From Tsukamurella sp. TY48 (GTDB taxonomy: Bacteria; Actinomycetota; Actinomycetes; Mycobacteriales; Mycobacteriaceae): 64,000 nucleotides of DNA. Positions 1-64,000 of this stretch are shown here, in pieces. The notes under the pieces are model-generated. The model saw only the letters and a list, made by a program, of their open reading frames with translations. It did no database searches and was not told where the DNA came from. How positions within the stretch are numbered: the stretch's first letter is position 1; each line of letters begins with the position of its first letter. Made by a program: the position numbers and the translations under genes. The stretch is from contig NZ_BPMV01000002.1 of the NCBI RefSeq assembly GCF_019656655.1, positions 868,001 to 932,000 on the forward strand, written 5' to 3'.

Positions 1-755
1 GTGACCCGCGGGTCGCCGGTGCCCACCAGCTCGACGTTGGTGAGCGAGAGGCCGGCGTTGTGATCTGCGCCGGACCCGAGGATGCTGATGCGGTTGTTGG
101 CGAACTTGCACGCGGTGACGTAGTTCTGAATGCACTTCGTGGTGATGCCCACCCCGAAGTTGTTGATGTCGGAGTTGATGAAACTGGTGCCGCCGGTGTT
201 CTCCTCCATCACCACACCGCGTTGGCCGTGGAAGCGCGGCGCGGTCTCGGCGTTGTGCTCTCCGCGGAGGGTCACCGCATCGAAGGAGCAGCGGAACGAA
301 TTCGCGAGCTGCACCGCTGTCGCCTTCACGCCGGTCAGGTGGAAACCCATGCGGGAGAAGGCCACGCGGTGCCTGTCGCGGAGCGTGATGAGCGTGCCCT
401 CGCCGTCGTACACCACCGTGCTGAGGTCGGCACCGGCACCGATGATCGTGGTGAAATCGGGGAGGTCGGGAAAGCGGGTCACGCGGTAAGCGCCCGGCGG
501 CACGTAGATGGGGGCTTTGCCCGCGGCTGCGCGGACCGCCGCATCGAAGGCGGCGGTGGCATCGGCCTTCCCGTCCCCGACCGCCCCGTAGGAGGCGATG
601 CTGATCCGGCCGTCGGGCCCGGGGTCGACGGGGGTCGGGGGCTCGGCGGACGAGCGACAGGCGGCGGCGGTCGTGGCGGCCGCACCAACCCCCAGGCCCA
701 AGAGGAGGCGTCGGCTCAGAACTCCTTCGCGTCCTTCGGCCTCGTCCTCACCCAC
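1..755 (-). CDS. Right-handed beta-helix (pectate-lyase-like) Tat lipoprotein, 3' end cut by window
   Basis: Partial: the gene starts at a GTG at 755 and runs off the left edge. The N-terminus has a twin-arginine motif (SRRLLLGLG), a hydrophobic stretch and a lipobox-like AAAC, so it is probably exported by Tat and lipid-anchored. It continues with SIASYGAVGDGKADATAAF, the usual opening of Pectate_lyase_3 / parallel beta-helix proteins, followed by repeated short strand-turn units (residues about 50-250). This fold often binds or cleaves polysaccharides. Its start overlaps the stop of the upstream hydrolase gene by 8 bp, making it the last gene visible in the polysaccharide operon. A role in trimming or modifying the secreted glycan is inferred from context; the substrate is unknown. 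Confidence 0.75.
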   Translation of the reverse strand, partial: MGEDEAEGREGVLSRRLLLGLGVGAAATTAAACRSSAEPPTPVDPGPDGRISIASYGAVGDGKADATAAFDAAVRAAAGKAPIYVPPGAYRVTRFPDLPDFTTIIGAGADLSTVVYDGEGTLITLRDRHRVAFSRMGFHLTGVKATAVQLANSFRCSFDAVTLRGEHNAETAPRFHGQRGVVMEENTGGTSFINSDINNFGVGITTKCIQNYVTACKFANNRISILGSGADHNAGLSLTNVELVGTGDPRV

Positions 756-2505
756 GATCGCTCCCGACGGTCCCCCGGTCGCTGCACCACTGCAGCACCG
801 TTTCCGCGACCGCCGCGCGGACATCGGCGTGGTAGGCGGGGTGATCGCCGAATTCGGTGGATACGATGTCGATTCGCGGGGCGGGACTGCGCCGGTTCAG
901 GCTCCGGAGGCCCTCCCCACCGCGCTGTCCGGTGAACCACTCGGCGTCCGGCGGCGCCAGGACCACCGTGGTGTGCACATCAGCGTCCGCCAGCGGGCGC
1001 AGGAGGACCTCCGGCACCTGGGTGATTCCCGCGATACCGAGGAGGCGCCAGGCCGGGTACGGAAGCCGGGACTGCAGCAGGGCCTTCACCCGCCCGCGGA
1101 ACGAGCGTTGGAAGGCGGGATCGGACCGCGGCACCCCCTGCGCGTCCGGGCCATCGGCATTGCGCAGCGCGCGTTTGGTGCGCCACGACCAGATCACGGG
1201 GTTGACGAGAACCGCTGCGTCCAAACGGGATTCCCGCCCGAGATGCGCCGTCAGCCAGGAACCCGAGCACACGCCGACCGCGGCCAGTCCCGCCGAGTCC
1301 GGATCGGCGGCGGCCGCGGCGGTATCGGCGTCCTCGCGTGCCTCCTCCGAGTAGCCGTGCGCGCGTTCTCCGCGGAGCACCACCCCGGACTCCCCCGCGC
1401 CCCGGCGATCGAAACGCACCGCCACCACACCGGTTCCGGCGACTCTGCGTGCCAAGCGCACCCACTCACGGTTCGGGCCGTGGTGGGTGTCATTGGCCGT
1501 CGCGAAGAACAGCACGCCGGGCGTCGCGTCCCCTGCCGATTCCGATGCGTGCCCTGGGGGTGTCGTCCGAATGCTGAACAGTGAATGGGGACCGAGGTAT
1601 TCGATGCTCTCGGTCACCTCGCCGCCCGCCGGGTCACGCAGGCGCGCGGTCCGGCGGATCGGTGGGTCGACGGGGACCTCCGGACCGGTGGCGGCGGTAT
1701 CGAGCCAGTCGGTGATCGCGTCGATGGCGTCGTCCGGGATGCGCACGAGGTAGTCGGGGGGCTGGACGTACTCGGCCATGTGCTCGACGTCGAGGCGGTC
1801 CGCGTCGACCGCCGTCGCGAAGGCCTCGACTTTGCGGTCGCCGCCTCCCGGCCGGGTCGCCACCAGCCATCGGCCACCGGTGCCGACCCTCTCCGGATCC
1901 AGGCGCAGCCCGGACAGGGCCGCGGCCGCGGTCTCCGACAACGTGGTCCCGATGAGCGGCACGGAGCCGGACACCGATCGGTCGTCTGCGCCGACCGTCA
2001 TCAGGTACAGGGCCCGTTGCTCGCGGAGGAAGGCCCGCCCGGAGGAGACCGGATCCCACAGTACGACCGGCCCCGTCTCGTGTCCCTCGGTCAGCGCGCG
2101 GGCGGCCATCAGGCAACCGGCCCGGAGCCCGACGACGGCGGGCGGCCCGGCGTTCAGCTCGCGCAGGTAGGCCAAGCCCGTACGACAGCTCGCCGCCCAC
2201 TGCTCGACGGCGTCGTCACCGTCTTCGGAATGCGCGGAATCCCCGGTACCGAGGTAATCGATACGGAGGACGGCGAGCCCCCGGTCGGCCAGTTGTGCGG
2301 CGAGCCTCCGCATTCCACGGGTCGCATCGAACTGCTCCTTCGCGAGCGAAGGGAGCAGCAGCACCGATCCCCGGGCGCGGCCCGAGGCGGGCAGATGGAG
2401 CACACCGAAGACCGCATCCGGATCCGTTCCCAGGTAGGTGTGCACCTCGCGGTGCGAGACGGGGCCAGCGGCGGCACGATCGTCGGTGCGCTGCTCCTCG
2501 GTCAC
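748..2505 (-). CDS. Protein with two tandem alpha/beta-hydrolase domains, polysaccharide-cluster associated
   Basis: About 585 residues in two alpha/beta-hydrolase halves. The first (to about residue 270) has the strand-turn order VLLLPSLAKEQFD, LRIDYLGTGDS and GLRAG, where Arg sits at the usual nucleophile position (about 128). The second (about 300-570) has FFATANDTHHGPNREW, RFDRRGAGES and GVCSG, with Cys (about 412) at the nucleophile position, and a late GDHPAYH that could supply the His. Similar hydrolases occur beside exosortase/exopolysaccharide loci. I prefer the GTG at 2505 because AAGGAG lies 8 nt upstream; a GTG at 2514 would instead overlap the wzz-like stop by 4 bp. Possible jobs are deacylation or thioester hydrolysis in the pathway, but the substrate is unknown. 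Confidence 0.7.
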   Translation of the reverse strand: MTEEQRTDDRAAAGPVSHREVHTYLGTDPDAVFGVLHLPASGRARGSVLLLPSLAKEQFDATRGMRRLAAQLADRGLAVLRIDYLGTGDSAHSEDGDDAVEQWAASCRTGLAYLRELNAGPPAVVGLRAGCLMAARALTEGHETGPVVLWDPVSSGRAFLREQRALYLMTVGADDRSVSGSVPLIGTTLSETAAAALSGLRLDPERVGTGGRWLVATRPGGGDRKVEAFATAVDADRLDVEHMAEYVQPPDYLVRIPDDAIDAITDWLDTAATGPEVPVDPPIRRTARLRDPAGGEVTESIEYLGPHSLFSIRTTPPGHASESAGDATPGVLFFATANDTHHGPNREWVRLARRVAGTGVVAVRFDRRGAGESGVVLRGERAHGYSEEAREDADTAAAAADPDSAGLAAVGVCSGSWLTAHLGRESRLDAAVLVNPVIWSWRTKRALRNADGPDAQGVPRSDPAFQRSFRGRVKALLQSRLPYPAWRLLGIAGITQVPEVLLRPLADADVHTTVVLAPPDAEWFTGQRGGEGLRSLNRRSPAPRIDIVSTEFGDHPAYHADVRAAVAETVLQWCSDRGTVGSDRG

Positions 2506-2510
2506 CTCCG

Positions 2511-3806
2511 TCACTCCTTGGTTCCGATCGGAAGCCGCTGCCACCAGGGGTTCGACTTCGCCGCGACGACGGTGTGCCCGGCCCGGGAGGGCTCGTTCAT
2601 CCCGAGGGCGCGGCGGTACCCGTCCGGCGATCGCGTGCCCAGGCGCGCCACCACCAGGCGCACCCTCTCGTCCAACCGCGCCGGGGATTCCGCCGGCACG
2701 CCGCCGAGGATCACGTAGTCGAAACCCGCGCCGAGCGTGCGCACCACATCGTGCGCGCGTGGTGACAGGAGGCGATCGGACACCGTCGAATCGGCTGCGT
2801 CCCCGGATCGAGCCCCGGACGGGAGCACCGCCACCGTGCCCGCCTCCGGCGCCAGGGTCCGGGAAACGCTCTGCGCGCCGTCGACGCCCGCGGCCAACGC
2901 AGCGCGCAGGCTCGGCTCCGCTCCGCCCGACGCGTCACCCGCCGACGCCGAGGCGGCGGAGGCGGGTCCCACCGCACGGCAGTCGATCAGCAGCACAGCG
3001 GAATCGGTGTCGGCCAGATCCTCGGCGAGGGTCTGCGCCATCGGCCAGGCGTCACCGTCGACCGCCGACACCAGAATCGACACACCGGTCCCCGCCGAGG
3101 CGGCACCGGCGGCCGCGACGACGGTATCGCGCACCGCGACGCCGTTCTCGGCGCGCACGACCGGGACGCCGAGGTCGTCGCCCAGTTCGCCGGCCGTCGC
3201 GACGCGCGGACGAAGCCTGATCAGGACGAAGGCCGCGGCGCACCCCAGGAGGACACCGACCGCGAGACCCGCGGCGCCGTACTTCGACACCGGGGCAACC
3301 GATGCGACGGCCCCGGATCCGTCCGTCACGGGGAGCAGCCGCACCCACGGCGGCAACCCGGGCCTCGGGAGTTCGAGTTCGGACACCTCGCGAGCCAGTT
3401 GGCGTGCGGTCTCCCCCGCCAGCCCCTGCGCGATCACGTCGGACGGGTGGGTCGCCGTGAACTGCAGCAACAACGTCCCCGGGGCGAAGGTCACCTTCAC
3501 CTGGGCGGCGATCTCCTCCGGACTCATCGTCAGCTGCAGCGCTTTGGCGACCTCGGCGGTGATCTTCGGGGAGGTGCCGAGCTCGGCGTAGGTGGCCATC
3601 CGGGCCTGGGCGGCCTGGACCGAGTTGTACATGTCGCCGCCCGAAGTGCCGGAGTTGTTCACCACCACGTAGGACTGCGCCGTCGCGGTGTACACGAGGG
3701 GCCTGGACTGCGCGTACCCGACGCCGAGGACCGTTCCGGCGACCGCGCAGATCAGGACGAGCCACCACCCTCGCCGCACGAACTGGGTGACGTCACGGAG
3801 CGTCAC
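2511..3806 (-). CDS. Wzz-type polysaccharide chain-length protein with degenerate kinase-like domain
   Basis: 431 residues. A membrane segment (WWLVLICAVAGTVLGVGYA) near residue 15 opens a Wzz domain with a periplasmic-type stretch (YTATAQSYVVVNNSGTSG; PEEIAAQVKVTFAPGTLLL). A second membrane segment (AAGLAVGVLLGCAAAFVLI) is followed by a cytoplasmic Rossmann-like half. Actinobacterial relatives often fuse Wzz to a tyrosine-kinase-like ATPase. Here VLLIDCRA resembles the Walker A' strand, but no GxxxxGK[ST] P-loop is visible, so ATP use is doubtful. The GTG start (3806) overlaps the polymerase stop as TAGTG. Probable role: setting chain length or assisting export together with the Wzy-like and Wzx-like proteins of the same operon. 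Confidence 0.75.
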   Translation of the reverse strand: MTLRDVTQFVRRGWWLVLICAVAGTVLGVGYAQSRPLVYTATAQSYVVVNNSGTSGGDMYNSVQAAQARMATYAELGTSPKITAEVAKALQLTMSPEEIAAQVKVTFAPGTLLLQFTATHPSDVIAQGLAGETARQLAREVSELELPRPGLPPWVRLLPVTDGSGAVASVAPVSKYGAAGLAVGVLLGCAAAFVLIRLRPRVATAGELGDDLGVPVVRAENGVAVRDTVVAAAGAASAGTGVSILVSAVDGDAWPMAQTLAEDLADTDSAVLLIDCRAVGPASAASASAGDASGGAEPSLRAALAAGVDGAQSVSRTLAPEAGTVAVLPSGARSGDAADSTVSDRLLSPRAHDVVRTLGAGFDYVILGGVPAESPARLDERVRLVVARLGTRSPDGYRRALGMNEPSRAGHTVVAAKSNPWWQRLPIGTKE

Positions 3807-5287
3807 TATGGGATTCCTTTCGGTACGGCCGCAAGAACCGGAGCGGCGACTCCGGGGCCGGGGTTCGACGGCGGACTCCCGCATTCGGACCGCATGCCTG
3901 CCTCGCCCCCACTGGCCTCGGCGTGCGCACCCCGTGCGCGCTGGCGATCTTGCGCACCCAGGATACGGATGAACCATACGACTGCAAAGACCGCGGTGGC
4001 GAGCACACACTGCTGCAGTCCCTTCCCCGCGACCTCCGAAATGCCCAGCGCGCCGCGCTCGAACAGGGCGGGCAGTGCGACGAAGACCACCCCCATGGTG
4101 AGCACCGGGACGGATCGTCCCCGCAGGCACCGGGATACCGCGCACACGGCCAGCAGCACGAGGATCGATTCCACGAGGACACCCGACGTTCCGCCGATCC
4201 GGATCCCCTCGTTGATGTGCCCTTCCGCCAGCGAGACCTGCACGCCCGACATGTCGACGGAGCTGGCGCGCACCCGCTCCGCCCAGTCCGGCCCGGCGAG
4301 CTTCTTGTCGACACCGAGCTGCGCGGGAATCAGGTTCAGGGGCATCCGGAGCAGGACATCGGAGATATCGAGATAGCCGGGCCCCCGGTAGAAGGTGTTG
4401 TCGGTGGCGGCCTCGAACAGGTCGAACCGCCGGATCAGCGGCAGGAGCGGCCCCCACGCGGGCGGATACGGCGCATCGATGCCCGAGGTCAGGTGCGCGG
4501 TCGTCGCGCCGACCTTGAGGCCCTGGAGCGCGCCGAAGACGCCCACCGCACCGATCCCGCCGACCGCGAGCAGTACGGCGCGCATCTTCGTGAATCCGGT
4601 GAGGAGCAGGCGCACCGTGACCGCCATCAGGGCACCCATGAAGGGGGTCTTCGACGACTGCACCACCCCCCACGCGAACTCGCCCCCCACCAGGACGGCG
4701 ATCGCGACGGCGTTCCACCGTGGCGAATCCAGTCGCAGGTAGAGGATGAGGGCCGCGGCGCCGATGGCTCCCATCCCGGTGAAGATGGACAGGTAGGGAT
4801 TGGCTGCGGCGACCTCACCGGCGCGACTCACGGTGCCGGTGAGGTACGCGAAACCCCTGGCCGCCAGTCCCACGCACCACAGCACGACGAAGGTGGCGAT
4901 CACGGCGGCCGATTGCTTCGGCAGGTCCGCGTCGGGCCGCCGGTCCGGCGGTTGGAGGCGTTGGAACAGGACGAAGGCGGCGACGCAGGCAACGTAGATC
5001 CAGAGCCCCGAGGTGACCGGCGGGAGCACCTGGGCGATGCCGCGGTCGTATCCCGCGTGGAAGAGCCGCGTATCGGCGATGTTGTCGCCGAACGACGGTG
5101 TCGGCGTGGCCACCAGCAGCAGGACCGGGCGCGCGATGAACGAGATCGTCCAGTACGCCGATTGGATCAGCAGCAGCACCCGCGGGGCGCCGCGCCCCGC
5201 CGCAGCGACCAGGGCCAGCGCGATCAGGGGGATCGCGGTCTGCACGATGCTGCCCCACCCCGGGGTGACCTCAGCCCAGGGCGGCAT
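3806..5287 (-). CDS. Polytopic membrane protein, probable Wzy-type polysaccharide polymerase
   Basis: About 493 residues with ten or more hydrophobic segments (for example TAIPLIALALVAAAG, IYVACVAAFVLFQ, AAVIATFVVLWCVGLAA) and a large hydrophilic loop near residues 270-350 (RRFDLFEAATDNTFYRGPGY and LAEGHINEGIRIGG). This layout is typical of O-antigen or exopolysaccharide polymerases, whose sequences diverge too far for a motif call. The position between a glycosyltransferase and the Wzz-like gene supports it. The ATG at 5287 overlaps the upstream stop by 17 bp; a GTG at 5245 is an alternative start. The alternative function would be another polytopic glycan enzyme such as an O-antigen ligase. 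Confidence 0.65.
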   Translation of the reverse strand: MPPWAEVTPGWGSIVQTAIPLIALALVAAAGRGAPRVLLLIQSAYWTISFIARPVLLLVATPTPSFGDNIADTRLFHAGYDRGIAQVLPPVTSGLWIYVACVAAFVLFQRLQPPDRRPDADLPKQSAAVIATFVVLWCVGLAARGFAYLTGTVSRAGEVAAANPYLSIFTGMGAIGAAALILYLRLDSPRWNAVAIAVLVGGEFAWGVVQSSKTPFMGALMAVTVRLLLTGFTKMRAVLLAVGGIGAVGVFGALQGLKVGATTAHLTSGIDAPYPPAWGPLLPLIRRFDLFEAATDNTFYRGPGYLDISDVLLRMPLNLIPAQLGVDKKLAGPDWAERVRASSVDMSGVQVSLAEGHINEGIRIGGTSGVLVESILVLLAVCAVSRCLRGRSVPVLTMGVVFVALPALFERGALGISEVAGKGLQQCVLATAVFAVVWFIRILGAQDRQRARGAHAEASGGEAGMRSECGSPPSNPGPGVAAPVLAAVPKGIP

Positions 5288-6275
5288 GGATCTGTTCCGC
5301 CCGATCGCGATAGGTGTGGCCGCCCTCGACGATTCTGCGGTGGCCACGCGCGGCGACCGCGGCGGCCTCGTCGGGAGCTGCGGCGCAGCGACGCAGGATC
5401 TCGGCGAGTTCCTCGTGGCTGTCGAAGAGGTAGGCCTCCCGGCCGTCGTCGAACAGCGCCTCGTGCTCGACGGTGCGCTCCCCCACGACGAGTCCGGCGG
5501 CCGCGGGGACCTCGAAGGTCCGGCAGGTGTGGGTGTCGCGGTTATCGGAGTTGAGGAGCACGAGGTTGGCGCCGATCGTGGCGATCGCGGCCGAGAGTTC
5601 CTCGCCGTACTGCGGGCCGGCGATCCGGGCGCCACTGGTCCTGGCTCCGAGATTCCGCCGCCAGCCGGGGCCCGCCAGGTAGAACCGGTCACCCAGTTCG
5701 CCCGCGAGTTCGATCAGGAATTCGGTGCGGTCGGGCCGCATCGCGCCGATGAATCCCGCGTCGTACCGGACGGGGCCGCGCCGTGCCACGGGGCGGTGCC
5801 AGGCGGGGTCGTAGGCGCTGAAGACGTGGATCACCCGGGCCACGCCGCGGGCGTCCAGTTCGGGCACGTTGTGCGCCTTGGTGGTGACCACCGCGTCCCA
5901 CTCGGCCTCCCGTTCGAGGTAGGCCGGCGTGGTGTTGTACGGATTCGTCACATCGTCCGCGCTGTAGTGCACCTTGACCGGCACCGGCAGGGACAGGAGC
6001 CGGGCCTGGTCGAGATGCACCGTCTTGTAGCAGAACAGGAGGTCGGGGCGCAGGGCGGCAACGCAATCCGCCAGTTCGCGGTGCACCCGGTCGACGGTGG
6101 CCGGCGAGCGCTCGCCGGTGCGTTTGGCGTACCACCACGCGGGCGTGCCGCGCGTCGGCACGGTCACGGCGGTGGTGTCGACGACGACGACCTCATGGCC
6201 CGCGGCCCGGAAGCCGTCGGCGAGGGAACGGGCATTGCTGCCGTACCAGTTGTCGCCCGCGAAGAGGATTCTCAT
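5271..6275 (-). CDS. CgeB-like GT-B glycosyltransferase
   Basis: 334 residues. The opening MRILFAGDNWYGSNARSLADGF is the first Rossmann strand and loop of a GT-B enzyme. The middle has SADDVTNPYNTTPAYLE and VVTTKAHNVPELDARG, as in CgeB / DUF3880-type transferases. The C-terminal half has GFIGAMRPDRTEFLIEL and the donor-site region NSDNRDTHTCRTFEVPAAAG, followed by GERTVEHEALFDDG. It probably adds one sugar to the lipid-linked repeat unit in the cytoplasm. The ATG start overlaps the flippase stop as ATGA. The sugar donor cannot be read from the sequence. Confidence 0.8.
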   Translation of the reverse strand: MRILFAGDNWYGSNARSLADGFRAAGHEVVVVDTTAVTVPTRGTPAWWYAKRTGERSPATVDRVHRELADCVAALRPDLLFCYKTVHLDQARLLSLPVPVKVHYSADDVTNPYNTTPAYLEREAEWDAVVTTKAHNVPELDARGVARVIHVFSAYDPAWHRPVARRGPVRYDAGFIGAMRPDRTEFLIELAGELGDRFYLAGPGWRRNLGARTSGARIAGPQYGEELSAAIATIGANLVLLNSDNRDTHTCRTFEVPAAAGLVVGERTVEHEALFDDGREAYLFDSHEELAEILRRCAAAPDEAAAVAARGHRRIVEGGHTYRDRAEQIHAALG

Positions 6276-7513
6276 ACCGGTGTCTCCTCCGCAAGGGTCG
6301 GCGCGACTCCTCGACGGCGCAGTACCTCCGCGCGGACGAGATAGAAGGTGGCCGCGGCGGTCTCCGCGAGCGCGATGCCGACGACGAGCGTCATCGGTGC
6401 GTGGGTCTGGAAGGCGACGCCGAGCGTGATGAAGGCGACCACTGCACCGGTCGCCGCACCGGCCACCACGCCGATCTTGTCGCTGAGCACCGGCAGGACC
6501 GCGGTCGCGACGAAGGAGGCCACCGCCATCCCCGGCAGCGACCATGCCCCGACCTGGAGCAGGGGTACCGCGTCGATGAACTCGGCCCCGAACAGGATCG
6601 GAACGATCCACGGCGCCAGCACCGTCAGCATCAGGGCGGCGAGCGCGCCGAGTCCGGCCACCACCAACACCATGCGCCGGACCACTCCCCAGAACTCGGC
6701 GCCGATGCGTTTGCGATCGGCCATCCGCGGCAGCAGGGTCCAGCCGACCGCGTCGAGCAACGAACCGGTCGCCTGCACCGGCCGGTCCGAGGCGCTGAAG
6801 AGGCCGATCGCCTGCCGCGGCAGTGCACCGGCGAAGAGGGCCGCAGCTCCCTGCTCGTACGAGTTCTCGAGCATCCGGGCCAGCAGCACCGGAGCCCCGA
6901 GCCGATACAGGTCGCCGAGTTCGCGGGGGCGCCCCGGCGGGCCCAGTTCGCGCCACGCCCAGACCCACGACCAGCACACCGGCACCAAAGACGAGGCGAT
7001 CATGCACAGCACCGCCACGTGTGCGGTGGGCCGGATCGGTAGCAGCGCCACGAGCAGGAGCAGGTACAGCGCGCGCCCCACGGACTGCTGCACCAGGATC
7101 ACACCGAATCGCTTCATGCCCAGCTGAACCCAGTCCTCTCCGGCGGCGCTGATCGCGCCGCCGAACAGCCCGAGCGTGGCGATGTTGAGCAGGTCGGATG
7201 TGGAGAACAGATGCGTCGCCGCGCAGAGTCCGCCGAGGAGCGCCACCATCGTGCCGCGCATCACGCCGTAGGCGCCGCGCAGCTCACTGAGCCCGGGGTC
7301 GCCGATCCGGGCGGCGAGGAAGGCGGTGATGCCCTGGTCGGTGACGAGCGCACCGAGGAAGAAGGTCGACAGCGCCACTGTCAGAAGGCCCATCCCGTAC
7401 GGGCCCAGCAACCGGGCGCACAGCGGGAGCGTGATGAGGGTGATGAGGTACTGGCCGTACTTCCCGAACGAGACGAGCGCGACGTCGCGCATCACGCCCA
7501 CTGCGCCCTTCAT
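6272..7513 (-). CDS. Wzx-like polysaccharide flippase (MOP superfamily)
   Basis: 413 residues with about 12 hydrophobic segments. The start reads VALVSFGKYGQYLITLITLPLCARLLGPYG in short overlapping pieces, the usual first helix of MOP/Wzx flippases (residues about 10-40, with the LLGPYGMG turn). Later parts include LYRLGAPVLLARMLENSYEQG and IVPILFGAEFIDAVPLLQ, also typical of the family. It would flip undecaprenyl-linked repeat units across the membrane for the Wzy-like polymerase encoded two genes downstream. Its start overlaps the preceding glycosyltransferase stop as ATGA, and its stop overlaps the next gene's start, so translation is probably coupled. Confidence 0.82.
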   Translation of the reverse strand: MKGAVGVMRDVALVSFGKYGQYLITLITLPLCARLLGPYGMGLLTVALSTFFLGALVTDQGITAFLAARIGDPGLSELRGAYGVMRGTMVALLGGLCAATHLFSTSDLLNIATLGLFGGAISAAGEDWVQLGMKRFGVILVQQSVGRALYLLLLVALLPIRPTAHVAVLCMIASSLVPVCWSWVWAWRELGPPGRPRELGDLYRLGAPVLLARMLENSYEQGAAALFAGALPRQAIGLFSASDRPVQATGSLLDAVGWTLLPRMADRKRIGAEFWGVVRRMVLVVAGLGALAALMLTVLAPWIVPILFGAEFIDAVPLLQVGAWSLPGMAVASFVATAVLPVLSDKIGVVAGAATGAVVAFITLGVAFQTHAPMTLVVGIALAETAAATFYLVRAEVLRRRGVAPTLAEETPV

Positions 7514-8652
7514 CGGGGCCGCCGTCCGTCGAGCGTCCGGTGGATCAGATGCGCCGCCTGCTCCGCGGACGCATCGATGCCGAAGTCCTCGGCGCGCGCC
7601 GCGGCTCTGTCGGCGAGCCGGGTCCGCAGGTCCCGGTCGTCGATCAGCCGGTCGATCGCCGCGGCCAGCAGCACAGGATCACCGGTCGGGACGAGAACCC
7701 CGTCGACACCGTCGTCGATGATCTCGGTGGGGCCTCCGCTCGCCGCGGCGATCACCGCGCAGTGGGCCGCCATCGCCTCGACGACCACCTGGCCGAAGGG
7801 CTCGGCGAGGCGAGAGAAGTGAATCACCACATCGGCGGCGGCGGCCTCGGCGAGCGGCTCGGAGACATTGCCCACGAAGGCCACGCGCTCGCCGAGTCCC
7901 AGCTCGGCAGTCCGCCGGCGCAGCTGATCGGCGTACTCGTGCTCGCCGAAGAGCGTGCCGCCGACGAATCGGACGGCACTCTCGGTACGCGTCCTCGCGA
8001 GGGCCTCGAGCACGAGGTCCTGTCCCTTCCACGGCGCCAAGCGACCGAGCATCAGCACGCGCGCTTCGTCGGGTGCGCGCTGCGGCGCACCGCCCGGCAC
8101 GGAGGCCAGGTCGACGCCGGGGTAGACGACCGCGGCCGGCCGGCCGCCGGTCCACAGGGTGTCGCGGGTGGTGCGGCTGTTCGCGATGAATCCCCGGGCG
8201 ACGCCGCGGCCCAGGGCTCGCAGGATGAGGGCGACGGGACCGAAGTAGTCGGGGCTGATGCGATCGTGCACGTGCCAGATCAGCGGGATCCCGGCGCGGC
8301 GGGCAGCGACCGTTCCCATCAACAGCGCTTTGGTCGACTCGGCGAGCACGGCCTCGGCGCCCGCTGCCCGCAGGACGCCGCCGATGCGCCATCCGGCCCG
8401 CACCATCCGCGCCGCACCGGAGATCCAGCGCAACCGGGATCCGGCGATCGACACGGATGAGCTCGCGAATCCTGTGTCGACCACAGTCGCCTCGACGCCC
8501 GCATCCGCCAGGATCTGTTGCAGGGGGCCTGCTTCGGTGAGCACCGCGAGCGGCTCGATCCCGTGCTGCGGGAACCGCCGGGCCATGCGGGCCCAGGCGA
8601 GTTCGGCGCCCGACGGTGCCGCGGAGTGCGAGAGCAACGCCACCTTCGTCAT
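7510..8652 (-). CDS. GT4-family glycosyltransferase
   Basis: 380 residues, GT-B fold. The N-terminal half shows LLSHSAAPSGAELAWARM, IWHVHDRIS and GFIANSRTTRDTLW. The C-terminal half has VYPGVDLASVPGG, VLMLGRLAPWKGQDLVLEA and RVAFVGNVSEPLAEAAA. The E-x7-E donor-binding region reads SRLAEPFGQVVVEAMAAHCAV. These are the classic GT4 (Glyco_transf_1) motifs. It probably extends the repeat unit on the cytoplasmic face. It starts with an ATGA overlap on its upstream neighbour and has the same coupling downstream. Specificity is unknown. Confidence 0.88.
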   Translation of the reverse strand: MTKVALLSHSAAPSGAELAWARMARRFPQHGIEPLAVLTEAGPLQQILADAGVEATVVDTGFASSSVSIAGSRLRWISGAARMVRAGWRIGGVLRAAGAEAVLAESTKALLMGTVAARRAGIPLIWHVHDRISPDYFGPVALILRALGRGVARGFIANSRTTRDTLWTGGRPAAVVYPGVDLASVPGGAPQRAPDEARVLMLGRLAPWKGQDLVLEALARTRTESAVRFVGGTLFGEHEYADQLRRRTAELGLGERVAFVGNVSEPLAEAAAADVVIHFSRLAEPFGQVVVEAMAAHCAVIAAASGGPTEIIDDGVDGVLVPTGDPVLLAAAIDRLIDDRDLRTRLADRAAARAEDFGIDASAEQAAHLIHRTLDGRRPR

Positions 8653-9725
8653 CGCACCAGGCTCCGGTACAGCTGCACGTGCCGGTCGGCGCAGCGCTGC
8701 CAGGTGAACTCCTCGGCATGCCGGCGGCAGGCGTCGACGTCCGGCCGGTCGCCCTCGAGCGCGCGCACCAGCCGATCCGCCAGCGCGCCCTCATCGAGCG
8801 CGGGTACCACCAGGTCCGGCGCCAGCCCGACCACCGAATCCGGAAGGCCTCCGACGTCGGTGACCACCGGCGCCCGTCCCGCGGCGAGGGATTCGAGCGC
8901 GACCAGGCCGAAACCCTCGAGCGATCGGGTGGGGACCGCGGTCACCGTGGCGGCGCCGTACGCGGCTGCGAGTTCGGCGTCGGAGACCGCGCCGTGCAGC
9001 CGGACCGAGTCGCTGAGCCGCAGGTCGCTCACGAGCCGCGCGAGCTCCGCGCCCTGCGAACCCGTGCCGACGATGTCGAGCCGCGCGTCGGGCAGGGCGG
9101 CCAGGACCGCGGGCCAGGACCGGATCAACACGTCGATTCCCATGCGCCGTTCCAAGCGGCGCACAGTCAGCACGCGGGGACGGCCGTCCGGAATCGGAGT
9201 GGGGCGGAACCGATCCAGATCGGCGCCCGGTGGAATCACCACCACGTCCTCGGGCGGCACACCGTAGGTCGAGACCAGGACATCGGCGAAGTACTGCGAC
9301 AGTACGACGATCGCTGCAGAGCGCCGGTATCGAACCCACTCCCAGGCCCGTTTGGCCTGTACCGCAGCGGGGCTCGCACCGGAGGCGGCGCTCTCCAATG
9401 CCCACGGACCGTGGAAATGCGTCACCAGCGCCGAATGCCCGCGCGCCGGACCGTAGGGCGCGAAGTGCCGATCGAGCACATCGGCATCGCGGCCGGCCGA
9501 GCTGGCGCGCGCTCGCGTGAGGAGGTTGCCCTCCGGCGGGCCCCAGCTGCCGCCGCCGGGTTCGGCGTCACCGAAGGCGTCGGCGCTCACCTCGACGTCC
9601 GCGCGCGCCCGCAGGGCGGCGAAGAGGCTCGCGAAGTAGCTCGGGATGCCGCCACGACTGGTGCGCGGCCATTCGGCGCCCGCCATGTGCACCGTGAGCG
9701 GATCGGAATTGCTCGTACCGCTCAC
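8649..9725 (-). CDS. GT4-family glycosyltransferase
   Basis: 358 residues from a GTG at 9725 that overlaps the stop of the condensation-domain gene (GTGA). The N-terminal part has EWPRTSRGGIPSYFASLF and LVTHFHGPWALES. The C-terminal part has VIPPGADLDRFRP, VLTVRRLERRMGIDVLIRSW, DIVGTGSQGAELARLV and the donor motif VPTRSLEGFGLVALESLA. It is a retaining GT4-type sugar transferase by motif. It is the first transferase downstream of the acyl- or aminoacyl-transferase-like gene, so both products may act on the same lipid-linked intermediate. Confidence 0.88.
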   Translation of the reverse strand: MSGTSNSDPLTVHMAGAEWPRTSRGGIPSYFASLFAALRARADVEVSADAFGDAEPGGGSWGPPEGNLLTRARASSAGRDADVLDRHFAPYGPARGHSALVTHFHGPWALESAASGASPAAVQAKRAWEWVRYRRSAAIVVLSQYFADVLVSTYGVPPEDVVVIPPGADLDRFRPTPIPDGRPRVLTVRRLERRMGIDVLIRSWPAVLAALPDARLDIVGTGSQGAELARLVSDLRLSDSVRLHGAVSDAELAAAYGAATVTAVPTRSLEGFGLVALESLAAGRAPVVTDVGGLPDSVVGLAPDLVVPALDEGALADRLVRALEGDRPDVDACRRHAEEFTWQRCADRHVQLYRSLVR

Positions 9726-11515
9726 GATGTGGCCTTCGCACCCGGACCGGTGAACCGCAGCCGGACCTCGTTGGGGCAGGCCGCGCGCAGCACGTCGGGG
9801 AGATCGTCGGGTGCATCGGCGCTCACCGTGACCACGGCCCGGACCGGCGGGCCCACGGTGATCCGGACATCGTCGACGTGGTCCCCGCGCAGGATGTGCC
9901 GTATCTCGCCGAGTTCGACGAATCCGCCGTGGACGCGCACCCGCTCGGCTCCGGTCCCGCGGTACACGCACCCCGATTCGGTGAGCTCCACCCGATAGTC
10001 GGTCGGCACCGCACCGTGCTCGGTGAGCAGGGTGACCCAGCCCGCGCTGCCGAACAGCGCCGGATCACCGAGATCGGTGGTCACCGTCATCCCGTACACG
10101 CCGTTCTGTCCGCCCGCACGCGCCAGCTCGACGGCGTCGGTCGGAGCACCCCACACCGGTTCTGCCGCATCGGCGTTCGGCGCGAGCTCGAGCGTCACGC
10201 CGGGCGTGCCGGCGAGCGCGCGGTGCGCCTGCGCCTCGGCCGGTGTCAGGGCACTGATCTCGCTGAGCGGGCGATCCGGTGCGCCGGCCGTGGCATCGAG
10301 CCACCGGGCGAGCCGGTCGGCATGCGTCCGCGCCCGCACCGGCGAATACAACTGCGGGTTGAACTCCGTGAACAGGATGAGGTCGCCCGCTCCGGTCTGC
10401 GTGATGACCACCGAGACGTCGCTGACCGGACCGTAGCCGTGGACCCGGGTGTTCCACTTCTCGTTCTCGGGGTCCGGCCGCAGGAAGGGGATCACGTTCA
10501 CGGTGGGCCCGTACAGCCTGCCCGCGCGGATCGCGCCCGGCATCGATTGGAACAGCTCTCGAGTGTCGACGCGGCCGCGGCCGGCACGCGTGATCCCCGC
10601 CGAGACCTGATTCGCGAGTTCGGCGCCGGTCGCCGTCTCGCTCACGTCCAGCCGGATCGGCACCACGTTGGTCATCGTGACCGCGGCGGCGCGCTCGCGC
10701 TGGTTCAGCCGGTTCACCATCACCGAGCCGATGATCGACCGCCGGTTGCCGGTGTAGCGCGCGCAGTACGCGCCGACCAGCCCGAGGAGGTGGTGCGGCC
10801 ACTGCCGCCCGGACGGAGTGATGTGGAGATCGTGACGAAAGGTGACGGGATCGGGAGCCATCGCCGCCGTCGCGGAGGTGAGTGACAGCTGCGGGTTCGC
10901 CCAGCCCTCGGTGGACAGCAGGGACGACCACATCTCCAGGTCCACCGGGAAGGGTTCGCGGTTCGCGAGCAACTCGTCGACCTCGACGAACTCGAAATGC
11001 TCCGGTTCGCGTCCCGCCAGCAGGGCCACATAGACCTTGGCGAGGCGATTGCGGAACAGGGCGGCGGCGTAGCCGTCGAGGACGGCGTGGTCACCGAACA
11101 TGGCGTATCCCACCCGGCCGTCCACCTCGACCGTCCATTGTTCGCCCAGCGCAGTACCGTCCAGCAGGTAGGGCTTCCGGAACCGCTCGTTCCCCCATGT
11201 CAGGAATTCGCCCTCGGACGCGAAGGTGAGGTGTCCGCGAAAGGGCAACGGGCCGTAGTCGACCTGTAGGTTCGCGCCCTCGGACAGGATGCGCAGGCCC
11301 AGGCTGCGGCACTCGTCGGTGGTGCGGTGCAGCGCCTCGGTGAACACCGCCAGATCGGCGCCCGCGGGCAGCAGCGACGAGGTGCCGATCGTCATCAGCG
11401 AGGTACCCGGTGCGTCATTGCGGCCCCGCACGAAATTCATCTGTTCCGGGAGCAGCCTCACCGCGCCAGAATAGCCGACGGCGGGCGCATCGCCGGGGTC
11501 GAATCGCGAGGTCAC
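9722..11515 (-). CDS. Free-standing NRPS-type condensation protein with vestigial adenylation C-subdomain
   Basis: 597 residues. Residues about 15-430 form a chloramphenicol-acetyltransferase / condensation-like pair of lobes, with the active-site motif as DHAVLDG (H143, D147, G148) and later VMVNRLNQRERAA and PTVNVIPFLRP. After a linker of the C-to-A type (ISALTPAEAQAHRAL), only about 100 residues separate it from RVRVHGGFVELGEI (525-538), which strongly resembles the A8 motif of an adenylation-domain C-terminal subdomain. The A core with its ATP and amino-acid pockets is absent. It starts GTGA-overlapped with a glycosyltransferase, two genes from a carrier protein and three from an amino acid:carrier ligase. 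I infer transfer of a carrier-bound aminoacyl (or acyl) group to a sugar. Confidence 0.75.
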   Translation of the reverse strand: MTSRFDPGDAPAVGYSGAVRLLPEQMNFVRGRNDAPGTSLMTIGTSSLLPAGADLAVFTEALHRTTDECRSLGLRILSEGANLQVDYGPLPFRGHLTFASEGEFLTWGNERFRKPYLLDGTALGEQWTVEVDGRVGYAMFGDHAVLDGYAAALFRNRLAKVYVALLAGREPEHFEFVEVDELLANREPFPVDLEMWSSLLSTEGWANPQLSLTSATAAMAPDPVTFRHDLHITPSGRQWPHHLLGLVGAYCARYTGNRRSIIGSVMVNRLNQRERAAAVTMTNVVPIRLDVSETATGAELANQVSAGITRAGRGRVDTRELFQSMPGAIRAGRLYGPTVNVIPFLRPDPENEKWNTRVHGYGPVSDVSVVITQTGAGDLILFTEFNPQLYSPVRARTHADRLARWLDATAGAPDRPLSEISALTPAEAQAHRALAGTPGVTLELAPNADAAEPVWGAPTDAVELARAGGQNGVYGMTVTTDLGDPALFGSAGWVTLLTEHGAVPTDYRVELTESGCVYRGTGAERVRVHGGFVELGEIRHILRGDHVDDVRITVGPPVRAVVTVSADAPDDLPDVLRAACPNEVRLRFTGPGAKATS

Positions 11516-12627
11516 AGCGACTCCACCACGGTTCGCATCTGCTGGCGGAACCGCTTAGGGCAGAAGCTTTCCGCCCTGGCGCGGATCACCTGCGGATCGA
11601 ACGACTCGTCGCGGAATCCCGACATCGCGGCGGCGAATCCGGCGACGACGCCGTCGTCGTCGCTCGGTGGGACCAGCACGCCGGTCACGCCGTCGATCAC
11701 CGAATCGAGCACGCCGCCCTCACCGAGCGCGATGACCGGGGTGCCGCACGCCATGGCCTCCACGGGCACGATCCCGAAGTCCTCGACTCCCGGCATCAGC
11801 ACCGCCCGCGCGCGCTGCATGAGCTGCACCATGCGTGCATCGTCGACCCGCCCCACGAACGTGGTCTCGGGGCCGGCGAATTCGCGGCACCGTTGCTCCC
11901 ACCGGCCCTCGCCCGCCACGATGAGGCGGACCCCGGCGGCCCGCGCCGCGCGTACTGCAAGGTCGGCGCGCTTGTAGGGCACCAGCCGGCCCGCCATGAG
12001 GAAGTAGTCCTCCCGCTCCCCCGCGGGCCCGGTACTGAATCGGGTCACGTCGACGGGCGGATGGACGACCTCGGCCTCGCGGCCCCACCACTGTTCGATC
12101 CGGCGGGCCACCACACTCGAGTTCGCCACGATCCGGGTGAAGCTCGGCGCCGCGGCTCTCTCGACGGCGCGGGCCTGCTTCGCCAGCAGGGCCAGCGCCA
12201 GGCGGCCGGCCGGCGAATTCGCCTCACCCGCCCGGAGGGTCGAGTCCCAGGCCCAGCGCGCGGGCGAGTGCACATAGCCGACGGTCGGCACGCCCACCGT
12301 CGGCGCGGCGGCTGCTGCCAAGGCGAAGTGACTGATCACCACGGCATCGACATCGCCGACGTCGACCCCGCGAAGAGCAGCGGGGGCCAGGGGCATCAGC
12401 GGCGCGTGCGAGCGGAGGCCGCCGGCCCGGTACGCCCGGTACAACCGATCGAGCCGCGTCGCGCGAAGCCGGCCCGCGAGCTCGACCGGCACGATCGCGG
12501 GATCGGCGAACGGGACGTACACGGGCGCATCGGGCCACTCCCGGAGCAACTCCTCGATGACGGACTCCGCGCCCCCCATCTCCGTCCACCGCTCGTGGAC
12601 GATCGCGATCCGCGATCCCGAACTCAC
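11512..12627 (-). CDS. GT4-family glycosyltransferase
   Basis: 371 residues. RIAIVHERWTEMGGAESVIEEL is the glycine-rich first strand seen in WbaZ/WcaI-like GT4 enzymes (residues 6-27). It continues with VGYVHSPARWAWDS, ARSFTRIVANSS-like text (FTRIVANSSVVARRIEQWW), VVHPPVDVTRFS, LMAGRLVPYKRADLAV and the donor-site segment PGVEDFGIVPVEAMACGTPV. HSPARWAWD resembles mannosyltransferases that use GDP-mannose, but I would not assign a donor from that alone. Its GTG start overlaps the carrier-protein stop (GTGA), so the two are probably made at a fixed ratio. Confidence 0.88.
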   Translation of the reverse strand: MSSGSRIAIVHERWTEMGGAESVIEELLREWPDAPVYVPFADPAIVPVELAGRLRATRLDRLYRAYRAGGLRSHAPLMPLAPAALRGVDVGDVDAVVISHFALAAAAAPTVGVPTVGYVHSPARWAWDSTLRAGEANSPAGRLALALLAKQARAVERAAAPSFTRIVANSSVVARRIEQWWGREAEVVHPPVDVTRFSTGPAGEREDYFLMAGRLVPYKRADLAVRAARAAGVRLIVAGEGRWEQRCREFAGPETTFVGRVDDARMVQLMQRARAVLMPGVEDFGIVPVEAMACGTPVIALGEGGVLDSVIDGVTGVLVPPSDDDGVVAGFAAAMSGFRDESFDPQVIRARAESFCPKRFRQQMRTVVESL

Positions 12628-12860
12628 GCTCGGAGCCCGTCGATCATCTCGGTCAGCGCGCCGAGCGATCCGAAGGTCTCCTTCTTGAGTAGCCGATCAG
12701 GGATCTCGATATCGAACTCGTCCTCGATGGCGACCATGACGGCCACGCTGGCGTGCGAGGTCATTCCGAGTGCGTAGAGATCGTCGTCCGTAGCGATGGA
12801 GTTCGCATCCACGGCGAGCTTGCCGTATTTGCCGAGAATGGAGCGCAGCGTCTGTTCCAC
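12624..12860 (-). CDS. Small carrier protein (phosphopantetheine-dependent), partner of aa:CP ligase
   Basis: 78 residues, the size of a free-standing acyl carrier protein. The attachment serine is most likely Ser35 in ALGMTSHASVAVMVAIEDEF; the usual D-S-L is replaced by T-S-H, like the G-[LM]-T-S type found in carrier proteins served by atypical seryl-tRNA-synthetase homologues. The third helix reads FDIEIPDRLLKKETFGSL. Start GTG at 12860 has a purine-rich AGAGGGGG about 10 nt upstream. It is the first gene of the coupled run that ends at the beta-helix gene. It should be converted to the holo form by a phosphopantetheinyl transferase not present in the window. Confidence 0.85.
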   Translation of the reverse strand: MEQTLRSILGKYGKLAVDANSIATDDDLYALGMTSHASVAVMVAIEDEFDIEIPDRLLKKETFGSLGALTEMIDGLRA

Positions 12861-13059
12861 GGCGCACGACCCCCTCTGATCGATTGTGCCGACAGTGAAG
12901 TATTGCTACATGGGTTGCCCATCCGGGCGACCAGTCATGTCAAGCTACACCAGCGTCACGAAGATACGCGATGCGATCGCAACGAGTCGCCGCGGTGTGC
13001 GCACGGGCCCTCCGTCGGTGACCACAACCCCTGCACGGACGCGCACGTCGGACCGGTGA
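12861..13059 (-). promoter_or_regulatory. 199-bp gap before the carrier-protein/polysaccharide genes, probable promoter region
   Basis: This is the only sizeable gap in the minus-strand run between the amino acid:carrier ligase and the carrier-protein gene. It contains a perfect TTGACA on the minus strand (12938-12943), but I see no good -10 at 16-19 bp from it. A 13-bp dyad (ATGGG-TTG-CCCAT, 12910-12922) lies between the TTGACA and the gene and could be an operator. The region is noticeably less GC-rich near 12895-12945 than its surroundings. Whether transcription starts here or reads through from upstream is open. Confidence 0.35.
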
Positions 13060-13956
13060 TCACACCCACGACGGGGTCACACCGTGCGTGCGCACCATCG
13101 CCAGGACGATCCGTTCGATCCCGAAGCCCACGCACGAGCTGTGCGCCGGCGCGCCGTCGGACTGGAGGATGTCGAACCTCTGTCCGAAGTGATCCTGGTG
13201 GTTGTTGCAGGAGGCGACGGCGGTCGCGGGGTTGTCCGGCCCGTACAGCGGTATCACCAGTTCCGTCTTCAACGCCTGGTCGAGTTGGTTGGCCTTGAGC
13301 ATCCTTCCGGCCCGACCGAAGAACGGATCGTTCGCCGTTTCGGGCCGCACATCCAGTCCGAGATCGCTCAGCACCGCGGTGGCGCGGCGGATCCACTCGT
13401 CGGCGTGCTCCACGGCCTGCGCGGCATCGCCGACCCGCACGTAGTCGTGCGCGCGGAAGGCCTGCATGCGGAGGGGGTCGATCGCGGGCTCGCGGCGGAA
13501 GCAGTACCCGTAGACGTCCAACAGGGCGCCCTCGGACGGCAGCGTCCCCGTGAGCGTCGGATAGGCCGGCTGACACGCTGCCGAGACCAGAGCGACCCCG
13601 GACGGGCTCAGGTGCCGCTCCCACCCCAAGCCCTCCTCCCGGTCCGCCAGGAGGGCCCGGTGCTCGGGATCGCCGCCGTCGAAGGAGTGGACGCTGCCCG
13701 CGAGATCGGGGAACGAGGCGACGTAATCGGTCCGGTCGAGCGTCTCGCTGGGGAAGACCGGAGGAAACCGCAGGGTGCGGGGCCGGGTGGCGAAGGCCGC
13801 AGCGGCTTCGGTCGACACCCGCGCATCGATCTTCGCGACCACGGCTTCGAACTGCTCACTTCGGCCGTAGAGGCCGTCCATCCCGGTGGGGACGAGCCAG
13901 TCGTGCGCGATCAGGTCGTCGCGGAACCGGCGCCGCGCCTCGTCCAAGCTCGACAT
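13060..13956 (-). CDS. Amino acid:[carrier protein] ligase (atypical seryl-tRNA synthetase homologue)
   Basis: 298 residues, a class II aminoacyl-tRNA-synthetase catalytic core without the tRNA-binding coiled coil. Motif 2 is YCFRREPAIDPLRMQAF (151-167), with the DPLRMQAFR segment typical of this family; motif 3 is VGFGIERIVLAMVRTHG (276-292). Cys128 (ACQPAYPT) and Cys275 (SSCVGFG) match two zinc ligands described for the Bradyrhizobium glycine:CP ligase. The third ligand, Glu there, aligns roughly with Asp171 here. Family members adenylate a small amino acid (Gly or Ala) and load it on the phosphopantetheine arm of a small carrier protein rather than on tRNA. The matching carrier is the next gene downstream. 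The stop lies 199 bp before the carrier-protein start. Confidence 0.88.
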   Translation of the reverse strand: MSSLDEARRRFRDDLIAHDWLVPTGMDGLYGRSEQFEAVVAKIDARVSTEAAAAFATRPRTLRFPPVFPSETLDRTDYVASFPDLAGSVHSFDGGDPEHRALLADREEGLGWERHLSPSGVALVSAACQPAYPTLTGTLPSEGALLDVYGYCFRREPAIDPLRMQAFRAHDYVRVGDAAQAVEHADEWIRRATAVLSDLGLDVRPETANDPFFGRAGRMLKANQLDQALKTELVIPLYGPDNPATAVASCNNHQDHFGQRFDILQSDGAPAHSSCVGFGIERIVLAMVRTHGVTPSWV

Positions 13957-13966
13957 CGGGGGCCGG

Positions 13967-14416
13967 TTAGAAGACTGCCATCGCCACGATCAGGCCGAGG
14001 GCCACGTGGCAGGCGGCGATCACGCGGGCCTGCGGCAGGAAGACGTCCGCGTGCATGAGCTCGTCCAGGTCCACACCGGTCACCAGGTCCAACACCCGCA
14101 CACACACGATCTGCGCGATGATGCCCACCAGGCCGTAGATGAGCGCGTAGGTCACGCCCTCCACGAGGCGACCGCCCGCGGCGTAGATCGCCACCACGAT
14201 GATGAAGGCCATCGAGAGCATGCCCGCGGCGGTGATGTAGGTGGCATTGGGCTTGCCCGCCTTCACCAGCTCACGCAGCTTGCCCGGGGTCGACAGGTCG
14301 ACCGCGTAGAAGCCGACGACCATGAGGACGAGGCCCACGAGCGCGTACAGGCAGATCGCGCCGATACCGCGGCCGATCGTGTTCAGCTGCACATCGGCGA
14401 GGAGTGTCACGTTCAC
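13967..14416 (-). CDS. DUF350 membrane protein (YjfL-like)
   Basis: 149 residues with about four membrane segments, organised as two similar helical pairs (AICLYALVGLVLMVVGFYAVDL and YALIYGLVGIIAQIVCVRVLDL, each within one half). This is the DUF350 layout of E. coli YjfL. The GTG start overlaps the stop of the ATP-grasp gene (GTGA). DUF350 proteins are regularly encoded with a glutathionylspermidine-synthase-like ATP-grasp enzyme, as here; their function is not established. The next gene, 10 bp downstream, is the amino acid:carrier ligase. Confidence 0.82.
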   Translation of the reverse strand: MNVTLLADVQLNTIGRGIGAICLYALVGLVLMVVGFYAVDLSTPGKLRELVKAGKPNATYITAAGMLSMAFIIVVAIYAAGGRLVEGVTYALIYGLVGIIAQIVCVRVLDLVTGVDLDELMHADVFLPQARVIAACHVALGLIVAMAVF

Positions 14417-15609
14417 GAGGCGGGGGTCCCTTTCGGAGTGATGCGGTGCGGTACGAAGGCGGCACCGTCGTCGGTGATGAGGCCGGAGGTCTCACGGATG
14501 CCGATGCCGGCGGGCTCGTCGCCCACGATCCAGGCGCCGATCACGGGATGGTATCCGTCGAACTCGGGCAGCGGGTCGAACAGCTGGTACACGTAGCCCT
14601 CGGCGCCGTAGACACCGCCGGTGGCGGTCTCGCGTCCGGCGTCCACGATGGTGAGGTTCGCTCCCTCACGTCCCAGCTTCGGCTTCTTCACGTACTCGGT
14701 GAGGAAGCCCGGGTTGTCGATGTAGGCGGGCAGCAGATTCGGGTGGTCGGGGAACATCTCCCAGAGCACCGCGAGGATCGCCTTGTTCGACAGGATCGTC
14801 TTCCACAGCGGTTCGATCCACGTGGTGGCCGGGAGCGATTCGGCCACGCGCTTGCCGAAGTCGTCCTCCAGCACCCACTCCCACGGGTAGAGCTTGAAGA
14901 CGGCGTTGATCGGGGCGTCCTCGAGATCGACGAAGGTCTTGAGGTCGTGATCCCAGCCGATGTCTTCAATGGGCAGTCCCACGGTGTCGAAGCCCGCCTC
15001 GGCGGCGGTCTCCTGCAGGTAGCCGGTGGTCACGTGATCCTCGCCGGATTCATCGGCGCTCGACCAGGAGAAGTGCAGCTCCGACGGCGGGATGACCTTC
15101 TTGACCTCGGCCCAGCGCTCGACGAGGGACTCGTGCAGCGAGTTCCACTGGTCGTAGCCGCCTTCGTCCCACGGACGAACATCCGGCGCGGTCTCCTGGA
15201 ACCAGTACCACTGCACCACAGCCGCTTCCAGCAGCGAGGTGGGCGTATCGGCGTTGTATTCGAGGAGTTTCGCGGGACGGCGTCCGTCGTAGCGCAGGTC
15301 GAACCGGCCGTAGACGTGGGGGTCCTGCCGCTTCCAGGACTCCTCGATCGGTCCCCAGGCCCACTCGGGAATGCCGAAGTCGGCGTACCGCTCGGTGAGG
15401 ATCACGTTCTCCACGGCCTGCAGGCACATCGAATGCAGTACTCCCACCTGGGCTTCCAGGGAGAGGACCTCGTCCATGTCGAACTCGTAGAAGACCGACT
15501 CGTCCCAGTACTCGCGGCTACCGCCGGAGCCGTCGCGCGCGGGCGTGCCGAACACCAGTCCCTGCGACTGGATCGTCTGGCGCCAGTTCGGGCGGGGCGT
15601 TCCCCGCAT
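14413..15609 (-). CDS. Glutathionylspermidine-synthase-like ATP-grasp enzyme (YgiC/YjfC family)
   Basis: About 398 residues, the length of the stand-alone synthetase domain. Family features are FYEFDMDEVLSLEAQ, DLRYDGRRPAKLLEYNADTP, the acidic ATP-grasp strand VFKLYPWEWVLEDDF, the EPLWKTILSNKAIL segment and LTEYVKKPKLGREG with the ATP-binding Lys and glycine-rich loop. E. coli YgiC and YjfC are homologues without proven glutathionylspermidine activity. Mycobacteriales generally use mycothiol, not glutathione, so another amine or peptide ligation is likely. I take ATG 15609; a GTG at 15618 is also possible. It sits between the YgiB-like and DUF350 genes, with overlapping or near-overlapping ends. 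Confidence 0.82.
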   Translation of the reverse strand: MRGTPRPNWRQTIQSQGLVFGTPARDGSGGSREYWDESVFYEFDMDEVLSLEAQVGVLHSMCLQAVENVILTERYADFGIPEWAWGPIEESWKRQDPHVYGRFDLRYDGRRPAKLLEYNADTPTSLLEAAVVQWYWFQETAPDVRPWDEGGYDQWNSLHESLVERWAEVKKVIPPSELHFSWSSADESGEDHVTTGYLQETAAEAGFDTVGLPIEDIGWDHDLKTFVDLEDAPINAVFKLYPWEWVLEDDFGKRVAESLPATTWIEPLWKTILSNKAILAVLWEMFPDHPNLLPAYIDNPGFLTEYVKKPKLGREGANLTIVDAGRETATGGVYGAEGYVYQLFDPLPEFDGYHPVIGAWIVGDEPAGIGIRETSGLITDDGAAFVPHRITPKGTPAS

Positions 15610-15619
15610 TCGCCGCACG

Positions 15620-16432
15620 TCAGGACCCGCCGGACTTGGAACCACCGCTGGAGCCGCCCTTGTTGGACGTTCCGAGGCCACCGCGATCGATGTTCTTGCC
15701 TCCGTTGTTGCTGTTGCCCGCGTTCGTGCCGCCCTTGTTCGAGCCGCCCGAGTTCGCCGCCGGCGGTGGGGGCTTGCTCCCCGCGTTCGACTGACCGCTG
15801 TTGTTGAACGAGGTGGCCTTGCCCGGATCCACGGCCGCACCGGACTGCGTGCGGAAGTTGGTGTTCGCGGGCCGGTCGTAGGAACCGCCGACGACGCGGC
15901 CGTTCGCGACGGCGCCGCCGTAGTTGTACCGGTAACTCATGCCGTTGAGCAGAATGAAACCCGTGACGGGGTTGTATGTTCCGGACGAGCAGTAGTTGTC
16001 GGAGACGACCTGTCCGTCGACGGTGCAGTAGGCCGTCTCGGTGCGGGCCGGCACGGAGCCGCCGTTGTCGTCGGGAATGGCGGCGTACAGCAGCGCGATG
16101 GTGCCGACGACGCCGACGCCGACGCCCGCGCCGATCATCTGCTTGCGGCGGCGTGCCTTCTTCGCGAGCGCCTCGGCTGCCTCACGGGCCTGCTGCTCCT
16201 GCTCCTGGACGCGCTGGCGCTGCGCCCGGGTACGGGCGCGGGCCTCGGCCACGGTCTCCGGGCGGGCGCGTGTGGTCTCGTCCTGCTGGCGCATCCGGCC
16301 GGGGCGCCGGGGCTCGTCGACGGTGTCCGGCAGGGACACGGTCGGCGGCATGCCGGGCACCGGAGGCAGATAGTTCGACTCCGGCCCGGGGATGTCTCCC
16401 ACCGGCCTGTTCTCAGGGACGGGCGGCTGCAT
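15620..16432 (-). CDS. YgiB/DUF1190-like single-pass membrane protein with Gly/Asn-rich tail
   Basis: 270 residues. A proline-rich N-terminus (1-45) is followed by a charged helical region with coiled-coil character (about 50-95: RAQRQRVQEQEQQAREAAEA) and one membrane segment (GAGVGVGVVGTIALLYAAI). The extracytoplasmic part has YCTVDGQVVSDNYC, two Cys that could form a disulfide, and YRYNYGGAVANGRVVGGSY. The tail of about 70 residues is almost only Gly, Ser, Asn and Lys. Position with DUF350 and a YgiC-like ATP-grasp gene matches the E. coli yjfL-yjfM-yjfC set, where YjfM is a DUF1190 protein. Homology here is inferred from layout more than sequence. Confidence 0.6.
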   Translation of the reverse strand: MQPPVPENRPVGDIPGPESNYLPPVPGMPPTVSLPDTVDEPRRPGRMRQQDETTRARPETVAEARARTRAQRQRVQEQEQQAREAAEALAKKARRRKQMIGAGVGVGVVGTIALLYAAIPDDNGGSVPARTETAYCTVDGQVVSDNYCSSGTYNPVTGFILLNGMSYRYNYGGAVANGRVVGGSYDRPANTNFRTQSGAAVDPGKATSFNNSGQSNAGSKPPPPAANSGGSNKGGTNAGNSNNGGKNIDRGGLGTSNKGGSSGGSKSGGS

Positions 16433-16435
16433 CGC

Positions 16436-16723
16436 TCACCTCTCCTCGAAGTACGGGAGCCCACCGCGCGCGGGCCCGAACAACTCCACCACCAGGTCGA
16501 CGCGACCGGGACCATCGCCCGACCACAGCCGCTCGAGCAGAGTGTCGCATGCGGATCGATCCCCTTCGACCACCACCCGGACCCTCCCGTCCGGCTGATT
16601 GGCAGCGTATCCGAGCAGGCCGAGTTCCAGGGCCTGCGTCTTGGTCCAGTAGCGGAATCCCACTCCTTGGACTCCACCGTGCACCCAGGCCGTCATGCGC
16701 GCCTGCTCATCGACCACGGACAT
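16436..16723 (-). CDS. acyP: Acylphosphatase
   Basis: 95 residues, normal length. Hydrolyses carboxyl-phosphate bonds in small acyl phosphates. The phosphate-binding loop is GGVQGVGFRYW with the catalytic Arg; the catalytic Asn lies in GYAANQPDGRV. The ATG at 16723 overlaps the OsmC stop (TGATG). In M. tuberculosis acyP lies between smc and an OsmC-like gene; the OsmC neighbour is kept here, but smc is replaced by the YgiB-like trio. Confidence 0.93.
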   Translation of the reverse strand: MSVVDEQARMTAWVHGGVQGVGFRYWTKTQALELGLLGYAANQPDGRVRVVVEGDRSACDTLLERLWSGDGPGRVDLVVELFGPARGGLPYFEER

Positions 16724-17160
16724 CACTCCGTGGTGATGTCGAGATTGACGACGGCGCCCGCCTTGATCGTGCGCCCCACGGTGCACACCTGGTCGATGGA
16801 CCGCCGCGCCACCAGGAGGAGCCGCTCACGCGCCTCCTCGTCGAGCTCGGAGAGGTCGAGTTCCAGGACCTCGTTCAGCTCGGGGTAGGTCTCGTTCTCG
16901 CGGTCCGCGTCGCCGGAGACGCGGACGGTGGCGTCGTACCCGTCGCCGAGGCGGCGCGCCAGCGGACGGTCGGAGGCCATCCCGGTGCAGGCGGCGAGGG
17001 CGATCTTCAGCAGCTCACCGGGCGTGAACACGCCCTCGACATCGGCGGAGCCGACGAGCACCTCGGCACCGCGGGAACTGCGGCCCACGTAGCGGCGCAC
17101 GCCGGTGCGCTCCACCCACAGTTCGGTCGCAGGGGTCGGGGCGGTCGGATCGTCGGCCAT
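16723..17160 (-). CDS. OsmC-family peroxide-reducing protein
   Basis: 145 residues. OsmC/Ohr proteins reduce organic peroxides with a Cys pair; here the first Cys is in LAACTGM and the second in DQVCTVG, at family positions. The central helix GELLKIALAACTG is typical. A TAGATT -10 (minus strand, 17167-17172) lies exactly 6 nt before the ATG and no Shine-Dalgarno is visible, so the mRNA is probably leaderless. It heads the pair with acyP. Confidence 0.88.
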   Translation of the reverse strand: MADDPTAPTPATELWVERTGVRRYVGRSSRGAEVLVGSADVEGVFTPGELLKIALAACTGMASDRPLARRLGDGYDATVRVSGDADRENETYPELNEVLELDLSELDEEARERLLLVARRSIDQVCTVGRTIKAGAVVNLDITTE

Positions 17161-17166
17161 GCGACC

Positions 17167-17217
17167 AATCTACCCGCACCGTCGGCCTTCCCCGGGTTCG
17201 ACGGCCAGCGGTACGGT
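17167..17217. promoter_or_regulatory. Divergent leaderless promoters of the OsmC and DUF1648 genes
   Basis: Minus-strand TAGATT (17167-17172) sits 6 nt before the OsmC ATG, and plus-strand TACGGT (17212-17217) sits 6 nt before the DUF1648 ATG. Both fit the actinobacterial -10 consensus TANNNT, with a spacing that would place transcription starts on the A of the start codon. No -35 is obvious. Both calls rest on pattern and spacing only. Confidence 0.5.
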
Positions 17218-17223
17218 CCTTGC

Positions 17224-17718
17224 ATGCGGACACGATGGTGGATCTTCCTCGGTTCCGTCCTTCTCTGCGGCGCCGCGCTGACGTGGGCGGCGGTGTCCGG
17301 TCCCGATCCGTTTCCGACCCACTTCTCCTTCCGCGGCGATGCCACGTCGTGGGCCCCGAAAAGCGAGGCGCTGACCACCCTCGGCCTGCTGGCGGGCGGG
17401 CTCGCGATCCTGTTCGGCGGACTCGCGGCGTTCGCACCGAAACTGCCCGATTCGGCGATCAACACCCCGCGTCGCGGGTACTGGTTGACACCGCAGCACC
17501 GCCCGGAGTTCGACGCGACCATGTCCCGGTTCTTCCTCGCCATCGGCGCCCTGACGCAGCTCATGTTCGCGGGCATCTTCCTGTGCGCGACCGCGCAGCC
17601 GAGCGGCGGCACCGTCGCCCTCGTTCCCGCGATCGGCCTGCTCGCGATCCTGGGCGTCGTCGTCTATCTCGTGCAGCACCTGCTCACCGCGCCCGCCCGG
17701 TCGTCGTCGCCGTCGTGA
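17224..17718 (+). CDS. DUF1648-type small membrane protein
   Basis: 164 residues with four hydrophobic segments (IFLGSVLLCGAALTWAAV, TLGLLAGGLAILFGGLAAF, FFLAIGALTQLMFAGIFLC, LVPAIGLLAILGVVVYLV). The loop after the first helix, DPFPTHFSFRGDATSWAPK, is the DUF1648 signature (P-x-H-[WF]-x3-G). DUF1648 is also found in SdpI-type immunity proteins, but the SdpI domain itself is not seen. Function unknown. Plus-strand gene standing alone between two minus-strand housekeeping runs. Confidence 0.72.
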   Translation: MRTRWWIFLGSVLLCGAALTWAAVSGPDPFPTHFSFRGDATSWAPKSEALTTLGLLAGGLAILFGGLAAFAPKLPDSAINTPRRGYWLTPQHRPEFDATMSRFFLAIGALTQLMFAGIFLCATAQPSGGTVALVPAIGLLAILGVVVYLVQHLLTAPARSSSPS

Positions 17719-17734
17719 TCGCCGGCGATCGCGG

Positions 17735-18595
17735 TCAGCGGCGCGGCACGGTCTGGCAGGTGGGACAGAAGTGCGATCCCCGGTTCATGAATTGCTCACG
17801 CCGCATGATGGTTCCGCAGCGGCGGCATGGCTCACCGTCGCGCGCGTAGGCGTTGAGGGATCGCTCGAAGTAGCCGGATTGCCCGTTGACGTTCACGTAC
17901 AGCGCATCGAAGCTGGTGCCGCCCTGGTCCAGTGCCCTACGCATCACGCCGGTGGCATCGTCGATGAGCCGGCCCAGCGCGGGCTTGGTGAGCGCGGAAG
18001 CGTGGCGCCGCCCGTGAACGCCGGCGAGCCACAGTGCCTCGTCGGCGTAGATGTTGCCCACGCCGGAGATCACCGTCTGGTCCAGCAGGACGCGCTTGAT
18101 CTCCGTGTCCTTGGCCTTCATCCGGCTGATCACTGCGGCCCGGTCGAATCGCTCGTCCAACGGATCCCGGGCGATGTGCGCCACCGATTCCGGGACGAGG
18201 GTGCCATCCACCTCGACGAGCGGGTCCACCGCCCAGCCGCCGAAGGTGCGCTGGTCGACGAACCGGAGCACGGCACCGTCGTCGAGCCCGGCCCGGATGC
18301 GCAGGTGCGTGTCCAGCCCCTCGCCCACCAGCATCTGACCGCTCATGCCGAGGTGCACCACGACCGCGGTGTCGGCGGGCCGGCCGCCGCGCTCGAGCGG
18401 GAGCCAGAGGAACTTGCCCCGGCGCTCGGCCGACGAGACCGTGCTGCCGGTGATCTGACCGATCAGGTCGGCGTCGCCCGCCACGTGGCGGCGCGCGGCG
18501 CGCGGGTGCAGCACCTCGACCGAGGTCACCGTGCGACCCACCAGGTGATCCGCCAGACCGCGGCGCACCACCTCGACCTCGGGCAGTTCGGGCAT
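17735..18595 (-). CDS. mutM: Formamidopyrimidine-DNA glycosylase
   Basis: 286 residues. Excises oxidised purines such as 8-oxoguanine and cleaves the abasic site. The catalytic N-terminus is [13 protein letters not shown] after Met removal (Pro nucleophile, Glu general acid). The H2TH region is [14 protein letters not shown], and the C-terminal zinc finger has CRRCG and CPTCQ. Its ATG overlaps the rnc stop (TGATG); the rnc-mutM pairing is conserved across actinobacteria. Its 3' end faces the DUF1648 gene with a 16-bp gap. Confidence 0.97.
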
Positions 18596-19359
18596 CAGGC
18601 CGGCTCGGGTGCGGCCGATTCCTCGGATCCGGCGGTGACGGAATCGTCGGCGTCCAGCGCCTTCCAGGCCGCGGCGGCGGCCCTCTGCTCGGCCTCCTTC
18701 TTGGTGCGGCCCACGCCCTCGCCGAGGTCGCGCTCGTCCACCACGACCACGGCGGTGAACTCCTTGTCGTGGTCCGGGCCCGTGGAGGTGATCCGGTAGG
18801 CGGGCACCCCGAGGTCGCGCTCGGCGGTGAGCTCCTGCAGGGAGGTCTTCCAGTCGAGCCCGGCGCCCATGGTGGACGAGGTGTTCAGCATCGGCTCGAA
18901 CAGGCGCAGCACCACGTCACGGGCGGTGTCGATGCCGTGCTCGATGTGGATGGCGCCGAGCAGAGCCTCCATGCCGTCGGCGAGGATCGAGTCCTTGTCG
19001 CGGCCGCCGGTGAGCTCCTCGCCGCGGCCGAGGTACAGGTGCGCGCCGAGGCCGCCCTCCCCCAGCTTGCGGGCCACCCGGGCCAGCGCGTGCATGTTGA
19101 CGACGCTGGCGCGGATCTTGGCGAGTTCACCCTCGGGCTTGTCCGGATGCGTGGTGTACAGCCACTCGGTGACGGAGATACCCAGCACGCTGTCGCCGAG
19201 GAACTCGAGGCGCTCGTTGGTGGGGAGCCCGCCGGCCTCATAGGCGTACGAGCGATGGGTCAGGGCCAGGGTGAGCAGCTCGTCGTCCAGCCCGACGCCC
19301 AGTGCCTCCAGCAGCGGGGTGCGATCCGACGCGGGCGGCGCGGGCAGACGCTTGCTCAC
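18595..19359 (-). CDS. rnc: Ribonuclease III
   Basis: 254 residues. Cleaves double-stranded RNA in rRNA precursors and some mRNAs. The signature [13 protein letters not shown] (catalytic Glu and Asp) and the second acidic site [11 protein letters not shown] are present, followed by a double-stranded-RNA-binding domain with [18 protein letters not shown]. The C-terminal 20 residues are an acidic tail. The GTG start at 19359 overlaps the DUF177 stop (GTGA), so the two are probably translated together. Confidence 0.97.
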
Positions 19360-19943
19360 GTGCGGTCGGCCTCGCCCTCGGCGGCGCCGGGGCCGAACTT
19401 CGCGAGCTTGGCCCACCGCGGGTCGATCTGCTCGTGGGCGTGGCCGGGCTCGAGCTCGGCGAGACGCTCACCGCAGCCCTGGCACAGGCCCGGGCAGTCC
19501 TCGGCGCACAGCGGGGAGAGCGGCAGTTCCAGCGCGACGCCGTCGATGATGGCCTGCTCGAGATCGATCATGTCGTCGTCGATGCGGAACATCTCATCGT
19601 CGTCGGTGGTCTTGTCGGTCTCACTGTCCGGGTACGCGAACAGCTCGGTGAGGAACAGGTTGACCGCGCCGGAGACGTCGGCGAGGCACCGCGCGCACTG
19701 TCCGGTGGTGTCGGCGCTCACGGTGCCGGTCACCAGCACGCCCTCGGAGACCGCCTGCACCTGGAGATCCATGTCGATCTCCTCGCCGGTGTCGATGCCG
19801 ATGAGGTCGACGCCGATCCGACCGGGGGCGGCCACGGTGCGGTGCACCTGCGCCGATGTACCGGGCCGGCGGCCGAAGCTGCGGACATCGAGGACGTACG
19901 GCTTACCGGCCGGCTGACGTACGGCCGTCTGGATTTCGTTCAC
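19356..19943 (-). CDS. DUF177 / YceD-family protein
   Basis: 195 residues. YceD proteins are linked to 23S rRNA accumulation and usually sit beside rpmF. Family marks are [13 protein letters not shown] (CxxC) and [16 protein letters not shown] (a second Cys cluster), suggesting metal binding. Here the next gene is rnc instead of rpmF, as in mycobacteria (Rv2926c). The gene lies 72 bp downstream of sepIVA. Confidence 0.88.
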
Positions 19944-20015
19944 AACTACCTCGGTGTAGGTCGACGATTCGAGTCAAACACCCGAGTGTACGTCCGATGC
20001 GGTGTGGTGCGCCAG

Positions 20016-20807
20016 CTACCGCGCCTCGGCGCGGGAATCGGCGAATTCCTCCAGGTAGCCGTCGGTGGCGCCGTGGTCGCTGTAGTCGTGCACACCGGCC
20101 GCGGTGCGCAGCTGCTGACGGCCGCGGTTCACCGAGCGGACGGTGGCGCCGAGCACCTCTTCGAACTGCGCGAGCTTGGTGTCCACGTACACGTCGCACT
20201 CGCCACGCAGCCGGTCGGACTCGGCGTGGGCGGCGTCGATGATGCGATCCGATTCGGCCTTGGCGGCCGCGACCACCTCGGTGGCCGAGACGAGGCGCTC
20301 CTGCTCGGCGATGCCCTCGGCAACCGAGCGCTGGTAGGTGGCGTTGCCGTCGGCGGTGAGACGGTCGGCCTCGGCGCGGGCGCGGCCGGTGACGGCCTCG
20401 TACTCGCGCTGGGCGCCGCGGCGGATGCGCTCGTCCTCGGCGCGGGCCTCAGCGACCAGGCCGGTGGCGTGCTGGTGCGCCTCGGCGACCATGCGGTCCG
20501 CCTGCGCCTTGGCGTCGGAGAGGATGCGATCGGCCTCGGCGCGCGAACGGCTCAGCGTGGCGTCGGCCTCGGAGTTCGCCTGGTTGACGGTGGTGTCGTA
20601 GTGGGTACGCGCCTCGCTGACCAGGCGATCCTTCTGATCGAGCACGTCCTGTGCGTCGTCGAGGTCGGCCGGGAAGGCGTCGCGGATGTCGTCGAGGAGT
20701 TCGAGGACGTCGCCGCGCGGTACGAGGCAGCCCGCGGTCATGGGGACGCTGCGCGCCTCCTCGAGGATCGCTCCCAGCTCGTCCAGCGCTTCGAAAACTC
20801 GGTACAC
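20016..20807 (-). CDS. sepIVA: SepIVA-like DivIVA-domain septation protein
   Basis: 263 residues. The N-terminal 60 residues (MYRVFEALDELGAILEEA and VPRGDVLELLDDIRDAFP) match the DivIVA-like start of mycobacterial SepIVA (Rv2927c). The rest to about residue 230 is a long Ala/Glu/Arg-rich coiled coil with repeating ADR units (RAEADRILSDAKAQADRM). In mycobacteria SepIVA is required for septation and affects polar peptidoglycan synthesis. Position directly upstream of DUF177-rnc-mutM is the same as in M. tuberculosis. Confidence 0.88.
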   Translation of the reverse strand: MYRVFEALDELGAILEEARSVPMTAGCLVPRGDVLELLDDIRDAFPADLDDAQDVLDQKDRLVSEARTHYDTTVNQANSEADATLSRSRAEADRILSDAKAQADRMVAEAHQHATGLVAEARAEDERIRRGAQREYEAVTGRARAEADRLTADGNATYQRSVAEGIAEQERLVSATEVVAAAKAESDRIIDAAHAESDRLRGECDVYVDTKLAQFEEVLGATVRSVNRGRQQLRTAAGVHDYSDHGATDGYLEEFADSRAEAR

Positions 20808-20909
20808 GGCCTTACCCCTTCGCCCACGGTCACCTCGTGGCGACCGCTACACCATTGTGACGCGTGGTGCCGCTGATTCGTCGGATCCGCCCGGGCGCGT
20901 GTCGGTGGT

Positions 20910-21386
20910 TCAGCCGCCGAGCTTGGCGTCCAGCGCGGCCTGCACGTTGGCCGGGATCAGCGCCGAGACATCACCGCCCAATTTGCGCACCTCCTTGACC
21001 AGGGAACTCGACACGTACGAGTACTGGGGTGCGGTGGTGAGGAAGGCGGTCTCGACGTCGGTGAGGTGCATGTTCATGCCCGCCATCGGTAGCTCGTAAT
21101 CGAAGTCGGTGGAGTTGCGCAGCCCCTTCACGATGCAGGCCATCCCCCGATCGCGGGCGTAATCGACGAGCAGGCCCTCCCACCGTTCGACGGTGACGCC
21201 CGGCAGGTCGGCGATGTTCTCCTCGATCAGCGCGATCCGCTCGTCGATCGAGAACATCCCCTGCTTGTTGGGGTTGACCACCACGGTGATCACCAGCTCG
21301 TCGAAGAGCTTCGCAGCGCGGCGGAAGATATCCAGGTGGCCGTTGGTCATCGGGTCGAACGATCCGGGGCAGCACGCCTTACTCAT
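20910..21386 (-). CDS. coaD: Phosphopantetheine adenylyltransferase
   Basis: 158 residues. Catalyses the fourth step of CoA synthesis, from 4'-phosphopantetheine and ATP. The nucleotidyltransferase motif reads CPGSFDPMTNGHLDIFRRA, and the C-terminal motif is YVSSSLVKE. Start ATG at 21386 overlaps the rsmD stop (ATGA), the usual rsmD-coaD arrangement. CoA from this pathway would also supply the arm of the carrier protein in the polysaccharide cluster. Confidence 0.97.
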   Translation of the reverse strand: MSKACCPGSFDPMTNGHLDIFRRAAKLFDELVITVVVNPNKQGMFSIDERIALIEENIADLPGVTVERWEGLLVDYARDRGMACIVKGLRNSTDFDYELPMAGMNMHLTDVETAFLTTAPQYSYVSSSLVKEVRKLGGDVSALIPANVQAALDAKLGG

Positions 21387-21943
21387 GCCGGTAGATCCTG
21401 CCAGACGGCCATCTCGATGCGGGTCTCCCCGTAGTCGCGGTTCATGACGGGTTCGAGTCCGTCGGGCCAGGTCGCCGACGGTGTGCGCGCCGACCGCTCC
21501 AGCACCACGTAGGCGTCGGGATTGAGCCATCCGTGCGTGAGGGCGGCCAGGTCGGCGTCGACGGTGGCGGCCGGCACGTCGTAGGGCGGGTCGAGGAAGA
21601 CGAGGTCGAAGGGCTCGGGCGTGCCGCCGAGGTAGCTGCCCGTGCTCCCCCGGCGCACCGTCGCCCCCGGGAGGCCGACGGTGCGGGCGTTGTCCTTGGC
21701 GATCGCAGCGGCCTTGGCGTCGTGATCGACGAGGACGGTGCGCGCCGCGCCACGGGACAGCGCCTCCAGCCCGAGCGCGCCGGATCCGGCGTAGAGGTCG
21801 AGGACGGCGAGGTCGTCGAAGTCCAGGCGTGCGACGAGCGCGCTGAAGACGGCCTCGCGCACCCGGTCCGAGGTGGGGCGGGTGCCGCGGGGCGGCACCG
21901 CGAGCCGGCGCCCGCGGGCCGCCCCCGCGATGATCCTGGTCAT
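21383..21943 (-). CDS. rsmD: 16S rRNA (guanine966-N2)-methyltransferase
   Basis: 186 residues. Motif I for S-adenosylmethionine is LDLYAGSGALGLEALSRG, and the N6/N2-methylase motif is VFLDPPYD. The N-terminus MTRIIAGAARGRRLAVPP followed by RPTSDRVREAVFSAL is highly typical. I chose ATG 21943 rather than the longer frame to 22042, because the family begins at this RIIAG strand. Confidence 0.96.
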   Translation of the reverse strand: MTRIIAGAARGRRLAVPPRGTRPTSDRVREAVFSALVARLDFDDLAVLDLYAGSGALGLEALSRGAARTVLVDHDAKAAAIAKDNARTVGLPGATVRRGSTGSYLGGTPEPFDLVFLDPPYDVPAATVDADLAALTHGWLNPDAYVVLERSARTPSATWPDGLEPVMNRDYGETRIEMAVWQDLPA

Positions 21944-21965
21944 GGGACCAGTGTCGCAGCAGCGA

Positions 21966-23378
21966 TCAGGCCGCGGCCTTCGCCTCCTCGATCTGCGCGA
22001 GTCGCGTGGCGTTGGTGTCCGGACCGGGTACCTCGGTGCCACGGATCGAGCAGCCCTTGGTCTCCTGCAGGAAGGGCAGTGCGATGAGGCCGATCACGCA
22101 GGCGCCCATCATGTAGACCGCCGGGAAGAGGTTCCACCCGGTTCCCTCCACCACGGCGTCGTTCACCAACGGCGCCGTGCCGCCGAACATCGCCGTGGCC
22201 ACGTTGTAGGAGATCGCGAAGCCCGCGTACCGCACCTGCGTCGGGAACATGGCCGGGAAGGTCGCGGTGATGGTCGACAGCTGCGGGATGTACAGCAGAC
22301 CCAGCACCACGAATCCGAGTACCGCCCACCAGAACCCCTGGCCCATGAGCCAGAACATGGGTACGGCCATGACGAGCAGGCCGATCAACGAGATCCACCA
22401 CATCGGTTTGCGGCCGGTGCGGTCGGACAGTGCGCCGAAGAACGGGATGCACAGCGCCATGGCCAGTTGGCCGATCAGCATGAGCACCGAGGTATCCGAT
22501 TCGGTGAGGCCGATCGTGTTCTGCAGGTACGTGGGCATGTAGGCCAGCAGCGTGTAATTGGCCACGTTGAGCGCGACCACCATGCCGAACATGATCATGA
22601 TGGGGCGCTTGTAGTCCCGCAGTAGCGAGGTGAAGCGATCCCACGCCGAACCCTGCGCCTCCTGCTCGTCCGCCATCTCCTCGAACACCGGGGTGTCGTC
22701 GAGCTGGTTACGCAGGTACCACCCCACGAAGCCCAGTGGAATCGCCACGAAGAACGGGATCCGCCAGCCCCAGGAGTACATCTCCTCGCTGGTCAGGAAC
22801 TGCTGCATCATCAGCACGAAAGCGGTGCCGCCCGCGAAGCCGCACATGGTGCCGAATTCGAGGAAACTCCCGTACTTTCCGCGTTTGTCGTCGGGCGAGT
22901 ACTCCGCCATGAAGGTGGCGGCGCCACCGTACTCGCCGCCGGTCGAGAAGCCCTGGACCACGCGCAGGCCGATCAGCAGGATCGGTGCCAGAACACCCAC
23001 CTGGGCGTACGTCGGGAGCACGCCGATCAGTGCGGTGGAGGTTGCCATCAGCAGAATCGTGGTGGCCAGCACCACTTTCCGGCCGAGTCGATCACCGAGC
23101 GGGCCCCAGACGAACCCGCCCAGGGGACGCAGCGCGAACGAGACGGCGAACCCGAGCAGTGTGCCGAGTGTGCCGAGGGTTCCGGGGAAGAACGCTTGAG
23201 TCAGATACGCGGTGGTGGCGGCGTAGACGCCGTAGTCGAACCATTCGGTGAAGTTGCCCATCGCTGATGCCGCGATGGCCTTGTGCAGTGTCTTCTTCCG
23301 TTCCTGCTCGGTCTCCTGGAGCCCCACTGTCGACAGCGGCGAACTCCCGGACGTTGTTGAGTTATCAGGCATGCTCAT
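21966..23378 (-). CDS. MFS transporter, metabolite:H+ symporter family (ProP-like)
   Basis: 470 residues with 12 predicted membrane segments. The first helix region IAASAMGNFTEWFDYGVYA and the loop FGPLGDRLGRK-type segment (VWGPLGDRLGRKVVLATTI) are hallmarks of the MHS family, which includes ProP and KgtP. GFSTGGEYGGAATFMAEYSP is the family signature between helices 4 and 5. Candidate substrates are proline, glycine betaine or a carboxylate. Osmolyte uptake would fit an organism that also makes ectoine, but the sequence does not fix the substrate. Confidence 0.85.
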   Translation of the reverse strand: MSMPDNSTTSGSSPLSTVGLQETEQERKKTLHKAIAASAMGNFTEWFDYGVYAATTAYLTQAFFPGTLGTLGTLLGFAVSFALRPLGGFVWGPLGDRLGRKVVLATTILLMATSTALIGVLPTYAQVGVLAPILLIGLRVVQGFSTGGEYGGAATFMAEYSPDDKRGKYGSFLEFGTMCGFAGGTAFVLMMQQFLTSEEMYSWGWRIPFFVAIPLGFVGWYLRNQLDDTPVFEEMADEQEAQGSAWDRFTSLLRDYKRPIMIMFGMVVALNVANYTLLAYMPTYLQNTIGLTESDTSVLMLIGQLAMALCIPFFGALSDRTGRKPMWWISLIGLLVMAVPMFWLMGQGFWWAVLGFVVLGLLYIPQLSTITATFPAMFPTQVRYAGFAISYNVATAMFGGTAPLVNDAVVEGTGWNLFPAVYMMGACVIGLIALPFLQETKGCSIRGTEVPGPDTNATRLAQIEEAKAAA

Positions 23379-23501
23379 CAGCCCCTGGCGTTGGTCACCG
23401 TGCGGACCGGGCTGCCTGTGGCTAGACGAGCGGGCCCACCGGACGTGTGATTACCGCGCATTCGACGTTAACAGAGTTGATGTTCGGTTCTCGCCTTCGC
23501 C

Positions 23502-23519
23502 GTTCACCTGGTGGACACC
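23502..23519 (+). promoter_or_regulatory. PHO-box-like direct repeat upstream of phoD
   Basis: GTTCACC, 4 nt, then GGACACC: two 7-mers at 11-bp spacing, the arrangement of PhoP / RegX3-type PHO boxes in actinobacteria (consensus GTTCACC). The first unit is perfect, the second matches 5 of 7. The site lies 67 bp before the PhoD start in a 207-bp divergent gap that also serves the MFS gene. Confidence 0.45.
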
Positions 23520-23585
23520 CTCTCCCATCCGCGCTGGTAACCCGGTGTTCGCCGGCCGGGAACTCGGCTGCGCCATCCTCCTCGC

Positions 23586-25211
23586 ATGCCCCTCAGCGAT
23601 TCTCAGTCCAGCCCGCTTCGATCCGCCTCCTCCCGGCGATCCGTCCTCAAAGCCGGTGCCGCCGGCGCGCTCCTGATCCCCGCGGGATCACTCCTGGCCG
23701 CGTGCGGCGGATCGTCCTCGACGGGGGCCGGCGCGTCGTCGTCCGGGCTGGTCACGGGCCGGCCGAACCTGACCCACGGCATCGCCTCGGGCGATCCGCG
23801 CACCGACGGCGCGCTGATCTGGGCGCGGTCCGATGCACCCGCGCGGATGATCGTGGAGACCGCGTCGTCGGAGTCCTTCTCCAATGCCCGCCGCTTCGAG
23901 GGACCGCAGCTCGATCCGTCGAGCGACGGTGCGGGCCGGTTCCGCATCACGGGTCTGGAATCCGGCCAGACGGTGCACTATCGGGTCACCCTGGAGGGCG
24001 AGAACGGCGCGCGCTCCGAGCAGCTCAGCGGCACCTTCCGCACGGCGCCGTCCGCGGCGCAGAACATCAAGTTCGCCTGGTCGGGGGACGTGGTGGGCCA
24101 GGGCTGGGGCATCAACCGGGACGGCGGAATGGCGATCATGGGGGCAATCGCCGATGGCCGCCCCGACTTCTTCCTGCACTCCGGCGACGCCATCTACGCG
24201 GACAACCCCGTCCCCGAGACGCAGAAGCAGAACGACGGCGGCATCTACCGGAACGTGACCTCCGATGCGAAGAGCCGGGTGGCGCAGACCCTGAACGATT
24301 TCCGGGGGAACTACGCCTACAACCTCACCGATGACCACTACCGCCGGTTCGCGGCGACCGTGCCGCAGTTGATCCAGTGGGACGACCACGAGGTGGTCAA
24401 CAACTGGTACCCGGGCGAGAGCCTCGCCGGACAGAACCGCAAGGGCTACACGGAGACCGACGTGAACAAGCTCGCCGATGCGGCGTACCAGGCGTGGCGG
24501 GAATGGCAGCCCGTCCAGCCCACCGAGGCCGCCGACGGCAGGCTCTACCGCAAGATCTCGTACGGCCCGCTCCTGGACGTCTTCGTCCTCGATATGCGCA
24601 GCTACAAGGACCCCAACCCGAATGCCTGGGCGCAGTCCAACGACGCCGGCATCCTGGGCGCGAAGCAGACGCAGTGGCTGATCGACGGACTGACCTCGTC
24701 GACCGCGGTGTGGAAGGTGGTGGCCAACGATCTGCCGCTGAGCATCGTGGTCCCCGACGCCGCCACCGATCCCAAGGACGGCGGCCCGAAGTCGATGGAA
24801 GCCGTGGCCCAGGGCGAGAACGGCGCCCCGCTGGGCCGTGAGATCGCCTTCTCCCGCATCCTGTCCCAGACCAAGGACGTCCGGAACATCGTCTACCTGA
24901 CGGCCGATGTGCACTACACCGCCGCGATCTCGTACCACCCCGATCGCGCGGGATTCCAGGACTTCTCGCCGTTCTGGGAGTTCGTCTCCGGTCCGCTCAA
25001 CGCCGGCGCCTTCCCGAAGAGCCCGCTGGACGGCACCTTCGGCGCCCAGTACGAGTTCGTGCACGCACCGGACAAGGCGAACGTCTCCCCCGCCGAGGGA
25101 TTCCAGCACTACGGCGAGGTGACGATCGATGCCGGTTCCCGCGCGCTCACGGTGAACCTGCGCGACGCCAAGGGCGCGGCGCTCTACACCAAGGAGTTGG
25201 CACCGGCGTAA
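23586..25211 (+). CDS. phoD: PhoD-family alkaline phosphatase, Tat lipoprotein
   Basis: 541 residues. Signal peptide with twin arginines (SRRSVLKAGAAGALLIPAG) and a lipobox LLAAC, so export is by Tat with probable lipid anchoring. The PhoD_N domain (about 55-150: NLTHGIASGDPRTDGALIW) precedes the metallophosphatase domain, with SGDAIYAD, WDDHEVVNNW and LTADVHYTA as metal-ligand motifs. It releases phosphate from phosphodi- and monoesters outside the membrane. A PHO-box-like repeat lies upstream. The last 28 bp overlap the end of the convergent FMN monooxygenase gene. Confidence 0.93.
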   Translation: MPLSDSQSSPLRSASSRRSVLKAGAAGALLIPAGSLLAACGGSSSTGAGASSSGLVTGRPNLTHGIASGDPRTDGALIWARSDAPARMIVETASSESFSNARRFEGPQLDPSSDGAGRFRITGLESGQTVHYRVTLEGENGARSEQLSGTFRTAPSAAQNIKFAWSGDVVGQGWGINRDGGMAIMGAIADGRPDFFLHSGDAIYADNPVPETQKQNDGGIYRNVTSDAKSRVAQTLNDFRGNYAYNLTDDHYRRFAATVPQLIQWDDHEVVNNWYPGESLAGQNRKGYTETDVNKLADAAYQAWREWQPVQPTEAADGRLYRKISYGPLLDVFVLDMRSYKDPNPNAWAQSNDAGILGAKQTQWLIDGLTSSTAVWKVVANDLPLSIVVPDAATDPKDGGPKSMEAVAQGENGAPLGREIAFSRILSQTKDVRNIVYLTADVHYTAAISYHPDRAGFQDFSPFWEFVSGPLNAGAFPKSPLDGTFGAQYEFVHAPDKANVSPAEGFQHYGEVTIDAGSRALTVNLRDAKGAALYTKELAPA

Positions 25212-26569
25212 CGGAAGCGCTGGGCGGGGTGATCGGCCGCGAGCCGGTCACCCTGCCCGAAGAGCTTGTGCCGCAGGGTGCCAGGCACGTACTCGCTGGG
25301 GTACACGCCCCGGCGGCGCAGCTCGGGGACGATGAACTCGACGATGTCCTCGAACGTGCCGGGGGTGATGGCGTAGGCCAGGTTGAATCCGTCCACGTCG
25401 GTCTCCTCGACCCATTCCTGCAGTTCATCGGCCACCCGCTCAGCGGAGCCGACCAGTACCGGCCCCATGCCGCCGATGCGGCCCCACTTGCCGATGTCCT
25501 CGACCGTCCACTCCTTGCCCGACGGGTCGGCCTGCTGGAAGTTGGAGACCGCCGAGATGATGGCGTTGGACTGCACATCGCCCACGGGGTCGCTCGGGTC
25601 GTAGGCGCCCAGGTCCACGCCCATCCACCCGGACATGAAGACCAGCGAGCCCTCGATGCTGGCGTACCGGTGGTACTCCTCGAGTTTCGCCTGCGCCTTC
25701 GCCTCCGTCTCGTCGGTGACGATGGTCAGCAGGGTGTAGACCTTGGCCGAGTACGGATCGCGGCCGTTGGCGACGAGGCCCTCGCGGATCGTGCGGACGA
25801 GCTTCTTCAGAATCTCCTTGGTGGGCGCCGCGACGAAGATCGCCTCGGCGTTCCCGGTCGCGAACTTCAGCCCGCGCGGCGACGCCCCCGCCTGGTAGAT
25901 GACCGGGGAGCGCTGCGGCGAGGGCTCACCCACGTGGATGCCGGGGACGTCGAAGTACTTGCCGTGGTGGTTGATCGGATGCACTTTCGACGGGTCGGTG
26001 AAGACGCCGCTCTCGCGGTCGCGGATCACCGCGTCGTCCTCCCACGAGCCCTCCCACAGCTTGTACAGCACCTCGAGGTACTCGTCGGCGTGGTCGTAGC
26101 GCTCGTCGTGCTGGAGCTGATCCAACTGCCCCATGTTCTGTGCCGCGGAGGGCAGGTAGCCGGTCACCACGTTCCACCCGATCCGGCCGTTGGTCAGGTG
26201 ATCGAGGGTGGTCAGCCTGCGGGCGAACGGGAAGGGGTGCTCGAAGCCCGTGCCGGCGGTGATGCCGATACCGAGGTGCTCCGTGGCGCCCGCGATGGCC
26301 GAGGCGAGCAGAATCGGGTCCGACACGGGCACCTGGGCGGCGTGCCTGATCGCGGCGTCGCCGTTGCCCTTGTAGGAGTCGTAGATCCCCAGCACGTCGG
26401 CGATGAAGATGCCGTCGAAGGTGCCCCGCTCCAACAGCTTCGCCAGGTCCGTCCAGTAGCCGAGTTCCTTGTAGCGATGCGACTGATCCTTCGGGTGCCG
26501 CCACAGCCCCGGGGACTGGTGCGCGACGCAGTTCATGTCGAAGGCGTTGAAACGGATCTGACGGGTCAT
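25184..26569 (-). CDS. FMN-dependent monooxygenase, NtaA/SnaA/DmoA family
   Basis: 461 residues, luciferase-like TIM barrel. Family features: FNAFDMNCVAHQSPGLWRHP, GTFDGIFIADVLGIYD, RRLTTLDHLTNGRIGWNVVTG, NMGQ and SPQRSPVIYQAGASPRG. The family oxidises nitrilotriacetate, EDTA, dibenzothiophene sulfone or dimethyl sulfide using FMNH2 from a partner reductase, which is not encoded nearby. The start resembles DmoA-like proteins, so a sulfur compound is one candidate, with low certainty. Minus-strand TAGCGT at 26578-26583 ends 8 nt before the ATG, suggesting a leaderless or near-leaderless mRNA. Its stop overlaps phoD. Confidence 0.85.
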   Translation of the reverse strand: MTRQIRFNAFDMNCVAHQSPGLWRHPKDQSHRYKELGYWTDLAKLLERGTFDGIFIADVLGIYDSYKGNGDAAIRHAAQVPVSDPILLASAIAGATEHLGIGITAGTGFEHPFPFARRLTTLDHLTNGRIGWNVVTGYLPSAAQNMGQLDQLQHDERYDHADEYLEVLYKLWEGSWEDDAVIRDRESGVFTDPSKVHPINHHGKYFDVPGIHVGEPSPQRSPVIYQAGASPRGLKFATGNAEAIFVAAPTKEILKKLVRTIREGLVANGRDPYSAKVYTLLTIVTDETEAKAQAKLEEYHRYASIEGSLVFMSGWMGVDLGAYDPSDPVGDVQSNAIISAVSNFQQADPSGKEWTVEDIGKWGRIGGMGPVLVGSAERVADELQEWVEETDVDGFNLAYAITPGTFEDIVEFIVPELRRRGVYPSEYVPGTLRHKLFGQGDRLAADHPAQRFRYAGANSLV

Positions 26570-26631
26570 GGTGGCCGACGCTAGGCCGCGCGGCTTCCGC
26601 CGCCCACCGTTGCGCTCAGTCTGACGCCAGA

Positions 26632-27012
26632 TCAGGCCAGGTTCAACTGCCAGGACACCCCGAACCGATCGGCCACCCACGCGAACGCGGTCGAGAAACC
26701 GTAGGAGTCCAGCGGCATCAGGGTGGCGCCGTCCGCACCGAGCGCCGTGGTGAGCCGTTCGAGTTCGGCGCGATCGTCGCAGTCCACGAACAGCGAGTTC
26801 GAGGGCGTGAAATCGAAGGCGTGCGGCACCGAACTGTCGCTGACCAGCACGCGCTGCCCCTTCAGATCCAGCTCGGCGAGCTGGATGCCGTGCGCCGGAT
26901 CGGGGTGCGGCGTCGAGGAGATCACCTCGCCGCCGAAGGTCGCGGTGTACAGCTCGATGGCGGCGGCGGCCTTGCCGCCCTGGAACATGAGGAAGGGTCG
27001 AATCGTGGTCAT
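26632..27012 (-). CDS. VOC-family (PhnB/3-demethylubiquinone-type) protein
   Basis: 126 residues of two beta-alpha-beta modules. The N-terminal FLMFQGGKAAAAIELYTATFGGEV and the closing AWVADRFGVSWQLNLA are typical of the PhnB-like branch of glyoxalase-fold proteins. The function of these small stand-alone members is generally unknown. Divergent from ribokinase with only 39 bp between starts; TAGCCT (27019-27024, minus) is 6 nt before its ATG. Confidence 0.82.
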   Translation of the reverse strand: MTTIRPFLMFQGGKAAAAIELYTATFGGEVISSTPHPDPAHGIQLAELDLKGQRVLVSDSSVPHAFDFTPSNSLFVDCDDRAELERLTTALGADGATLMPLDSYGFSTAFAWVADRFGVSWQLNLA

Positions 27013-27018
27013 CCTTCG

Positions 27019-27045
27019 AGGCTAGGCCGCGGCGGGCCGTAGGGT
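27019..27045. promoter_or_regulatory. Back-to-back -10 elements for the VOC and ribokinase genes
   Basis: The 39-bp divergent gap holds TAGCCT on the minus strand (27019-27024) and TAGGGT on the plus strand (27040-27045), each exactly 6 nt from an ATG. Both match TANNNT. The -35 regions would lie inside the opposite gene's 5' end, so the two transcription units may interfere with each other. Confidence 0.48.
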
Positions 27046-27051
27046 GCGGGC

Positions 27052-27915
27052 ATGACGTCGGTGGTGGTGGTCGGCAGTATCAATCTGGACGTGGTCACGG
27101 TGTGCGATCGGTTTCCGCAGCCTGGCGAGACCATCACCGGGGTGTCGGTCTCGTTCGGGCAGGGCGGCAAGGGCGCGAATCAGGCGCGGTCGGCGGCCCG
27201 CGCGGGCGCTCGGACGGTGTTCGTGGGCGCGGTCGGTGACGACGATGCCGCCGAGACCGTGCTCGGCTCGCTGACCGCGGCGGGCGTCGACGTCTCCCCC
27301 GTGCGACGAGTCCCGGGCAGCACCGGGTTCGCGAACGTCACGGTGGACGGGACCGGCGAGAACCACATCATCGTGGTGCCCGCGGCGAACGCCGAGGTCG
27401 AGCTCGACGATGCCGCCCGCGCGGCGATCACCGCGGCCGATGTCCTGCTGCTGCAACTGGAGATCCCGCTTCCGGTGGTCACGGAGGCGGCTCGGACCGC
27501 CCGCGCGAGCGGCACGACGGTCCTGCTCAACCCCTCTCCCGTGCAACCGATCCCCGACGAGTTGGTCGAACTCCTCGACGCGGTGATCGTCAACCGCGAC
27601 GAGGCGGCGGCGCTGGCGGAGGCGATCGCGACCGTGCCGCAGGTGATCACCACACTCGGTGGCGCCGGCGCGCGCGCCACGTCGCCGGAGGGCACCGTCG
27701 AGTCACCCGGCTTCGAGGTGCGCGTCGTCGACACCACCGGCGCGGGCGATGCCTTCGCGGGTGCGCTGGCGGCGAACTGGAATCGCCCTCCCGCGGAACG
27801 CATCCTGCGCGCCAACGCCGCGGGGGCGCTCACCGCCACGGCCCCCGGGGCGGCGGCCGCCCCCTCGAGGGCCGATGTGGACGCCTTCCTCGCCGAGCAG
27901 GGCCCCGCCCGATGA
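27052..27915 (+). CDS. rbsK: Ribokinase (PfkB family)
   Basis: 287 residues. Phosphorylates ribose at O5. The N-terminal PfkB signature is FGQGGKGANQARSAARAG, and the ATP/anion-hole motif is DTTGAGDAFAGALAANW with the catalytic Asp. NPSPVQPIPDELV and VNRDEA are typical of RbsK. No ribose transporter or rbsD is adjacent. Its stop overlaps the next gene's start by 4 bp (ATGA), so it is co-translated with a Vgb-like propeller. Confidence 0.87.
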   Translation: MTSVVVVGSINLDVVTVCDRFPQPGETITGVSVSFGQGGKGANQARSAARAGARTVFVGAVGDDDAAETVLGSLTAAGVDVSPVRRVPGSTGFANVTVDGTGENHIIVVPAANAEVELDDAARAAITAADVLLLQLEIPLPVVTEAARTARASGTTVLLNPSPVQPIPDELVELLDAVIVNRDEAAALAEAIATVPQVITTLGGAGARATSPEGTVESPGFEVRVVDTTGAGDAFAGALAANWNRPPAERILRANAAGALTATAPGAAAAPSRADVDAFLAEQGPAR

Positions 27916-28778
27916 GCGTGACGGTCTACGAGGTGGGCACAGGAGGGCCGTACGCCCTCACCACCGGACCCGATGGCGCGGTGTGGTTCACGCTGGTCGA
28001 GAGCGGGGAGATCGGCAGGTTCGACCCGCGGACGCAGTCCACGACCCGGTTCGCCGTGGGTGAGGGTACCGGCCCCACCGTGATCACCGTGGGCCCCGAC
28101 GACACCCTGTGGTTCACCGAGTACCGCGCGCATCGCCTCGGCCGAATCACCGTGTCCGGTGAGGTCACCCACCACGACCTCGCCGCGGGCAGTGGTCCGT
28201 TCGGTATCGCGCCGGGCCCGGACGGAGCGCTGTGGTTCACCCAGACCGCCACCGACCGGATCGGCCGGATCACCGTTTCCGGTGAGATCACCGAGTTCGA
28301 GATTCCCCACCGGGGATCGTTCCCGTCGGCGATCACCGCCGGGCCCGACGGGGCGCTCTGGTTCACCCTGAACGGGGCGAACGCGATCGGCCGCATCGAT
28401 GCGCGGGGCGAGCTGCGAGTCCACCCGCTCGAAGCGGGAAGTGCCCCCGTGGGAATCTGCTCCGCGCCCGATGGGTCACTGCGGTTCGTCGAGATCGGCG
28501 CGGGACGGATCGGACAAATCACGCCCGACGGCGCCGTCTCGCACATCGACCTCCCGGACCCGACCGTGCGCCCGCATGCGATCTGTGCAGCTGCCGATGG
28601 CACCGTGTGGTTCACCGAGTGGGCGGGAAACGCCGTCTCGTCGATCGATCCGGCGGGTACCCTCAGCCGCTTCGACCTGGTGGTTCCCGGTGCGGAACCG
28701 CACGGCATCGCGGTCGGTGCCGACGGTGCGATCTGGGCCGCCCTGGAATCCGGGGCACTCGCTCGGATCCTGCCCTGA
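27912..28778 (+). CDS. Virginiamycin B lyase (Vgb)-like seven-bladed propeller
   Basis: 288 residues made of seven repeats of about 41 residues, each with a core such as GPDGAVWFT, GPDDTLWFTEY, GPDGALWFT or AADGTVWFTEW followed by IGRI. This is the streptogramin-lyase propeller. Catalytic-type His in RPHAICAAADG and EPHGIAVGADG and Glu in WFTEWAGN are kept, so streptogramin B lyase activity is possible. Many homologues have unknown roles, so resistance is not proven. Translation is coupled to rbsK; the stop lies 10 bp before a Crp-type site. Confidence 0.78.
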   Translation: MSVTVYEVGTGGPYALTTGPDGAVWFTLVESGEIGRFDPRTQSTTRFAVGEGTGPTVITVGPDDTLWFTEYRAHRLGRITVSGEVTHHDLAAGSGPFGIAPGPDGALWFTQTATDRIGRITVSGEITEFEIPHRGSFPSAITAGPDGALWFTLNGANAIGRIDARGELRVHPLEAGSAPVGICSAPDGSLRFVEIGAGRIGQITPDGAVSHIDLPDPTVRPHAICAAADGTVWFTEWAGNAVSSIDPAGTLSRFDLVVPGAEPHGIAVGADGAIWAALESGALARILP

Positions 28779-28788
28779 ACCACATCGA

Positions 28789-28804
28789 TGTGACCCATGT
28801 CACA
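28789..28804. promoter_or_regulatory. Perfect Crp/GlxR-type palindrome upstream of ectABC
   Basis: TGTGA-CCCATG-TCACA, an exact match to the cAMP-receptor consensus TGTGAN6TCACA used by Crp/GlxR in Mycobacteriales. It lies 94 bp before the ectA start and 10 bp after the Vgb-like stop. It could activate or repress ectABC depending on the true start site. A leaderless ectA start puts its centre near -100; a weak -10-like TACGTC at 28825-28830 would put it near -41. Confidence 0.65.
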
Positions 28805-28883
28805 ACACCCCGTCTCTCTGGGGATACGTCAGGGTTTCGAAGGGCAGTTTCGAGCGCGAGGTGATTTCGCGGCGGCCGGTTGT

Positions 28884-28889
28884 TAGCGT
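28884..28889 (+). promoter_or_regulatory. Candidate ectA -10 (TAGCGT)
   Basis: TAGCGT lies 8 nt before the ectA ATG, with no Shine-Dalgarno in between, suggesting a leaderless or near-leaderless transcript. The same TAGCGT-8-ATG arrangement precedes the FMN monooxygenase gene. No convincing -35 is visible. Confidence 0.4.
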
Positions 28890-28897
28890 CGAAATCG

Positions 28898-29428
28898 ATG
28901 AGCCCGTCTCACAAGAGCAATTCCACAGCCACCGCGAACGCGGGGGTCAGCACCCGGCACCCATCGCTCGACGATGGAGTGCGGCTGTGGGAGATCGCCC
29001 GAGACACGGCAGTTCTCGACCTCAATTCGACGTACGCGTACACACTGTGGTGCCGCGATTTCGCGGACACCTCGATCGTGGCCGAGCACGACGGCGCGGT
29101 CGCCGGATTCGTCTCCGGCTACCGTCGTCCCGAACGCCCGGACACGCTCTTCGTCTGGCAGGTGGCCGTAGATGCGGCCCACCGCGGCCACGGCATCGCG
29201 TCCCGAATGCTCATCGACCTGTTGGACAGTCTTGCGGTGGCGGGCGTGACTCGCCTGGAGACCACGATCACCGCGTCCAACACGGCGTCCCAGGAGCTGT
29301 TCGGCTCCGTGGCCAAGCGACGTCGTTCCACTCTGACGGTGCGCGACCTGTTCGCCTCGCACCACATCTCCCCCAACGAATCCGACCCCCACGAGCCGGA
29401 GCAGCTGTACACCATCGACCCCGTCTGA
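28898..29428 (+). CDS. ectA: L-2,4-diaminobutyrate N-acetyltransferase (ectoine synthesis)
   Basis: 176 residues, GNAT fold. Acetylates diaminobutyrate with acetyl-CoA, the second step of ectoine synthesis. Seen: DTAVLDLNSTYAYTLWCRDF (substrate region typical of EctA), LFVWQVAVDAAHRGHGIASR with the acetyl-CoA loop RGHGIA, and TTITASNTASQELF. I chose ATG 28898 over a TTG at 28880. First gene of ectABC, 57 bp before ectB. No ectD hydroxylase or dedicated aspartokinase follows. Confidence 0.95.
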   Translation: MSPSHKSNSTATANAGVSTRHPSLDDGVRLWEIARDTAVLDLNSTYAYTLWCRDFADTSIVAEHDGAVAGFVSGYRRPERPDTLFVWQVAVDAAHRGHGIASRMLIDLLDSLAVAGVTRLETTITASNTASQELFGSVAKRRRSTLTVRDLFASHHISPNESDPHEPEQLYTIDPV

Positions 29429-29485
29429 CGGTCTCCGTCCGACGACTGCCGATACCCGCTGACTCCTGGTCACTAGGAGGATCAC

Positions 29486-30817
29486 ATGTCCACTCTGACC
29501 GATGGAACCATCCGTACCGAGGACTTCCCCGCACAGCGCGAGGTGAGCATCGGGCAGGGCTTCGACGCCGACATCTTCGACAAGCGCGAGTCCGAGGTCC
29601 GTAGCTACTCGCGCTCGTGGCCGGCTGTTTTCGACAAGGCCGAGGGCGCGTGGCTGCAGGACACGGAGGGCAACCGCTACCTCGACTTCTTCGCCGGCGC
29701 CGGTGCGCTGAACTACGGGCACAACAACCCGATCCTGCGCGACGCGCTGGTCGACTACATCACCAGCGGCCGCATCACGCACGGTCTCGACATGTCGACG
29801 GTGGCCAAGGGCGAGTTCCTGCAGACCTTCCAGGACAAGATCCTGGCGCCGCGCGGGCTCGACTACAAGGTGCAGTTCCCCGGCCCGACCGGCGCGAACA
29901 CCGTGGAGGCCGCGCTGAAGCTGGCCCGTAAGGTGACCGGCCGCGAGTCGGTGGTCAACTTCACCAACGCCTTCCACGGCATGACCCTCGGCGCCCTGTC
30001 GGTGACCGGCAACTCGATGAAGCGGGCCGGTGCCGGTGTGCCCCTGGTGCATTCGACGCCGATGCCCTTCGACAACTACTTCGACGGCACCGTCCCGGAC
30101 TTCTCCTGGTTCGAGCGGCTGCTGGAGGATTCGGGCAGTGGTCTGAATCTGCCCGCCGCGGCGATCGTCGAGACCGTGCAGGGCGAGGGCGGCGTCAACG
30201 TCGCTCGCGCGGAGTGGCTCCGCGCGCTCGCCGATCTGCTCAAGCGCCACGACATCCTGCTCATCGTCGATGACGTGCAGATGGGCTGCGGCCGCACCGG
30301 ACCGTTCTTCTCGTTCGAGGAGGCCGGGATCACCCCCGATATCGTGACCCTCTCGAAGTCGATCGGCGGTTACGGCCTGCCGATGGCGCTCACCCTGCTC
30401 AAGCCGGAGCTGGACGTGTGGCTCCCCGGCGAGCACAACGGCACCTTCCGCGGTAACAACCCCGCGTTCGTGACCGCCAAGGCCGCGATCGACGCCTACT
30501 GGTCGGACGACACCCTCGAGAAGGAGACGCTCCGCAAGGGCGCGCTCATCGAGCGGCGCTTCCAGGCGCTGGTCGAGGCATACCCCGGCGAGTTGTCCAC
30601 CCGCGGCCGTGGTCTGGTGCAGGGCCTGTCCTTCACCACGCCGGAGAAGGCGGGCGAGGCCTGTGCCGCCGCGTACCGTCTGGGCCTGCTCGCCGAGTCC
30701 TCGGGCCCGCGCGACGAGGTGGTCAAGCTGCTGCCGCCGCTCACCATCACCGACGGTGAGCTGGAGCAGGGCCTCGACCTGCTGGAGGCGGCCGTGGCGG
30801 AGGTGCTGTCGCGATGA
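29486..30817 (+). CDS. ectB: Diaminobutyrate-2-oxoglutarate transaminase
   Basis: 443 residues, class III PLP aminotransferase. Makes L-2,4-diaminobutyrate from aspartate semialdehyde and glutamate, the first committed step of ectoine synthesis. Marks: [35 protein letters not shown], the cofactor-binding [11 protein letters not shown] and the Schiff-base Lys in [17 protein letters not shown] strong AGGAGG (29475-29480) lies 5 nt before the ATG, in contrast to ectA, so EctB is probably well translated. It overlaps ectC by 4 bp (ATGA). Confidence 0.97.
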
Positions 30818-31206
30818 TCGTGCGCACCACCGACGAGATCACCGGCACCGATCGCGATGTGGCGGCCGGCAACTGGCGCAGCAAGCGGATCGTGCTGGGC
30901 GGCGATAAGGTGGGCTTCTCGTTCCACGAGACCACCATCGAGCCGGGGACCGTCAACGAGTTCCACTACGCCAACCACGTCGAGGCCGTATGGCTGGTGG
31001 AGGGCGAGGGCACCCTGCTCGACCGGGAGACCGGCGTGGAGTACCCGCTCGCTCCCGGCACCATGTACCTGCTCGACGGCAACGAGCGGCACACCGTGAC
31101 CACCCGCACCCGCATGCGGATGCTGTGCGTCTTCAACCCGCCCGTGGTGGGCACCGAGGTGCACGACGAGAACGGCGTGTACCCCCTGGTCGCCGTGCCC
31201 GAATAG
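30814..31206 (+). CDS. ectC: Ectoine synthase
   Basis: 130 residues, cupin fold. Cyclises N-gamma-acetyldiaminobutyrate to ectoine. Typical: [16 protein letters not shown] start, [37 protein letters not shown] with metal-binding His/Glu, and [12 protein letters not shown]. Translation is coupled to ectB. The gene ends 13 nt before a long hairpin that extends into the opposing permease gene. Confidence 0.97.
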
Positions 31207-31219
31207 CACAGGACTCCAA

Positions 31220-31269
31220 CCGATCCCCGTCGATCACTCCTCCTTCTTGGAGTGGTCGGCGGGGATCGG
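31220..31269 (+). terminator. Long hairpin ending the ectABC transcript, inside the permease 3' end
   Basis: Arms at 31220-31240 and 31249-31269 (21 bp) pair with only two non-Watson-Crick positions, both T opposite G, which pair as G-U when the plus strand is RNA. The loop is TCCTTCTT. It begins 13 nt after the ectC stop. There is no T-run, as is common for GC-rich terminators. Most of it lies in the C-terminal codons of the convergent permease gene. Confidence 0.6.
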
Positions 31270-32712
31270 CGGTTCCGGGACCACCGGGTAGTTGCCGGTG
31301 AAGCCCTCGCGTTCCGCGGCGATCGCCATGACCCGTCCGCGCACGGCGTACCAACCACCGATCAGCATCGGCACGAGGGCCACGATCGCGATGAGATTCC
31401 AGTAGTTCACGTAGCACATGATGACGACCACGACCGCCAGGAAGAGCAGCGATGCGTAGCTCGTCCACGGCGAGAGCGGCTGCCGGAAGGCGGGCCGGGT
31501 GACGATGCCGCGATCGGCCCAGCGGTGCAGCTGGATCTGGCAGAGCAGGATCATCGCCCAGGTGGCGATGATGCCGAGCGCCGACAGATCGAGCGCGATG
31601 TTGAAGGCCTCCTCCGGCACGAACAGGTTCAGCACCACCCCGAGCAGGGTGAGCGCCCCGGTCAGGGCGATGCCACCGAAAGGCACGCCGTTGCGGTTCA
31701 TCCGGCCGGTGAACGCCGGCCCGCTGCCGTTGAGCGCCATCGACCGCAGGATCCGGCCCGTCGAGTACAGCCCCGCGTTGAGGCTCGACAGGGCCGCGGT
31801 GAGCACCACGATGTTCATCACATCGCCCGCGTACGGAACACCGATCTTGGAGAAGAAGGTGACGAACGGGCTCGTCCCCTTGACGAATTCGGTGTAGGGC
31901 ACGAGCAGGGCCAGCAGGATCAGTGACCCCACGTAGAACACCGCGATGCGGATGATCACCGAGTTGATCGCGCGCGGCATCACCTTCGCCGGTTCGGCGG
32001 TCTCGCCGGCGGCGATGCCCACGAGTTCGACTGCGGCGTAGGCGAAGACCACGCCGGAGACCACGAGCACCAGCGACAGCGTGCCCTGCGGGAACAGGCC
32101 ACCGTTGTCGGTGATCACCGACAATCCGGTGGCGCGGCCGTCCACCTCGGTGCGGCTCGCGAGGAACACCACCCCGACCACGAGGAAGCCGACGAGGGCG
32201 ACGACCTTGATGATCGCCGCCCAGAACTCCAGCTCACCGAACATCTTCACCGAGATCACGTTCATCGCCATCACCACGCCCAGTGCGATGAGCGCGATGA
32301 GCCACTGCGGTACGGACTTGAAAGCGCCCCAGTAGTGCACGTACAGCGCGATCGCCGTGACATCGACGATCGCGGTCGCCGCCCAGTTGAAGAAGTACAA
32401 CCAGCCGGTGACGAAAGCAGTCTTCTCCCCGAAGAACTCGCGAGCGTACGAGACGAAGGACCCCGACGACGGCCGGTGCAGCACGAGCTCGCCGAGCGCG
32501 CGCAGGATGAAGAAGACCACGATGCCGCACGCGGCGTAGACGAGGAACAGGCCTGGTCCCGCGTCGCGGAGTCTGCCGCCGGCGCCCATGAACAGGCCGG
32601 TACCGATGGCGCCGCCGATGGCGATCATCTGGATCTGCCTCGGTGTGAGGCTCTTGTGGTAGCCCTCCTCCTCGTGGGCGAGGGCGGAATTGTCGTAGTC
32701 GGTCTGAGTCAC
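31234..32712 (-). CDS. Amino-acid permease (APC superfamily, AnsP-like)
   Basis: 492 residues with 12 membrane segments. The first helix contains [16 protein letters not shown], the amino-acid-transporter signature, then [20 protein letters not shown], the AAT-family loop. Overall closest in character to L-asparagine permeases such as AnsP, but GABA, Lys or aromatic amino acids are possible. GTG start at 32712. Its 3' end contains the ectABC hairpin, so the two units may limit each other. Confidence 0.82.
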
Positions 32713-32804
32713 GGTCCGGGACTCCCTTTCGCCGCAGTGTGGTCGACTGCGACGAAACTAGAAACTCCGTATGACGGCGAGGGGACCCGCGTGTTACAGG
32801 CGCA

Positions 32805-33692
32805 CTAACGACGATGACGACGCCCGCGCGGTGGCGGCTCGACGTCGCGCAGGGTGCGCGCCAGGATCCCCGCCAGCTCGCCGCACGTCTGATACCGGTC
32901 CTCCGGTCGCTTGGCGAGGGCCTTCGCGAACACCGCGGTGAGCGACCGCGGCAGCCACGGACGCACCCCGTCCGGAGCGGGTGGCGCCGCGTGCAGATGC
33001 GCGAAAGTGGTCGCCAGTCGGGTGGCGCGCGGATAGGGCGGTGCGCCGGTGAGCAGTTCGAAGGCGGTGGCCGCGAAGCCGTACTCATCGGTGGCGGGGA
33101 TCGCCGGGCCGCCCCGCAGCGACTCGGGCGCCGCATAGCCGATCGACAGGTCGACGGTGCCCTCGACCCACGCCGTCCCCGCCTCGTCGACGGCGATGCC
33201 GAAGTCGGTGAGGAACCCGCTCGCCCCGTCCTCACCGATCTCCACCAGGATGTTCCCCGGCTTCACGTCGCGGTGCACGATGCCCTGTCCATGGGCGGCG
33301 TCGAGCGCACTCGCGACGTCCGCCAGCAGGCCGACGACCGCGGGGAGATCCGGCTCCGATCCGCCGCGCGGCACCAGGGCGGTGGCGGGCGGGCCGTCCA
33401 CGTACCGCAGCGCCAGCCAGTCCCGCGGCGTGGACAGCTCGGCACCGTCGCGCCGAACGTGCGACCGCCCCCGCGCGATGACCGGCACCACATGGGGATC
33501 GCTGAACTCCGCCCCGATCGCCGCCTCGCGATCCATCCGCGCCGCGGCCGAACCGTCGTGCGCGCGGGCGATCTTGAGCGCCACCGCTCGGCCCGCGTTC
33601 TCCGCGAGAAAGACATCGGCCGACCCGCCCACCCCGATCGGCCGCAGCAACAGGTAGTCGGCGAGCACGTCCCCGGCGGTGAGCACGACCAT
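32805..33692 (-). CDS. Soluble Ser/Thr protein kinase (PknB family)
   Basis: 295 residues, Hanks-type kinase. Glycine loop IGVGGSADVFLAE, Lys in AVALKIA, catalytic loop GIVHRDVKPGNILVEIG, DFG in TDFGIAV, then APESLRG (APE motif) and ATDEYGFAATAFELL. The kinase domain fills the protein to about residue 280; the tail is a short Arg-rich end. No membrane segment or sensor domain is visible, unlike PknA/PknB, so it is probably a cytosolic kinase. Targets are not evident from the neighbours. Confidence 0.9.
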   Translation of the reverse strand: MVVLTAGDVLADYLLLRPIGVGGSADVFLAENAGRAVALKIARAHDGSAAARMDREAAIGAEFSDPHVVPVIARGRSHVRRDGAELSTPRDWLALRYVDGPPATALVPRGGSEPDLPAVVGLLADVASALDAAHGQGIVHRDVKPGNILVEIGEDGASGFLTDFGIAVDEAGTAWVEGTVDLSIGYAAPESLRGGPAIPATDEYGFAATAFELLTGAPPYPRATRLATTFAHLHAAPPAPDGVRPWLPRSLTAVFAKALAKRPEDRYQTCGELAGILARTLRDVEPPPRGRRHRR

Positions 33693-33719
33693 CAGGATAC
33701 GAACCGTCGACCCGCCCGG

Positions 33720-35081
33720 CTACTTCACCGGATCGGGGACGAAGGCGCTGCCCCGCTCGCGGTCGAGGAAGGTCTCGGACTTGTTGCGCAGGCAGAAGAT
33801 GTACACCGCCAGCGAGATCGCGATCGTGATGGTGACGTAGGCGATGAACCAGGGCACGTGCCCCGACTTCTTCGCCGCCTCGTAGATCAGCGGCGCGGTG
33901 CCGCCGAAGATCGAGTTGGCCAGCGCGTAGCCCAGGCCCACCCCCAGGGCGCGGACGTGCGACGGGAACAGCTCCGCCTTCACCAGGGCGTTGATCGAGG
34001 TGTACCCGGTGAGGATCACGTAGCTCACGCACACCATGGTGAGCGAGGCGATCGCCACGTGCAGCGTGGGCAAGTAGGTGATGAGGAAGTAGGTGTAGGT
34101 GACACCGCCCACGCCGAAGAAGATCAGCATCGGCTTGCGGCCGATCTTGTCGCTGATCATGCCGCCGATCGGCTGGATCACCATGAGGAAGATCAACCCG
34201 ATGAGGTTGACCCAGGTGGCCGTGAAGGCGTGATCGGTGTACGCGCTCTTGATGATCGCCGGAGCGTTCACGCTGTACACGTAGAAGGCCAGCGTGCCGC
34301 CCATCGTGATGAGGAAGCACAGCACGAGCTGACGCCAGTATCCGCCGAACAGCTCACGCATGGTGCCCGACGAGGTGTCCTCCCCCTCGCGCACCGCCGC
34401 GAGCTGCTCCTCCGACAGCGACTCGTCCATCGTGCGGCGCAACCAGAAGACCACGATCGCCGCGATGCCACCGATGAAGAAGGCGATGCGCCAACCGAAG
34501 TCGGAGACCTGGTCCTTGGTGAACAGCGCCAGCAGGATGAGGAGGGTGAACTGCGCCAGCACGTGGCCGCCCACCAGCGTCACGTACTGGAAGGACGAGA
34601 AGAAGCCGCGCCGCTCCCTGGTGGCGGCCTCGGACATGTACGTGGCCGAGGTGCCGTACTCACCGCCCGTGGCGAATCCCTGCACGAGGCGGCACAGCAC
34701 CAGGATCACCGCGGCGGCCACGCCGATCGTCTCCCGTCCCGGGACCACGGCGATGATGAACGAACAGGCGGCCATCAGGGAGACGCTCATGGTGAGCGCG
34801 GCGCGGCGCCCCCGCCGGTCCGCGAAGCGGCCGAAGAACCACGACCCGACGGGCCGCATGATGAACGTGACCGCGAAGATCGCGTACACGTACAGCGTGG
34901 AGTTCTTATCGGCCTTATCGAAGAACTGACTCTCGAAATAGGTCGCGAACACGGTGTAGACATAAACGTCATACCATTCAACCAAGTTGCCACTGGAGCC
35001 GCGAAGCGTGTTCCACACCGCTCGCCGGGTCTCCGCCCGTGACGAAACCGGCTCTCTCGCCTCGCCTTCGGTATCTGTCAT
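33720..35081 (-). CDS. MFS transporter, metabolite:H+ symporter family (KgtP/ShiA-like)
   Basis: 453 residues with 12 membrane segments. SSGNLVEWYDVYVYTVFA, PVGSWFFGRFADRRGRR and GFATGGEYGTSATYMSEAA are MHS-family hallmarks. Likely cargo is a dicarboxylate such as 2-oxoglutarate or a related acid. The frame stays open far upstream, but AGGAGG 8 nt before the ATG at 35081 decides the start. Second MHS transporter in the window (other at 21966-23378). It follows another MFS gene by 29 bp on the same strand, so both may be cotranscribed. Confidence 0.87.
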   Translation of the reverse strand: MTDTEGEAREPVSSRAETRRAVWNTLRGSSGNLVEWYDVYVYTVFATYFESQFFDKADKNSTLYVYAIFAVTFIMRPVGSWFFGRFADRRGRRAALTMSVSLMAACSFIIAVVPGRETIGVAAAVILVLCRLVQGFATGGEYGTSATYMSEAATRERRGFFSSFQYVTLVGGHVLAQFTLLILLALFTKDQVSDFGWRIAFFIGGIAAIVVFWLRRTMDESLSEEQLAAVREGEDTSSGTMRELFGGYWRQLVLCFLITMGGTLAFYVYSVNAPAIIKSAYTDHAFTATWVNLIGLIFLMVIQPIGGMISDKIGRKPMLIFFGVGGVTYTYFLITYLPTLHVAIASLTMVCVSYVILTGYTSINALVKAELFPSHVRALGVGLGYALANSIFGGTAPLIYEAAKKSGHVPWFIAYVTITIAISLAVYIFCLRNKSETFLDRERGSAFVPDPVK

Positions 35082-35110
35082 GTGCACCGCCTCCTGCATC
35101 TGTTCACCCG

Positions 35111-36481
35111 CTAGATCGCGTCGGCCGAGCGGCCGGTACTCCGGTGCCCCAGCGCAGCCACGGTCACCATCAGCCCGAACATCGCAGCGGCCACCACCGC
35201 GAACACCCACACGCTGCCATGCTCGTCCAGCACCGGAAGCAGAATGAACGGAAGGAACGCCGTCACGAGCTTGGTGAGTGAGTACGCCGCCCCGGCTGCC
35301 GTGCCCCGGATCGCCGTGGGGTAGGAATCGGCCAGGTACACGTGATAGGCGTTCGAGAACAGGTTCGATGCCAGCGTGTACAGGAAGCCGGCGATCACGA
35401 TCTGCGCCGGACTCGATGCGAAGCCGAACCACAGACCGAACGCGGCCATGAGCCCCGCCGACCCGATCACCAGGTACCGGCGCTCCACTCGTTCGACGAT
35501 CGGCATCGCCAGCGCCGCCCCCAGCGGGTACCCGATGTACGACAGCGCGACGAACAACAGCGAGGTCTGGATCGAATACCCCTTCGCCACCAGCACCAGC
35601 GGCGCGATGGTGCCGAAGCCGTAGTACCCGAAGACCTCGAGCGCCGAGACGATCCACAGCATCACCGTGCGGCGCCGATAGGGAGGGCGGAAGAGGTCGG
35701 CGATCGATATCGACTGCGCGGTCACCGGCCTGAGGTGCGGATCGGGCTGTGCCAGCGCCTTCCCCTCCTTGACCGCCTGCTCCTCCAACCGCCGGACGAT
35801 GGCGTCGGCCTCGTCGTAGCGTCCCTGTGCCTCCAGCCAACGCGGCGATTCGGGCAGCCCCCGGCGGACGAGCCACACCAGGAAGGATCCGAGCGCGCCG
35901 AAGACGAAGAGCAGTCTCCACCCCGCCACATCGACCGATCCCAGGTGGAAGGTGTGCGGGGTCAGCCAGCGCGCCGCGAAGCCCACCACGGGAACACCGA
36001 GGAAGGACACCGTGTACGCGAGCGAGATGTACTTCCCTCGGACGTTCTTCGGGAGGAGGTCCGACAGGTAGGAGTCGGCGAGCGCGAACTCGCCGCCGAT
36101 GCCGATGCCCGCGATGAACCGGGTGACCACCAGGAACGAGACGTTCGGGCTGAACGCGCCCGCCAGCGACATCGCCGAATAGATGGCCAGGTTGATCATG
36201 AAGGCGCGGCGGCGTCCCACCCGGTCGGCGAGCCGGCCCATGAGCAGTGCGCCGAGGAACTGGCCGATGAACGCCGAGGCCAGCAGGATCTTCAGCTGCT
36301 CCGGCCCCAGCGCGAAGTCGCGACGCAGCACCGTCGCGATGGTCGCGGCCAGGAAGTTTTCGTACTGGTCGAAGAACAGGCCGAGTCCGATCACGCCGAC
36401 CGCGGCGAAGTGCAGCCTGGTCATCGGCAGCCGATCGAGGCGGGCGGCGATCGACGGCACCGATGTCGTTTCCGTGGACAT
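35111..36481 (-). CDS. MFS transporter, sugar-porter / aromatic-acid type
   Basis: 456 residues with 12 membrane segments. Marks: GLFFDQYENFLAATIATVL, GQFLGALLMGRLADRVGRRR, and GIGGEFALADSYLSDLLPKNVRGKY split around the helix-4/5 loop. SPRWLEAQGR is a sugar-porter motif. A minus-strand TACCTT (36488-36493) is 6 nt before the ATG at 36481, which favours this start over the GTG at 36487 and suggests a leaderless mRNA. Substrate unknown. Confidence 0.83.
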   Translation of the reverse strand: MSTETTSVPSIAARLDRLPMTRLHFAAVGVIGLGLFFDQYENFLAATIATVLRRDFALGPEQLKILLASAFIGQFLGALLMGRLADRVGRRRAFMINLAIYSAMSLAGAFSPNVSFLVVTRFIAGIGIGGEFALADSYLSDLLPKNVRGKYISLAYTVSFLGVPVVGFAARWLTPHTFHLGSVDVAGWRLLFVFGALGSFLVWLVRRGLPESPRWLEAQGRYDEADAIVRRLEEQAVKEGKALAQPDPHLRPVTAQSISIADLFRPPYRRRTVMLWIVSALEVFGYYGFGTIAPLVLVAKGYSIQTSLLFVALSYIGYPLGAALAMPIVERVERRYLVIGSAGLMAAFGLWFGFASSPAQIVIAGFLYTLASNLFSNAYHVYLADSYPTAIRGTAAGAAYSLTKLVTAFLPFILLPVLDEHGSVWVFAVVAAAMFGLMVTVAALGHRSTGRSADAI

Positions 36482-36529
36482 CCTCACAAGGTACTTCGGC
36501 TCTCGAAGCCTCTCGCGGTACGCCCGCCC

Positions 36530-36542
36530 ATGTCACAGACAT
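36530..36542. promoter_or_regulatory. Short dyad in the MFS/sirtuin divergent gap
   Basis: ATGTC-ACA-GACAT, a perfect 5-bp dyad with a 3-bp centre, midway between the divergent MFS and sirtuin starts. GntR- or TetR-type regulators can use sites of this size. No regulator gene is adjacent. Confidence 0.25.
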
Positions 36543-36605
36543 TCCGGGCATCGGCGACGCCACCGCGACCGCGATGACTCCGTCCGCCCTGCGGCTGCAA
36601 CGGCG

Positions 36606-36611
36606 TAGAAT
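36606..36611 (+). promoter_or_regulatory. -10 element of a leaderless sirtuin transcript
   Basis: TAGAAT is a strong -10 match and ends 6 nt before the GTG start of the sirtuin gene. No Shine-Dalgarno is possible in that space, so the mRNA is probably leaderless. Confidence 0.55.
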
Positions 36612-36617
36612 CGACTC

Positions 36618-37484
36618 GTGCGCACCGCGATACCCGCCTGGGAACCCGCGGAGCCGACTGTGCCCGACGACGACTACGCCGACCGGCTCCACTCGGCGGC
36701 ACAACTGCTCCACGGCCGCCGGATCGTCGCCCTCACCGGCGCCGGCGTCTCCACGGCCTCCGGAATCCCGGACTACCGCAGCCCGGGGGCGCCACGCCGC
36801 ACCCCGATGACCCTGCAACAATTCCTCGGCTCGCCCGAGTTCCGCAGCCGGTACTGGGCGCGCAACCACCTCGGATGGCGGCACATGGATTCGGCAGTTC
36901 CGAACGCCGCGCACCGCGGGCTCGCCGCGCTGCCCGGCGTGACGGGTGTGATCACGCAGAACGTGGACCTGCTGCACCTGAAGGCCGGCTCGCGCGGCGT
37001 GATCGATCTGCACGGCAACTACGCCCAGGTGCGCTGCCTGAGCTGTGATCACCGGATCAGCCGGCATCGTTTGCACACGATCCTGGAGCCGCTCAACGCG
37101 GGCTTCTCCGCGCGCATCGCGGGCCGCGGCGCGCTCGAGGTGGCGCCCGACGCCGATGTGGTGGTCGAAGACACCACCGACTTCACCATGGTGGACTGCG
37201 GCCGGTGCGGCGGCATCCTCAAACCCGACATCGTCTACTTCGGTGAGTCGGTGCCCAAGCCCCGTGTAGCCCGGGCCTTCTCGGCGGTCGACGATGCGGA
37301 CGCCCTGCTCGTGCTGGGCACCTCGCTGACCGTCATGTCCGGCCTGCGCTTCGTGCGGCACGCACACAAGCACGGCAAGCCGATCGTCATCGTCAACCGG
37401 GGCCGCACCCGCGGGGACGAGCTCGCCGATGTCACCGTGGACGTCGACGTGGCCACCGCCCTGGACGCACTCGCGCACCACTGA
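36618..37484 (+). CDS. NAD-dependent protein deacylase, class II sirtuin
   Basis: 288 residues. NAD-binding motif LTGAGVSTASGIPDYRSPGA, TQNVDLLH, catalytic His in DLHGNY, zinc ligands in RCLSCDH and DCGRCGG, then ILKPDIVYFGESVP, which places it in class II (SIRT4-like). It removes acyl groups from lysines using NAD. Start is a GTG 6 nt after a TAGAAT -10. It ends 11 bp before the GH3 gene and may be cotranscribed with it. Confidence 0.92.
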   Translation: MRTAIPAWEPAEPTVPDDDYADRLHSAAQLLHGRRIVALTGAGVSTASGIPDYRSPGAPRRTPMTLQQFLGSPEFRSRYWARNHLGWRHMDSAVPNAAHRGLAALPGVTGVITQNVDLLHLKAGSRGVIDLHGNYAQVRCLSCDHRISRHRLHTILEPLNAGFSARIAGRGALEVAPDADVVVEDTTDFTMVDCGRCGGILKPDIVYFGESVPKPRVARAFSAVDDADALLVLGTSLTVMSGLRFVRHAHKHGKPIVIVNRGRTRGDELADVTVDVDVATALDALAHH

Positions 37485-37495
37485 GAGGACAGCCC

Positions 37496-39709
37496 ATGAC
37501 CGCCGCCGACGATCTCCCCCTCGAGGACCGGGCCCGCCTGCTGACGGGTGCCGACTTCTGGACGACCGCGGCGGTGCCCGAAGCGGGAGTGCCCGCGATG
37601 GTCCTCACCGACGGCCCGCACGGGGTACGCCGGCAGATCGGATCCGCCGATCATCTCGGACTGAACGCGGCGGCACCGGCCACCTGCTTCCCGCCGGCGG
37701 TGGCCGTCGGGTCGAGCTGGAACCCCGATCTCGCGCGCCGCATCGGCGCCGCCATCGCCGTGGAGGCCCGCGCCCTCGGCGTGACGATAGCGCTCGGTCC
37801 CGGGGTGAACATCAAACGCCATCCGTTGTGCGGCAGGAACTTCGAGTACTACTCCGAGGACCCACTGCTCGCGGGTGTGCTCGGCGCGGCCCACGTGACC
37901 GGACAGCAGGGCGGCGGCACGGGAGCCTCGGTCAAGCATTTCGCGGTGAACAACCAGGAGACCGAGCGGATGCGGATCAGCGTCGACGTGGACACGCGCA
38001 CGCTGCGGGAGATCTATCTCCCCGCCTTCGAGCGGATCGTCACCGAGGCCGCCCCCGCCACCGTGATGTGCTCGTACAACCGGATCGCGGGCACCTACGC
38101 CTCGGAGAACACCTGGCTGCTCACCACACTGCTGCGCGAGGAGTGGGGCTTCCGGGGGCTCGTGGTCTCCGACTGGGGCGCCGTGCACGACCGGGTCGCC
38201 GCCCTGCGCGCCGGACTCGACCTGGAGATGCCGCACGCGCCGCGCAGCGTCGAGCAGGTGGTGAGCGCCGTGGGATCCGGCGACCTCGATGCCGCCACCG
38301 CGACCATCTCCGCACAGCGGGTGCTCGACCTCGCGCGGTACGCACCGTCGGACCAGGAGCCCGCACCGGACGTGCAGGCGCACCACGACCTCGCCCGTGC
38401 GGCCGCCGCGGAGTGCGCCGTGCTGCTGCGCAACGAGAACTCCGCCCTGCCCCTCGGCCCGGACTCCGGGCGCATCGCCGTGATCGGCGAGCTGGCGCGC
38501 ACACCGCGGTACCAGGGAGGCGGGTCGAGCCACATCACCGCGACCCGCGTCGACGTGCCTCTCGACGAGATCAACACGCGCGCAGCCACGATCGGCGTGA
38601 ACACCGAGTTCGCCGCCGGATACGCGCTCGACCGCGACGACGCCGCCCTGCGCGCCGAGGCCTCGGCCGTCGCCGCCCGCAGCGACATCGCAGTCGTCTT
38701 CGCCGGGCTCACCGAGACCGAGGAGTCCGAGGGCTTCGACCGCCCGAGCCTCGCGATCGCACCGCACCAGGTGGAGCTCCTGCGGGCCGTGGCCGGGGCC
38801 GCACCGCGCACCGTCGTGGTCCTGGTCGGCGGCGGGGTCGTCGAGCTCGAGCCCTGGCACGACGAGGTGGACGCCATCCTCGAGGCCTTCCTGCTCGGCC
38901 AGGGCGGCGGCGCGGCGATCGCCGACCTGCTGTTCGGGATCGCGGCACCGTCGGGCAGGCTCGCCGAGACCATCCCCCGGCGCATCGAGGACACCCCCGC
39001 GTTCGGCAACTTCCCCGGCGAGCTGGGCACCGTCCGGTACGGCGAGGGCCTCCTGGTGGGCTACCGCTGGTACGAGACCCGCGACATCGCGCCCCGGTAT
39101 CCCTTCGGGCACGGCCTGGGGTACACCACGTTCGATATCAGCGGCCTCGAAGTGGTTGCCACCGGAGCCGATTCCGCGACCGCCCGGGTGACGGTGACGA
39201 ACACGGGCACCCGGGCCGGACATCACGTGGTCCAGCTGTACATCGGTTCCGATGCCGGTGCCGTCTTCCGGCCGCGACGCGCACTCGCCGCGTTCCGCAA
39301 GGTCGAGCTCGTCCCAGGAGCGAGCACCGTCGTCGAATTCGACCTGCCACGAAGGGCATTCGCGCACTACGACGTGTCCCGTGCGGACTGGGCGGTCCCG
39401 GGCGGGACGTACCGCATCGACGCCGGGCACAGCAGCCGCGACATCGCGGCCGTCGCCGAGATCCGGCTCGACGGAGACGTGCTCGTCGAACGCTTGGGCA
39501 TGGACTCGACGATCGCCGAATGGGCGGCGCACCCCCTGGCGGGCGAGGCCTTCCGGACGGCGCTCGCCGACTCCGCGGGTGGCCTGCCGATCGACCAGCT
39601 CCTCGAACTCGCCGGGTCGATGCCCCTCGGTAAGGCCCTCGACATGATTCCCGGGCCCGGCGGCGAGGAGGCCCGCGCCCACGTCGAGACCATGATCGCG
39701 GCGCAGTGA
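37496..39709 (+). CDS. Glycoside hydrolase family 3 beta-glucosidase
   Basis: 737 residues. N-terminal TIM barrel with VLTDGPHGVRRQ, GPGVNIKRHPLCGRNFEYYSEDP in two pieces (KRHPLCGRNFEYYSEDP near residues 105-121), VKHFAVNNQE and the nucleophile Asp in GLVVSDWGAVHD. The second alpha/beta domain carries LLRNENSALPL and the GGGSSHIT loop; a C-terminal fibronectin-III-like domain has GHHVVQLYIG. It lacks a signal peptide, so it probably hydrolyses imported oligosaccharides. AGAGGA lies about 6 nt before the ATG. Confidence 0.92.
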   Translation: MTAADDLPLEDRARLLTGADFWTTAAVPEAGVPAMVLTDGPHGVRRQIGSADHLGLNAAAPATCFPPAVAVGSSWNPDLARRIGAAIAVEARALGVTIALGPGVNIKRHPLCGRNFEYYSEDPLLAGVLGAAHVTGQQGGGTGASVKHFAVNNQETERMRISVDVDTRTLREIYLPAFERIVTEAAPATVMCSYNRIAGTYASENTWLLTTLLREEWGFRGLVVSDWGAVHDRVAALRAGLDLEMPHAPRSVEQVVSAVGSGDLDAATATISAQRVLDLARYAPSDQEPAPDVQAHHDLARAAAAECAVLLRNENSALPLGPDSGRIAVIGELARTPRYQGGGSSHITATRVDVPLDEINTRAATIGVNTEFAAGYALDRDDAALRAEASAVAARSDIAVVFAGLTETEESEGFDRPSLAIAPHQVELLRAVAGAAPRTVVVLVGGGVVELEPWHDEVDAILEAFLLGQGGGAAIADLLFGIAAPSGRLAETIPRRIEDTPAFGNFPGELGTVRYGEGLLVGYRWYETRDIAPRYPFGHGLGYTTFDISGLEVVATGADSATARVTVTNTGTRAGHHVVQLYIGSDAGAVFRPRRALAAFRKVELVPGASTVVEFDLPRRAFAHYDVSRADWAVPGGTYRIDAGHSSRDIAAVAEIRLDGDVLVERLGMDSTIAEWAAHPLAGEAFRTALADSAGGLPIDQLLELAGSMPLGKALDMIPGPGGEEARAHVETMIAAQ

Positions 39710-39758
39710 GCCGCGCTGCTCACAGCGGATCGGCTACCTGAGCGGCCGCATCGCGTCG

Positions 39759-39764
39759 TAGCCT
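39759..39764 (+). promoter_or_regulatory. -10 element of the PopR/ClgR-like gene
   Basis: TAGCCT, 6 nt before the ATG of the regulator gene and without a Shine-Dalgarno, as in other probable leaderless genes of this window. Confidence 0.48.
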
Positions 39765-39770
39765 TCGACC

Positions 39771-40130
39771 ATGGAGACGCGCACCGACGGCGAGGCCCTG
39801 TTCCGGCACGAACTGGGATCGCAGCTGCGTCGGTTGCGGCATCAGCGCGGCGAGCGCCTCGCCGACACCGCACGCCGCGCCGGCATCTCGCCGCAGTACC
39901 TGTCCGAGGTGGAACGCGGCCTCAAGGACCCGTCCAGCGAGATGCTCGCGGCCATCACCGGCGCGCTCGGCGCCCCGGTCGGCGAGGTGATCGTCGCCGT
40001 CGGGCTCCAGCTGCGCACGGTCCGCCGGCCCACCCGACTGCACCTCGTTCCCACCGGCACCGTCGCCACCCCGGTGCCGCAGGCGCCACGCGGCGTGCAG
40101 GCGCACTCCCCCGTGCTGCGCGCCGCCTGA
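39771..40130 (+). CDS. ClgR/PopR-type XRE regulator with Ala-Ala C-terminus
   Basis: 119 residues. A helix-turn-helix at about 12-70 (FRHELGSQLRRLRHQRGERL and AGISPQYLSEVERGLKDPSS) matches ClgR and PopR, activators of clp genes in actinobacteria. The protein ends SPVLRAA; in Streptomyces, PopR and ClgR with C-terminal Ala-Ala are themselves ClpP substrates. It lies tail to tail with a second clpP pair, 2 bp apart, like popR beside clpP3-clpP4 in Streptomyces. The expected role is to activate this pair when the main ClpP1P2 is impaired. Confidence 0.82.
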   Translation: METRTDGEALFRHELGSQLRRLRHQRGERLADTARRAGISPQYLSEVERGLKDPSSEMLAAITGALGAPVGEVIVAVGLQLRTVRRPTRLHLVPTGTVATPVPQAPRGVQAHSPVLRAA

Positions 40131-40132
40131 GG

Positions 40133-40720
40133 TCAGTGTTCCTCGATCACCTCGTCGATCAGGCCGTACGCCACCGCGTCCGCGGGAGTGAAGACGCGGT
40201 CGTGATCGGTATCGGCACGCAATCGGTCGGGCTCCTGCCCCGTGTGCCGGGCCAGGATCTGCTCCATCTGCCCACGCACCCGTACCACCTCGTCGGCCTG
40301 CAGGATCAGATCGGGGATCGTTCCGCGGCCCTGCGCGGCGGGCTGGTGCAGCACCACCCGCGAATGCGGCAATGCCACCCGCTTACCGGGCGCACCGGCC
40401 GCCAGGAGGACCGCGCCCACCGCCACCGCCTGCCCCACGCACGTGGTCGCGATCGGTGAGCGGATGTAGCGCATGGTGTCGTAGATGGCCAGCATCGCGC
40501 TGGGATCGCCGCCCTCGCAATTGATGTAGAGCTGGATATCCGCATCCGGGTTATCGGACTCGAGGAACAGCAGCTGTGCCACGACGGCGTTCGCGACCCC
40601 GGCGTCGATACCCGTTCCCAAGTACACGACCCGCTCGGACAGTAGGTAGGAGTAGACGTCCGAGACCCGCTCGCCGTGCGGGCGCCGTTCGATCACGTTG
40701 GGGATGGTGTAGGTGCTCAT
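40133..40720 (-). CDS. ClpP-like subunit lacking the catalytic serine
   Basis: 195 residues of ClpP fold. The nucleophile motif, normally GQAASMGA, reads CVGQAVAVGAVLLAAGAPGK, with Ala100 in place of Ser (codon GCG). His125 (LHQPAA) and Asp174 (DTDHDRVF) of the triad remain. The substrate-strand motif NSPGGS is changed to NCEGGD. It is therefore probably a non-cleaving ring subunit, like ClpR of plastids and cyanobacteria, acting with the active subunit encoded upstream (ATGA overlap). Frame and length are intact, so it is not a pseudogene. Confidence 0.88.
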   Translation of the reverse strand: MSTYTIPNVIERRPHGERVSDVYSYLLSERVVYLGTGIDAGVANAVVAQLLFLESDNPDADIQLYINCEGGDPSAMLAIYDTMRYIRSPIATTCVGQAVAVGAVLLAAGAPGKRVALPHSRVVLHQPAAQGRGTIPDLILQADEVVRVRGQMEQILARHTGQEPDRLRADTDHDRVFTPADAVAYGLIDEVIEEH

Positions 40721-41337
40721 CGGGCCGCTCCCGCCAGGTCGAAGCCCGCTCGGCGGCGGCGTCCGGGGACGATCTCGTCGAAGGAGCCGACGATCTCGTC
40801 GATGAAGCCGTAGTCGAGCGCCTCCCGTGCGGTGTACCAGCGATCGTGCAGGGAATCCTCGAAGATCTGCTCGCGCGGCCTCTCCGTGTCCTCGGCGATC
40901 AGGCCGAGCACCGTATCGCGGGTGTGCCGCAGATCGCCGGCCTGCAGCTCGATGTCGACGGCGGTGCCGCCGATGCCGGCCGAAACCTGGTGCATGAGGA
41001 CACGGGCGTGCGGGAGGGCGCGGCGCTTACCCGGAGTACCGGCCGACAGCAGGAATTGCCCTGCGCTGTAGGCGATGCCGAAGACCAGGGTGGACACATC
41101 GCACGGGATCAGGCGCATCACATCGCGGATGGCCAGCATCGCCGGGACGGAACCGCCCGGGGAGTGGATCCACAGCGCGATCTCCTTGGGGCTGGCCGCC
41201 GCCAGCGACATCAATTGGGTGGCGAGGAGGGCGCCGTTATCGTCGTCGAGCGGACCGTCGAGCACCACGACCCGCTGGTCGTACAGCTCGCGGCGCACAC
41301 GTTCGGTGAATTGCGGGATCTTCGGGTTTTCGCTCAT
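40717..41337 (-). CDS. ClpP protease subunit, second locus (ClpP3/4-like)
   Basis: 206 residues from ATG 41337 (MSENPKIPQF). The triad is complete: Ser91 in FGIAYSAGQFLLSAG, His116 in LMHQVSAG and Asp165 in SLHDRWYT; IHSPGGSV is normal. It would supply the only proteolytic sites of a mixed complex with the Ala-for-Ser partner downstream. Both are distinct from the main clpP1-clpP2 at 60862-62143. A CGC-N5-GCG motif lies about 75 bp upstream. Confidence 0.9.
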   Translation of the reverse strand: MSENPKIPQFTERVRRELYDQRVVVLDGPLDDDNGALLATQLMSLAAASPKEIALWIHSPGGSVPAMLAIRDVMRLIPCDVSTLVFGIAYSAGQFLLSAGTPGKRRALPHARVLMHQVSAGIGGTAVDIELQAGDLRHTRDTVLGLIAEDTERPREQIFEDSLHDRWYTAREALDYGFIDEIVGSFDEIVPGRRRRAGFDLAGAAR

Positions 41338-41410
41338 GCCCCGATGCTGCACCGCACAACCACCGCGGTGCACGCCGATCCGCCTGCCGCGGAACCGCTT
41401 CCGGCAGCTC

Positions 41411-41421
41411 CGCTGCGAGCG
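41411..41421. promoter_or_regulatory. Possible ClgR/PopR-type site (CGC-N5-GCG)
   Basis: CGC-TGCGA-GCG lies 74 bp upstream of the active second-locus clpP. ClgR sites in corynebacteria contain CGCY-N3-RGCG, which this fits except for the central A. Such short GC-rich patterns arise easily by chance here. Confidence 0.25.
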
Positions 41422-41459
41422 GATCCGCCGTCAGCCGCGCACGCAGGCCGGCGTCAGGT

Positions 41460-42467
41460 TCAGTTCGCGGAGTACGCGGGTTCGCTGCGGAAGCGCGAGG
41501 CGCGGCCGTCGATGCCCAGGGCGCGCCACAGTAGCCGCGATACCGGGTTCATCAGCTTGGTGTGCTCGGCCAGCAGTCGCACATCGCCGAAGACCTCGCG
41601 CTTGACGGCCTGCGATTCCGGGGAGCGCCAGTACATCTGCTTCCACACCGACCGCGGGATGTCGAACCGCTTGCGGAACTGCCGAGGCGGCACCGCGATC
41701 GCGGTGAGCAGCGACCGCATCACGAGCGGCAGCGCCAGCGACAGCAGGAATCGCGGAAGCGGGCCACGGGTGGGGATGCGGTGCTCCAGCAGCTGGTGCG
41801 CGAACGAGATGTGCCGCGCTTCCTCGGCCACGTGGATCTGCATCACGGCTGTCATCGTGGGGTGCTGTTCGATGCCCGAACGCAGGAACTGCTTCTGGAC
41901 ATGGTCGATCGGCTCCTCACCGCCCAGCACGCCCATGTAGAAGATGATCGGGAAGGTGGTGGCCGCCAACGGGATCAGCGGCGACAGACGGCGGAACCAC
42001 AGCGGTCCGCCGGGCACGTCCATCCCGATCCGGTTGACGAACTCCTGGAACATCAGCGTGTGCTGGCACTCCTCCTTCGCCTCGTGCGTGGCGTACCGGA
42101 ACTCCGGCGAATTGTTCGGCTGCACCGCGGTGTACTGCATGATCCCGCGGATCAGGACGGACTCGAACTGCAGCCCCACCTTGGCCACATTGGCCTGGCG
42201 CCACATGCCCATCTCGATCTGCTTCGACCGCGGCTGCGCCTGGTACCACTCGGTGCGGCCGATCGGGTCGAACCGCGAATCGAGGATCCAGCGCGGATCG
42301 TCCGGGGTCACGGCGAGCTCGGGCGAATCCCAGTCGATGTCGACGTAGGGGTCGAAGTTGCGGTTCACCGACGCCTCGGACAGATCCTGGAGGGTCTGTT
42401 CGTACTCCGCCTGCCCGGGGAACGGGCGGCCGCGGGTGCGTCCCATGTGCGTGATGTGCAGCGCCAC
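41460..42467 (-). CDS. AurF-like diiron oxygenase
   Basis: 335 residues, ferritin-like all-helical. Iron ligands are visible as Glu in LQFESVLIRGIM, THEAKEECQHTLMF (E-x6-7-H type), and HVAEEARHISFAHQLLEHR (E-x2-RH). This pattern fits the AurF / DUF4873-neighbour family of non-haem diiron oxygenases, which act on aromatic amines or other organic substrates. AGGAGG precedes the GTG start. No partner reductase or substrate pathway is adjacent; the 122-bp gap to clpP argues for separate transcription. Confidence 0.78.
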   Translation of the reverse strand: MALHITHMGRTRGRPFPGQAEYEQTLQDLSEASVNRNFDPYVDIDWDSPELAVTPDDPRWILDSRFDPIGRTEWYQAQPRSKQIEMGMWRQANVAKVGLQFESVLIRGIMQYTAVQPNNSPEFRYATHEAKEECQHTLMFQEFVNRIGMDVPGGPLWFRRLSPLIPLAATTFPIIFYMGVLGGEEPIDHVQKQFLRSGIEQHPTMTAVMQIHVAEEARHISFAHQLLEHRIPTRGPLPRFLLSLALPLVMRSLLTAIAVPPRQFRKRFDIPRSVWKQMYWRSPESQAVKREVFGDVRLLAEHTKLMNPVSRLLWRALGIDGRASRFRSEPAYSAN

Positions 42468-42556
42468 GTCGACCTCCTGGCTGAAAGAGTGACACAGGTT
42501 CAGCGAAAATGTACCACGCGGCGGACATTTTCTACAGAAGTGTATGAACCGCCAGT

Positions 42557-43693
42557 TCAGCGCACGGGCACCAGATCGTCCGCGTGCACCACGGGCCGGC
42601 GCATATCGGGCGGCAGGTCCACGGTGCCCTGCCCGAGCATCGCCTCCAGCTCGGAGGCGTCGTAGGCCACCACGCCGCGGGCGCGCACGGTGCCGGCGGT
42701 GTCCACCAGGTTCACCACATCGCCACCGGAGAAGCCGCCGCCCACCGCCGTGATCCCCGCGGGGAGCAGGGATCGCCGCCGGTCCACGACCGCCGCCACG
42801 GCACCGTCGTCCAGGGTGAGGTCGCCGTGCACATCGGCCGCGTGCCGCACCCAGAACCGCCGCGCCGACAGCCTCGTCGCGCGGGGCCGGAAGACGGTGC
42901 CCACATCGGCGCCGTCGAGCGCCCGGTCGGCGAGCGAGGCAGCCGTGAGCAGCACCGGCACGCCGGCGTCCGCGGCGAGCCGCGCGGCGGACAGCTTCGA
43001 CGCCATCCCGCCGGTACCGAGCGCACCGCCCGAGCCGGCGACCACGCCGTCCAGATCCTCCGGACCGTCGACCGCGGCGATGAGCGAGGCATCGCCCTTG
43101 CGCGGGTCACCGTCGTACAAGCCGTCCACATCGGAGAGCAGCACGAGCGCATCGGCACCGGTCAGGTGCGCCACCAGGGCCGCGAGCCGATCGTTGTCGC
43201 CGAAGCGGACCTCGTTCGAGGCCACCACGTCGTTCTCGTTGATGATCGGCACCGCGCCCAGGCTGCGCAGCCGATCCAGGGTGCGCTGCGCATTCGCGGC
43301 GTGCACCCGCAGGCCCACGTCGTGCGCGGTGAGCAGGACCAGGGAGACGATCCTGTCGTACCGCTGGAAGGATGCGCCCCAGGCATTGGCGAGCTGCAAC
43401 TGCCCCACCGAGGCCACCGCCTGCTTGGTGGCGAGGTCGGTGGGCCGGCGCTTGAGTCCCAGGGGAGCCATGCCCGCGCCGATCGCGCCGGACGACACCA
43501 CGATCACCTCGGTGCCGCGGTCGAGCCGGGCGACGATGGCATCGGTGAGGGCGTCCAGCCGATCGGAGGAGAGGCCGTGTTCGAGGTCGGTGAGCGCCGA
43601 GCTGCCGATCTTGACGACCAGCTTGCGGGCTCCCGCGACCGCGGCGCGCATATCGCCGGCCAGCAGGTCGCCCGTTGCGGGCGCTGCTGTCAT
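42557..43693 (-). CDS. proB: Glutamate 5-kinase
   Basis: 378 residues. First step of proline synthesis, glutamate to glutamyl-5-phosphate. Kinase domain: [51 protein letters not shown] and [16 protein letters not shown]-terminal PUA domain (about 285-370: [20 protein letters not shown]). The ATG overlaps the obg stop (ATGA), the conserved obg-proB order. Confidence 0.97.
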
Positions 43694-45150
43694 TCGTCGT
43701 CCTCGTCGTCGCTCGCCAGACCGCGGCGGACGTCGTGCTGACGACGCCGTTCGGCGGCGCCGACGCGCTCGTTCTGCTCCAGCCGGATATCGGTGCCGCG
43801 GCCGGTGACGGGCACATCGTCGATGGTGCCGAGCGAGGGCTCCCACTCGAAGCACACGTCGCCGATGGTCACCGGGCAGCCGGGCTGCGCGCCGAGCTTG
43901 ACCAGCTCGGCCTCCACGCCGAGCCGGTTGAGCCGGTCGGCGAGGTAGCCCACAGCCTCGTCGTTGTCGAACGGAGTCTGCTTGATCCACCGCTCCGGCC
44001 GCGGGCCGCGCACGATGAAGCCGCCCGGCTGATCCGGATCGGAGATGACCTCGAAGCCCGACTCGTCGATCGCGATGGGCCGGATGACGGGGCGGCGAGC
44101 CACCGGGGTGCCGCGCTCGGCGCGGTACTTCTGCACCAGGTCCGACAGCGCGAAGGTGAGCTCGCGCAGGCCCGTGTGGGCGACCGCGGAGATCACGAAG
44201 ACGGGCCAGCCCCGGGCCTCGAACTCGCCGCGCACCATCTCGGCGAGTTCCTCGGCGTCGGGCACATCGGCCTTGTTGAGCACCACGATCCGCGGACGCG
44301 CGGCCAGCTCTCCCAGCCCCGTATCGGCCGCGAGCGCCGGCTGGTACGCGGCGAGTTCCGCCTCCAGGGCGTCCACATCGCTCACGGGGTCCCGGCCGGG
44401 CTCCAGGGTCGCGCAGTCCACGACGTGCGCGAGCACGGCGCAGCGCTCCAGGTGCCGCAGGAAGTCGAGGCCGAGGCCGCGTCCCGTGGAGGCGCCGGGG
44501 ATCAGGCCTGGCACATCGGCGATGGTGAAGGTGTTCTCACCGGCCGAGACCACACCGAGGTTCGGAGCGAGGGTGGTGAACGGGTAATCGGCGATCTTCG
44601 GCTTCGCCGCGGACAGCACCGAGACCAGCGACGACTTCCCCGCCGAGGGGAAACCGACCAGGCCCACATCGGCCACCGACTTGAGCTCGAGCACCAGATC
44701 GCGGGACTGTCCGTCCTCACCCAGCAGGGCGAAGCCGGGGGCCTTGCGGGCCTTCGAGACGAGCGCGGCGTTGCCGCGGCCGCCGCGACCGCCCTGGGCC
44801 GCGTCGAACCGGGTGCCGGCTCCGACCAGATCGGCGAGCATCTTGCCGTCGGTGTCGAGCACCACCGTGCCGTCCGGGACCTTGAGGATCATGTCCTGGC
44901 CGGATTTGCCCTCGCGGTTGCCGCCCTCACCGGGCTTGCCGTTGGTGGCCTTGAGATGGGGCCGGAAGTGGAAGTCGAGCAGTGTGTGCACCTGCGGATC
45001 GACCTCGAGGATCACCGAACCACCGCGCCCGCCGTTACCGCCGTCGGGGCCGCCGAGCGGCTTGAACTTCTCCCGGTGGATCGACGCGCAGCCGTGGCCA
45101 CCGTTACCGGCCGTGACGTGCACCGTCACCCGGTCGACGAACCTAGACAT
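43690..45150 (-). CDS. obg: Obg-family GTPase
   Basis: 486 residues. Ribosome-associated GTPase involved in large-subunit assembly and stress control. N-terminal Obg domain rich in glycine ([19 protein letters not shown]), G1 [16 protein letters not shown]3 [10 protein letters not shown]4 LNKADVP, then an OCT domain and a charged tail. AGGAGA lies 4 nt before the ATG. A strong terminator separates it from rpmA, so it probably has its own promoter. Confidence 0.97.
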
Positions 45151-45218
45151 GCGCTCTCCTTCGTGTTCCGGCCACGCGGGCCGATCCCGCGTTCGCGGGA
45201 CTAGTGGTGTTCAACGAA

Positions 45219-45257
45219 GAGCGGGCAGGGACTCTTCCATGGAGTCCCTGCCCGCTC
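45219..45257 (-). terminator. Strong hairpin between rpmA and obg
   Basis: Perfect 16-bp stem (45219-45234 with 45242-45257) and a 7-nt loop, 30 bp after the rpmA stop. No T-run follows. It should end the rplU-rpmA transcript before obg. Confidence 0.8.
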
Positions 45258-45286
45258 TCGATGAAGCTGTGTACTGCTGCTGCGGA

Positions 45287-45550
45287 CTAGGCCTCCACAG
45301 CGACCGGCACGATGTTGACCGTCTTGCGGCCACGCTTCGTGCCGAACTCGACGGCACCCGCCGCGAGGGCGAACAGGGTGTCGTCGCCGCCGCGGCCGAC
45401 GCCGACGCCGGGGTGGAAGTGGGTGCCGCGCTGGCGGACCAGGATCTCGCCGGCGCTGACCTTCTGGCCACCGAACCGCTTCACGCCCAGTCGCTGGGCG
45501 TTGGAATCACGACCGTTGCGCGAGCTAGACGCGCCCTTCTTGTGTGCCAT
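45287..45550 (-). CDS. rpmA: Ribosomal protein bL27
   Basis: 87 residues. N-terminus [20 protein letters not shown] is the conserved extension that reaches the peptidyl-transferase centre, followed by [20 protein letters not shown]. 45 bp after rplU, same transcript. Confidence 0.98.
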
Positions 45551-45595
45551 CTGGCTACTCCTGTTGAATCGATCCGAAAAGTTTTACGGCGCCGC

Positions 45596-45907
45596 TCAGG
45601 CGATCGCGGTCACCTTGAGCACGGTCAGCTTCTGCCGGTGGCCCTGACGCTTGTGGTAGCCGGTCTTGTTCTTGAACTTGTGGATGCGGATCTTCGGTCC
45701 CTTGACCTGATCCACGACCTCGCCGGTCACGGAGATCTTCTCCAGCGCGGCGGCGTCGGTGGTGAGGTTCGCGCCGTCGACGACCAGAGCCACGGGCAGC
45801 TTGACGCTGGTCCCGGGCTCGCCGTCGATCTTCTCGACCTTCACCAGGTCGCCGACAGCGACCTTGTACTGCTTGCCGCCGGTCTTGACGATCGCATACG
45901 TGGCCAT
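45596..45907 (-). CDS. rplU: Ribosomal protein bL21
   Basis: 103 residues. [20 protein letters not shown] and the C-terminal [17 protein letters not shown] are the L21 signatures. AGAGG lies about 10 nt before the ATG. A nested hairpin lies in its leader, 47 nt upstream. Confidence 0.98.
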
Positions 45908-45953
45908 CGGGGGCTTACCTCTTCTTCTTCACATCTCGTAGTTCAGCGCGCGG

Positions 45954-45996
45954 GTGCGCGGCTCGTAAATCACGCGGGTGATCCGATGCCGCGCAC
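45954..45996 (-). promoter_or_regulatory. Nested hairpin in the rne-rplU gap (leader element or terminator)
   Basis: Outer stem GTGCGCGGC/GCCGCGCAC (45954-45962, 45988-45996) encloses an inner stem ATCAC/GTGAT (45969-45973, 45978-45982) with a GCGG loop. It lies 60 bp after rne and 47 bp before rplU. It could end rne transcripts or act as a ribosomal-protein leader; no T-run is present. Confidence 0.45.
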
Positions 45997-46056
45997 GGTG
46001 AAGCGGCGGCGCCGGAAAAGCGACCTTCCCAGGTTACGGGACGGCCACTACCAGGG

Positions 46057-49000
46057 TCAAACCGGCTGGTCCGCCTTGTCAGCAGCGTCACTCCCACCGG
46101 CCGCGGGGCCCGCGGGACGGGCGGCGGCCCGGCGTCGGGCCCGCTTGCGTGCGGGCTCGGCTGCGGTCTCCCCCGCACCGTCGGCCGCCGGGGTGGTGAC
46201 GGCGGGCGCGGCCGGGGCCTCGCTCGCCAGGTCCACGACGATCGTCTGTGCGGAGGCGGACGTGGTGGTGGGCGCCTTGCGGGCCACCCGCCTGCGCCGT
46301 GGTGCCGACGGTGCCGCCTCCGTCACTGCAGCGACCGGGGCGGCCTCGGCGGTGGGCTGCGGGGCGGGCTCGGCGGCCGGCTGCGGCTGTTCGACGGGGG
46401 CCGGCTCGGCGGTGGCCGCCGACTGGTTCCGGCGCGACCGCGACCGCTTCCTGGCGGGCTCGGGAGCGTCGGAGTCGGGCGTCGCGGCGGCGGGGGCCGC
46501 CTCGTCCGCGGGAGCCGCCTCGTCCGTTCCCAGCTCCTGCTGGGGCGCGTCATCGTCGTGATGCTGCGCCATCGCCTGGAACATGGGGTGCGGGTTCTTG
46601 TGCACCGGCTTGTCGTCCTTGGCGGGCGCGGGGGCCTGCGCAGTGTCGGACTTGGTGCGCTTGCGCTTCTTGCGGCCACCCTCGGACTTCTCGCCCGAAC
46701 GGCCTGAGTCCTCGCCGCCGCCCGAGGTCTCGACCGGGTCGGCGTGGATGATGATGCCGCGGCCCGAGCAGGCTTGGCACGGCGTGGAGAAGGCCTCCAC
46801 CAGGCCGGTGCCGATCCGCTTGCGCGTCATCTGCACCAGGCCCAGCGAGGTGACCTCGGACACCTGGTGACGGGTCCGGTCGCGGCCGAGGGCCTCGGTG
46901 AGGCGGCGCAGCACCAGGTCCCGGTTCGATTCAAGGACCATGTCGATGAAGTCGACCACGATCATGCCGCCGATGTCGCGCAGCCGCATCTGCCGCACGA
47001 TCTCCTCGGCGGCCTCGAGGTTGTTCCGGGTGACCGTCTCCTCGAGGTTGCCGCCCGAGCCGGTGAACTTGCCGGTGTTCACGTCGACCACGGTCATGGC
47101 CTCGGTCCGGTCGATCACCAGGGTGCCGCCGGAGGGCAGCCACACCTTGCGGTCCAGCGCCTTGGCGAGCTGCTCGTCGATCCGGTACGCCGCGAAGACG
47201 TCGGGCGAATCGGCGTGCGGCTTGTCGAACCGCTCGACGCGGGGCATCAGATCGGGGGCGACGGTCGAGACGTACTTCTCGACGGTGCCCCAGGCATTGT
47301 CGCCCTCGATGACGAGCTTGCTGAAGTCCTCGTTGAACAGGTCGCGGACCACCTTGACCAGGAGGTCGGGCTCCTCGTACAGCGGGCGCACGCCCTTCGC
47401 CTTGGAGGCCTCCTCGATCTCGGCCCACTGCGCCTGCAGCCGCGAGACGTCGCCCGCGAGCTCCTCGGCGCTCACGCCCTCGGACGCGGTGCGGATGATC
47501 ACGCCGGCGTCGGACGGGACGATCTCCTTGAGGATCTCCTTGAGCCGCTTGCGCTCGGTGTCCGGCAGCTTGCGCGAGATGCCAGCGGAACCGCCACCGG
47601 GCACGTACACCAGGAACCGACCGGCCAGCGAGATCTGGGTGGTCAGGCGGGCACCCTTGTGACCCACCGGGTCCTTGGAGACCTGCACCAGCACCTGATC
47701 GCCGGGCTTGAGGGCCTGCTCGATCTTGCGGGCGTTGCCATCGAGTCCGGCGGCGTCCCAGTTGACCTCGCCGGCGTACAGCACGCCGTTGCGGCCGCGG
47801 CCGATGTCGACGAAGGCGGCCTCCATCGAGGGCAGTACGTTCTGCACGCGGCCGAGGTAGATGTTGCCCACCATCGACGCCGAGCTCGACGAGGTGACGA
47901 AGTGCTCCACGAGCACGCCGTCTTCGAGCACGGCCACCTGGGTGTAGTCCGAGGGGTGCGGCACGGTGTGGCCGTCCTGACCCTCCGACGGTGCCACGTT
48001 GGTGCGCTCGCGGACCACCATCACGCGGTCGACGGCCTCGCGACGGGCGAGGAACTCCGACTCGGTGAGGATGGGCGGCCGGCGGCGCACGGTGTCGCGG
48101 CCGTCGCGGCGGCGCTGGCGCTTGGCCTCCAGGCGCGTGGAACCGCTGATGCCGCGCACCTCGTCGCGGCGCGTCTTCTGCCGCGGCTCACGCTCGTGCA
48201 CCACGGTGTTCGGCGGATCGTCGGTGGCGGCGGTCTCGGCGTCGTCTCCCCCGCCGCGGCGACGGCGACGGCGGCGACGGCGACGCGAGCTGCCGTCGGT
48301 CACGTCCTCGACATCGTCGCCCTCGGCGTCGGCGTCCTGGCCCTGGTCCTCGGCCGCATCGTCCTGCTCGGACTTCTCAGCCTTGTCGCCCTTGGCCTTA
48401 TCGCCCTTGGCGGTATCGGCGGACTCGTCGCCGTCGGTGGCGTTCTGATCCTGCTCGTCGGCGTTCTCGCCGCGTCCACGGCCACGACCGCGGCGGCCGC
48501 GGCGACGGCGGCGGTTGCCTCCGTTGTCGTCGTCCGCATCGCTCGACTCGCCGCTCGCGGTCTCGTCGGCGGTCTCGGTGGCGACCTTCTCGGTGGCGGC
48601 CTCGTCGGTCGAGGCGGCTGCCTCCACCGGGGCCTCCGCCGGCTCAGCGGCGGCGTCCTCGGTCGCGGTGTCCTGCTTCGGCTCCTCGGCATCGGCCTTG
48701 GCGCGGCTGCGGGTGCGGCGGCGCGGGGCGGCCTCGGCCTGGTCGGGCTGCAGGAACAGCGGGACCCCGGCGTCCACGGCCTGCGCAGGTGCGGGCTCGA
48801 CCACGGGCTGCGGGGCGGTGAGCGCGGAGAACAGCGAGGGCGTCTCGGCCACGGGCTGTTCCGGGTTCGACTCCGCGACGGGCTCAGCAGTATCGGCCCC
48901 GGCGATGCGGTCGCGCACGCGCTCGGCGGCGCTGCGATCGATGCTGGAGTGCGCGCTGCGCGCGACGAATCCCAGGTCGTTGAGGTGCGCGAGCACCTCC

Positions 49001-49107
49001 TTGCTGGTCAGGCCCAGCAGACGTGCGAGCGCGTGGACGCGCAGCTTCTGCGGGAACTCCTCCCGAGCTTCGCTGTTCTGTTCTTCCGGCGACGGTGTGT
49101 CGGCCAC
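46057..49107 (-). CDS. rne: Ribonuclease E/G family
   Basis: 1016 residues. The N-terminal 330 residues are an extension with IF2_N-like start (LRVHALARLLGLTSKEVLAHL) and long acidic and Arg-rich low-complexity stretches. The S1 domain (SMVGNIYLGRVQNVLPSMEA, about 410-470), RNase H-like and DNase I-like parts follow, with the magnesium site in VVDVNTGKFTG and DIGGMIVVDFIDM, and a zinc-link CQAC. The C-terminal 230 residues are again disordered, rich in Ala, Pro and Arg. This core-in-the-middle layout is the mycobacterial form of RNase E, the main mRNA-decay nuclease. GTG start with GTAGGAG 6 nt upstream. Confidence 0.95.
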   Translation of the reverse strand: MADTPSPEEQNSEAREEFPQKLRVHALARLLGLTSKEVLAHLNDLGFVARSAHSSIDRSAAERVRDRIAGADTAEPVAESNPEQPVAETPSLFSALTAPQPVVEPAPAQAVDAGVPLFLQPDQAEAAPRRRTRSRAKADAEEPKQDTATEDAAAEPAEAPVEAAASTDEAATEKVATETADETASGESSDADDDNGGNRRRRRGRRGRGRGRGENADEQDQNATDGDESADTAKGDKAKGDKAEKSEQDDAAEDQGQDADAEGDDVEDVTDGSSRRRRRRRRRRGGGDDAETAATDDPPNTVVHEREPRQKTRRDEVRGISGSTRLEAKRQRRRDGRDTVRRRPPILTESEFLARREAVDRVMVVRERTNVAPSEGQDGHTVPHPSDYTQVAVLEDGVLVEHFVTSSSSASMVGNIYLGRVQNVLPSMEAAFVDIGRGRNGVLYAGEVNWDAAGLDGNARKIEQALKPGDQVLVQVSKDPVGHKGARLTTQISLAGRFLVYVPGGGSAGISRKLPDTERKRLKEILKEIVPSDAGVIIRTASEGVSAEELAGDVSRLQAQWAEIEEASKAKGVRPLYEEPDLLVKVVRDLFNEDFSKLVIEGDNAWGTVEKYVSTVAPDLMPRVERFDKPHADSPDVFAAYRIDEQLAKALDRKVWLPSGGTLVIDRTEAMTVVDVNTGKFTGSGGNLEETVTRNNLEAAEEIVRQMRLRDIGGMIVVDFIDMVLESNRDLVLRRLTEALGRDRTRHQVSEVTSLGLVQMTRKRIGTGLVEAFSTPCQACSGRGIIIHADPVETSGGGEDSGRSGEKSEGGRKKRKRTKSDTAQAPAPAKDDKPVHKNPHPMFQAMAQHHDDDAPQQELGTDEAAPADEAAPAAATPDSDAPEPARKRSRSRRNQSAATAEPAPVEQPQPAAEPAPQPTAEAAPVAAVTEAAPSAPRRRRVARKAPTTTSASAQTIVVDLASEAPAAPAVTTPAADGAGETAAEPARKRARRRAAARPAGPAAGGSDAADKADQPV

Positions 49108-49356
49108 TCAAATCTCCTACCGACCCCCGGGCGCGTCAATGAAGTCGCGGCCACGCAGGGGCGTGTCGTGTGGTGCGGGCGAAGTCTCCTACCGCCCCAC
49201 GTTTGTCAAGGTCTGCACGTGTCTTCGTGCCTGGCGCACGCCCGCTCGACGAAATCTGTGAGCAGGCCGGGCCGGTCGACGCTGCGCGGGTTTGCGCGCA
49301 TCGACGTGCGTCCGCCCTCATTATCCCACACGGCGGAACGGGAGTGGGAAAGGATC
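49108..49356 (-). promoter_or_regulatory. rne promoter and leader region
   Basis: Together with the ndk terminator this forms a 341-bp stretch without a gene. On the minus strand an extended -10 (TGGGATAAT; GATAAT at 49320-49325) could start an rne mRNA with a leader of about 205 nt. The 9-mer GGTAGGAGA occurs twice, once as the rne ribosome-binding site (49112-49120) and once 75 nt upstream (49187-49195), where no start codon follows at a useful distance. A TTGACA sits just upstream of the second copy. I see no conserved small gene here. Confidence 0.4.
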
Positions 49357-49391
49357 GGGCCCGCGCCGCGCGGAAGGCGCGACGCGGGCCC
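49357..49391 (-). terminator. ndk terminator
   Basis: 15-bp stem with one mismatch (49357-49371 with 49377-49391) and a GGAAG loop, 57 bp after the ndk stop on the minus strand. A short pyrimidine stretch with TTT follows. Confidence 0.75.
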
Positions 49392-49448
49392 GGTGGGTGC
49401 GTTCATTACGGGGCGACGGTCCGCCGCCCGGTGGGGTGTCCCCGCAGG

Positions 49449-49862
49449 TCAGGAGAGACCGGGGAACCAGAGAGCGATCTCGCGCTCGGCCGACTCGGGC
49501 GAATCGGAGCCGTGCACCAGGTTCTGCTGGGTCTCGAGACCGAAGTCGCCGCGGATGGTGCCGGGCGTGGCCTTCTCGACGGGGTCGGTTCCACCGGCGA
49601 TCTGCCGGAACGCGGCGATCGCGCGGGGGCCCTCCAGAACGGCCGCGACGACCGGCCCGGAGGTGATGAAGTCGAGCAGGGAGCCGAAGAAGGGCTTGTC
49701 CTTGTGCTCGTCGTAGTGGCCCTTCGCCACCTCGGGCGAGACCTTCTTGAGCTCGAGGGCCGCGATGGTCAGGCCCTTCCGCTCGATCCGCGCCAGGATT
49801 TCGCCGGTCAGGCCGCGTCGCACGCCGTCGGGCTTGATCAGAATCAGAGTCCGCTCAGTCAC
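49449..49862 (-). CDS. ndk: Nucleoside diphosphate kinase
   Basis: 137 residues, normal length. Transfers phosphate from ATP to other nucleoside diphosphates. [19 protein letters not shown] start and the phospho-His in [19 protein letters not shown] chose the GTG at 49862 over the GTG at 49871, because family members begin T-E-[RK]-T-L. Confidence 0.97.
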
Positions 49863-49876
49863 GGCACACACAGTAG

Positions 49877-49898
49877 CGGGGCGGTGGTCACCGCCCCG
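49877..49898 (-). terminator. Perfect GC-rich palindrome between DUF4233 and ndk
   Basis: CGGGGCGGTG-GT-CACCGCCCCG, 15 bp upstream of the ndk start and 87 bp after the DUF4233 stop. It probably ends the valS-folC-DUF4233 transcript, though its position next to ndk also allows an operator role. Confidence 0.45.
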
Positions 49899-49984
49899 AC
49901 ACCAGCCCGCTCACGATTTCGGGTTCTGCGGGTGCACGAGCCGGAATCGGGCGGTGTGCACTCGCGGAGCCCGACATCGTGACG

Positions 49985-50386
49985 TCATTCGGTGATGGGT
50001 TCCTGGCCGGGGAGGCGTCCCTCGGCGATGCGCTTGCGCACATCGCGCTCGATGAACACGATGTAGCCCCACACGATGCCGAAGACGATGCCCACCCCGC
50101 CGATGCCGGGGTGCACGACCCACCCCGCGATCACCGCGACCTGCAACGCGCAGAAGGCGGGGATCGCCCACGGCTTCTTGACCACCATGCAGCCGGCGAA
50201 GCACGCGGCGGCCAGCAGCAGCACGTACACCACCTTGATGCCGGTGAGTCCGGGCGAGAGCTTGAAGACCACCGGCAGGGCCAGCAGGATCACGATCATC
50301 TCGAGGATCAACGTGCCGGACAGGATGCCGCGGAAGCTCTTCCACGGATCCTTCGGGGGCGGGGTGAACCGCTGCGGCTGACTCAC
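49985..50386 (-). CDS. DUF4233 membrane protein
   Basis: 133 residues with about four hydrophobic segments (LILEMIVILLALPVVF, VVYVLLLAAACFAGCMVV, AIPAFCALQVAVIAGWVV, VGIVFGIVWGYIVFI). DPWKSFRGILSGTLILEM is typical of DUF4233, found directly after folC in mycobacteria. Overlaps folC by 4 bp (GTGA). Function unknown. Confidence 0.87.
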   Translation of the reverse strand: MSQPQRFTPPPKDPWKSFRGILSGTLILEMIVILLALPVVFKLSPGLTGIKVVYVLLLAAACFAGCMVVKKPWAIPAFCALQVAVIAGWVVHPGIGGVGIVFGIVWGYIVFIERDVRKRIAEGRLPGQEPITE

Positions 50387-51798
50387 TGGGGTTCCTTTCC
50401 GAACAGCGAGCGCGCTGCGCCCGCGGTGACCACGGAACCGGTGATGAGGACGCCGACGCCGGAGGCGGGGTCCTCATCGTCGGATTCCTGGTCGGCCAGG
50501 GCGACGGCGGTCTCGACCGCGTCGACCATCGTGGGGGCGGTGACCACGCGGTCCTCGCCGAAGATCTCCTCGGCGATCGCGCCGAGCCGCTCCACTTCGA
50601 GGGCGCGGGGCGAGCCGTTGTGCGTGACGACCACGGTGTCGAGGACCGGTTCGAGTTCGGTGAGGATGCCCACCGCGTCCTTATCGGCGAATACCGAGAC
50701 CACACCGATCAGGGTGCGGAAGTCGAACTCGCTCTCCACGGTTCGCGCGAGGGCCTGGGCGCCGTGCGGGTTGTGGGCGGCGTCGATGAAGACCGTGGGC
50801 GCGGTGCGCACCCGTTCGAGGCGACCGGGCGAGACCACCGTGGCGAAGCCCTCGCGCACGGTGTCGATGTCGAGCTGCTGGTCGGCGCCGGCGCCGAAGA
50901 AGGCCTCGACCGCGGCGAGGGCGACGGCGGCGTTGTTCGCCTGGTGCTCGCCGTGCAGGGGCAGGAAGATCTCGTCGTAGACGCCGCCGAGTCCCTGCAG
51001 GGTGAGTTGCTGACCGCCCACGGCGATGCGGCGCTCGATCACCGCGAACTCGGAGCCCTCGCGGGCCACGGCCGCGTCGGTCTCGACCGCCTTCCGCAGC
51101 AGCACGTCCATGGCCGCCGGCTCCTGCTTACCCACGACCATCACGGTGTCCTTGGGGATCAACCGTTCGGGGGCGCGCTTGACGATGCCCGCCTTCTCCC
51201 CCGCGATGCTGGTCAGATCGGGGCCGAGGATCTCCACGTGATCGAGACCTATGGGGGTGATCACGGCGACCTCGGCGGTCACCACGTTGGTGGCGTCCCA
51301 GGTTCCGCCCAGGCCCACCTCGACGACGGCCACGTCGACCGGCGCCTCGGCGAAGGCGGCGAAGGCCATCGCGGTGAGCACCTCGAACTTGCTCATCCGC
51401 GGACCGTCGGCGGCCTCGGACTGCTGATCCACGAGCTCGATGTAGGGCTCGAGCTCGCGGTAGGTGTCCACGTACTGCCGGGCGGTGAGCGGCGCACCGT
51501 CGATCGCGATCCGCTCGGTGGCGAGCTGCAGGTGCGGGCTGGTGATGCGGCCCGTGCGGCGGGAGAACGCGAGCAGCAGCGAGTCGATCATCCGCGCGGT
51601 CGACGATTTGCCGTTGGTCCCGGCGATCTGGATCGACGGGTACGCGTCCTGCGGCGAGCCGAGCAGCTGCATGAGCGCGGAGATGCGGGACAGCGAGGGC
51701 TCGATCTTGGTCTCGGGCCAGCGCTGGTCGAGTTCGGCCTCGACCTCCGCGAGCTCGGCGAGATCGTCGGGGTCGGCGGCGAAGGCGGGCACCGTCAC
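50383..51798 (-). CDS. folC: Folylpolyglutamate / dihydrofolate synthase
   Basis: 471 residues, Mur-ligase fold. Adds glutamates to folates and may join dihydropteroate to glutamate. P-loop [43 protein letters not shown] and C-terminal [15 protein letters not shown] at 51798 overlaps the valS stop (GTGA). Order valS-folC-DUF4233-ndk is conserved in the Mycobacteriales. Confidence 0.97.
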
Positions 51799-54482
51799 GC
51801 GGGGGCCCCTCCGAGCTGCTCGATCCGAGCGGTGAGCCGCTCGACCTCCTCCTGGGCCACCGTCTGGCGGCCGCGGATCTTGTCGACCACGTTGTCGGGC
51901 GCCTTGGCCAGGAAGGCCTCGTTGCCGAGCTTGGCCGACGTGCCGTCGAGCTCCTTCTGCGCGGCCTTGAGGTCCTTCTCCAGGCGTGCCCGCTCCGCGG
52001 CGAGATCGACGGTGCCCGACGTGTCGAGTTCGACGGTCACGGTGCCGCCGGCGAGCCGCACCTCGAGCGAGGCGGTCGCGGCGAAACCGTCCTCCGGCGG
52101 GGTGAGCCGGCACAGGCTGGTGGCGGCGGCGGCGAGGGAGGTCAGGCCGGCCTCCTCGATGCCGGTGAGGCGGGCGGCCACCCGCTGGCCGGGCTTGAGC
52201 AGCTGATCGCTGCGGAACCGGCGGATCTCGGTGACCAGCCGCTGCAGATCGGCGAAGCGGCGGGCGGATTCGATGCCGTCGGCGGGGAGCTGCGCCGGCG
52301 CCCAGTCGCGGGTGGGCCAGGACGCGATCACCAGCGACTCCTCGCCGGTGAGCGCCTTCCAGAGCACCTCGGTGACGAAGGGCATCGTCGGGTGCAGCAT
52401 GCGCAGCACCACGTCGAGCGCCTTGCCGAGCACCAGCCGGGTGGCGGCGGCGACGGTCTCGTCACCGGACTGCAGCTGCAGCTTCGCGACCTCCAGGTAC
52501 CAGTCGCAGAGCTCGTCCCACGCGAAGTGGTACAGCGCCTCGCAGGCCTTGCCCAGCTCGTTCGCATCGAGCGCGGCGTCGGCCTCCGCCTGGGTGGCGG
52601 CCAGCCGGTCCAGGATCCAGCGGTCGGCGTCGGTGAGCGCGGCCCGGTCGGGCAGCTCGCCCACGTGCGCCTCGTTCATCAGTGCCAGCTTGGTGGCGTT
52701 GAACAGCTTGGTGGCGAACTTCTTACTGCTCGCCGCAGCGTCGGCGCCCACATTGAGATCGGCGCCGGGAATGGTGCCGCGGGCCAAGGTGAAACGCAGC
52801 GCATCGGCGCCGTACTCGTCCACCCAGTCCAGCGGATCGATGCCGTTGCCCTTGGACTTGCTCATCTTCTTGCCGAACTCGTCCCGCACCAGGCCGTGCA
52901 GGAGGACCTCGTGGAAGGGCACCTTGCCGGGAGCACCCGGCTCCTCGCCGATGAAGGTGCCGAACATCATCATCCGGGCCACCCAGAAGAAGATGATGTC
53001 GTAGCCCGTGACCAGCGTGGACGTGGGATAGAACTTCTCCAGGTCCGGGGTGGTGTCGGGCCAGCCCATGGTCGAGAACGGGAAGAGGCCGGAGCTGAAC
53101 CAGGTGTCGAGGACGTCCGGGTCCTGCTCGTAGCCCTCGGGCGGCGTGTCGTTCGGGCCGCAGCAGACGACGTCGCGGTTGCCCTCGGCGTCGGCCGGGC
53201 CGTACCAGACGGGGATCCGGTGACCCCACCACAGCTGCCGGGAGATGTTCCAGTCGTTGAGGTCATCCACCCAGGCGAAGAAGCGCGGTGCCATCGATTC
53301 CGGCACGATCACCGTGTCGCCGCTGCGGACCGCGTCGCCCGCGGCCTTGGCCAGGCTATCGACCTTGACCCACCACTGCATCGACAGCCGGGGCTCGATC
53401 GGCTCACCGGAGCGCTCGCTGTGGCCCACGCTGTGCCGGTACGGGCGCACCTCTTTGACGATGCGGCCCTGTTCGGCGAGAGCATCGCGGATGGCCTTGC
53501 GCGCGGCGAAGCGATCGAGTCCGTCGAATCGTGTTCCGGTGCCGGCGATGTGGGCGGTCTCGTCCATGATCGTGGGCATCGGCAGATCGTGACGCTGGCC
53601 GAGAGCGAAGTCGTTGGGGTCGTGCGCGGGGGTGATCTTCACTGCGCCGGAGCCGAATTCCGGATCGACGTAGTCGTCGGCGACCACGGGGATGCGGCGC
53701 TCCAGGAACGGATGCTCCAGGGTGGTACCCACCAGGTCGCGGTAGCGCTCGTCGTCCGGGTGCACGGCGATCGCGGTATCGCCGAGCATCGTTTCCAGAC
53801 GCGTGGTGGCACAGACGATGTGCGGCTCGTCGTCGTTGAGCGAGCCGTACCGGAAGGACACCAGCTCGCCGTCGACCTCCTTGTGGTCGACCTCGAGATC
53901 CGAGATGCCGGTCTGCAGCACGGGCGACCAGTTCACCAGGCGCTCGGCGCGGTAGATGAGGCCGGCGTCGAAGAGCTGCTTGAAGATGGTCTGCACGGCG
54001 CGGGACAGGCCCTCGTCCATGGTGAACCGTTCGCGCGACCAGTCCACACCCACACCGATGCGCCGCATCTGGCCGGTGATGTTGCCGTGGCTGGCTTCCT
54101 TGAAGGCCCAGGCGCGGGTGAGGAACTCCTCGCGGCCGATCTCCCGGCGACTCGTGCCCTCGGCGGCGAGCTGCTTCTCGACCAGGCTCTGGGTGGCGAT
54201 GCCGGCGTGGTCGGTGCCGGGCAGCCACAGCACCTCGTAGCCCTGCATCCGCTTGCGGCGGCAGAGGGCATCGGTGATGGTCTGGTCGAGGGCGTGGCCC
54301 AGGTGCAGGCTGCCGGTCACGTTCGGGGGCGGCAGCACCACCGAGAAGGCGGGCTTGCTGGAGGTGTTGTCGGCGGTGAAGTAGCCGGAGTCGACCCAGC
54401 CGTTGTAGATGTCGCCCTCTACCGCGCCCGGCTCCCACGCGGCGGGGAGGCGGTCGACAGGGTTCTGCGGCGGAGTAGTCAC
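51795..54482 (-). CDS. valS: Valyl-tRNA synthetase
   Basis: 895 residues. Class I signature [15 protein letters not shown] (HIGH equivalent HLGH) near residue 55 and [12 protein letters not shown] (KMSKS) near 540, with the editing domain between them and a C-terminal coiled-coil arm ([20 protein letters not shown]). Charges tRNA-Val and edits mischarged threonine. GTG start. Confidence 0.98.
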
Positions 54483-54510
54483 CCCACGATTCTAGTCAGT
54501 GCACGCGGGC

Positions 54511-54528
54511 GCCCGACGGCGGGCTTTT
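54511..54528. terminator. Small hairpin with T-tract on the plus strand
   Basis: GCCCG-ACGG-CGGGC followed by TTTT, in the 48-bp gap between the zinc-peptidase stop and valS start. Both neighbours are minus-strand, so the T-tract is on the wrong side for them; it might stop antisense transcription. Confidence 0.3.
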
Positions 54529-54530
54529 GC

Positions 54531-55892
54531 TCAGGCCACGTCGTTCGATGTCGCCGACCAGGTGTTGCAGCGGGCCAGCCGGTTCGACTGGTAGCCGGTG
54601 TCCCACCAGCCCTGCGAGTGCGCCAGCGTGCCGTGCGTCCGATTGGGGTCGCCGGGGCGGTCGCCGCGTTCCTGATCCTCGTACGCCGTGCGGTAGTCGG
54701 CGCGGGTGAACTGTCCGCCGGTGTCGCTCACGGATTTGACGAAGAGCCCGCTGAAACACTGCGCCTGCAGCTCCAGCCGCCGCGAGGATTCGAGCCCGAG
54801 GGCCGAGGTGCGGCCGTTCTGTCGTTCGATGCGGGTCTGCGCGGTGATGATCCCGCTGACCCGCTGCACGTGGTGGCCGTACTCGTGGGCGTAGACCGCG
54901 AGGTAGATCACGGGCTTGTTGCCGTAGCGGTCCACCTGCAGCCCCTTCGGCGGCATGTAGAGCGTCTCGTTGCTCGGGCAGTAGAACGCCGCGACGTTCT
55001 CAGTGGCGAGGTTCGTCATGCCGCACGGCGAGCTGATCAGCTGGCCGGTGGGCACGAGCACGGTGGGAGCGCGGTAGGTGAGGTTCGCCGCGCGCATGGC
55101 CGCACCCCAGGCGCGGTCGAGGCACGGGGAGATGCTGTCGAAGAATCGCTGACCGGCGGTGCTGTCGGAGGGCCATCCGACGGCGTTGCAGGGCTGCGTG
55201 ATCAGTCCGGTGCTCGGGTTCGCGTAGAGCGGGTTGCCCTGCAGGGCCGCGGTTCCCGTCGGCGTGGTGCCGATCCCACCGCTGCTGGTGGTGGCCGCCG
55301 AGGTGGTGGTGGTGCCGAGCGTGGTCGTGGTCGTTTCCACAGTGGACGTGCCCGGGTACGTGGTTCCCCCGGCATCGGTCCCGGTGCGGCCGTTGAGGAA
55401 TAGGACGCTGCCCGCCAGGACCAGAGCGATCAATACGACGATCGCGATGAGCAGCATGATCAGCCACGTGTTGTCGGCCTTCGCCGGCGGCCGCGGCGCC
55501 CATGCCGCCTGCTGCCACGCGGGCTGCTGCCAGTTGGCCTGCGGATATCCGGAGCGGACGGGCTGCCTCGGCCCCGCGGGCATCCGGTACGGCGCGGCGG
55601 CGGGCATCGACCACTGCTGGTGGGGCACGGCGCGCGGCGGCGCCGCGGGGACGGTGCGGCGCGGGGCCGGGACCGGGCGGTACTGCGGCGCGACGGGGCG
55701 CTGCTGCTGCGGCGGGACCCAGGCGGGTGGCGGCGGGGTCGTCGGCCTGGGACGCGCGGCGACGCGGTACTGGCCGGTGGCTCCGCGGACCGGCGCGGGA
55801 CGGGGCGCGCGCGGCGGGGGCGGCACCGGGGCGTACGGGCGCCGCTGGCCCTGTCCACCCCGGCCGCCGCTCGGATCCTGCGGATATCCCAC
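54531..55892 (-). CDS. Neutral zinc metallopeptidase (YpfJ family), membrane-anchored
   Basis: 453 residues. The first 140 are Pro/Gln/Arg-rich and probably disordered, then one membrane segment (WLIMLLIAIVVLIALVLAG) and a Thr/Ser-rich linker. The outer domain has the zincin motif AVYAHEYGHHVQRVSG with Glu catalysis and LGLESSRRLELQAQCFSGLF, as in YpfJ. Four or more Cys (for example PCNAVGW, SPCLDRAW, SPCGMTN, FYCPS) could form disulfides outside. Divergent from the DUF2207 gene with 46 bp between starts. Confidence 0.88.
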   Translation of the reverse strand: MGYPQDPSGGRGGQGQRRPYAPVPPPPRAPRPAPVRGATGQYRVAARPRPTTPPPPAWVPPQQQRPVAPQYRPVPAPRRTVPAAPPRAVPHQQWSMPAAAPYRMPAGPRQPVRSGYPQANWQQPAWQQAAWAPRPPAKADNTWLIMLLIAIVVLIALVLAGSVLFLNGRTGTDAGGTTYPGTSTVETTTTTLGTTTTSAATTSSGGIGTTPTGTAALQGNPLYANPSTGLITQPCNAVGWPSDSTAGQRFFDSISPCLDRAWGAAMRAANLTYRAPTVLVPTGQLISSPCGMTNLATENVAAFYCPSNETLYMPPKGLQVDRYGNKPVIYLAVYAHEYGHHVQRVSGIITAQTRIERQNGRTSALGLESSRRLELQAQCFSGLFVKSVSDTGGQFTRADYRTAYEDQERGDRPGDPNRTHGTLAHSQGWWDTGYQSNRLARCNTWSATSNDVA

Positions 55893-55924
55893 TGCTCTCC
55901 CCCTCGGTCACCCCGGATGTCGGT

Positions 55925-55931
55925 TACTGTA
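55925..55931. promoter_or_regulatory. Shared -10 region of the zinc-peptidase and DUF2207 genes
   Basis: TACTGTA reads TACTGT on the plus strand (8 nt before the DUF2207 ATG, likely leaderless) and TACAGT on the minus strand (34 nt before the peptidase GTG, which has GGGGAGA as a binding site). The two -10 elements overlap by five bases, so polymerase can probably start in only one direction at a time. Confidence 0.42.
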
Positions 55932-55938
55932 CCCAGAC

Positions 55939-57576
55939 ATGTGGGAGGGCAGGCGAAACCAGGGTGGAACCGATCGACGCCGGTGGCGCGGCGGCTGGGC
56001 GGCGGCGACGGCGGTGATCGGCCTCGTCTTCGCGACGGCCGCGGCGGGTCCGGCGGCCGCGGAGCCGAGCGGTGTCACGGTCGACACCGTGCTGGAGCTG
56101 AAGGACGACGGTGCGCTCGCGGTCAGCACCGTGATCACCGCGCCGCAGGGCAAGCCGGTCTCGCAGCGACTCCCCCTCGACGTGCCGGTGGAGAACAACC
56201 GCACGCAGCACTTCTCGGTGACCGACGCCAAGGCCGAGAACGGCACGGCCACGGTGGCCGACGGCGCCTTGCAGGTCTCGGCACCCGGCGGCAGCACCAC
56301 AGTGACGTTCACCGTGCGCGGCACGGTGGCCGACGGTCCCGATCTGCAGCAGTTCACCTGGCCGATCGCGGCGGGCTACACCGCCGATTTGGACAAGCTG
56401 ACGATGCGGTTCGCCTCCCCCACCGATACCCCGGATTCGCCGCTGTGCGGCATCGGGCAGGTCGGCGAGCGCCGCATGTGCACGCTCACCGAGACGAACG
56501 CGTCGGGCATCGTGACGGCGCAGCAGAACGGCTTGCCGCGCGGCAAGGTCGCGGTGTTCACCACGCTGCTGCCCGCGGGCACCGTCAAGGCCGATGCGCG
56601 GTTCTCGGCGACGTCCGCGGCGGCACCGGAGCGCAGCACCGGCGGGCTGATCGCGATCTCGGTGGCCACGGTGCTGGCGATCGCCCTCGGCGGGTACGCC
56701 TACCTGCGGCGCCGGTCCGACGATGCCGCCGCAGATTCCGCGGGGGCCACGGCCGATCTGCTGGTGCCGGGCGGCAACGGCGTGGCCTTCGCCTCGCCCG
56801 ACGGGGTCCTGCCGGGCCAGATCGGCACGTTGCTCGACGGTCGGCTGCGTCCCACGGACGTCGGTTCGACGGTGCTCGATCTCGCTGTCCGCGGATACCT
56901 GTGGCTGGCGGCGTTGCCCGGCGGCGACTTCCAGATCTCGCGGCGGGTCCCGCTCGACGGTGCGGTGACGGCCGCCGAACGGGCGGTGGTCGACGCCCTC
57001 CTGCCCGACGGTGCCGAGACCATCACGGTCTCCGAGCTGTCCGGGGGCGCGCGTCCGCTCGACCTGACCGCCGTGAGCACGCAGACCCGCGACGGCGTCG
57101 TGACCCGGGGCTGGCTCCGTTCGAAGGGCCGTGCCGGGCTGGTGGCGCCGGCCTTCGCGATCGCCGGGGCCGGCGCCATCGCCGCCCTCGTCTGCGCCTT
57201 CGTGAACACCGGCGTGCTGTACGCGGTCGCGGTGCTCATCCTGGGGCTCGGCCTCGTGGTGGCCGCATTGCTGTGGCCGGCGCGCACCGTCGCCGGTAGC
57301 CGCCTGGCGGCGGGGGTCGGCGGCATGCGGCAGTACCTGGCCTCGACCAATGTGAGCGCCCTGCCCACGGAGCAGCGCTCGGTCCTCTTCGAGCGGGCCA
57401 TCCCCTACACGCACGCTTTCGGCGATCTGCGTGGCTGGCTCGCCACCTGGGGCGGCAGCACCACCGCTCCCCTGGACTGGTACCGCTCCACCCAGGGGCC
57501 CGTCGCGGGCCTCGCCACCCTCGCCGCGATCCTCGACGGCGCCGCCGCTCAGTCCCAGGCCTCTAGCCGCGACTGA
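55939..57576 (+). CDS. DUF2207-type membrane protein
   Basis: 545 residues. Signal peptide (AAATAVIGLVFATAAAGPAAA), an outer beta-rich domain with VDTVLELKDDGALAVSTVIT and LQQFTWPIAAGYT, a membrane segment (LIAISVATVLAIALGGYAYL), then a cytoplasmic domain with DRRLRPTDVGSTVLDLAVRG-like text (DGRLRPTDVGSTVLDLAVRG) and two more membrane segments near 410-450. This layout matches DUF2207. Function unknown. Followed by a paired palindrome before the ABC-F gene. Confidence 0.82.
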   Translation: MWEGRRNQGGTDRRRWRGGWAAATAVIGLVFATAAAGPAAAEPSGVTVDTVLELKDDGALAVSTVITAPQGKPVSQRLPLDVPVENNRTQHFSVTDAKAENGTATVADGALQVSAPGGSTTVTFTVRGTVADGPDLQQFTWPIAAGYTADLDKLTMRFASPTDTPDSPLCGIGQVGERRMCTLTETNASGIVTAQQNGLPRGKVAVFTTLLPAGTVKADARFSATSAAAPERSTGGLIAISVATVLAIALGGYAYLRRRSDDAAADSAGATADLLVPGGNGVAFASPDGVLPGQIGTLLDGRLRPTDVGSTVLDLAVRGYLWLAALPGGDFQISRRVPLDGAVTAAERAVVDALLPDGAETITVSELSGGARPLDLTAVSTQTRDGVVTRGWLRSKGRAGLVAPAFAIAGAGAIAALVCAFVNTGVLYAVAVLILGLGLVVAALLWPARTVAGSRLAAGVGGMRQYLASTNVSALPTEQRSVLFERAIPYTHAFGDLRGWLATWGGSTTAPLDWYRSTQGPVAGLATLAAILDGAAAQSQASSRD

Positions 57577-57598
57577 CCCGGCGCGCACCGTCGCCTCC

Positions 57599-57664
57599 CT
57601 GACTTAACGTTGTTAGCCCACAGATTCTTCTCGTGATTCGTCTGGGCTAACGCTGTTAAGTCAG
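57599..57664. promoter_or_regulatory. Two TAAC-N3-GTTA palindromes forming a large inverted repeat before the ABC-F gene
   Basis: Each arm holds its own palindrome: TAAC-GTT-GTTA (57605-57615) and TAAC-GCT-GTTA (57648-57658), centres 43 bp apart, about four helical turns. The arms together (57599-57620 and 57643-57664) are an inverted repeat with three central mismatches. It may be a double operator for a TetR- or MarR-type dimer, or an RNA hairpin acting on the ABC-F gene 48 bp downstream or ending the DUF2207 mRNA. The element is much more AT-rich than its surroundings. Confidence 0.6.
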
Positions 57665-57712
57665 AGCGGGCCGTGGAAAAGCGGTGGCGGTCGGCGCGGC
57701 GCGCACAGCACG

Positions 57713-59341
57713 ATGGGACATATGGGACATCTCGAGGCGACGCACGTGGAGTACTACCTGCCGGACGGGCGGGCGCTGCTCGGCGACGTCTCGTTCCGGG
57801 TGGGCGACGGTGCCGTCGCGGCACTGGTGGGCCGCAACGGTGCGGGCAAGACGACACTGCTCCGACTGCTCGCGGGCGACCTGGAGCCGCACGGCGGGAC
57901 GGTGACCTCCAGTGGCGGCGTGGGTGTGATGCCGCAGTTCATCGGGTCGGTCCGCGACGACCGGACGGTGCGCGACCTGCTGGTCTCCGTCTCCCCCGCC
58001 CGGCTGCAGGCCGCCGCGGCCGAGCTCGACGCCACGGAGCTGGCGCTCATGGACGACGACGGCGATGCGGCGCAGCTGCGGTACGCGAACGCCTTGGCCG
58101 AATGGGGCGATGCGGGAGGCTATCTCGCGGAGACGATGTGGGATGCGTGCACGATGGCGGCCCTGGGCGTTCCGTACGACCGGGCGCAGTGGCGCGGCCT
58201 GACCACGCTGTCGGGCGGCGAGCAGAAACGGCTGGCGCTGGAGGCCCTGCTGCGCGGCGAGGCGGAGGTGCTGCTGCTCGACGAGCCGGACAACTACCTC
58301 GACGTCCCGGGCAAGGAGTGGTTGGAGGAGCAGCTGCGGCAGACCCCGAAGACGGTGCTGTTCGTGAGCCACGACCGGGAACTGTTGTCGCGGGCCGCCA
58401 CGCGGATCGTGGCCGTCGATCCCGCGCCCGGCGGGGCCGACGCCTGGGTGCACGGCGGCGGCTTCGCCACCTTCCCCGCGGCACGCGCGGAGCGGTTCGC
58501 GCGGTTCGAGGAGCTGCGGCGCCGCTGGGACGAACGGCACCAGCAGCTCAAGAAGCTGGTGCTCACGTTGCGCGAGCAGGCGAAGTTCAACGACGGCATG
58601 GCATCTCGCTATTCGGCGGCGCAGACGCGGCTGCGCAAGTTCGAAGAAGCCGGTCCCCCTCCGGAGCCGCCGCGGCAGCAACAGATCGCGATGCGACTGC
58701 GCGGCGGCCGCACCGGAGTGCGGGCGGTCACGGCGAAGCAGTTGGAGCTGACCGGCCTGATGAAGCCCTTCGATCTGGAGGTCTTCTACGGGGAGCGGGT
58801 GGCGGTGCTGGGGTCGAACGGCTCCGGGAAATCGCACTTCCTGCGGCTGCTGGCCGGTGAGGACGTGGCCCACACCGGTGCGGCCACGTTGGGCGCTCGG
58901 GTGGTGCCGGGGCATTTCGCGCAGACCCACGCGCATCCGGAGCTGCAGGGCCGCACGTTGGTGCAGATCCTGCGCGAGGAGCACGCCGCGCATCTGGGAC
59001 GGTCGATGCCTGCGCTGCGCCGGTACGAGCTGCACGGGCAGGCCGAGCAGCGGTTCGAGAGCCTCTCGGGCGGGCAGCAGGCGCGGTTCCAGGTGTTGCT
59101 GCTGGAGTTCGCCGGCAGCACCGCGCTGCTGCTGGACGAGCCGACCGACAACCTGGACCTGGAGAGCGCGGAGGCACTGCAGGACGCGCTGGAGGCCTAC
59201 GAGGGCACGGTGCTCGCAGTGACCCACGACCGTTGGTTCGCGCGATCCTTCGATCGGTTCCTGGTGTTCGGGTCCGACGGCACGGTCCGCGAGGCCGACG
59301 AGCCCGTTTGGCACGAGAAGCGGGTACAGCGAACCCGCTGA
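57713..59341 (+). CDS. ABC-F family ATPase
   Basis: 542 residues with two ATP-binding cassettes and no membrane segments. Walker A ALVGRNGAGKTTLL and VLGSNGSGKSHFL; signatures TLSGGEQKRLAL and SLSGGQQARFQV; Walker B LLLDEPDNYLDV and LLLDEPTDNLDL. The linker (about 250-340) is charged and helical. ABC-F proteins act on the ribosome, either as translation factors or in protection against ribosome-binding antibiotics. The isolated position behind an operator-like element would suit an inducible role. ATG 57722 is an alternative start. Confidence 0.88.
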   Translation: MGHMGHLEATHVEYYLPDGRALLGDVSFRVGDGAVAALVGRNGAGKTTLLRLLAGDLEPHGGTVTSSGGVGVMPQFIGSVRDDRTVRDLLVSVSPARLQAAAAELDATELALMDDDGDAAQLRYANALAEWGDAGGYLAETMWDACTMAALGVPYDRAQWRGLTTLSGGEQKRLALEALLRGEAEVLLLDEPDNYLDVPGKEWLEEQLRQTPKTVLFVSHDRELLSRAATRIVAVDPAPGGADAWVHGGGFATFPAARAERFARFEELRRRWDERHQQLKKLVLTLREQAKFNDGMASRYSAAQTRLRKFEEAGPPPEPPRQQQIAMRLRGGRTGVRAVTAKQLELTGLMKPFDLEVFYGERVAVLGSNGSGKSHFLRLLAGEDVAHTGAATLGARVVPGHFAQTHAHPELQGRTLVQILREEHAAHLGRSMPALRRYELHGQAEQRFESLSGGQQARFQVLLLEFAGSTALLLDEPTDNLDLESAEALQDALEAYEGTVLAVTHDRWFARSFDRFLVFGSDGTVREADEPVWHEKRVQRTR

Positions 59342-59348
59342 CCGCGGA

Positions 59349-59387
59349 CGACGAAGCCCCGGACCACTGCGGTCCGGGGCTTCGTCG
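59349..59387. terminator. Bidirectional terminator between ABC-F and clpX
   Basis: Perfect 17-bp stem (59349-59365 with 59371-59387) with an ACTGC loop, lying between convergent genes, 7 bp after the ABC-F stop and 12 bp before the clpX stop codon. It should serve both. Confidence 0.82.
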
Positions 59388-59399
59388 GGTATATGCGTG

Positions 59400-60677
59400 T
59401 TAGGCGCTCTTCTCGCGGCGCTCGTCGCGAGAACGCTTGCGCGGCACGATGGTCGGGAGCACGTTATCGCGCACCGTCTCGCCCGTGACGACGACCTTGG
59501 CCACGTCGTCGCGCGACGGGATGTCGAACATGACGGGGTTGAGGACCTCTTCCATGATGGCGCGCAGGCCACGGGCACCGGTGCCGCGCAGGATCGCCTG
59601 GTCGGCGATGGCGCCGAGCGCGTCCTCGTCGAACTCGAGTTCCACGCCGTCCATGTCGAACAGCCGCTGGTACTGCTTGACCAGGGCGTTCTTGGGCTCG
59701 GAGAGGATCGAGACCAGCGACTCCTTATCGAGATTGCTCACGGAGGCGATCACGGGGAGGCGGCCGATGAACTCGGGGATCAGGCCGAACTTGATGAGGT
59801 CCTCGGGGAGCACGTCGGCGAAGTGATCGACGGTGTCGACCTCGCTCTTGGAGCGGACCTCGTTGCCGAATCCCAGACCGCGCTTGCCGATCCGCTCGCC
59901 CACGACCTTCTCCAGCCCGGCGAAGGCGCCAGCCACGATGAAGAGCACGTTCGTCGTGTCGATCTGGATGAACTCCTGATGCGGGTGCTTGCGGCCGCCC
60001 TGCGGGGGCACCGAGGCCTGCGTGCCCTCGAGGATCTTCAGCAGGGCCTGCTGCACGCCCTCGCCGGACACGTCGCGCGTGATCGACGGGTTCTCGCTCT
60101 TGCGGGCGATCTTGTCGACCTCGTCGATGTAGATGATGCCGGTCTCGGCGCGCTTGACGTCGTAGTCGGCGGCCTGGATGAGCTTGAGCAGGATGTTCTC
60201 GACGTCCTCACCCACGTAGCCGGCCTCGGTGAGGGCGGTGGCGTCGGCGATGGCGAAGGGCACGTTGAGCATCTTCGCCAGGGTCTGCGCGAGGTAGGTT
60301 TTGCCGCAACCGGTGGGACCGAGCATGAGGATGTTGGACTTCGCCAGCTCGACACCCTCACCGCGGGCGTCCTTGCGCTCGCCGGCCTGGATCCGCTTGT
60401 AGTGGTTGTAGACGGCCACGGCGAGGTTCCGCTTCGCGGAGTCCTGGCCGATGACGTAGTTGTCCAGGAAGTCGCGGATCTCGACGGGCTTGGGGAGCTC
60501 GTCCAGCTTCACATCGCTGGACTCGGCGAGCTCCTCCTCGATGATCTCGTTGCAGAGATCGATGCACTCGTCGCAGATGTACACGCCGGGGCCGGCGATC
60601 AGCTTCTTGACCTGCTTCTGGCTCTTCCCGCAGAAGGAGCACTTGAGCAGGTCCGCGCCGTCCCCGATCCGTGCCAT
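59400..60677 (-). CDS. clpX: Clp protease ATP-binding subunit ClpX
   Basis: 425 residues. N-terminal zinc-binding domain ([10 protein letters not shown] with CDECIDLC), Walker [18 protein letters not shown], Walker [11 protein letters not shown], the [19 protein letters not shown] segment including the pore region, and sensor-2 [10 protein letters not shown]. Unfolds substrates and feeds ClpP. A GC-rich hairpin lies in the 184-bp gap after clpP2, so clpX may be transcribed separately. Confidence 0.98.
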
Positions 60678-60799
60678 TGCTGTCCTACTTCCCTAGCTGG
60701 TCCGCGTGTTCACCGAGTTCGCGGTGCGTGACGCTTGTTTACGACGGTACCCGTGAACCGCAGTCCCGGCGACCGATATGAATAGCTTGCTGCAGCCGT

Positions 60800-60849
60800 C
60801 GCCGGGGGCCGCGGAACGATGCTCCTGCGGCGTGTCGCGGCCCCCGGCG
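60800..60849 (-). terminator. clpP1-clpP2 terminator
   Basis: 14-bp perfect stem (60800-60813 with 60836-60849) and a 22-nt loop, starting 12 bp after the clpP2 stop on the minus strand. Confidence 0.6.
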
Positions 60850-60861
60850 CGGCGTGCGGAT

Positions 60862-61533
60862 CTACTTGGCCGAGGCCTTGCGGTACGGGAACACGGTGTC
60901 GATGATCCCGTACTCCTTGGCCTGGTCGGCGGTGAGGATGTTGTCGCGATCGGTGTCCTTGCGGATCTGATCGACGGTCTGACCGGTGTGGTTGGCCAGG
61001 ATCTCGTCGAGGCGATTGCGGACGCGCTCCATCTCGGCGGCCTGGATCTCCAGATCGGAGACCTGGCCCCGAGCCGACCCACCGGTGCGGGGCTGGTGGA
61101 TGAGCACCGTCGAGTTGGGCAGCGCGGCGCGCTTGCCCGGGGTGCCACCGGCCAGCAGGATCGCCGCGGCGGAGGCGGCGGTGCCGAGCACCACGGTGGC
61201 CACGTCGCAGTGCACGTACTGCATGGTGTCGTAGATGCCGAGGGCGTCGTAGACGCTGCCGCCGGGCGAGTTGATGTAGATGGTGATGTCGCGGTCCGGG
61301 TCCTGCGACTCGAGCACCAGCAGCTGCGCCATCACATCGTTCGCCGAGACCTCGTCGACCTGGGTCTTGAGGAAGATGATGCGCTCGTCGAAGAGCTTGG
61401 CGTACGGGTTGGTGACCCGCTCGTTGCCGTTGGGGGCGCGCTCGATGAACTGCGGGACGTCGTACCGCTGCTGCGGCAGCGACAGGCCCAGCGGCGGCAG
61501 GGGCGGCGTGTTCATGGGGTAACCGTCGTTCAT
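60862..61533 (-). CDS. clpP2: ClpP2 protease subunit
   Basis: 223 residues. Triad: Ser in LGTAASAAAILLAGGTPGKR, His in VLIHQPRTGG, Asp in KDTDRDNILTA; INSPGGSVYDALGIYD is normal. The run of small residues after the Ser is typical of mycobacterial ClpP2. ATG 61533 follows AGAGGA by 8 nt, 16 bp after the clpP1 stop. Forms the mixed ClpP1P2 peptidase with the neighbour. Confidence 0.95.
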   Translation of the reverse strand: MNDGYPMNTPPLPPLGLSLPQQRYDVPQFIERAPNGNERVTNPYAKLFDERIIFLKTQVDEVSANDVMAQLLVLESQDPDRDITIYINSPGGSVYDALGIYDTMQYVHCDVATVVLGTAASAAAILLAGGTPGKRAALPNSTVLIHQPRTGGSARGQVSDLEIQAAEMERVRNRLDEILANHTGQTVDQIRKDTDRDNILTADQAKEYGIIDTVFPYRKASAK

Positions 61534-61549
61534 GGGTATGGTCCTCTCG

Positions 61550-62143
61550 CTACTTGACGGAGCTCGCGCGGCTGACGACGTGATCGACGAAGCCGTAATC
61601 ACGGGCCTCCTCGGCGGTGAACCACTTGTCACGGTCCGCATCGGCCTCGATCTTCTCGATCGGCTGGCCGGTGAACTTCGCGTTGAGCCGGTTCATCTCG
61701 ACCTTGGTGTTGCGGAACAGCTCGGCCTGGATGGCGATATCGGCTGCGGTGCCGCCGATGCCGGCGGACGGCTGGTGCATCATGATGCGCGCGTGCGGCA
61801 GGGCGTAACGCTTGCCCTTCGAACCCGCGGCGAGCAGGAACTCACCCATCGAGGCGGCCATGCCCATCGCGTAGGTCGCGACGTCGCACTCCACGAACTC
61901 CATGGTGTCGAAGATCGCCATGCCGGCCGAGATGCTGCCGCCGGGCGAGTTGATGTAGAGGTTGATGTCCTTGGTGGGATCCTCCGCGGACAGCAGCAGC
62001 ATCTGCGCGCAGAGCTGGTTCGCGATGTCGTCGTTCACCTCGCTGCCGAGGAAGATGATCCGCGATTCCAGGAGGCGGCTGTACACCGAATCGTTGAGGT
62101 TCAGGCCGGCAATTCCGGACCGCATAATGGGGTTGGAGGTCAT
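61550..62143 (-). CDS. clpP1: ClpP1 protease subunit
   Basis: 197 residues from ATG 62143 (GGGAG 6 nt upstream). Triad: Ser in [15 protein letters not shown], His in [12 protein letters not shown], Asp in [26 protein letters not shown] is normal. A minus-strand TAGTGT (62176-62181) could be its -10. First gene of clpP1-clpP2. Confidence 0.96.
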
Positions 62144-62175
62144 CCGCTGCTCCCTACCTTTCTTTGCTGACATCG

Positions 62176-62181
62176 ACACTA
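62176..62181 (-). promoter_or_regulatory. Candidate clpP1 -10 (TAGTGT)
   Basis: TAGTGT in the sequence GTTAGTGTCGA, which resembles GTTAGCGTCGA before ectA. It would give a leader of about 26 nt. I found no clear CGCY-N3-RGCG ClgR site here. Confidence 0.35.
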
Positions 62182-62237
62182 ACGAACGCACACCCTCGAA
62201 CCGTCCCCCGGCACGCTCGGGTCCGCTGAGGGCAGAA

Positions 62238-62269
62238 ACGCCCCGCAGCCGGTATCGACTGCGGGGCGT
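62238..62269 (-). terminator. tig terminator
   Basis: 11-bp stem (62238-62248 with 62259-62269), 10-nt loop, followed on the minus strand by TTTCT; 12 bp after the tig stop. Confidence 0.78.
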
Positions 62270-62281
62270 CTGATCAAGCGA

Positions 62282-63667
62282 TTACTTCTCGTCGGCCTCG
62301 GTGGCCTCGGACTCGGCGGCGTCGGCCTCGGGAGCCTCGTCGGCGTCCTCACGGTCGAACAGGGCCTTGGTGTCCACGGGGTTGCCGTCGGCGTCGACGA
62401 CCTTCACCTCGAGCACCACGTCGGCCAGGCCCTTGCCGCGGCGGACCTCCTGGAACAGGGCGGGCAGCTGCCCGGCCTGCTGGATCTGCTGGATGAACTC
62501 CTGCGGCTGCATGCCGTAGCGCTGCGACTGGAACAGAATGTGCTCCTGCAGCTCCTGCTGATCGACCTGCACGTCCTGGGCGTCGGCGATGGCGTCGAGC
62601 AGCAGCTGCACCTTGACCTGCTTCTCGGCGGACTCCTGCGCCTGCTGCTCGAACTCCTCGCGGCTGGTGCCCTGCGCCTTGAGGGCGGTCTCGAGGAGCT
62701 CCTCGTTGTGGCCCACCTGGTGCAGCACATCGTGCACGTTGGCATCGGCCTGCTGCTTGACCACGCTCTCGGGGAGCGGGATCTCGGTGGCCTCGATCAG
62801 CTTCTCCAGCACGGCGTCGCGGATGTCCGCGGCCTGGCTCAGACGCTTGTTCTGCTCGACCCGGCCGCGCAGGTCCTCGCGCAGCTCGTCGACGGTGTCG
62901 AACTCGCTGGCCAGCTGGGCGAAGTCGTCGTCCAGCTCGGGCAGCTCGCGCTCCTTGACGGAGTCGACGGTGACGGTCACGTCGGCCTCCTGGCCGGCGA
63001 ACTCACCGGCCACGAGGTTGGTCTTGAACTCCTTGGACTCGCCCGACTTCAGGCCGATGATGGCCTCGTCGAGGCCGTCGATCAGGTTGCCCGAACCGAC
63101 CTCGTGGGACAGGCCGGAGGTCTTGGCGTCCTCGACGTCCTTGCCGTCGACGGTGGCCGACAGGTCGATGGTGACGAAGTCGCCGTCCTGGACGGGGCGG
63201 TCGACGCCCTTGAGGGTGCCGAAGCGGGCGCGCAGGCCCTCGATCTGCTCCTCGACGTCGGCATCGGTGACCTCGAGGCTGGGGACCTCGACCTCGATGT
63301 CGGAGTACGCCGGCAGGGTGACGTCCGGGCGGACGTCGACCTCGGCGGTGAAGGCCAGGGCCTCGCCGTACTCGAGCTTCTCGATGTCGATCTCGGGCTG
63401 GCCGAGCGCCTTGACGTCGGCCTCCACGACCGCCTGGCTGTACTTGCCGGGCAGCGCGTCGTTGATCACCTGAGAGAGCACGGCGTCGCGACCCACGCGC
63501 GCCTCGATCAGCTTCGCGGGGGCCTTGCCCTTGCGGAAGCCGGGGATGTTCACCTGCTGGGCGAGGGCCTCGTAGGCGCGCTCGAAGTCGGGCTCGAGCT
63601 CGTCGAAGGGAACCTCGACGCTCAGGCGGACGCGAGTCGGGCTCAGCTGCTCGACGGTGCTCTTCAC
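62282..63667 (-). CDS. tig: Trigger factor
   Basis: 461 residues. Ribosome-bound chaperone and prolyl isomerase. Ribosome-binding signature [18 protein letters not shown] near residue 44, PPIase domain (about 160-245: [17 protein letters not shown]), then the helical chaperone domain and an acidic tail rich in Glu and Ala. The leader carries an imperfect 10-bp hairpin (63693-63720) and AGGCCC-CGTC-GGGCCT (63733-63748). Divergent from the DUF1304 gene. Confidence 0.97.
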
Positions 63668-63838
63668 TCGTTCTCCTCGGGTTGGTATCGGCAGGAAGCC
63701 GCGATGATGTGCGGTTTCCTGCGGGCAGCACGAGGCCCCGTCGGGCCTACGGCACTCGGACCAGGGTACTCGACGATGCCGCGTCGTCTCAGGGCGGGCG
63801 GGGACCGCGGATCACGCACGATCGGTCATGATGATCCG

Positions 63839-64000
63839 ATGATCGTCGTGGGACTCGCCCTCGCCGCCGTCGCGGCCCTGGTGCACTGCTTCATCTTCTA
63901 CCTGGAGTCCATCGCGTGGACCTCTCCCCGCGCCCGCGCAGCGTTCGGCACCACCGAGGAGACCGCGGAGATCACCCGCCCACTCGCTCTCAATCAGGGC
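63839..64000 (+). CDS. DUF1304 membrane protein, 5' part only
   Basis: 54 codons are visible before the window ends. MIVVGLALAAVAALVHCFIF is a first membrane helix, followed by YLESIAWTSPRARAAFG, the DUF1304 signature (L-E-x3-W-x3-R-x3-FG), then LALNQG. Small four-helix membrane protein of unknown function. Confidence 0.8.
   Translation, partial: MIVVGLALAAVAALVHCFIFYLESIAWTSPRARAAFGTTEETAEITRPLALNQG

Follow-up and report, generated by a model that had tools for sequence, protein, structure and literature searches.

In DltABCD and AlmEFG, the systems for the aminoacylation of teichoic acid and lipid A, an amino acid is activated, loaded onto a carrier protein (CP) and moved to a surface glycan. 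The module that we propose here would follow the same order of events, but DltABCD and AlmEFG employ an adenylation enzyme and transferases of other folds, whereas the operon genes that we scanned yielded no match to an AMP-binding (ANL-fold) adenylation enzyme. The amino acid:[carrier protein] ligases of Bradyrhizobium and Agrobacterium, reportedly assigned by Mocibob in 2010 to a predicted sugar-aminoacylation pathway, resemble our locus in both ligase and CP, which fall in the same families by curated models. Unlike that pathway, the present locus places a free-standing condensation protein inside a Wzx/Wzz operon, and no acyl-CoA dehydrogenase, DUF1839 (papain-like) or GH2-like protein was called there. 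The XrtA/PEP-CTERM accessory set (TIGR03098, TIGR03099, an ACP, TIGR03101 and TIGR03100), also unsolved to our knowledge as regards its ligase, ACP and hydrolases, likewise combines an adenylating ligase, a CP and an Arg/Cys-elbow hydr2/hydr1 pair in polysaccharide loci, but its ligase is AMP-binding (acyl-CoA-ligase type), it includes a PLP decarboxylase, and its hydr2 and hydr1 are separate proteins. Finally, the stand-alone amide synthase 1l5a, which we take to be VibH and which uses a soluble amine, is a stand-alone condensation (C) domain like the protein in our locus, but serves a siderophore pathway with a small polyamine as acceptor.

That this ligase family joins an amino acid to a sugar of the cell surface was already proposed in 2010, on gene neighbourhood only (PMC2922099), and the aminoacyl-to-sugar idea of the original prediction for the present DNA is thus not new in general. 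The note added in proof to that paper names a redox enzyme, an uncharacterised ORF, a glycosidase and saccharide genes (PMC2922099), plausible counterparts of the dehydrogenase, DUF1839 and GH2-like genes of relatives. A pathway of exactly this make-up does appear to be undescribed, as had been stated, since no title or abstract opening matched the set of ligase, CP, condensation protein and Wzx, although this absence is weak because the search was limited to open-licence papers.

The locus lies at the start of the window, i.e. the whole 64,000-nucleotide stretch of Tsukamurella sp. TY48 DNA that was analysed, and forms a tightly packed operon in which the ligase, CP and condensation genes are accompanied by four glycosyltransferases (GTs), a Wzx, a Wzy candidate, a Wzz and a beta-helix protein, as follows (gene starts in relatives, and of some window genes, are from our own gene calls):

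13060..13956, minus strand: amino acid:[carrier protein] ligase with a seryl-tRNA-synthetase-like class II core (NF005479, PDB 4h2w, invariant residues)
12624..12860, minus strand: CP with attachment Ser35 in LGMTS (NF005480)
11512..12627, minus strand: GT4-type glycosyltransferase (PF00534, 1.9e-26; homologues in ligase loci)
9722..11515, minus strand: free-standing condensation-domain protein (PF00668; DHAVLDG motif)
8649..9692, minus strand: GT4-type glycosyltransferase (PF00534, 5.8e-27 on the longer ORF; start from our own gene call)
7510..8652, minus strand: GT4-type glycosyltransferase (PF00534, 5.2e-35)
6272..7513, minus strand: Wzx-type flippase (PF01943, 3.4e-14)
5271..6275, minus strand: glycosyltransferase of the PF13524 type (5.4e-29 on the longer ORF), marker in the linkage test
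3806..5287, minus strand: Wzy candidate polymerase (about 8 TM segments; homologue at the same position in relatives)
2511..3806, minus strand: Wzz-type chain-length protein (PF02706, 1.9e-09 on the longer ORF)
748..2514, minus strand: tandem alpha/beta-hydrolase hydr2-hydr1 (TIGR03101, 1.6e-22, and TIGR03100, 1.2e-18, both sub-cut-off)
1..755, minus strand: C-terminal part of a beta-helix protein (PF12708, 2.7e-16)

The CP gene lies 199 nt downstream of the ligase gene, and the GT gene between the CP and condensation genes overlaps each of them by 4 nt; ligase loci from other genera (L047, L052, L079) encode homologues 55-61% identical to its product, and the closest relatives of the GT at 8649-9692 are 53-64% identical. 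The beta-helix gene, whose product looked secreted as judged by eye, crosses the window edge and runs about 530 bases past the window start. Neither the intervening GT gene nor the extension of the operon to the hydrolase and beta-helix protein had been included in the original prediction. Its GT, Wzx and Wzz assignments held, while the Wzy is a candidate only, as no Pfam or NCBIfam family matched it and its TM number comes from a simple hydropathy count. No initiating sugar-phosphate transferase was called within window positions 1-24000 or the preceding 12 kb; one was called at the paralogue locus L006. Compared with the sister genome G010, omega was 0.11 to 0.27 in all 8 genes tested (0.12 for the ligase, 0.16 for the CP), and the window genes are intact. 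The GSP_synth/DUF350 genes upstream (13967-15609) were left out of the module because, among clustered loci, they were present only in the window and G010, and a defence-system reading was dropped, with no PADLOC match in 5 proteins.

The 298-aa ligase scored 406.9 bits with the NCBIfam family NF005479 'amino acid--[acyl-carrier-protein] ligase' (cut-off 357) and 29.2 bits, just below the cut-off of 29.3, with Pfam PF00587, and matched Bradyrhizobium ligase 1 (PDB 4h2w/3mey) at E 1.9e-62. Residues C128, R154, E156, C275 and R282 were invariant in all 17 aligned ligases; presumably, C128, E156 and C275 form the Cys-Glu-Cys zinc set, and R154 and R282 are the class II motif 2 and 3 arginines. 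Because SerRS models matched only from about model position 300 onward (their C-terminal part), the ligase corresponds to a class II core without the N-terminal tRNA arm. The 78-aa CP scored 100.3 bits with NF005480 (cut-off 72) and was, at E ≤ 0.1, the genome's sole match of its type; it also bears a distant likeness to the cispentacin protein AmcB (33.3 bits, below the cut-off of 80). These results, together with a PF00668 score of 50.9 bits (cut-off 30.6) for the condensation protein, bear out the three core assignments of the original prediction: a class II ligase with its motif residues and no tRNA arm, a 78-residue CP with a G-M-T-S site, and a free-standing condensation protein. Members of this ligase family charge Gly or Ala onto holo-CP; applying the family function to the window member, the ligase would load a small amino acid (Gly, Ala or another) on the CP.

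The same genome holds a second ligase (L006) with no CP beside it, and in G014 the ligase is in pieces. In a tree of 108 different ligases of at least 260 aa (shorter and identical ones dropped), the window ligase grouped with that of G075 (99/89), and the second copy of the genome fell inside the Tsukamurella clade, contradicting simple orthology of the window ligase with other Tsukamurella ligases. As the tree tool warned of long branches at the G075 join, transfer of the window ligase is a lead only. Context labels in this tree are gene calls, which overlooked the condensation gene of L056 and of L105; it was found there separately.

Among the best 80 of 580 named ligase loci, a choice that over-represents near relatives, CP was present in 78, acyl-CoA dehydrogenase in 71, DUF1839 in 58, hydr2-hydr1 in 57, GH2-like in 52, AcpS in 33, GT4 in 22 and the condensation gene in 3. 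Given that 58 of these 80 loci had no GT4 gene within 10 kb (other GT types uncounted), something other than a glycan may sometimes be the acceptor. Across 251 family genomes, the GT at 5271-6275 occurred in 40, the ligase in 86 and both in 29 (Fisher p 8e-8), with co-occurrence in 16 of 27 outside Tsukamurella (Fisher p 0.0013), both tests treating genomes as independent though they are related. Of the 29 pairs, 23 had the two genes no more than 12 kb apart, and such proximity was seen in six genera, one of them Tsukamurella, which supports a real linkage of the ligase to glycan genes. Moreover, the run GT-GT-Wzx-GT-Wzy-Wzz-hydr2/1 stands beside ligase and CP, or at most about 11 kb away, in other genera (L155-L161, L167). 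Some relatives carry neither the condensation protein nor the dehydrogenase/DUF1839/GH2-like set: in G075 and G016, ligase, CP and hydr2-hydr1 occur, but DUF1839 is missing from the whole genome and the loci examined hold no such condensation gene. As judged from these gene contents, hydr2-hydr1 is a partner common to the differing locus layouts.

The hydr2-hydr1 protein is a fusion of homologues of the 'exosortase A-associated hydrolases' 2 (first half) and 1 (second half), which we call homologues and not members because both halves score under the TIGR cut-offs (TIGR03101, 80.3 bits against 202.75; TIGR03100, 67.3 bits against 168.45). Among 67 different proteins of at least 500 aa, the nucleophile site of the first half (Arg131) was Arg in 65, and in the second half Cys416 was kept in 67, Asp523 in 61 and His558 in 65. 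In the AF2 model (pLDDT 87.2), positions 131 and 416 are each predicted to sit where a strand gives way to a helix, as expected of an elbow residue. The same G-x-C elbow (GLC) occurs in all six proteins above the TIGR03100 cut-off (6 of 75 genomes searched), and the hydr2 elbow reads LR by eye in L194-L198. In L200 and L201, a TIGR03098 ligase is accompanied by hydr2 (GLR), hydr1 and a protein that its sequence marks as ACP-like (no family match at E 1e-20 in L200; L201 unscanned), and in L200 also by a TIGR03099 decarboxylase. The Arg/Cys elbow pattern is an observation of this analysis, not a published criterion. The fusion, a rival candidate for the transfer step, had been missing from the predicted list of parts.

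The HHxxxDG site of the condensation protein reads DHAVLDG in the window copy, with the first His replaced by Asp, and DHVGIDG in G010, and HHxxxDG is present in 9/9 other Tsukamurella copies read in frame (G006 and G015, miscalled, were left out). His143, Asp147 and Gly148 are kept; the alignment behind this includes one wrong-frame row (L056:7421-8800), and no counts were taken from it. The solved relatives by sequence include ObiF1, CDA synthetase I, 1l5a (E 6.3e-10) and EntF, with MxcG also among the best, and the top matches are C domains whose acceptors are normally CP-bound. In a tree with 10 NRPS C-domain rows, of which two are identical, the 8 rows of condensation proteins formed a group of their own (100/99). 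Against G010, omega was 0.27 overall, 0.21 in the core and 0.37 in the C-terminal part, indicating purifying selection. The C-terminal ~165 aa had a prolyl-CP ligase as best PDB match (E 0.015; ranked second, at E 0.62, in a profile search), no Pfam match and no counterpart among 69 frames of NRPS loci; an adenylation-domain remnant, attractive by eye, was set aside as the matches were not significant. An AlphaFold model built on 4 sequences had a pLDDT of 47 and was kept out of the fold search.

Within the genomes searched, the condensation protein is restricted to Tsukamurella. When 397 genomes of the order were searched with a profile (4 candidates scored per genome), only its 4 Tsukamurella matches exceeded 500 bits, and the runner-up, a 1578-aa frame, reached 132 bits. 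In addition, a single-protein search of genome contigs returned 32 pattern-matching stretches with no relative among them, and no condensation gene of this type was present in 15 stretches (L155-L169) of relatives with ligase or glycan operon. The 3 carriers among the best 80 ligase loci are all Tsukamurella, which argues against the predicted role as general transfer enzyme. All 13 Tsukamurella genomes with the gene have it less than 5 kb from a ligase, and all 13 lack DUF1839.

The amino acid should be handed on from the CP, probably to decorate the surface polymer. The reading that we prefer, at a probability of roughly 45%, is an amino-acid-to-glycan module in a Wzx/Wzy-type polysaccharide operon, with transfer from ligase to CP, to the Cys of hydr2-hydr1, and to the glycan. 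A small amino acid would be adenylated by the ligase and loaded on the CP phosphopantetheine, and might then pass to Cys416 and from it to one of the sugars in the lipid-linked repeat unit. In Tsukamurella only, the condensation protein would act on the CP-bound aminoacyl group, by N-acylation or extension, or by itself bonding an amino sugar, a role that may equal that of DUF1839, with the dehydrogenase and GH2-like protein, in other genera. Wzx would then flip the unit, the Wzy candidate polymerise it and Wzz set the length. In its favour count the family memberships, the conserved cassette, the recurring run of glycan genes near ligase and CP, the linkage statistics, the conserved Cys416, Asp523 and His558 with Arg at position 131, the matching elbows and gene sets of the XrtA-type proteins, and the gene content of G075 and G016. 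Counted against this reading are that an alpha/beta-hydrolase with Cys could also act simply as a thioesterase or hydrolase, that the fold search of hydr2-hydr1 returned only general esterase/lipase neighbours, that both halves score below their cut-offs, that GT4 was so infrequent, and that hydr2-hydr1 was not found in 23 of the 80 loci, 28 of which are shorter than 19 kb (it is present in 42 of the other 52).

It is possible, though doubtful, that the condensation protein is instead the final transferase from CP to a glycan amine or hydroxyl, as in the original prediction, with hydr2-hydr1 only clearing misloaded CP. The stand-alone amide synthase 1l5a among its relatives, the kept His, Asp and Gly, purifying selection, proximity to the ligase and the absence of DUF1839, the bond-forming candidate elsewhere, would all fit, but the gene is confined to Tsukamurella, relatives have the same glycan operon without it in the stretches examined, the first motif His is Asp in the window copy and G010, and the top solved matches use CP-bound acceptors. 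Such acceptors would suit a distinctly unlikely route in which aminoacyl-CP is the acceptor, its amino group receives an acyl group from the condensation protein, and the resulting N-acyl-aminoacyl-CP is passed to the glycan: ObiF1, CDA, EntF and MxcG hold C domains that pair an acyl donor with an aminoacyl acceptor on a CP, and the genome has one CP of this type, but the operon genes scanned include neither an acyl donor enzyme nor a second CP. We find it very improbable that the product of the ligase, CP and condensation genes is a small metabolite derived from an amino acid and that their place in a glycan operon is due to chance; the AmcB likeness and the many loci without a nearby GT4 gene would agree with this, but not the ligase-GT proximity in six genera or the overlap of both CP and condensation genes with the intervening GT gene. 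A decaying leftover, non-working in this strain, is scarcely credible: the CP-less second ligase and the broken G014 ligase point that way, but the window genes are intact and under low omega. The original interpretation is partly supported.

Returning to the preferred module with transfer through hydr2-hydr1, a rather unlikely extension would have two unrelated activation systems, the SerRS-like ligase here and the AMP-binding ligase in XrtA-type loci, converge on the Arg/Cys hydr2-hydr1 pair as one general machine for CP-to-glycan transfer; DUF1839, dehydrogenase and GH2-like protein would also have been displaced in Tsukamurella by a condensation protein of NRPS type, a change that would bring peptide-synthetase chemistry to a lipid-linked glycan. 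In the Tsukamurella operon, the choice of acceptor comes down to a single defined glycan, and the middle enzymes on this same glycan operon are naturally swapped between Tsukamurella and its relatives. Because the later steps rely on other enzymes in relatives, a long-suspected pathway becomes testable. Since the Cys-type protein is common to the Tsukamurella operon and the XrtA exopolysaccharide systems, one explanation could, if right, cover both.

The ligase, carrier protein and free-standing condensation protein named in the original prediction were all confirmed as genuine by family models and a solved relative, and they share an operon context with glycan genes.

Features of the locus
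13060–13956, minus strand: amino acid--[acyl-carrier-protein] ligase (NCBIfam model, 406.9 bits, cut-off 357)
12624–12860, minus strand: carrier protein (CP; 100.3 against a cut-off of 72 on its own curated model)
9722–11515, minus strand: free-standing condensation-domain protein (PF00668 score 50.9, cut-off 30.6)
5271–6275: glycosyltransferase used as linkage marker
748–2514: tandem alpha/beta-hydrolase (hydr2-hydr1), operon member
Crossing the window edge: beta-helix protein, PF12708 family, operon member
Other operon content: glycosyltransferases (four in total, counting the marker), Wzx, Wzz and a Wzy candidate

The solved Bradyrhizobium enzyme is a clear relative of the window ligase (E 1.9e-62), whose class II arginines and presumed zinc residues (a metal role that we assume) were invariant in all 17 aligned ligases. 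The ligase gene ends 199 bases before the downstream CP gene. From CP down to the hydrolase gene, which ends at 748, and on to the gene after it, adjacent genes overlap by 1 to 17 bases with one exception, a gap of 29 bases after the condensation gene, some gene starts being our own calls. Upstream of the ligase gene, on the same strand and after a 10-base gap, lie genes for a membrane protein of the DUF350 family and for one resembling glutathionylspermidine synthase (13967–15609), a pair seen among the clustered loci only in the window and in its sister genome G010.

The host, a Tsukamurella with a 4.37-Mb genome in two contigs, yielded a single CP of this type (E 0.1 or better), and a second ligase elsewhere on the same contig (L006:10183-11163), 53% identical to that of the window. 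This second gene adjoins a sugar-phosphate transferase gene, has no CP, condensation or GT4 genes nearby, and occupies the position where other Tsukamurella hold the full cluster; it looks like a remnant left after the rest of the cluster was lost.

Among 16 Tsukamurella genomes, 15 had a ligase match and 13 matched the free-standing condensation protein (E 1.8e-28 or better), each of them with that gene within 5 kb of a ligase. Of the 11 condensation-bearing genomes other than the host and G010, the locus was read for seven, all of which carried genes for the phosphopantetheinyl transferase AcpS and for a sugar-phosphate transferase, and six one for a methyltransferase; the window and G010 hold a rearranged version with none of these three at the locus. 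DUF1839 was found in one of the 16 (G007, labelled Tsukamurella, with no condensation match), within a Williamsia/Gordonia-type cassette on a 6.4-kb contig (L049, contig 313); the assembly is split into about 890 contigs, and both transfer and contamination are possible. In another member, G014, CP and ligase appear broken or frameshifted (L060:8900-10364; ligase match in three pieces), which may reflect sequencing error because the assembly is 83% complete.

Outside the genus, a ligase profile run against named genomes revealed at least 580 relatives among at least 593 matched stretches, of which the best 80, a set that over-represents near relatives and includes 28 loci shorter than 19 kb, were analysed up to 10 kb around the ligase with our own HMMs. 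These best 80 were accompanied by CP (78), acyl-CoA dehydrogenase (71), DUF1839 (58), hydr2-hydr1 (57), a GH2-like protein (52), AcpS (33), GT4 (22), sugar-phosphate transferase (13) and a condensation protein (three, namely T. sputi, T. conjunctivitidis and T. asaccharolytica). Across the order, a condensation-profile search of 397 genomes at E 1e-25, in which four candidates from each genome were scored, exceeded 500 bits only in four Tsukamurella genomes; the remaining matches listed reached at most 132.5 bits, all but one in frames longer than 1200 aa. The exception, a 481-aa open frame in another family of the order (G555:C2:992747-993925, 95 bits), is free-standing, yet not close to the Tsukamurella type.

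Across 251 genomes of the family, the marker glycosyltransferase occurred in 40, the ligase in 86 and both in 29 (Fisher p 8e-8), and with Tsukamurella excluded the two occurred together in 16 of 27 (p 0.0013), both values being descriptive because the genomes are not independent. Within the 29, 23 pairs lay at most 12 kb apart, two at 21 kb and four on different contigs; 11 of the 40 marker genomes gave no ligase match. A run of GT-GT-Wzx-GT-Wzy-Wzz-hydr2/1 recurred near ligase and CP in fetched loci, together with dehydrogenase, DUF1839 and GH2-like genes in L156-L161 and L167 (interrupted by the stretch end in L159), and with neither these three nor a condensation gene in L155 (genome G075). 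In L162-L165 (G229, G253) 21 kb separates run and cassette, and in G133 they are on different contigs. DUF1839 had no match anywhere in G075 or G016, and was present in seven other genomes tested alongside. The recurring part is therefore ligase, CP, hydr2-hydr1 and glycan genes, while the middle part varies between loci. The proposed linkage to glycan genes was borne out for the ligase; the condensation protein occurred at three of the best 80 ligase loci, all of them Tsukamurella.

Gene content, conservation and candidate catalytic residues are what we observed; from these, hydr2-hydr1 is tentatively favoured as the delivering enzyme (probability about 0.45). The ligase would load CP, as its family function implies, Cys416 at the nucleophile site of the second hydrolase half would transfer the group to a lipid-linked sugar, and the condensation protein may have a role specific to Tsukamurella. 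The original prediction made the condensation protein the final transferase, which we consider unlikely; the protein has DHAVLDG where the family norm is HHxxxDG. That it instead N-acylates the group on CP is improbable, and a metabolite unlinked to the glycan, set beside the linkage of ligase and marker, is quite improbable. Decay of the locus is very improbable. Separately, in exosortase A-type (XrtA) loci (L200:4405-11784 and L201), the nucleophile elbow is Cys in hydrolase 1 and Arg in hydrolase 2, which may make "hydrolase" a misleading name for the two families.

CP loading by ligase relatives has been tested by others (accessible parts of PMC9437257 and PMC5370406). Ligation of an amino acid to a cell-surface sugar was proposed in 2010 (PMC2922099, accessible part), so the general idea of an amino acid-decorated surface glycan is not new. 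DUF1839 is probably the uncharacterised ORF of that proposal; the accessible part of PMC10318531 describes this family as papain-like, gives its triad as C(T/S)H and suggests that it functions with cell-wall glycans. The open-licence literature yielded no publication on the ligase-CP-condensation-glycan make-up, a weak absence that agrees with the remark in the original prediction that no such pathway is known. As far as we have seen, the new elements are a condensation protein replacing the usual middle enzymes, a module tied to one defined glycan operon, and an XrtA-like Cys protein within that module.

What the first reader, a model, noticed from the sequence alone, without database searches (positions are those of the whole stretch)
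9722..13956. Amino acid:carrier-protein ligase, carrier protein and condensation protein built into a polysaccharide operon
Seen: a class II synthetase core with motifs 2 and 3 and family Cys residues but no tRNA-binding arm; a 78-residue carrier protein with a G-M-T-S attachment site; and a free-standing condensation protein, all amid glycosyltransferases, Wzx, Wzy and Wzz. Known: such seryl-tRNA-synthetase homologues (Bradyrhizobium, Agrobacterium) charge Gly or Ala onto small carrier proteins, and the downstream use of the aminoacyl group is largely unresolved. Inference: here the aminoacyl group is moved by the condensation protein onto a sugar hydroxyl or amine of the lipid-linked glycan, giving an aminoacylated exopolysaccharide. 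I know of no described pathway of exactly this make-up.
Basis: partly seen in the sequence, partly recalled or inferred. Interest (0 to 1): 0.92.

Follow-up and report, generated by a model that had tools for sequence, protein, structure and literature searches.

The report
Sugar-coat cluster with peptide-making enzymes
In Tsukamurella bacteria, a gene cluster for building a cell-surface sugar chain carries enzymes that load an amino acid onto a carrier protein and, most likely, a borrowed peptide-bond enzyme that attaches it to the sugar, a decoration that had been predicted but that I did not find shown.

Summary
The trio is real: an amino acid:[carrier protein] ligase (13060-13956), a carrier protein (12624-12860) and a free-standing condensation protein, COND (9722-11515), among glycosyltransferase, Wzx and Wzz genes. 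The genus is Tsukamurella. Of 16 genus genomes, COND and a marker glycosyltransferase are in the same 13; COND is always within 4.6 kb of a ligase.

Best reading: ligase charges carrier protein; COND moves the aminoacyl group onto a sugar of the Wzx-exported glycan. No step is shown by experiment. Amino acid, acceptor and bond are unknown, and many ligase-positive genomes outside the genus have neither protein. New variant of a known (predicted) kind.

The parts
13060..13956 (-). amino acid:[carrier protein] ligase (class II synthetase core)
   Evidence: NF005479 406.9 bits, cut-off 357; PDB 4h2w E 1.9e-62; both Cys and the motif-2 Arg kept in 69 of 69 aligned rows, the window included
12624..12860 (-). 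carrier protein, 78 aa, phosphopantetheine Ser in GMTSH
   Evidence: PF00550 40.9 bits; NF005480 100.3 bits, cut-off 72
11512..12627 (-). GT4 glycosyltransferase between carrier protein and COND
   Evidence: PF00534 93 bits; homologue next to the carrier protein in 11 of 11 fetched COND loci of other genus genomes
9722..11515 (-). COND: free-standing condensation-family protein plus a tail of about 165 aa of unknown fold
   Evidence: PF00668 50.9 bits; xHxxxDG motif; condensation fold in a low-confidence model
8649..9686 (-). GT4 glycosyltransferase
   Evidence: PF00534 94.7 bits on the longer ORF 8649-9971; start chosen by gene caller
7510..8652 (-). GT4 glycosyltransferase
   Evidence: PF00534 120.9 bits
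6272..7513 (-). Wzx-type flippase
   Evidence: PF01943 53.4 bits
5271..6275 (-). glycosyltransferase (marker of the locus)
   Evidence: PF13524 102.9 bits; in the same 13 of 16 genus genomes as COND
3806..5287 (-). candidate Wzy polymerase (membrane protein)
   Evidence: no Pfam match; about 8 hydrophobic segments; homologues at 43% in the G333 and G067 loci; 2 of 16 genus genomes
2511..3806 (-). Wzz chain-length protein
   Evidence: PF02706 39.5 bits
748..2514 (-). double alpha/beta hydrolase, similar to exosortase-A-associated hydrolases 2 and 1
   Evidence: TIGR03101 80.3 and TIGR03100 67.3 bits, both under their cut-offs; of 397 order genomes 43 match at E 0.001, 20 at 85 bits or more (a limit I set after seeing the list), 18 of these 20 with the ligase
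3..755 (-). pectate-lyase-like protein (runs to the edge of the window)
   Evidence: PF12708 48.8 bits

Best explanation
The locus builds a Wzx-exported surface glycan and decorates it with an amino acid. Step 1 (known for the family, inferred here): the ligase adenylates an amino acid and loads it on the phosphopantetheine of the carrier protein. Step 2 (inferred): COND transfers the aminoacyl group from the carrier protein to an amine or hydroxyl of a sugar (nucleotide sugar or lipid-linked glycan) in the cytoplasm. Step 3 (inferred): the glycan is flipped by Wzx and, in the window strain, polymerised. COND takes the place of DUF1839, which in the widespread version of this cassette is the likely transferase: a papain-fold enzyme of the CcbD/CtaG/AziU3 type.
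Against: No biochemistry. No aminotransferase or deacetylase among the operon proteins scanned, so a free sugar amine is not explained; an ester is possible. Of 52 ligase-positive order genomes 40 lack DUF1839, and COND was sought in only 22 chosen genomes of that sample, so the transferase of many ligases is unknown; in four family genomes (G116, G166, G178, G262) ligase, carrier protein, PPTase, hydrolase and WcaJ stand without COND or DUF1839. ACAD and GH2-like genes are missing together with DUF1839, so COND may replace a route and not one step. The reported active sites differ: Cys-Thr/Ser-His by modelling for DUF1839, Cys-His-Glu for CcbD. The window locus lacks the dedicated PPTase; the best match in the genome is 67 bits elsewhere, with a stop in the aligned frame. 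COND as one group has moderate support (87/88), and the window COND is only 28-31% identical to the others. L087 looks like a small-molecule cluster, which favours the first rival.
Confidence: 0.6

Rival explanations
1. The charged amino acid goes to a small glycoside or glycolipid (a lincosamide-like or oligosaccharide-lipid product), not to an exopolysaccharide; the glycosyltransferases and Wzx make and export this small molecule.
For: 11 of the 13 COND genomes lack the window's Wzy, and the window's Wzz gave no hit in their fetched loci. CcbD, the closest solved enzyme to DUF1839, works in an antibiotic pathway. The ligase family occurs with two free-standing condensation proteins, a ketoacyl-ACP-synthase-III-like protein and E1-dehydrogenase subunits in L087.
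Against: The window and G238 loci carry a Wzz and a candidate Wzy, and so do G333 and G067; WcaJ-type initiating transferases are typical of undecaprenyl-linked glycans. An unrelated Wzy would have been missed by this query. The condensation proteins of L087 are not detectably related to COND (tblastn at E 10).
Confidence: 0.24
2. COND is a lipid or other acyltransferase of the condensation superfamily (as PapA proteins are, recalled) that uses acyl-CoA or another acyl-carrier protein; the ligase and carrier protein feed another enzyme, for example the double alpha/beta hydrolase.
For: The hydrolase is the most constant partner: in all 13 family-level ligase-positive genomes of the order sample, four of them without COND or DUF1839. 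Condensation-fold acyltransferases with other donors exist (recalled).
Against: COND's best PDB matches are NRPS condensation domains and VibH. The window hydrolase has no G-x-S-x-G by pattern. COND and DUF1839 exclude each other in the genus.
Confidence: 0.13
3. The trio makes a dipeptide or modified amino acid (true non-ribosomal peptide synthesis), and its place among glycan genes is incidental.
For: Condensation domains classically form peptide bonds; the genome has other condensation-domain genes.
Against: One carrier protein among the operon genes; conserved linkage with glycan genes in 13 Tsukamurella genomes and in G333, G067, G116, G166, G178 and G262.
Confidence: 0.03

Closest known systems
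Amino acid:[carrier protein] ligases of Bradyrhizobium (PDB 4h2w, 3mey; Mocibob 2010 and 2013 seen only in a reference list and as described in reviews)
   Same: Same family by curated cut-off, same core, no tRNA-binding arm, both Cys kept
   Different: Asp171 where most relatives have Glu (Asp in 2 of 50 near and 4 of 19 distant rows); partner is COND and not DUF1839/ACAD/GH2
DUF1839 cassette (carrier protein, ACAD, ligase, DUF1839, GH2, in Azospirillum also alpha/beta hydrolase), of the kind predicted in 2010 (PMC2922099) to aminoacylate a surface sugar
   Same: Ligase, carrier protein and double hydrolase
   Different: DUF1839, ACAD and GH2 absent; COND present; embedded in a Wzx glycan locus
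Lincosamide synthetase (LmbC/CcbC, carrier protein, CcbD/LmbD)
   Same: Stand-alone activation, carrier protein, separate enzyme that forms an amino-acid/amino-sugar amide (passages of PMC4351081 and PMC12945683)
   Different: Activation by an A domain there; transferase is a papain-fold protein and not a condensation protein; small-molecule product
L087-type clusters of the same order (ligase, carrier protein, two free-standing condensation proteins, KAS-III-like protein, E1 dehydrogenase subunits, PPTase)
   Same: Ligase family, carrier protein and free-standing condensation proteins together
   Different: No Wzx, Wzz or WcaJ relative found in the stretch; condensation proteins not detectably related to COND; function unknown
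Dlt D-alanylation of teichoic acid
   Same: Amino acid, ligase, carrier protein, surface polymer (passage in PMC12930378)
   Different: DltA is an A-domain enzyme (recalled); transfer needs DltB and DltD; no such families among the operon proteins scanned
Free-standing condensation enzymes (VibH; PapA and streptothricin enzymes recalled)
   Same: Fold and catalytic motif
   Different: Acceptor here predicted to be a glycan of a Wzx locus; extra tail

Membership tests
amino acid:[carrier protein] ligase | curated family model over its cut-off | tested here: met
   NF005479 406.9 against 357 bits
amino acid:[carrier protein] ligase | SerRS-like core without tRNA-binding arm | tested here: met
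   298 aa, residues 21-294 aligned to 4h2w
amino acid:[carrier protein] ligase | zinc ligands Cys, Glu, Cys (ligand positions recalled) | tested here: inconclusive
   Cys128 and Cys275 kept; Asp171 in place of Glu
amino acid:[carrier protein] ligase | charges an amino acid onto the carrier protein | not testable with these tools
   needs enzymology
NRPS condensation superfamily | PF00668 over cut-off and condensation fold | tested here: met
NRPS condensation superfamily | HHxxxDG with catalytic second His | tested here: met
   DHAVLDG in the window; second His and DG invariant in 12 of 12 aligned
NRPS condensation superfamily | transfers an acyl group from a carrier protein | not testable with these tools
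   needs enzymology
DUF1839-type aminoacyl-carrier cassette | DUF1839 protein | tested here: not met
   no match in the genome; 1 of 16 genus genomes
DUF1839-type aminoacyl-carrier cassette | ACAD and GH2-like genes at the locus | tested here: not met
   no tblastn hit in the window or in the 11 other fetched COND loci
Wzx/Wzy-type glycan locus | Wzx flippase | tested here: met
   PF01943 53.4 bits
Wzx/Wzy-type glycan locus | Wzy polymerase | tested here: inconclusive
   no Pfam match; membrane protein by hydropathy
Wzx/Wzy-type glycan locus | initiating sugar-phosphate transferase at the locus | tested here: not met
   no tblastn hit of the WcaJ-type protein in the window; a homologue lies at L061:10543-11838 beside the second ligase
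Dlt system | DltB (MBOAT) and DltD | tested here: not met
   not among the operon proteins scanned
CcbD/CtaG/AziU3 papain-fold transferases (for DUF1839, which is not in the window) | shared fold | tested here: met

The most novel reading that the evidence does not exclude
Surface-glycan aminoacylation exists in interchangeable forms that differ in the transferase: a CcbD-like papain-fold enzyme (DUF1839) in one, and in Tsukamurella an NRPS-type condensation enzyme captured by a Wzx glycan locus, fed by a tRNA-synthetase-derived ligase. Machinery derived from translation, peptide synthesis and glycan assembly would then meet in one pathway.
Probability: 0.5. Interest if true: 0.8.

Novelty: new variant of a known kind. 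Interest (0 to 1): 0.66.

Why it matters
[quoted passage not shown] The presence of a condensation enzyme where DUF1839 is missing, inside one genus, together with DUF1839's CcbD-like fold, points to one role for both, aminoacyl transfer from carrier protein to sugar, and makes it testable with three purified proteins and one deletion strain.

Tried and rejected
Condensation tail as a relic of an adenylation domain: the window tail has one A8-like stretch (8k4r E 0.0074; 7thn E 0.015; 11.6 bits against 7.9 for the best of 2000 shuffles). The tail resembles that of the other Tsukamurella CONDs (18.5 bits, best of 5000 shuffles 14.2). Against this, an HMM from two A-domain stretches found nothing in COND, profile against profile scored below the best of 60 column shuffles (15.95 against 18.48), Pfam finds nothing in the tail, and the predicted tail is low-confidence. 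Not claimed.

Third transferase in loci with neither COND nor DUF1839: of six proteins scanned from L064 and L068, four had families over cut-off (an Ntn-type amide hydrolase, a beta-helix protein and two glycosyltransferases), two had none; no clear candidate.

GSP_synth and DUF350 (13967-15609) as part of the system: among the loci compared, both are linked to the ligase only in the window and G238; set aside.

Papers: (six terms on condensation domains, aminoacyl carrier proteins and polysaccharide) found no paper with all six; one search found 792 with at least 3 of 6 terms, 12 listed, none relevant by title. In one search (332 papers with at least one of DUF1839, CcbD, LmbD; 25 listed, those with more terms first) no listed paper held DUF1839 with CcbD or LmbD. 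Only open-licence papers are searched, so this is weak evidence of absence.

The ligase tree leaves the window ligase unresolved in a 41-row clade, apart from the clade of the other Tsukamurella COND-locus ligases.
Full report
1. What is there. It belongs to the genus of G313, which I identify as Tsukamurella: protein P0003, 100% identical to the COND of G313, is named Tsukamurella spumae and lies on a contig of the same length, 153398. On the minus strand the order is GSP_synth, DUF350, ligase, carrier protein, GT, COND, GT, GT, Wzx, GT, candidate Wzy, Wzz, double hydrolase, pectate-lyase-like. Genes from carrier protein to hydrolase overlap or nearly touch. Ligase and carrier protein are 199 bases apart; the gap holds a TTGACA, but the consensus scan found no promoter-like site.

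2. Identity. Ligase and carrier protein pass the curated models NF005479 and NF005480. The ligase aligns with the Bradyrhizobium structures 4h2w and 3mey over residues 21-294 of 298. Both Cys residues and the motif-2 Arg are kept in 69 of 69 aligned rows; the recalled third zinc ligand is Asp171 instead of Glu. COND passes PF00668; its closest solved relatives by sequence are NRPS condensation domains and VibH, and it keeps the catalytic second His and DG.

3. Co-conservation. Genus, 16 genomes: ligase in 15, COND of at least 140 bits in 13 (the next match in any of them is 48 bits), glycosyltransferase 5271-6275 in 13, the same ones, window Wzy in 2, DUF1839 in 1. In each of the 13, COND is 1.6 to 4.5 kb from a ligase. 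In the 11 COND genomes other than G000 and G238, the fetched loci (L073, L074, L114-L122) show ligase, carrier protein, GT, AcpS-type PPTase, WcaJ-type transferase, GT and COND in 11 of 11 (in L115 the WcaJ hit is in two pieces); Wzx and the marker glycosyltransferase in 10 of 11 (the L115 contig ends; in that genome the glycosyltransferase is on another contig); no DUF1839, ACAD or GH2 hit. A T. tyrosinosolvens record shows the same with database names; COND there is a 'hypothetical protein'.

4. The exceptions. G406 (890 contigs) has the ligase with DUF1839, ACAD and GH2-like genes and no COND; G404 (83% complete) has a carrier-protein hit and a ligase in three frame pieces, no COND; G405 has neither ligase nor COND nor DUF1839. 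The exclusion thus rests on one DUF1839 genome against 13.

5. The wider family. In 397 genomes of the order the ligase is in 52 and DUF1839 in 13, 12 of these with the ligase (p 9e-11, no correction for kinship). The double hydrolase matches in 43 at E 0.001; at 85 bits or more, a limit set after seeing the list, in 20, 18 with the ligase (p 1e-15). Azospirillum and Rhizobium plasmids carry carrier protein, ACAD, ligase, DUF1839 and GH2, the two Azospirillum ones also the alpha/beta hydrolase. In G333 and G067 this cassette sits in one glycan locus with relatives of the window's GTs, Wzx, Wzy, Wzz and hydrolase plus WcaJ. Against a simple two-way choice: 40 of 52 ligase-positive genomes lack DUF1839, COND was sought in only 22 chosen genomes of the sample, and four family genomes (G116, G166, G178, G262) have ligase, carrier protein, PPTase, hydrolase and WcaJ without either.

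6. A second setting. In L087, and by gene sizes probably L084-L086 and L088, the ligase family stands with a carrier protein, two free-standing condensation proteins, a KAS-III-like protein, E1-dehydrogenase subunits and a PPTase (only L087 was scanned). tblastn with COND gave no hit there even at E 10. So ligase plus carrier protein plus free-standing condensation protein is not confined to glycan loci; this supports the pairing and also the small-molecule rival.

8. Prior art. [quoted passage not shown] authors' names recalled). I take Atu2574 to be a DUF1839 protein; that is inferred, not tested. A 2022 review still calls the role unknown (PMC9437257, passages).

9. Evolution. The window genome has a second ligase (G000:C2:117222-118100) beside a WcaJ-type transferase and a YdcF relative; its outer neighbours resemble by eye those of the L074 locus. 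That copy groups with the other Tsukamurella ligases; the window ligase does not. The window and G238 thus seem to hold a second, diverged version of the locus, with the old site reduced to ligase, WcaJ-type transferase and YdcF. COND (13 rows) forms one side of a branch against 13 other condensation domains with 87/88 support.

10. Verdict. The core idea was predicted in 2010; the Tsukamurella variant with COND and the CcbD-like fold of DUF1839 appear to be new as far as the searched papers show. Acceptor group, amino acid and polymer or oligomer remain open.

Noticed in passing
L061:9183-10163 (G000:C2:117222-118100): Second, open ligase copy (53% identical) beside a WcaJ-type transferase at the site where other Tsukamurella carry the whole locus.
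   Followed up: partly
window 13967-15609: GSP_synth (glutathionylspermidine-synthase-like) and DUF350 genes directly upstream of the ligase, 10 bases from it; among the loci compared, linked only in the window and G238.
   Followed up: partly
window 748-2514: Fusion of two hydrolases resembling those of exosortase-A glycan loci; the most constant neighbour of the ligase in this family; no G-x-S-x-G by pattern in the window copy.
   Followed up: partly
window 9722-10228: COND tail of about 165 aa with one A8-like stretch; origin unresolved.
   Followed up: yes
L124, about 9047-10500 (G404): Remnant of the locus: carrier-protein hit and a ligase in three frame pieces.
   Followed up: no
L087:4806-15666 (similar gene sizes in L084-L086, L088): Ligase family with a carrier protein, two free-standing condensation proteins, KAS-III-like protein, E1-dehydrogenase subunits and PPTase: probably a natural-product cluster.
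   Followed up: partly
L012, L013, L023, L026, L028: Distant Chloroflexota ligases, each preceded by a protein of carrier-protein size (69-83 aa); in L012 near genes that look by eye like sialic-acid-type sugar synthesis.
   Followed up: no
L064-L066, L068: Ligase, carrier protein, PPTase, hydrolase and WcaJ without COND or DUF1839: the transferase is missing or unknown.
   Followed up: partly
window 12861-13059: 199-base gap between ligase and carrier protein with a TTGACA; no promoter-like site by the consensus scan.
   Followed up: partly
L125 (G000:C2:1082800-1083171): Best match of the AcpS-type PPTase in the window's genome, with one stop codon inside the aligned frame.
   Followed up: no
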